NCBI GenBank assembly: GCA_027311205.1
Contig: DAICZI010000008.1
Span: forward strand, 1 to 14,184
Source of the DNA: Beijerinckiaceae bacterium
GTDB lineage: Bacteria; Pseudomonadota; Alphaproteobacteria; Rhizobiales; Beijerinckiaceae
Direction: 5' to 3'
Length of the DNA stretch: 14,184 bases
Every line of letters begins with the position of its first letter. Position 1 is the stretch's first letter. Positions 1-14,184 of the stretch are shown here, piece after piece. Both the position numbers and the translations under genes were made by a program. The notes below the pieces were generated by a model that saw only the letters and a list, made by a program, of their open reading frames with translations, ran no database searches and was not told the origin of the DNA.

Positions 1-187
1 GATCGGGCGAGGTATCGACAAGCACCCGCGTTGCGTCGGCGCTGCCAGGGTCGCGCCAATCCACCAGGATCGAGCAGCGGCGACGGCGGTTGCGTGGATT
101 GGCCGGATCGCAACTGCCCCAGCCACCGCCAAGGCGCGGCACGCCGCCCGATGATCCGCAGCCCAGAATGGTGATGGTGAGGCTCAC
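1..187 (-). CDS. MBL-fold metal-dependent hydrolase (PhnP-like), N-terminal part only
   Basis: The first 62 codons of a gene that continues off the left edge are visible. Translation from a GTG at 187-185 begins V(M)SLTITILGCGSSGGVPR, followed by a Gly/Arg-rich stretch and CSILVDW...VLVDTSPD. The GCGSSGGVPR loop and the first two beta strands are typical of the metallo-beta-lactamase fold hydrolases grouped with PhnP (COG1235). The zinc-binding HxHxDH motif would lie downstream, outside the window, so catalysis cannot be checked. The GTG overlaps the tatD stop codon as GTGA, which implies translational coupling and fixes the start. In alphaproteobacteria a gene of this kind commonly follows metG and tatD; its physiological substrate is not established here. 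Family assignment is fairly sure, function unknown. Confidence 0.8.
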   Translation of the reverse strand, partial: MSLTITILGCGSSGGVPRLGGGWGSCDPANPRNRRRRCSILVDWRDPGSADATRVLVDTSPD

Positions 188-978
188 GCGTTCTGCTCGG
201 CAAGCGTCAATTTGGAAAAGCACCGCAACGTATTGGCGCGCGTCGCGCTGGCGACATGTTCCAGTGAAACACCACGCGCCTGGGCCAAAACTTTTGCAGT
301 TTCAACAACATAACTTGGCTCGTTGGTTCTGCCGCGATGCGGCATGGGAGCCAGAAACGGCGCATCGGTTTCCACCAGCAGCCGGTCTTCGGGCACAGTG
401 CGGGCAATGGCGCGCAATTGTTCAGCGCTTTTGAAGGTCAGCACGCCGGAAAAGGATATGAACAGGCCCAACGCAACGCCGGTTTCAGCCAGGGCAGGCG
501 AGGCGGTGAAGCAATGCAAAATGGCACCAAACCGCCCCTGCCCCATCTCATCGCGCAGGATCGCCGCCATGTCATCATCGGCGTCGCGGCTGTGAATGAC
601 CAAAGGCAGGCCGGATTGGCGCGCGGCGGCAATATGGTTGCGAAACACCCGGGCGGCCTGGTCGCGCGGGCATTTGTCATAGTGATAATCGAGCCCCGCC
701 TCGCCAATGGCAACGCATTTGGGGTGCTGCGCGAGGCTCACCAGCGTTGCCGTCGCAACTTCCGGCTCATCCATGACATAATTGGGATGGGTGCCGATGG
801 TGAAGCTCACCTCGGCATGGGCTTCAGCCAAAGCCCTGTAGCGCTCATAATGGCGCACGCCGGTCGAGATGGTGATGAGGTGATCGACACCCGCCTGCCC
901 TGCCCGCGCCAGCACACCGGGCAAATCAGCGTAGAGCTCAGGGAAATCGAGGTGGCAATGGCTGTCGATCAGGCTCAC
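184..978 (-). CDS. tatD: TatD-family metal-dependent hydrolase (putative deoxyribonuclease)
   Basis: The 264-residue product matches the usual TatD/YcfH length and has the TIM-barrel metal ligands in order: H7 and H9 in DSHCHLDF, E93 in GEAGLDYHY, H129 in PLVIHSRDA, H155 in ILHCFTAS and D205 in LVETDAPFLAP, followed by the family NEP motif at 219-221. Family members are Mg2+/Mn2+-dependent hydrolases with reported 3'-5' exonuclease activity, in some cases linked to DNA repair; the role in this organism is inferred. The start is GTG at 978-976, overlapping the metG stop as GTGA. The gene's own stop overlaps the next GTG the same way. Both downstream starts sit in the same short context, GCGTGAGCCT. 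It is expected to be cytoplasmic and co-transcribed with metG. Confidence 0.93.
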   Translation of the reverse strand: MSLIDSHCHLDFPELYADLPGVLARAGQAGVDHLITISTGVRHYERYRALAEAHAEVSFTIGTHPNYVMDEPEVATATLVSLAQHPKCVAIGEAGLDYHYDKCPRDQAARVFRNHIAAARQSGLPLVIHSRDADDDMAAILRDEMGQGRFGAILHCFTASPALAETGVALGLFISFSGVLTFKSAEQLRAIARTVPEDRLLVETDAPFLAPMPHRGRTNEPSYVVETAKVLAQARGVSLEHVASATRANTLRCFSKLTLAEQNA

Positions 979-2522
979 GCCACGCTCTCCGGCTCGCTTT
1001 GCCGCGGAAACAGCGCGACGGGTGGCGGCAACGGCGTTCCCGGCGCGACGCTCACGTCATAATCAGCAAAATTGCGATGCTCGGGCGCAACGCCAAGGCC
1101 GTCGAGCAAGAGCGCCATGGTCTGCGGCATCACCGGCTGCAACAGCAGCGCCACCTGGCGCAGCACGTCTGCCGTGAGCGCCAGCACATGCGCCATGCGC
1201 GCTGGATCGCTCTTGCGCAGCAGCCACGGGGCCGCATTGGCAAAATGGCGGTTGGTCTCGCTAATCACTTTCCAGATTTCCGCAAGCATCTGGTGGGGCT
1301 GATATTGCGCCATGGCAGCGCGGCTAAGCGGCAGCAGCGCCGCTGTGGCGGCGAGCAAGGCGGCGTCGCTTTCCGACAGCGCCAGCATGGCCGGCATTTT
1401 GCCGTCACAGTTTTTGGCGATCATCGACAGCGAGCGCTGCGCCAGATTGCCGAGATCATTGGCAAGGTCAGCATTCTTGCGGGCGATGATGGCATCATCG
1501 GCATAGGAGCCGTCCTGGCCGAAAATCACCTCGCGCAGCAGAAAATAGCGCAAGGGATCAACGCCATAGCGCGCCGCCATGCTCATCGGATCAATGACAT
1601 TGCCGACCGATTTCGACATTTTCTCGCCGCGGTTGAACAAAAACCCGTGCACGACAATCTGGCGTGGCAAGGCCAGCCCCGCCGACATAAGGAAGGCTGG
1701 CCAGTAAATCGCGTGAAAGCGCGTAATGTCCTTGCCGATGACATGGGCGGCAGCGGGCCAGAAGCGGGCATGCGCGGCCTGCGGATCGGGGTAGCCGGTC
1801 GCCGTCAGATAATTGGTCAGTGCATCGACCCAGACATACATGACATGGGCCGGGTCGCCGTGCACCGGAATGCCCCAGTCAAAGGTGGTGCGGCTGACCG
1901 AGAAATCCTTCAGGCCGCGTTTGACAAAGGCCATGATTTCATTGCGATAGGGGCTCGGCGTGATGAAATCCGGATGGCTTTCATAATGCGCCAGCAGGCG
2001 TTCGCCAAAGGCCGAAAGCCGGAAGAAATAGCTCGCCTCCTCCACCCATTCGACCGGCGCGCCGTCTTTGGTGTGTTTGGCGCCTGCGGCATCGCTGAGG
2101 AGTTCAGCCTCGTCAAAAAACGCCTCGTCGCGCACCGAATACCAACCGGCATAGTTCGAGAGGTAGATGTCACCCCGCGCCGCCATGGCTTCCCAAATGG
2201 CGGTGGCCGTGGCGCGGTGGCGCGGCTCGGTGGTGCGCACGACATCATCGGCGCGCGCGTTCAGCGCTTCGCCCATGGCGGCAAATTTCCCGGCGATCAC
2301 GTCGGCGAAGGCTTGCGGCGTCATGGCGTGCGCCGCCGCCGTGCGCTGCATTTTTTGCCCGTGCTCATCCATGCCGGTCACAAACAGCACATCGCGGCCA
2401 TCCAGCCGCTGAAAGCGCGCGAAGGCGTCGGTGGCAATCCGCTCATAGGCATGGCCAAAATGCGGCTCACCGTTGGCATAAGGAATGGCCGTGGAAATCA
2501 GATAGGGGGAAAGATCGGGCAT
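975..2522 (-). CDS. metG: Methionine--tRNA ligase (methionyl-tRNA synthetase)
   Basis: The enzyme attaches methionine to tRNA-Met using ATP in the cytoplasm. The 515-residue product is a class I synthetase. It opens with YLISTAIPYANGEPHFGHAYE, whose HFGH at 21-24 is the HIGH signature; the KMSKS loop is at 301-305 in FNRGEKMSKSVGN. The connective region (about 120-160) has GWYSVRDEAFFDEAE and no cysteine zinc knuckles, and there is no C-terminal tRNA-binding EMAP-like domain. This is the short, zinc-less type common in alphaproteobacteria. The ATG at 2522-2520 is preceded by AGGA at a suitable distance. The upstream partner in this gene order is normally holB, but here 1.7 kb of mobile-element-derived DNA separates them, so metG transcription must either read through the omp gene or start within the insert. 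The stop overlaps the tatD start. Confidence 0.97.
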   Translation of the reverse strand: MPDLSPYLISTAIPYANGEPHFGHAYERIATDAFARFQRLDGRDVLFVTGMDEHGQKMQRTAAAHAMTPQAFADVIAGKFAAMGEALNARADDVVRTTEPRHRATATAIWEAMAARGDIYLSNYAGWYSVRDEAFFDEAELLSDAAGAKHTKDGAPVEWVEEASYFFRLSAFGERLLAHYESHPDFITPSPYRNEIMAFVKRGLKDFSVSRTTFDWGIPVHGDPAHVMYVWVDALTNYLTATGYPDPQAAHARFWPAAAHVIGKDITRFHAIYWPAFLMSAGLALPRQIVVHGFLFNRGEKMSKSVGNVIDPMSMAARYGVDPLRYFLLREVIFGQDGSYADDAIIARKNADLANDLGNLAQRSLSMIAKNCDGKMPAMLALSESDAALLAATAALLPLSRAAMAQYQPHQMLAEIWKVISETNRHFANAAPWLLRKSDPARMAHVLALTADVLRQVALLLQPVMPQTMALLLDGLGVAPEHRNFADYDVSVAPGTPLPPPVALFPRQSEPESVA

Positions 2523-2586
2523 GACATCCTGAGGTCTGGGAACCCCTACCCTCTAACAAAGCCGACGCCTTGCGGCAACGCCGCTT

Positions 2587-2601
2587 TTGCAACGTCCCTA
2601 A
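2587..2601. repeat. 15-bp motif resembling an IS right terminus, copy 1
   Basis: TTGCAACGTCCCTAA differs by one base from TTGCAACGTGCCTAA at 4207-4221, the right end of the miniature element by holB. A 14-bp version, TTGCAACGTCCTAA, lies at 12984-12997. Here it directly abuts the left end of the IS remnant at 2602, as though a right terminus and a left terminus shared one TAA. It may be the stub of another IS copy; chance similarity is possible because the match does not extend inward. Confidence 0.4.
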
Positions 2602-3066
2602 GAGCCTGACTTGAAATTGGCTGACCGGCCTCGCGGTCTCTGCTTCCTCAGTTGCAACAACTAGAGGAGATTGGCGATGCCCTGGAACTGGAGGCCGGGG
2701 CGCGCTGATCGGGGCGCCGACGGTGGTCGGAGCCGGCAGCCCTCGTGGTCTCGACGCGTGCAAGAAGCTCGGACAGTGGGATTATCAGGGCGATGAAGCT
2801 CGGCGCGCAGCTTTCGAGGCGAACCGCATTTCCATCGCCATCTTCAAGCGAACTGACAAAAGGTTGAAAGGATTTAGCGTGCTGCCGGCACGCTGGGTTG
2901 TCGAGCGAACGCCCGGCTGGATCAAGCGCGCGCGCCGTCAGGCAAAAGCCTTCGAGGCGACCATCGAATTCGCTCGCGTGTGGCGGCTATTGGCCTCGGC
3001 TTCCCTTCTCATGCGAAGGATGCCGAGGCTGAAAATCGGTCAGATTTGAAATTCGCGTCGGCTTCT
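2602..3066 (+). mobile_element. Decayed IS5-like insertion sequence remnant
   Basis: The left end (GAGCCTGACTTGAAATTGG, continuing to about 2638) matches 4046-4082 at 33 of 37 positions. The right end region 2996-3043 matches 4150-4197 at 41 of 48. Read inward, the two ends of this copy form an imperfect terminal inverted repeat that finishes in a shared CTGACC. A transposase C-terminal fragment ends at 3049. Trinucleotides of the form TNA flank it: TAA on the left and TTA on the right. At about 465 bp it is too short for a complete IS5 element (usually 0.8-1.3 kb), so most of the transposase gene has been lost. It lies just upstream of metG and, with the element at 4046, brackets the omp gene in the same orientation. 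Confidence 0.72.
2723..3049 (+). pseudogene. C-terminal fragment of an IS5-family DDE transposase
   Basis: The open frame ends with a segment typical of IS5-family transposases: IAIFKRTDKRLKGFSVLPAR, then WVVERTPGW, IKRARRQAK, FEATIEFARVWRLLASASLLMRR. The glutamate in WVVERT corresponds to the last acidic residue of the DDE catalytic triad. The N-terminal half with both catalytic aspartates is absent, and the codons before about 2800 do not resemble a transposase, so the protein cannot be active. The usual transposase is roughly 250-330 residues; only about 80 recognisable residues remain here. The TGA at 3047-3049 falls inside the right terminal repeat region, as in intact members. The exact start of homologous sequence is uncertain. 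Confidence 0.75.
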
Positions 3067-3178
3067 TAGCCGCGGCACACGTCGGGCACGTGGAAACAGT
3101 CACTGCCCCTAGGGCCGCACTTGGGCGAAAACCATATCATCGCGCCGACGGATGTCTGGATCAACCGGAAAGAAACGG

Positions 3179-3862
3179 TCAAAACTTGTAGCTTAGCGAT
3201 GCCAGAACCGTATTGGTGCTAGGCCGAAGCGTATTAGGCCCGCCATACACAAACTGTTTCTTCGGATAAGACGCGTAAGCATAATCAAGAGCGATGATCC
3301 AGTTATCGGTAAGCGCATAATCAATGCCAGCACCCACGGTCCAGCCGGTGTAGGTTGCACTCTTTGAAGTGGAGCCAGAGTAATGCAAGTCGTCGAGATT
3401 AGCAAAAGCAACACCACCTTTGATGTAAGGCATGAAACGATCGAACGCATAACCAAGCTTGGCGACGACATCGCCCTGGAAATTTTCCTTGACGGTGTAG
3501 GTTTCACCGCCCCCACCACCAGTGAGATGGGTGCTGTTGTTGAAGACGAACGTGCCAGCAGCTTCGAGGCCTACGACAACATTAGATGGCATCTGATAAT
3601 TGTAGCCAGCCTTGCCGCCGATGGCGAATGCGGTCGAAGACAATGTGAAATTGGACGGATAGCCTGGGATCACATCATTTGTGGCGAGAGCATTGAATCC
3701 GGCATCAGCACCGACGTAGAACCCGGTCCAGGAAAATGCCGGCGCGGAAACTGGAGCCGGAGGAGCGCCCTTGTAAACTGGACCAGGCAAATCCGCAGCG
3801 AAGGCACTCCCGACTAACAGCGAAGTCGCCATGACGGCGGCGATCAAGAATGTTTTCTGCAT
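3179..3862 (-). CDS. Outer membrane beta-barrel protein (Omp25/Omp31-like porin-family protein)
   Basis: The 227-residue product starts MQKTFLIAAVMATSLLVG and has a Sec signal peptide cleaved after SAFA (residue 22), giving the mature start ADLPGPVYKG typical of rhizobial outer membrane proteins. FSWTGFYVGADAGFN, then GGKAGYNYQMPSNVVVGLEA and alternating strands, suggest a small barrel of about eight strands. It ends LASLSYKF; the terminal phenylalanine is the usual BAM-complex recognition residue. The frame is open 28 codons further upstream, but the ATG at 3862-3860 is chosen because GGAGG lies 5 nt before it and the signal peptide begins there. The gene is visibly AT-richer than its neighbours and sits between two copies of an IS-derived sequence inside the holB-metG operon, which suggests acquisition. 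Its role is probably envelope integrity or passive transport; ligands unknown. Confidence 0.88.
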   Translation of the reverse strand: MQKTFLIAAVMATSLLVGSAFAADLPGPVYKGAPPAPVSAPAFSWTGFYVGADAGFNALATNDVIPGYPSNFTLSSTAFAIGGKAGYNYQMPSNVVVGLEAAGTFVFNNSTHLTGGGGGETYTVKENFQGDVVAKLGYAFDRFMPYIKGGVAFANLDDLHYSGSTSKSATYTGWTVGAGIDYALTDNWIIALDYAYASYPKKQFVYGGPNTLRPSTNTVLASLSYKF

Positions 3863-3917
3863 GAAACCCTCCAAAGCGCTTGCGACCAGGATCCAGGCGC
3901 GCACCCACACTGCTGCT

Positions 3918-3946
3918 TCTAAATTCCCTAACGGAAGCCGGGTCAA
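3918..3946 (-). promoter_or_regulatory. Possible promoter of the outer membrane protein gene
   Basis: On the minus strand TTGACC (3946-3941) is followed after 17 nt by TTTAGA (3923-3918), giving a good -35 and a weak -10. The expected transcript start is about 50 nt before the ATG. Transcripts from here could read on into metG because no clear terminator is visible between 3178 and 3070. This is pattern matching only. Confidence 0.3.
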
Positions 3947-4045
3947 TACAATGCACCCAACAGGTACGCGTCAGTTTGCGATTTCCAATACGATGTGGCA
4001 TTTTCGCAACATTGTTGGAAGCTTGATCCTTGCCTATCCGGGTGA

Positions 4046-4218
4046 GAGCCTGACCTGAAATTGGTTGACCAGCCTCGCGGCCCCTGATTGGCCGTCAGGG
4101 CGCGTCGACGGCGGTTGAAGTCGGCAGCCAGTCGGTCAGGAAATTGGTGTCGGCTTTCCTTCTCATCCGCAGGCTGCCGAGGCCGAAAGCCGGTCAGCAC
4201 TGAAATTTGCAACGTGCC
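4046..4218 (+). mobile_element. Miniature (internally deleted) copy of the same IS5-like element
   Basis: This 173-bp segment joins a left end (GAGCCTGACCTGAAATTGG onward, 33/37 to 2602-2638), a short internal block (CGACGGCGGTTGAAGTCGGCAGCC resembles sequence near 2716-2740) and a right end (41/48 to 2996-3043, then ACTGAAATTTGCAACGTGCC). A residue of the transposase C-terminus can still be read through FLLIRRLPRPKAG. It has no coding capacity, so it resembles a MITE-like or solo remnant. The flanks are TGA on the left and TAA on the right. The right edge coincides with the holB stop codon. It forms the second bracket around the omp gene. Confidence 0.65.
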
Positions 4219-4221
4219 TAA
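4207..4221. repeat. 15-bp IS right-terminus motif, copy 2
   Basis: TTGCAACGTGCCTAA forms the right terminus of the miniature element plus the flanking TAA. It is nearly identical to 2587-2601 and similar to 12984-12997. Confidence 0.45.
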
Positions 4222-5282
4222 GGCGAGGTCGCCGCCACCAGATCCCGGAACATCCCCATCAGCAGCGCACGCCGATCCAGATTGAGCGCCTCGCTCTGGC
4301 CAGCAGCTTGCGCCATGCTGGATTTGGCGCTTGCCAGGGCATTGAGCCTTGCGAGCGAAAGCCCGCCTGCGACCCCTTCCCGCAGCTTTGTGCCAAGACA
4401 GGCCTCCAACCCCGCAAGCATCCGCGCGAAAGCGCGCTCCTGCCCGGCGCGCGCCACCAGATCGGCGAGCGCGTGAATGTCGCGCCAGTCCGGCTGCGGC
4501 AAGCTTGCCAGAAGGCGGGCAAGCTGCGCGTCGAGGCTGCGATTGGCTTCATCGAGCCGCTCCAGCCCCTCGCGCACCGAGCCCTGAGCCCCAGCCGCAG
4601 CGGCGGCAAGGGTCGCCCCGGCGATGTCGGGCCGCAGGCCGTGCAGCACTTGCGCCAAAGCGGGCGCATCCAGCGGCGCAAGGTCGATGCGCTGGCAGCG
4701 CGAACGCAAGGTCGCCAGCAATCGGCCGGGCCGATGCGCAATGATCAAAAACAGCGCGTTGGCGGGCGGCTCCTCGATGAGTTTCAACAAGGCGTTGGCC
4801 CCGCTGCGGTTCAGATCATCGGCGGCATCGACAATTGCAATTCGCCAGCGGGTCTCGGCCGGCGCGAGGTGGAATTTGTCGATGATCCGGCGCACGTCAT
4901 CAATGCGGATTTCGGTATAATGCTTTTTGGTTTTGTCATTCCATTCGCGGCGCAGCACACTGACGTCGCCGTGGCTGCCATGGGCGACCCGCAAGGCAAC
5001 CGGATGGTCAGGTGGCAGGCCCAGATCGCGCTTCCCACGGGCTTCCGGGCTGTCGACATCGGGATGCGCCAGCAGGAATTTTGCCAGTCGCCAGGCCAAA
5101 GTTGCCTTGCCAATGCCCTCCTGCCCGCAGATCAGCAAGGCATGCGGCAGACGCCCTGCCCGCCAGGCGTTGAGCAGGGCCGATTCGGCTGCGCCATGGC
5201 CGACAAGGCTCTGCGTCGCCCGTGGCGCGGGGCAAGTACCGGCACGGTCGCTGTCGGGTGGGTTGCTATCAGCGGCGCTCAT
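4218..5282 (-). CDS. holB: DNA polymerase III subunit delta' (clamp loader)
   Basis: The 354-residue AAA+ protein is the delta' subunit of the clamp loader that places the beta sliding clamp on primed DNA. Visible motifs are GQEGIGKAT at 53-61 (Walker A form), RIAIVDAADDLN at 147-158 (Walker B region), NALLKLIEEPP at 163-173, and the SRC motif at 194-196 in TLRSRCQRIDLAPLD. The C-terminus (NLDRRALLMGMFRDLVAATSP) resembles the collar-domain end of other alphaproteobacterial homologues. The frame is open 17 codons upstream, but the ATG at 5282-5280 is preferred: it overlaps the tmk stop as ATGA and has GGAG about 6 nt before it. The TAG stop at 4220-4218 lies on the junction with the inserted element and uses its terminal base, so the natural C-terminus may have been slightly shortened. 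Confidence 0.94.
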   Translation of the reverse strand: MSAADSNPPDSDRAGTCPAPRATQSLVGHGAAESALLNAWRAGRLPHALLICGQEGIGKATLAWRLAKFLLAHPDVDSPEARGKRDLGLPPDHPVALRVAHGSHGDVSVLRREWNDKTKKHYTEIRIDDVRRIIDKFHLAPAETRWRIAIVDAADDLNRSGANALLKLIEEPPANALFLIIAHRPGRLLATLRSRCQRIDLAPLDAPALAQVLHGLRPDIAGATLAAAAAGAQGSVREGLERLDEANRSLDAQLARLLASLPQPDWRDIHALADLVARAGQERAFARMLAGLEACLGTKLREGVAGGLSLARLNALASAKSSMAQAAGQSEALNLDRRALLMGMFRDLVAATSP

Positions 5283-6034
5283 GAAGGCTCCAGTATGACT
5301 TTGTCCACGGTGCCTTGCTGTATCCTTCGCCATTTTTCCAGGCGCAACCGCGAAAACAGCCGCTGGGCAATCAAAGTCTCGATCTGCCGCGAAACCGCCG
5401 CCGCATCGCCGGAGGCATCAATCAGGACGCAGCGATCCGTCGCTTTGGCGGCAACTTCGCGAAAGCCATCCCGAATGCGCTGGTAGCGGGCAATATCGCC
5501 AGCCTCGAACCGGTCGGCCTGCGCCGTGCCGCGCCGCAGCGCCGCGCGCTTCATGGCAATCACGGGATCCACATCCAGCACCAGCGTCAAGTTCGGGCGC
5601 ATGGTGCCGAGCGCCACGGATTCCAGCAAATCGAGCAAGTGCGGATCAAGCCCATCGACCAGCCCCTGATAAACTCGCGTTGAATCAATAAAACGATCGC
5701 ACACCACCCACGCACCCGCTGCCAGCGCGGGCAGGATTTTTTCATCAAGATGGATAATGCGGGCAGCGGCAAACAGCACCGCTTCAGCCTGCGGCCCGAG
5801 ATGTCGGAACTGGCCCGCAAGCAGTGACTGGCGCAGCGCTTCCGCCGCAGGCGTGCCGCCCGGTTCGCGGGTCATCACCACCTCAATGCCGACGGCTTCC
5901 AGCATGTGCTGAATGGCGGCCATCTGGGTGGATTTACCTGCGCCTTCGCCGCCTTCCAGCGTGATCAGACGCCCAGGGCGGCGACGGCGCGGCGCCGTCG
6001 GCTCGGCTGCCGCTGTGAGATTTTCGGCACTCAC
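5279..6034 (-). CDS. tmk: Thymidylate kinase (dTMP kinase)
   Basis: This enzyme phosphorylates dTMP to dTDP with ATP, a required step in dTTP supply. The P-loop GGEGAGKST is at 28-36 in RLITLEGGEGAGKST; TREPGG is at 55-60; the DR motif with its conserved context is CDRFIDSTRVYQG at 112-124; the lid region RRGTAQADRFE is at about 167-177. The 251 residues exceed the usual 205-225. There is an Arg-rich N-terminal extension of about 20 residues, and a basic C-terminal tail (FSRLRLEKWRR onward) runs into the holB start. The GTG at 6034-6032 is chosen because it overlaps the preceding carboxypeptidase stop as GTGA; no better start lies between it and the P-loop. It is followed by holB with an ATGA overlap, so dNTP supply and replisome assembly are genetically coupled. 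Confidence 0.95.
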   Translation of the reverse strand: MSAENLTAAAEPTAPRRRRPGRLITLEGGEGAGKSTQMAAIQHMLEAVGIEVVMTREPGGTPAAEALRQSLLAGQFRHLGPQAEAVLFAAARIIHLDEKILPALAAGAWVVCDRFIDSTRVYQGLVDGLDPHLLDLLESVALGTMRPNLTLVLDVDPVIAMKRAALRRGTAQADRFEAGDIARYQRIRDGFREVAAKATDRCVLIDASGDAAAVSRQIETLIAQRLFSRLRLEKWRRIQQGTVDKVILEPS

Positions 6035-7254
6035 AGCCGGAAAATATATTTGCGAATGAGATCGGTGGCGAGTTCTTGGGCCGCATCCAGGGCCCGGCGC
6101 TGCAAACTGCCCGTTTTCACGCTGTCAGTGGTCTCCAGCGGAAAGCTCGCCAACACCTTGCCATCGCGCAAAACCGCCAGACTGGCGACATTCGCGCCTT
6201 TTTTCACAGGGGCCATAAGGGGCCCCTGATAGCGGATTTCGCCAGTGATCGGATCATCGCTGCCGCGCGGCACCAGCAGCTTGATCGGCGTTGCCGACGC
6301 CAAATTCACAGTGCCGGTTGCGCCGCCATAGACCTGCGCCGAACCGACAATGCTGCCCGCCTTGAACAATTGCCGCGATTGAAAGGATCGAAAGCCCCAT
6401 TCCAGCAATTTGCGCGCTTCATCACCCCGCGCCGCCGCAGTCTTCAGACCATTGACCACCACAATCAGCCTTTCGCCGTTCTGCACTGCCGAACCGATCA
6501 GGCCAAATCCAGACCCCTTGGTGAAACCGGTTTTGACGCCGTCAGCGCCAATGTTCATGAACAGCAGTGGGTTACGGTTGCGCTGGGTGATTTTGTTCCA
6601 GGTGAACTGCTTTTCGGCGCAATAGGCATAGAGATCAGGATAGGTCTGGATGATGTGGTCGGTCAGCAGCGCCATTTCGCGCGCCGTCACTTTATGATCC
6701 GGTTCCGGATCACCCCAGGCATTGTCAAAATGCGACTTGACCATCCCGAGCGCCTTGGCGCGCTTGTTCATCAGGGTCGCAAATGCTTCTTCTGATCCGG
6801 AAATGCCTTCGGCCAGCGCAATGGCGGCATCATTGCCGGATTGGACGAGCAGGCCCTGCAATAAATCCGAAATAGCGACCTGACTATGCAGGTTGGCAAA
6901 CATGGTCGAGCCGCCTGAGCGTGCGCCGCCCTCGCGCCAGGCCCGCTCGGATATGGTGAATTTATCTGTGAGCTGCAGACGATGTTGCGCCAGTTCCTCA
7001 AACACCACTTCAGCCGTCATCAGCTTGGTGGTGGAGGCGGGATCCATCATCGTATCCGCCTGTTTGGCATAGAGAACAGTGCGGGTGTCAGCATCCATCA
7101 AAAAAGCGTAGGGGGCAGCCGTTTGAAACGCTTGCGCTCGGGCGACACCCGACCATGCTGCTGTCAGCGGGAGGGCAAGCCCGGCCGCGACCAGATATGT
7201 CACGACCGAAGCAGGGCGAGCTTCCCTCTTCGTGCCCGTTGCCAACCGCGCCAT
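6031..7254 (-). CDS. dacC: D-alanyl-D-alanine carboxypeptidase (low-molecular-mass PBP, peptidase S11)
   Basis: The 407-residue protein removes the terminal D-Ala from peptidoglycan stem pentapeptides in the periplasm. The three active-site motifs are present: S74-x-x-K77 in DPASTTKLMT, S139-G-N141 in VQSGNDAA, and K241-T-G243 in DGVKTGFTKGSGFG. The N-terminus has a basic start and a hydrophobic stretch at about 17-35 ending VARAQA, consistent with a signal peptide cleaved near residue 40-42. Residues from about 290 on form the beta-rich C-terminal domain of PBP5/6-like enzymes, and the basic C-terminal helix (QELATDLIRKYIFRL) may serve as the amphipathic membrane anchor. It begins 162 nt after the rlpA stop and leads the coupled block, overlapping tmk by GTGA. 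The paralogue letter (dacA/C/D/F) cannot be resolved from the sequence. Confidence 0.95.
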   Translation of the reverse strand: MARLATGTKREARPASVVTYLVAAGLALPLTAAWSGVARAQAFQTAAPYAFLMDADTRTVLYAKQADTMMDPASTTKLMTAEVVFEELAQHRLQLTDKFTISERAWREGGARSGGSTMFANLHSQVAISDLLQGLLVQSGNDAAIALAEGISGSEEAFATLMNKRAKALGMVKSHFDNAWGDPEPDHKVTAREMALLTDHIIQTYPDLYAYCAEKQFTWNKITQRNRNPLLFMNIGADGVKTGFTKGSGFGLIGSAVQNGERLIVVVNGLKTAAARGDEARKLLEWGFRSFQSRQLFKAGSIVGSAQVYGGATGTVNLASATPIKLLVPRGSDDPITGEIRYQGPLMAPVKKGANVASLAVLRDGKVLASFPLETTDSVKTGSLQRRALDAAQELATDLIRKYIFRL

Positions 7255-7285
7255 TTGCCTGCTGCCTCACCATGAACCGGCAGTC

Positions 7286-7314
7286 ATTTTGCCCTGTCGA
7301 AGCGCAAAAATCAA
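7286..7314 (-). promoter_or_regulatory. Possible promoter for the dac-tmk-holB block
   Basis: On the minus strand TTGATT (7314-7309), a 17-nt spacer and CAAAAT (7291-7286) give 4/6 matches to each consensus hexamer. The predicted start is about 25 nt before the carboxypeptidase ATG. The position fits the 162-nt gap after rlpA, where no terminator hairpin is evident, so the block may also receive read-through from rlpA. Unverified. Confidence 0.33.
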
Positions 7315-7416
7315 CGTCGTCAGAACAGCTGGTTCAACGCCGAGGGCGATGAAAATGCGCGCACTCGCAATGGCGGCAAATCAGACGAAATCAAGCCGTT
7401 GGGCGGCCATGATAGC

Positions 7417-8349
7417 TTACTGGTTCAGACCCGCTGTCAATTTCATCGGCCCGGATTTTACAAAATGGTCGCTGAGGCCAATGGGCGAACTGTCATAGAA
7501 GCTGACATCCTCGACATGCGGCTTGCGCGCCGAATGCACCGCAACACGCGCGTCCGGGTGATGCTGCTGCACGGGTGCGGAAATCTGATAGGGCCGGATC
7601 GGCGGCAGGGGCACGTGCGTCAAAGCCAGGCCGTTCGCAGTGCTCGTTCTGGCTGCGCCCAGATCAGCCATCGCCATCGTCTCGCTCTGATGGCGCGCTG
7701 GATTGGAGGCGAGCATGGTTCCAGCCGGAAGCATCGAGCCGCCCAAAGTGGCGGGTTCCCCGTCGGTGCGCAAGCTGGCCATCAGCATTTTGGTGTCGTG
7801 ACCGCCCAAAGGCGCAGGCGCGACATATTGCACCCTGACATGCCCCGTTCCGGCATTGATGAAGCCCAGCAGAACTGCGACATTCTTAGAGACATCCATG
7901 ATGCGGCCCTTGGCATAGGGGCCGCGATCATTGACGCGCACGATGATCGACCTTTTGTTGGCGAGATTCGTGACGCGGGCATAGCTGGGCAAAGGCATGG
8001 TCTTGTTGGCGGCGGTGATGGCGTTCATATTGAACACTTCGCCGTTGGCAGTGCGCCGACCATGAAAGTCCGCGCCATACCAGGACGCCATGCCCACCGC
8101 ATCATATTTTTTGGTTGAGGGATAGTAGGTGTGGCCAGCGACGGTATAGGGCCGTCCGACAAAATAACGCCCGCCGCCCGTGTGGATCTTCTGGCCAGCC
8201 AGCGCCACACGCGGCGAGGCCACAACGCCATATTTGGGATCGACCTGCGGGCGTGACGAGAGGGCCAGATTTTGGTGTGGCGCCTGGGCACAACCTGCCA
8301 TCAAGGCGGCCACGCCGCCGAGCATGGAGAACGTGACCGTGGAGCGCAT
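7417..8349 (-). CDS. rlpA: RlpA-like septal ring lipoprotein (double-psi beta-barrel)
   Basis: RlpA proteins are outer-membrane lipoproteins that act on peptidoglycan, as lytic transglycosylases for naked glycans in Pseudomonas, often at the division site. From the ATG at 8349-8347 the product has 310 residues. A signal peptide MRSTVTFSMLGGVAALMAGC places the lipid-carrying cysteine at residue 20. The double-psi beta-barrel spans about 85-177, with GMASWYGADFHGRRTANGE, PLPSYARVTNL and VRVNDRGPYAKGRIMDVSK all recognisable. There is no obvious C-terminal SPOR domain; the last 130 residues are low-complexity and Pro/His rich. The frame is open to an ATG at 8442, which has a better Shine-Dalgarno match (AGAGGG) than the internal ATG, but the lipobox argues for 8349. 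Its neighbour is another peptidoglycan enzyme, a logical pairing. Confidence 0.9.
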   Translation of the reverse strand: MRSTVTFSMLGGVAALMAGCAQAPHQNLALSSRPQVDPKYGVVASPRVALAGQKIHTGGGRYFVGRPYTVAGHTYYPSTKKYDAVGMASWYGADFHGRRTANGEVFNMNAITAANKTMPLPSYARVTNLANKRSIIVRVNDRGPYAKGRIMDVSKNVAVLLGFINAGTGHVRVQYVAPAPLGGHDTKMLMASLRTDGEPATLGGSMLPAGTMLASNPARHQSETMAMADLGAARTSTANGLALTHVPLPPIRPYQISAPVQQHHPDARVAVHSARKPHVEDVSFYDSSPIGLSDHFVKSGPMKLTAGLNQ

Positions 8350-8799
8350 GAGCCGCGAGGAGAAGGGTGGAACAGCGCCTTTTTCGGCACAAACCCCGAC
8401 ATCTCCAGCCTTGAGCTGGAAGCTCTCATGCAAGCAAGGCATTCACTCATCCCTCTAAAAAAACTCAAACACGACCAAGGCCCGCAACCACAGGCCTCCA
8501 ACCGACACACAAGAAGACGTCCCTACCCCGCTGTAATCCCAAAACGAGCGCAAATTCCCAAAAAAAGAATCAGGAAAGCGTCGCAATTCGGCAACATGGA
8601 TAACGCAATATGGCCTTTTTGTCCCGCATCCTTTGGTCGCATGGTGGGCAACGGCGTGAGCCAGCCACCAACTAAGGGCAAAATGTCCCCAAATTATTAA
8701 GCTATCGTGAACGAAATGCGCGGGCCGTAGCCAGGATCTCCGCGCGGCCAGAGCAGAACCGTTGCAATCAACGGCGGCTCATGGCAGAAGCGTCACGCC
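8350..8799. other. Intergenic region between rlpA and tRNA-Ser
   Basis: No supported gene is seen in these 450 bases apart from a possible upstream extension of rlpA to 8442. The stretch holds the presumed promoter of rlpA (minus) and of the tRNA (plus), but no strong -35/-10 pair stands out. A perfect 6-bp inverted repeat CCGTTG-CAAT-CAACGG lies at 8759-8774, ending 25 nt before the tRNA. An AT-rich patch at 8690-8712 includes TTAA-N7-TGAA. Confidence 0.6.
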
Positions 8800-8889
8800 G
8801 GAGGGGTGGTCGAGTGGTTTAAGGCAGCGGTCTTGAAAACCGCCGTGGGTGCAAGCCCACCGTGAGTTCGAATCTCACCCCCTCCGCCA
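8800..8889 (+). tRNA. tRNA-Ser (anticodon UGA)
   Basis: The gene folds as a complete class II tRNA of 90 nt. The acceptor arm GGAGGGG (8800-8806) pairs with CCCCTCC, followed by G and an encoded CCA ending at 8889. The D arm contains GAGTGGTTTAAGGC. The anticodon stem GCGGT/ACCGC encloses the loop CTTGAAA, with anticodon TGA at 8834-8836. A long variable arm (GTGGGTGCAAGCCCAC) gives the serine type. The T arm is GTGAG-TTCGAAT-CTCAC. It reads UCA codons (and, by wobble, UCG). It is divergent from rlpA. tRNA 3' ends are common integration sites, and the sequence downstream lacks recognisable genes for 740 nt. Confidence 0.97.
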
Positions 8890-9625
8890 TATCAGAACAG
8901 AACTGCGAACGCCGCAAGTGGCCGATTTTTCGCCCGAAATGGCGGCGAGCGTTATGAGCAAATCGCGCGTCGTGAGCCTTGAGCGCTTGGCTAGCCCTCG
9001 CCGGGCCAATGGCAGTCGGTCAAGGCCGCGAGTCGCGAAGCGGTGGCGCGTCCCGCGACAGCCTTGAGGGACTGGCGTTGATCCGGCCTCTTCGCGCCAA
9101 GCGGTCTTGCTCTCGTCTCGGCAAATATGGACGGATGGCGCTTGGATCGTTGATGGAATTGATGTGGTGGGCGAAACGTATGGCAAGGGTGACTCTGAGA
9201 CGACTCAAAAACTCAAAACACTCCAACCACATGCACCCAGCCGACGGCGGTGCTTTTACCATGCCGTCCAAATCGAGCGCCTAACGTCTGCTCCACGCTA
9301 TGATATTTCCCGATTCCCAAACAGTGCACGGCACGGCAGTCCGCATGCGGTTCATGCGCGCGCCGATTGCTCATCGCTGCATTGGTCATCGACAGCCGAA
9401 CCGTTGTGCGCCTACTGCAAACAGTGCGTTCGACCGGCGACACGGAGGACAATTGGAGGGCATTCTGTGCGTCGCCTTTCGTCGGACTTTCATTTAATAA
9501 CATACGCAAGTCGGACAATTGAGTAAATTTGATCCCCCAAGCTTGAGCGCTCCTTCTTCGAAGTCTATCACCTTCTTCGGGAGGCCGTGGCAACGTAGCA
9601 TCGGCATGGTGACAGGAGTGGAAAG
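8890..9625. other. Gene-poor region between tRNA-Ser and the 830-residue ORF
   Basis: I find no convincing gene here. Short frames on both strands (for example 9107-9526 plus and 9213-9593 minus) overlap each other, lack ribosome binding sites and show no family motifs. Base composition drops in GC near 9485-9530 (TTTCATTTAATAACATACG, then AATTGAGTAAATTTGATC), where the promoter for the downstream gene is likely but no consensus pair is clear. A short direct repeat CCTTCTTCG occurs at about 9551 and 9571. No copy of the tRNA 3' end is visible as an attachment-site repeat, and there is no integrase gene in the window. Confidence 0.55.
9614..9618 (+). promoter_or_regulatory. Ribosome binding site that fixes a TTG start
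   Basis: AGGAG lies 7 nt before TTG at 9626. An in-frame TAG at 9596-9598 rules out a longer upstream start, and the first in-frame ATG is 47 codons later, inside conserved duplicated sequence. TTG is therefore the best start. Confidence 0.7.
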
Positions 9626-12118
9626 TTGACGCAACAACTTCTCGGTTGGTGGCTCTTCGATACGGACCAGGCCCAGATCATTCATGCCACTACAGGGCAG
9701 ATCCTGCGCTCCACCGGTCATCCGAAATCCCGCCCCGGCCTCACGGAGTCTGGGAACCGCATCTGGATGTCATTCGAATATCGTGATCGGGATATTCGCC
9801 TCCCGCTTGTCATCGAGTGGCGCAACCTTCCCTCACCTGTCGGCGGCCGCCCCATTGTGTGGCGTGTCGACTACATCCGTTCGGCGATGCTTTGGCGCGC
9901 CGAGGCGAATTCTCCGCTGGCATTTCCTCCCTACGGCGTATGGCGGCGTGTGGATGATTTTCTCACTAATGCGCTTGCCTGCTGGCCCACGCACGCGCAG
10001 ACCGGTGCCAAGCCGGGACGGATCGCCTTCAACGGCGGATGGCTAAACGGGAACTGGACTAGCGCGTTCTACCGATCCGTTTGGGCGTCCACGCCGCTTG
10101 CTGGGTCGACCGACGCATTCCAGAGCGCCGCCATGGAACCGCTCACCGCGAACCCGCCAACGCCTTGGCGACTGTTGCCGCCGGTTCTCCCCGAAAGGCT
10201 GCCTTGGAGAGCCGGCGAGACAGACCTATGGTCCGAGGCTCGGCCGGCCATAGAAGGAAGGTCTTATCTGGGCACCTACGACGGCAGCCGCCTGATTGTG
10301 GCGCTGGCAAAGGCGGCGAGCATGCGTTTAAACCTGAAAGGACTTTCCCGTCTCTTCTATGCCGATGAGACCATCCTCAGTGACATCTCCCTTGCAGGCA
10401 TATGGGATCACCGGTGCAAGGAGCTGCCAATTTGGGCGGTGGGCCTTGACATCGGACGGCGTGACTCGCCCCTCGGTCTTTTCGATCGTACAAAGATGGA
10501 AAAGATTTTGCCGCTTGTCCCAAACACCGAGTTGCCAGGAGGCAATGTCAGCCGCGCGCAACACACGCCATACGCCGCCCAGCGACGGCTCGCCCATGCC
10601 TGCGTGGATGCATGGCTTTCGCAGTCCGATACATCCTGGTCATACGATGAAACGTCAGAACGGCTCGAAGCAGGGTCGATGCCGGCAGCGATGGTTTCCA
10701 TCTCCTGGCCGCTTGCCGGCTGCGTCATGCCCTCCAAGCTCGAAGCGTTGGCGTCGCTCGACCCACAGATCGGCGGCAAGCCCAACCCGCTTAGATTCAT
10801 GTTCGATGAAGAGAATGACGGTATCCAACGCGGATCTTCCTCGTTCATCACCATGGGCTTCTGGCGGTTCGACCCGACCACGCGCAGCCTCGTCAATGTT
10901 CTCTCGGGTCAGCGCCTCCGTTTGCGGGAACGCATCAACCAGGCGGAGACGGGCGACCAGCCGATCGTGAGAAGCGGCAGGATCTGGTGGTTCCAATATG
11001 AAGACGGCGAGCTTTCCTATCCGCTCGTCGTATTGTCCCAAGCCGCTGCGGCGAGGGGCAATCTACAGTTCACCTGGGTGGTGGATCATGAGCAGTCGAA
11101 GGCTCTCTGGCAGCAAGAGGGTGGGCGTGACCTGCCGCCCTTCGGCCTTTGGCAGCGGGTAAACGAATACGCCACCGACGCGTTGTTGTGCTGGCCGGAG
11201 TGCGCGGAGACCGGGCCGCAGCCATACAGGATCATCAGCGCCGCCGGATGGTTCAATGGGAGTTGGTCAACAGCGATCCGACGCCAGCGCGATCGTGGTC
11301 TGGATCACTCATTCTTCGAACGACAGGCACCGGAGGAACCGTTCCTGCAAGATGTTCGGGCTCCTGCGCAGTTTTGGCACTTCGTTGATGCATCGCGGGC
11401 CGCGCCCATTGCTTCGCTCGCTCATGTACGGCAACTCGAGCCGCATCGGCTCTACCTGCCGGCCGACGCGGCGCTTACCGGCTTTGAGATGGAGATGCCT
11501 AACCTCCGCCGCGACGATGGCCGTGCCGTCATGTTTCCGGCTGGTCTGCGTAGCGGGCTGCATCGGGGCGAGGATTATGATCCCGGGGCGTACTTTCTTT
11601 ATGCTGATGAAGACATATTCTTTTGCGTGCGCGGAAGCGAGTTCGGCGGCTGGGGGGCGCTGCCCTCAAAATGGACGTTTAAGCTTGGTGAACCATTCCG
11701 GATTGGCTTGCGCCATCTCGAACGGTTCGACGCCTCCCAGGCCGACGGTGTCCCCGCTGCCTATTTTTGGCGAAAGATTGCGCCGGAAAGCCCACCAATC
11801 AGATTCCTGCCGGAAGCAAGCGGGGGGATCCCCTCACCCGCCGTCGCCCAGATGGTCACTGCCGCGCTCATTGATGGCTGGCTTGCCTGGACGGGCACGT
11901 CCAAGCGGTTGCTTGACGATCCCGAGCATCTGCAGAAACTCGGCAAGAAGGCCGAGGTGCCGCCGTTGGAGCGGAGCGGTATTGACCTTGGGCGGAAGTC
12001 CAGGGTTAGGGTCGAAGGCGGTTATGTCGGCGGTCGCTTCAACACCAGTGCGGCCACGACCGCCTGGCTGGAGGCGATCCCATCGACCCCAGGAAACGGA
12101 TATGGCGCTGATTCCTAG
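9626..12118 (+). CDS. Unrecognised 830-residue tryptophan-rich protein with two tandem homologous halves
   Basis: I do not recognise a known family. The protein has no signal peptide and no membrane segment, so it is probably cytoplasmic. It contains 35 tryptophans (about 4 percent), and its main feature is internal duplication. Residues 6-28 (GWWLFDT...TGQILR) match 410-432 (GFWRFDP...SGQRLR); 44-65 match 451-472 (RIW...PLV); 77-150 match 482-553 through W-VD, LW, PP(Y/F)G-W-RV, AL-CWP, TG--P, GW-NG-W. Later, 243-336 (FYADETI...VDAWLSQSDTS) matches 657-759 (LYADEDI...IDGWLAWTGTS). Each unit is about 410 residues. The conserved Trp, Cys and Gly pattern suggests a fold built around aromatic residues, possibly ligand binding; no catalytic motif is evident. 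It starts at TTG behind AGGAG. It stands alone between a tRNA and a convergent oxygenase gene, so the context gives no function. A lineage-restricted accessory protein is plausible. Confidence 0.85.
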   Translation: MTQQLLGWWLFDTDQAQIIHATTGQILRSTGHPKSRPGLTESGNRIWMSFEYRDRDIRLPLVIEWRNLPSPVGGRPIVWRVDYIRSAMLWRAEANSPLAFPPYGVWRRVDDFLTNALACWPTHAQTGAKPGRIAFNGGWLNGNWTSAFYRSVWASTPLAGSTDAFQSAAMEPLTANPPTPWRLLPPVLPERLPWRAGETDLWSEARPAIEGRSYLGTYDGSRLIVALAKAASMRLNLKGLSRLFYADETILSDISLAGIWDHRCKELPIWAVGLDIGRRDSPLGLFDRTKMEKILPLVPNTELPGGNVSRAQHTPYAAQRRLAHACVDAWLSQSDTSWSYDETSERLEAGSMPAAMVSISWPLAGCVMPSKLEALASLDPQIGGKPNPLRFMFDEENDGIQRGSSSFITMGFWRFDPTTRSLVNVLSGQRLRLRERINQAETGDQPIVRSGRIWWFQYEDGELSYPLVVLSQAAAARGNLQFTWVVDHEQSKALWQQEGGRDLPPFGLWQRVNEYATDALLCWPECAETGPQPYRIISAAGWFNGSWSTAIRRQRDRGLDHSFFERQAPEEPFLQDVRAPAQFWHFVDASRAAPIASLAHVRQLEPHRLYLPADAALTGFEMEMPNLRRDDGRAVMFPAGLRSGLHRGEDYDPGAYFLYADEDIFFCVRGSEFGGWGALPSKWTFKLGEPFRIGLRHLERFDASQADGVPAAYFWRKIAPESPPIRFLPEASGGIPSPAVAQMVTAALIDGWLAWTGTSKRLLDDPEHLQKLGKKAEVPPLERSGIDLGRKSRVRVEGGYVGGRFNTSAATTAWLEAIPSTPGNGYGADS
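9641..10633 (+). repeat. First unit of the protein-level tandem duplication
   Basis: This covers residues 6-336 of the 830-residue protein. Its landmarks are the N-terminal WLFD block, the VWRVDY/PPYGVWRRV/ACWP/GGWLNGNW block and the FYADETI to VDAWLSQSDTS block. It aligns in the same order with the second unit. The repeat is visible at protein level, not as a nucleotide repeat, so the duplication is old. Confidence 0.8.
10853..11899 (+). repeat. Second unit of the protein-level tandem duplication
   Basis: This covers residues 410-758. Its landmarks are GFWRFDP, RIWWFQYED, TWVVDHEQ, LPPFGLWQRVN, LLCWPECAETG, GWFNGSW, LYADEDIFF and IDGWLAWTGTS, in the same order as the first unit. In the best block (77-150 against 482-553) a little over a third of positions are identical by eye. 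Confidence 0.8.
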
Positions 12119-12209
12119 GATTGTTCGGCCCAGCACCAGATCGTCGGCAGTCATGCATCCTGCCGTTCCGGCGTACTTTGGGCTCCGGTTTCAAATGGCC
12201 ACAGCGTAG
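12102..12209 (+). CDS. Possible 35-residue ORF overlapping the end of the 830-residue gene
   Basis: An ATG at 12102 is preceded by AGGAAACGG and overlaps the last 17 nt of the upstream gene in another frame. It reads MALIPRIVRPSTRSSAVMHP and ends at a TAG at 12207. It could be a small coupled gene, the truncated beginning of a former downstream partner gene, or meaningless. I recognise no family. Confidence 0.25.
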   Translation: MALIPRIVRPSTRSSAVMHPAVPAYFGLRFQMATA

Positions 12210-12245
12210 ACATAGTGCTCATCATCGTCGGTCGTGGCCCGCCAA

Positions 12246-12282
12246 GCAAAATCATACGCGCGTGTCAGGCACGCGGTTTTGC
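12246..12282. terminator. Bidirectional rho-independent terminator between convergent genes
   Basis: CGCGTG (12259-12264), the loop TCAGG and CACGCG (12270-12275) form a 6-bp GC stem, followed by GTTTTGC. GCAAAA at 12246-12251 is the complement of TTTTGC at 12277-12282, so the structure carries an A tract on one side and a T tract on the other. It lies 128 nt after the 830-residue gene and 20 nt after the stop of the convergent oxygenase gene, as expected for a shared terminator. Confidence 0.55.
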
Positions 12283-12301
12283 CGACGCCGTCAGACCAGC
12301 C

Positions 12302-12964
12302 TCACCCCGCCACCGGCGTTTCCGGAAAGCTCAATTGTTCGCGGGCGCGCCATTCGCTGGTCACGTAGTTGAGGATCACCGATTTGCGCACGCCCTTGAT
12401 GGGGCGCTTTTCGAAGCCGTGCCAGGTGTTGGAGCCGGGCACAAACACCATGGCGCTGTTGGGGATGAAGGGTGAGCGGCCAAAATGGGTCTCGTGGTCG
12501 CGGTAGATGTCAGTGCCCAGTTGATCGTGGCCCTCAAGCGTCGAGAGATAAATCAGGCAGGTGAATTTCTTGACGCCGAGATCGGTGTGCGGCTCCAGCC
12601 AGAAGCCATCAATATCCTGCGCATATTCCAGCCGCAGATAGGTGCCGCCGAGCGCCACGTCAAAAGCCTGTTCGAGCGTGGCGATGGTGTCACGGCTTTG
12701 CAGCGCCTGCGCCGTTGCGGCCATGACGGGATATTTGGCCATGGCCTCAGCGTCGAAATACGAACGGGTGTCATTGTGCAATTCGCGCTTGCCCGAGATG
12801 CCGCCGAGCGAGGGAGCCTTGAACGGCAATTCATTGAGCGCCTGCGCCACATCGGCAGGAAGGAGTTCGCTCATCAAAAAATGCCGATAGGGCTCATCAA
12901 ACACGCTGGCATTGCGGGCGCTGGCGCAAAAGGTTGCGGCTATGGCGTTGGCAGTGTAGGGCAT
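12302..12964 (-). CDS. 2-oxoglutarate/Fe(II)-dependent oxygenase family protein
   Basis: The 220-residue product has the double-stranded beta-helix signature of non-haem iron dioxygenases. The HxD pair is H126/D128 in FWLEPHTDLGVKKFTCLIYLS, the distal histidine is H182 in NTWHGFEKR, and R193 in GVRKSVILNYV is the likely 2-oxoglutarate carboxylate ligand. Such enzymes couple 2-oxoglutarate decarboxylation to hydroxylation of a substrate, which cannot be named here. The ATG at 12964-12962 is chosen over an upstream in-frame ATG at 13033: GGAG lies about 7 nt before it and the homologous region begins shortly after. The gene has no signal peptide, so it is probably cytoplasmic. It is divergent from the glycosyltransferase gene and convergent with the 830-residue gene. 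A role in modifying a sugar, lipid or protein made with the neighbour is only a guess. Confidence 0.88.
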   Translation of the reverse strand: MPYTANAIAATFCASARNASVFDEPYRHFLMSELLPADVAQALNELPFKAPSLGGISGKRELHNDTRSYFDAEAMAKYPVMAATAQALQSRDTIATLEQAFDVALGGTYLRLEYAQDIDGFWLEPHTDLGVKKFTCLIYLSTLEGHDQLGTDIYRDHETHFGRSPFIPNSAMVFVPGSNTWHGFEKRPIKGVRKSVILNYVTSEWRAREQLSFPETPVAG

Positions 12965-12983
12965 GGCGGCTCCAATGGGGCAA

Positions 12984-12997
12984 TTGCAACGTCCTAA
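12984..12997. repeat. 14-bp motif similar to the IS right terminus, copy 3
   Basis: TTGCAACGTCCTAA matches the 15-bp sequences at 2587 and 4207 with a one-base gap. It lies about 20 nt upstream of the oxygenase start codon, in the 124-nt divergent intergenic region (12965-13088) that must hold the promoters of both neighbouring genes. It may be an IS footprint, a shared regulatory motif or coincidence. Confidence 0.3.
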
Positions 12998-13088
12998 CCG
13001 CCCGTTAAGCCTACTGCAAGGCGTTTCGTTCATAAGTGCGCCGCGTTGGGCGACCGAACGGGTGCCTTTTTGATTTCAGGGATTACTG

Positions 13089-14184
13089 ATGACGATGAAT
13101 GCCCCAGCTTTGGCTGCGACAGACCAAAAGGCTAATTTCAAGGCGAATTTTCTGAACGCGCTGAAGAATCTCGACGACATCGTCACCGCCCGCCCCTGGC
13201 TGGTGCTGGTGGCCATGGTGCCGCTCTGGACGCTTTACGCCATTGTTTCAAATGGTGCCTCTGACATCGCCACGGATACGGTTGAGGCCTATAGCTGGGG
13301 TCGGCAGATGATGTGGGGCTATTACAAGCATCCACCATTCTGGTCCTGGGTTGCCCATGGCTGGTTTGTCATTTTCCCGGTCGCCACATGGAGCGCCTAT
13401 CTGCTGTCGACCGTCAATGTGGTGGCGGGGCTTTATTTTGTGCGCCGCATCGCGGCCTATTTCCTGCCCGACAGAGCGTCGCAATGGTCAGCGACGCTCG
13501 TATTGGCGCTGATGCCGGTCTATACGTTCTTGACCATGATCTTCAACGCCAACACCATCCAGCTCTCGGTCTGGCCGGCGGCGGCGTGGGCGTTTCTGGC
13601 CATGATGGAAAAGCTTGAGCCCCGGCGCGCAGCGCTGGCGGGCCTGTTGATGGCCTTAACCCTGCTTTCGAAATACAATGCCCTGTTGTTTCTTGCCTGC
13701 CTGTTTGCCGCCTCGATCGTCCATCCCAATGCCCGGAAATTCTGGCGCTCAAGCCTGCCGTTTTATGCAGCGCTTGGCTTTTTGCCGCTCACATTGATGC
13801 ATCTGTGGTGGCTGATCCAGAATAATTTCATGCCGTTTCATTATTTCCACAACGAGGAATTGTATCCTTTCTCGCGCTCGATCCCGAGCGGCATTGCCTT
13901 CATCATCGCCATGGTGCTCTACACCCTGCCTGCCCTGCTGGCGCTGGTGGTGGCGGGCCGCACCTTGCGCGTCTCCTGGCCCAAACTGGCCATGATGCCG
14001 GTGCTGGCGATCCTGACCTTTGGCCCGACGGCGGAAAGTGCTCTTGCCTGCGCGGCGTTGCAAACCAAATGCTCGGGGCTTTGGGGGATGCAGAACCTGT
14101 TCACGGTGCCGATTTTCGTCATTGCGCTGCTGCCAGCCTTTGTCGGCGCGGTGGCCTTGCGGCGGATCTGGCGCATCAATGCAG
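13089..14184 (+). CDS. GT39/PMT-type integral membrane glycosyltransferase, 3' end beyond the window
   Basis: 365 codons are visible and the frame remains open at the right edge. The protein begins MTMNAPALAATDQKA, with the first membrane segment at about 36-54 (WLVLVAMVPLWTLYAIV), then the family signature D63-T-V-E66-AYSWGRQ and GYYKHPPFWSW (78-88). D63 or E66 in this first extracytoplasmic loop is the likely catalytic residue of a GT-C fold enzyme. Several further hydrophobic helices follow (for example 90-112, 135-152, 180-212, 226-240). Relatives transfer sugars from polyprenyl-phosphate donors to lipids or proteins at the periplasmic face of the inner membrane; ArnT is the best-known example, but the acceptor here is unknown. 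The ATG at 13089 has AGGG 7 nt upstream; the ATG two codons later is an alternative. It is divergent from the 2OG oxygenase. Confidence 0.88.
   Translation, partial: MTMNAPALAATDQKANFKANFLNALKNLDDIVTARPWLVLVAMVPLWTLYAIVSNGASDIATDTVEAYSWGRQMMWGYYKHPPFWSWVAHGWFVIFPVATWSAYLLSTVNVVAGLYFVRRIAAYFLPDRASQWSATLVLALMPVYTFLTMIFNANTIQLSVWPAAAWAFLAMMEKLEPRRAALAGLLMALTLLSKYNALLFLACLFAASIVHPNARKFWRSSLPFYAALGFLPLTLMHLWWLIQNNFMPFHYFHNEELYPFSRSIPSGIAFIIAMVLYTLPALLALVVAGRTLRVSWPKLAMMPVLAILTFGPTAESALACAALQTKCSGLWGMQNLFTVPIFVIALLPAFVGAVALRRIWRINA

Follow-up and report, generated by a model that had tools for sequence, protein, structure and literature searches.

An 830-residue protein of two homologous units, each apparently duplicated within, in a variable tRNA-Ser slot of a Beijerinckiaceae bacterium

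Results

A solitary gene next to a tRNA-Ser

We analysed a 14,184-nt stretch of a Beijerinckiaceae bacterium (GenBank assembly GCA_027311205.1, contig DAICZI010000008.1, positions 1 to 14,184 of the forward strand; hereinafter designated the window). As the first-pass annotation of this DNA stated, the window holds one 830-residue open reading frame at 9626-12118 on the plus strand. It lies downstream of a tRNA gene, with the following features.

8800..8889, plus strand: tRNA-Ser (TGA), left edge of a variable slot (tRNA and Rfam scans; comparison with sister genome G001)
8890..12295, no strand: variable slot (no nucleotide match in G001)
9614..9618, plus strand: Shine-Dalgarno-like AGGAG, 7 nt before the TTG (read from the sequence)
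9626..12118 (stop included), plus strand: two-unit gene, TTG start, 830 residues in the apparent order A-B-A'-B' (open reading frame list; half-versus-half comparison)

The protein is soluble-looking by its sequence, with no apparent signal or membrane stretch (maximum 19-residue Kyte-Doolittle mean of 1.21). A secondary structure drawn from Chou-Fasman propensities is too crude for use. A simple scan returns 6 terminator-like sites versus 2.8 expected and no sigma-70-like promoter for the gene versus 0.9 expected.

The missing promoter, together with the absence of the family gene from the other three congeneric genomes, would suit a chance or decaying open frame that is no functional gene. 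Against that reading stand the Shine-Dalgarno sequence and the codon-position GC of the frame (0.63, 0.52 and 0.69), which is genome-like and similar to that of five neighbours. Full-length homologues with 32-78% identity, located on unrelated contigs, preserve both the motifs and the start, the start residue being common to most of them (MAQQLLGWW vs MTQQLLGWW). We reject a chance or decaying frame because of these conserved homologues and consider it barely credible.

Two homologous units along the chain

The chain was split at the column used for the module comparison below, giving units of 397 and 433 residues.

9626..10816, plus strand: unit 1 (N half, residues 1-397)
10817..12115, plus strand: unit 2 (C half, residues 398-830)

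As judged by BLASTP and profile comparison alike, the 830-residue chain is composed of two homologous units. Residues 1-405 match residues 406-830 in BLASTP with 94 bits (E 2e-25, 35% identity over 153 residues), and the half-versus-half Smith-Waterman score of 253 far exceeds those of 200 shuffles (mean 39.9, sd 6.1, maximum 76). Profiles built from 21 two-unit proteins align the whole halves over 336 columns with probability 100 and E 2.8e-46. Past residue ~150 of either half, homology persists in the profile comparison (probability 96.9 and E 1.6e-10 for residues 161-396 against 561-830), where FYADETI lies over LYADEDI. The tandem copies proposed in the first-pass annotation are thus borne out, the motifs that it quoted are present in both halves, and the profile-profile score on which it had staked the claim is significant. 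Its further statement that the likeness spans almost the whole of each half holds at the profile level, but in pairwise alignment the two halves resemble each other only in their first ~150 residues.

Each unit appears to contain two related modules

We defined module A as the part of a unit from GWW-FD to NG-W and module B as the rest of the unit.

9641..10078, plus strand: module A of unit 1 (residues 6-151), with GWW-FD, FEYRD, VDY, WRRVDD, CWP and GGWLNGNW (BLASTP to unit 2)
10112..10813, plus strand: module B of unit 1 (~residues 163-396), with FYADETI and the helix-like RRLAHACVDAWLS (profile alignment to unit 2)
10853..11287, plus strand: module A' of unit 2 (residues 410-554; BLASTP between halves)
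11348..12115, plus strand: module B' of unit 2 (residues 575-830), with LYADEDI, ALIDGWLAWTG and EGGYVGGRFN (profile alignment to module A)

Modules A and B were compared over 54 units, of which the program used 52, with a resulting score of 57.15 (probability 95.9, E 6.5e-9). None of 100 column shuffles of B scores as high (mean 9.9, sd 1.7, maximum 16.7), and the reversed profile reaches 15.0. The matching elements are F-Y-D (FQYED with FLYADED), W-RV---DAL-CWP with RV--ALIDGWLAW, and GGW-NG-W with EGGYVGGRF. The relationship is seen within single-unit proteins (12 rows; probability 88.6, score 43.3, maximum of 50 shuffles 15.3) and within C halves (21 rows; probability 70.4, score 37.1, shuffle maximum 20.5), and is marginal within N halves (21 rows; probability 4.4, score 22.3, shuffle maximum 21.2). 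Across the chain, a profile of the first 160 residues matches the last 270 with probability 61 and E 8e-5, while module B of unit 1 (residues 161-396) aligns with module A of the C half (residues 400-560) over 26 columns with a probability of only 6.2.

The chain therefore appears, from these alignments, to be ordered A-B-A'-B', each unit comprising two homologous modules, and we conclude at the same level of comparison that module B of unit 1 is the most eroded of the four. What looks like a second, inner level of duplication within each unit is new here. The pseudo-dimeric architecture suggested in the first-pass annotation is strongly supported but incomplete, each unit being itself an apparent degenerate duplication, so that there are four modules.

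The conserved residues allow for an enzyme in which the Asp and Arg of VDY/VDH and WRRVDD would be catalytic and the second unit would be a degenerate or regulatory copy. Polar residues are invariant in both halves (D82/D487 and R108/R511, numbered as in the homologue alignment), and these positions are kept in most single-unit proteins. Across 22 units, however, the positions that vary least are mostly Trp and Gly, which look structural, and the Pfam, NCBIfam and PDB searches gave no relative, so we regard a catalytic role as improbable.

A catalogued family with single-unit relatives

A protein search with the window protein returned 22 proteins and an alignment-based search 24. One of the 22, the repetitive 922-residue P0022, is spurious, matching over 7% of the query, and was left out of all later alignments. 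The precomputed Pfam family PF27616 is assigned to 18 of the 22 proteins and to 21 of the 24; the four without it in the first search are three short proteins with no assignment and P0022, which carries other assignments. PF27616 is also assigned to the single-unit P0028, and is precomputed for P0001, the representative of the cluster that holds the window protein. P0001 is listed as 100% identical to the window protein, yet four of its residues around positions 210-228 are not those of the window translation, a mismatch that maps to window 10250-10330.

We found no papers naming PF27616, and a literature search on related descriptions returned nothing relevant; the family is apparently catalogued but unstudied. 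The first-pass annotation could not place the protein in a known family, which agrees with the lack of any credible match in Pfam, NCBIfam, PADLOC, PHROGs and the PDB but not with the precomputed assignment of its homologues to PF27616. Both halves of the window protein and nine other units were scanned against the PADLOC 2.0 anti-phage systems, with no credible model match, and profiles A5 and A7 match no PDB sequence (E up to 5 and 10).

Several low-scoring matches were set aside. Csx19 of type III-D CRISPR matched one of 11 units at E 0.028 (12.2 bits, profile positions 3-56 of 181) and was rejected on account of this E value in a single unit and the lack of a PDB match; a Csx19 structure is presumably among the PDB sequences scanned with A5 and A7. 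A PHROGs tail terminator (E 0.0045, one of 11 units) was taken as chance, and the remaining matches were two in NCBIfam (E 0.24 and 0.54, one of 11 units each) and antibody heavy chains in the PDB (E ~0.5).

The single-unit homologues that the first-pass annotation proposed to look for do exist, including one adjacent gene pair. When one-unit sequences served as queries, 10 proteins were returned, of which 8 had not appeared before; the sources include Kiloniella sp., Kiloniella antarctica and Methyloraptor flagellatus. P0029 (Kiloniella sp.), P0031 (Kiloniella antarctica) and P0030 (Methyloraptor flagellatus) resemble the window protein in having an A-B unit, but are 350-425 residues long with one unit rather than two, and their annotation is "hypothetical" or "uncharacterized"; P0030 has diverged strongly, with 18% identity to P0026. 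A scan of genome contigs added three loci. L011, from a Reyranellaceae MAG, encodes a two-unit protein; L012, from a Pseudomonadota MAG, encodes a one-unit protein; and L013, from a Rhodospirillales MAG, has two adjacent one-unit genes. The adjacent genes share 41% identity, the second ending near a contig end, and the genome of L013 (G1167) carries a third, partial one-unit copy at the end of another contig; the divergence of the L013 copies is on a 27-41% scale. The coordinates in G1167 are L013:10010-12479 for the pair and L054:8569-9396 for the partial copy, all three copies being diverged. P0027 and P0028 are probably another neighbouring pair, with the same longest-contig figure (52,916). 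A genome-contig scan with a single protein returned 12 pattern stretches and no relatives, a search of phage records with the single-unit P0029 no match, and a scan of viral contigs with profile A3 37 stretches and no relatives.

Adjacent, diverging copies and the third partial copy in G1167 would fit an immunity-type, antitoxin-like protein acting against a polymorphic or contact-delivered toxin, with tandem copies as immunity cassettes and the two-unit form as a fused pair. Other families include solitary "orphan" immunity genes, a precedent for a gene that stands alone. The protein has no Pfam match to a known immunity family, and at 830 residues it is longer than would be expected of an immunity protein. 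Nor was a toxin-like neighbour recognised: a Pfam scan of 10 neighbour-region proteins gave no toxin domain, and the other loci were read by eye. We consider an immunity function unlikely.

The history of the units was examined in a tree of 44 units, from which 10 near-duplicate rows and P0030 were left out; several rows are long-branched and the root of the drawing is arbitrary. All 16 N halves fall on one side of a branch (99/92), and the one-unit proteins lie outside them. The 16 C halves need three label changes, and their grouping as a single clade is not rejected (AU p 0.277). As a reading of sequence relationships, the tree is consistent with one old duplication or fusion that gave rise to all two-unit proteins, the one-unit proteins being separate lineages.

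A rare family with ordinary neighbours

The family gene occupies one place in its own genome. As lower bounds from a loose first look in each search, in overlapping samples that include the window genome, genomes with a match number 2 among 100 relatives, 3 among 397 sampled from the order, 4 among 385 from the class and 2 among 398 from the phylum; likewise as lower bounds, matches occur in 2 of 17 genomes in the family of G706 and 3 of 23 in that of G777. Divergent two-unit proteins are encoded on two Rhizobium plasmids among 72,556 plasmid records (L042:2874-5093 and L043:10019-12178). These proteins, WP_012555015.1 (739 residues) and WP_237352269.1 (719 residues), are annotated as hypothetical and share the two-unit organization of the window protein; unlike it they are plasmid-borne and near Tad pilus genes, and they are only 26-33% identical to it. 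The family gene adjoins the Tad pilus locus on pRLG202 and lies ~4.7 kb from it on pRspN324d, with arsenic genes between. The family is rare, patchy and accessory, scattered among alpha-proteobacteria.

We compared the open reading frames flanking 13 loci (up to 8 kb on each side, shorter at contig ends). Of 20 cross-locus neighbour matches, three are between the two Rhizobium plasmids and 17, at 24-35% identity, involve generic-looking families, which by eye are chiefly dehydrogenase-, regulator- and kinase-like; the window takes part in none. No neighbour recurs in the 13 loci outside the two related plasmids, and hence there is no evident partner gene. The neighbours at other loci are housekeeping, flagellar or Tad-pilus-looking genes, and a further 10 proteins encoded near family members had no PADLOC match at E 1e-3.

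Such ordinary neighbours in most loci, and the Tad pilus genes beside or near two of them, would suit a protein whose physiological role is to bind a ligand or partner (one of the envelope, a pilus or a sugar, for example), often lost and gained and without a role in conflict. Many Trp residues are conserved in the protein, and conserved Trp residues in number are typical of binding surfaces. The same reading is weakened by the lack of an apparent signal or membrane stretch, by the absence of a common neighbour beyond the two plasmids, and by the missing gene in the three congeneric genomes. We hold a physiological binding role to be possible but doubtful.

The tRNA-Ser site as a variable slot

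The slot lies between an RlpA-tRNA-Ser segment and a 2OG-Fe(II)-oxygenase-like gene (12302-13033, minus strand) that is 69-79% conserved in the three same-genus genomes; the Pfam match of the latter is sub-threshold (15.7 bits vs a cut-off of 27). An Rfam scan reports the tRNA alone. In G001, homology to the window stops at the end of tRNA-Ser and resumes at window 12296, and the intervening 1,043 nt encode a 278-residue NOV_C protein. This protein matches PADLOC PDC-S36 with E 2.6e-130 over positions 1-279 of 280, and PD-T4-1 and TmtA more weakly. PDC stands for phage defence candidate (PMC11514479). We found no papers naming PDC-S36, which is itself only a candidate defence gene. The G001 gene (L038:2934-3770) has sparse counterparts (5 of 100 relatives). 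It resembles the 830-residue gene in holding the matching tRNA-Ser-adjacent slot, but no sequence relation between the two was found: PDC-S36 has NOV_C, and the family units have no PDC-S36 match.

The tRNA-Ser site behaves as a variable slot, and it may be a small variable locus in the genus. The slots of G002 and G003 are interrupted by contig ends or rearranged, so that one of the three same-genus genomes is informative. Six direct-repeat families and one inverted pair were detected, none touching 8800-8889, and no repeat of the tRNA was seen within the slot. The earlier remark that the gene stands alone near a tRNA gene is correct, the tRNA being tRNA-Ser (TGA).

Discussion

Our tentative first choice is that the 830-residue protein is a stand-alone conflict protein of the anti-phage type that acts by binding. 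Conflict genes are often rare, solitary, located in variable slots and able to multiply in tandem. We rank this reading first because the gene is rare, solitary and slot-borne and has relatives in tandem copies, and because the alternative occupant of its slot is a candidate defence gene. A physiological binding protein comes second as a somewhat doubtful option, an immunity protein third and unlikely, and an enzyme fourth and improbable. Our confidence in a conflict role is held well below even by the ordinary neighbours elsewhere (none of 10 matched by PADLOC). The slot argument comes from one relative, and the lack of a credible PADLOC match of the units and of matches in phage records and viral contigs also counts against a conflict role.

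The architecture is seen at the level of sequence, and the fold, the ligand and the role proposed here are inferred. An A-B unit would have arisen by duplication of one module, and the fusion of two such units would later have produced a covalent pseudo-dimer of pseudo-dimers. Partner binding may fall to a Trp/Arg/Asp-rich surface on the A modules, which are well conserved, and the faster-evolving B modules may tune that binding. As a one-gene anti-phage or anti-mobile-element system, the protein would recognise a symmetric or repeated component of the invader and block it by binding. Binding or sequestration is preferred over an enzyme because the protein-level evidence contains no catalytic motif. 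A bolder version would make this a new family of one-gene systems against phages or mobile elements, with four homologous modules repeating an undescribed fold in a fused pseudo-dimer of pseudo-dimers and with the one-unit relatives acting as separate, possibly oligomeric subunits; it seems to us quite unlikely.

The protein offers a compact case of apparent nested duplication, from module to unit to two-unit protein, in which the one-unit state survives in other bacteria. If the conflict role is true, this would be a stand-alone defence gene missing from defence-gene libraries, and variable tRNA-side slots could point to defence genes.

Two further frames lie upstream in the window. A 536-residue frame at 999-2609 on the plus strand is antisense to a methionyl-tRNA-synthetase-like open reading frame; such frames are usual in GC-rich DNA, and this one is probably no gene. 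A short open reading frame at 2723-3049 on the plus strand, in a region of falling GC, looks by eye like a C-terminal remnant of an IS5-type transposase.
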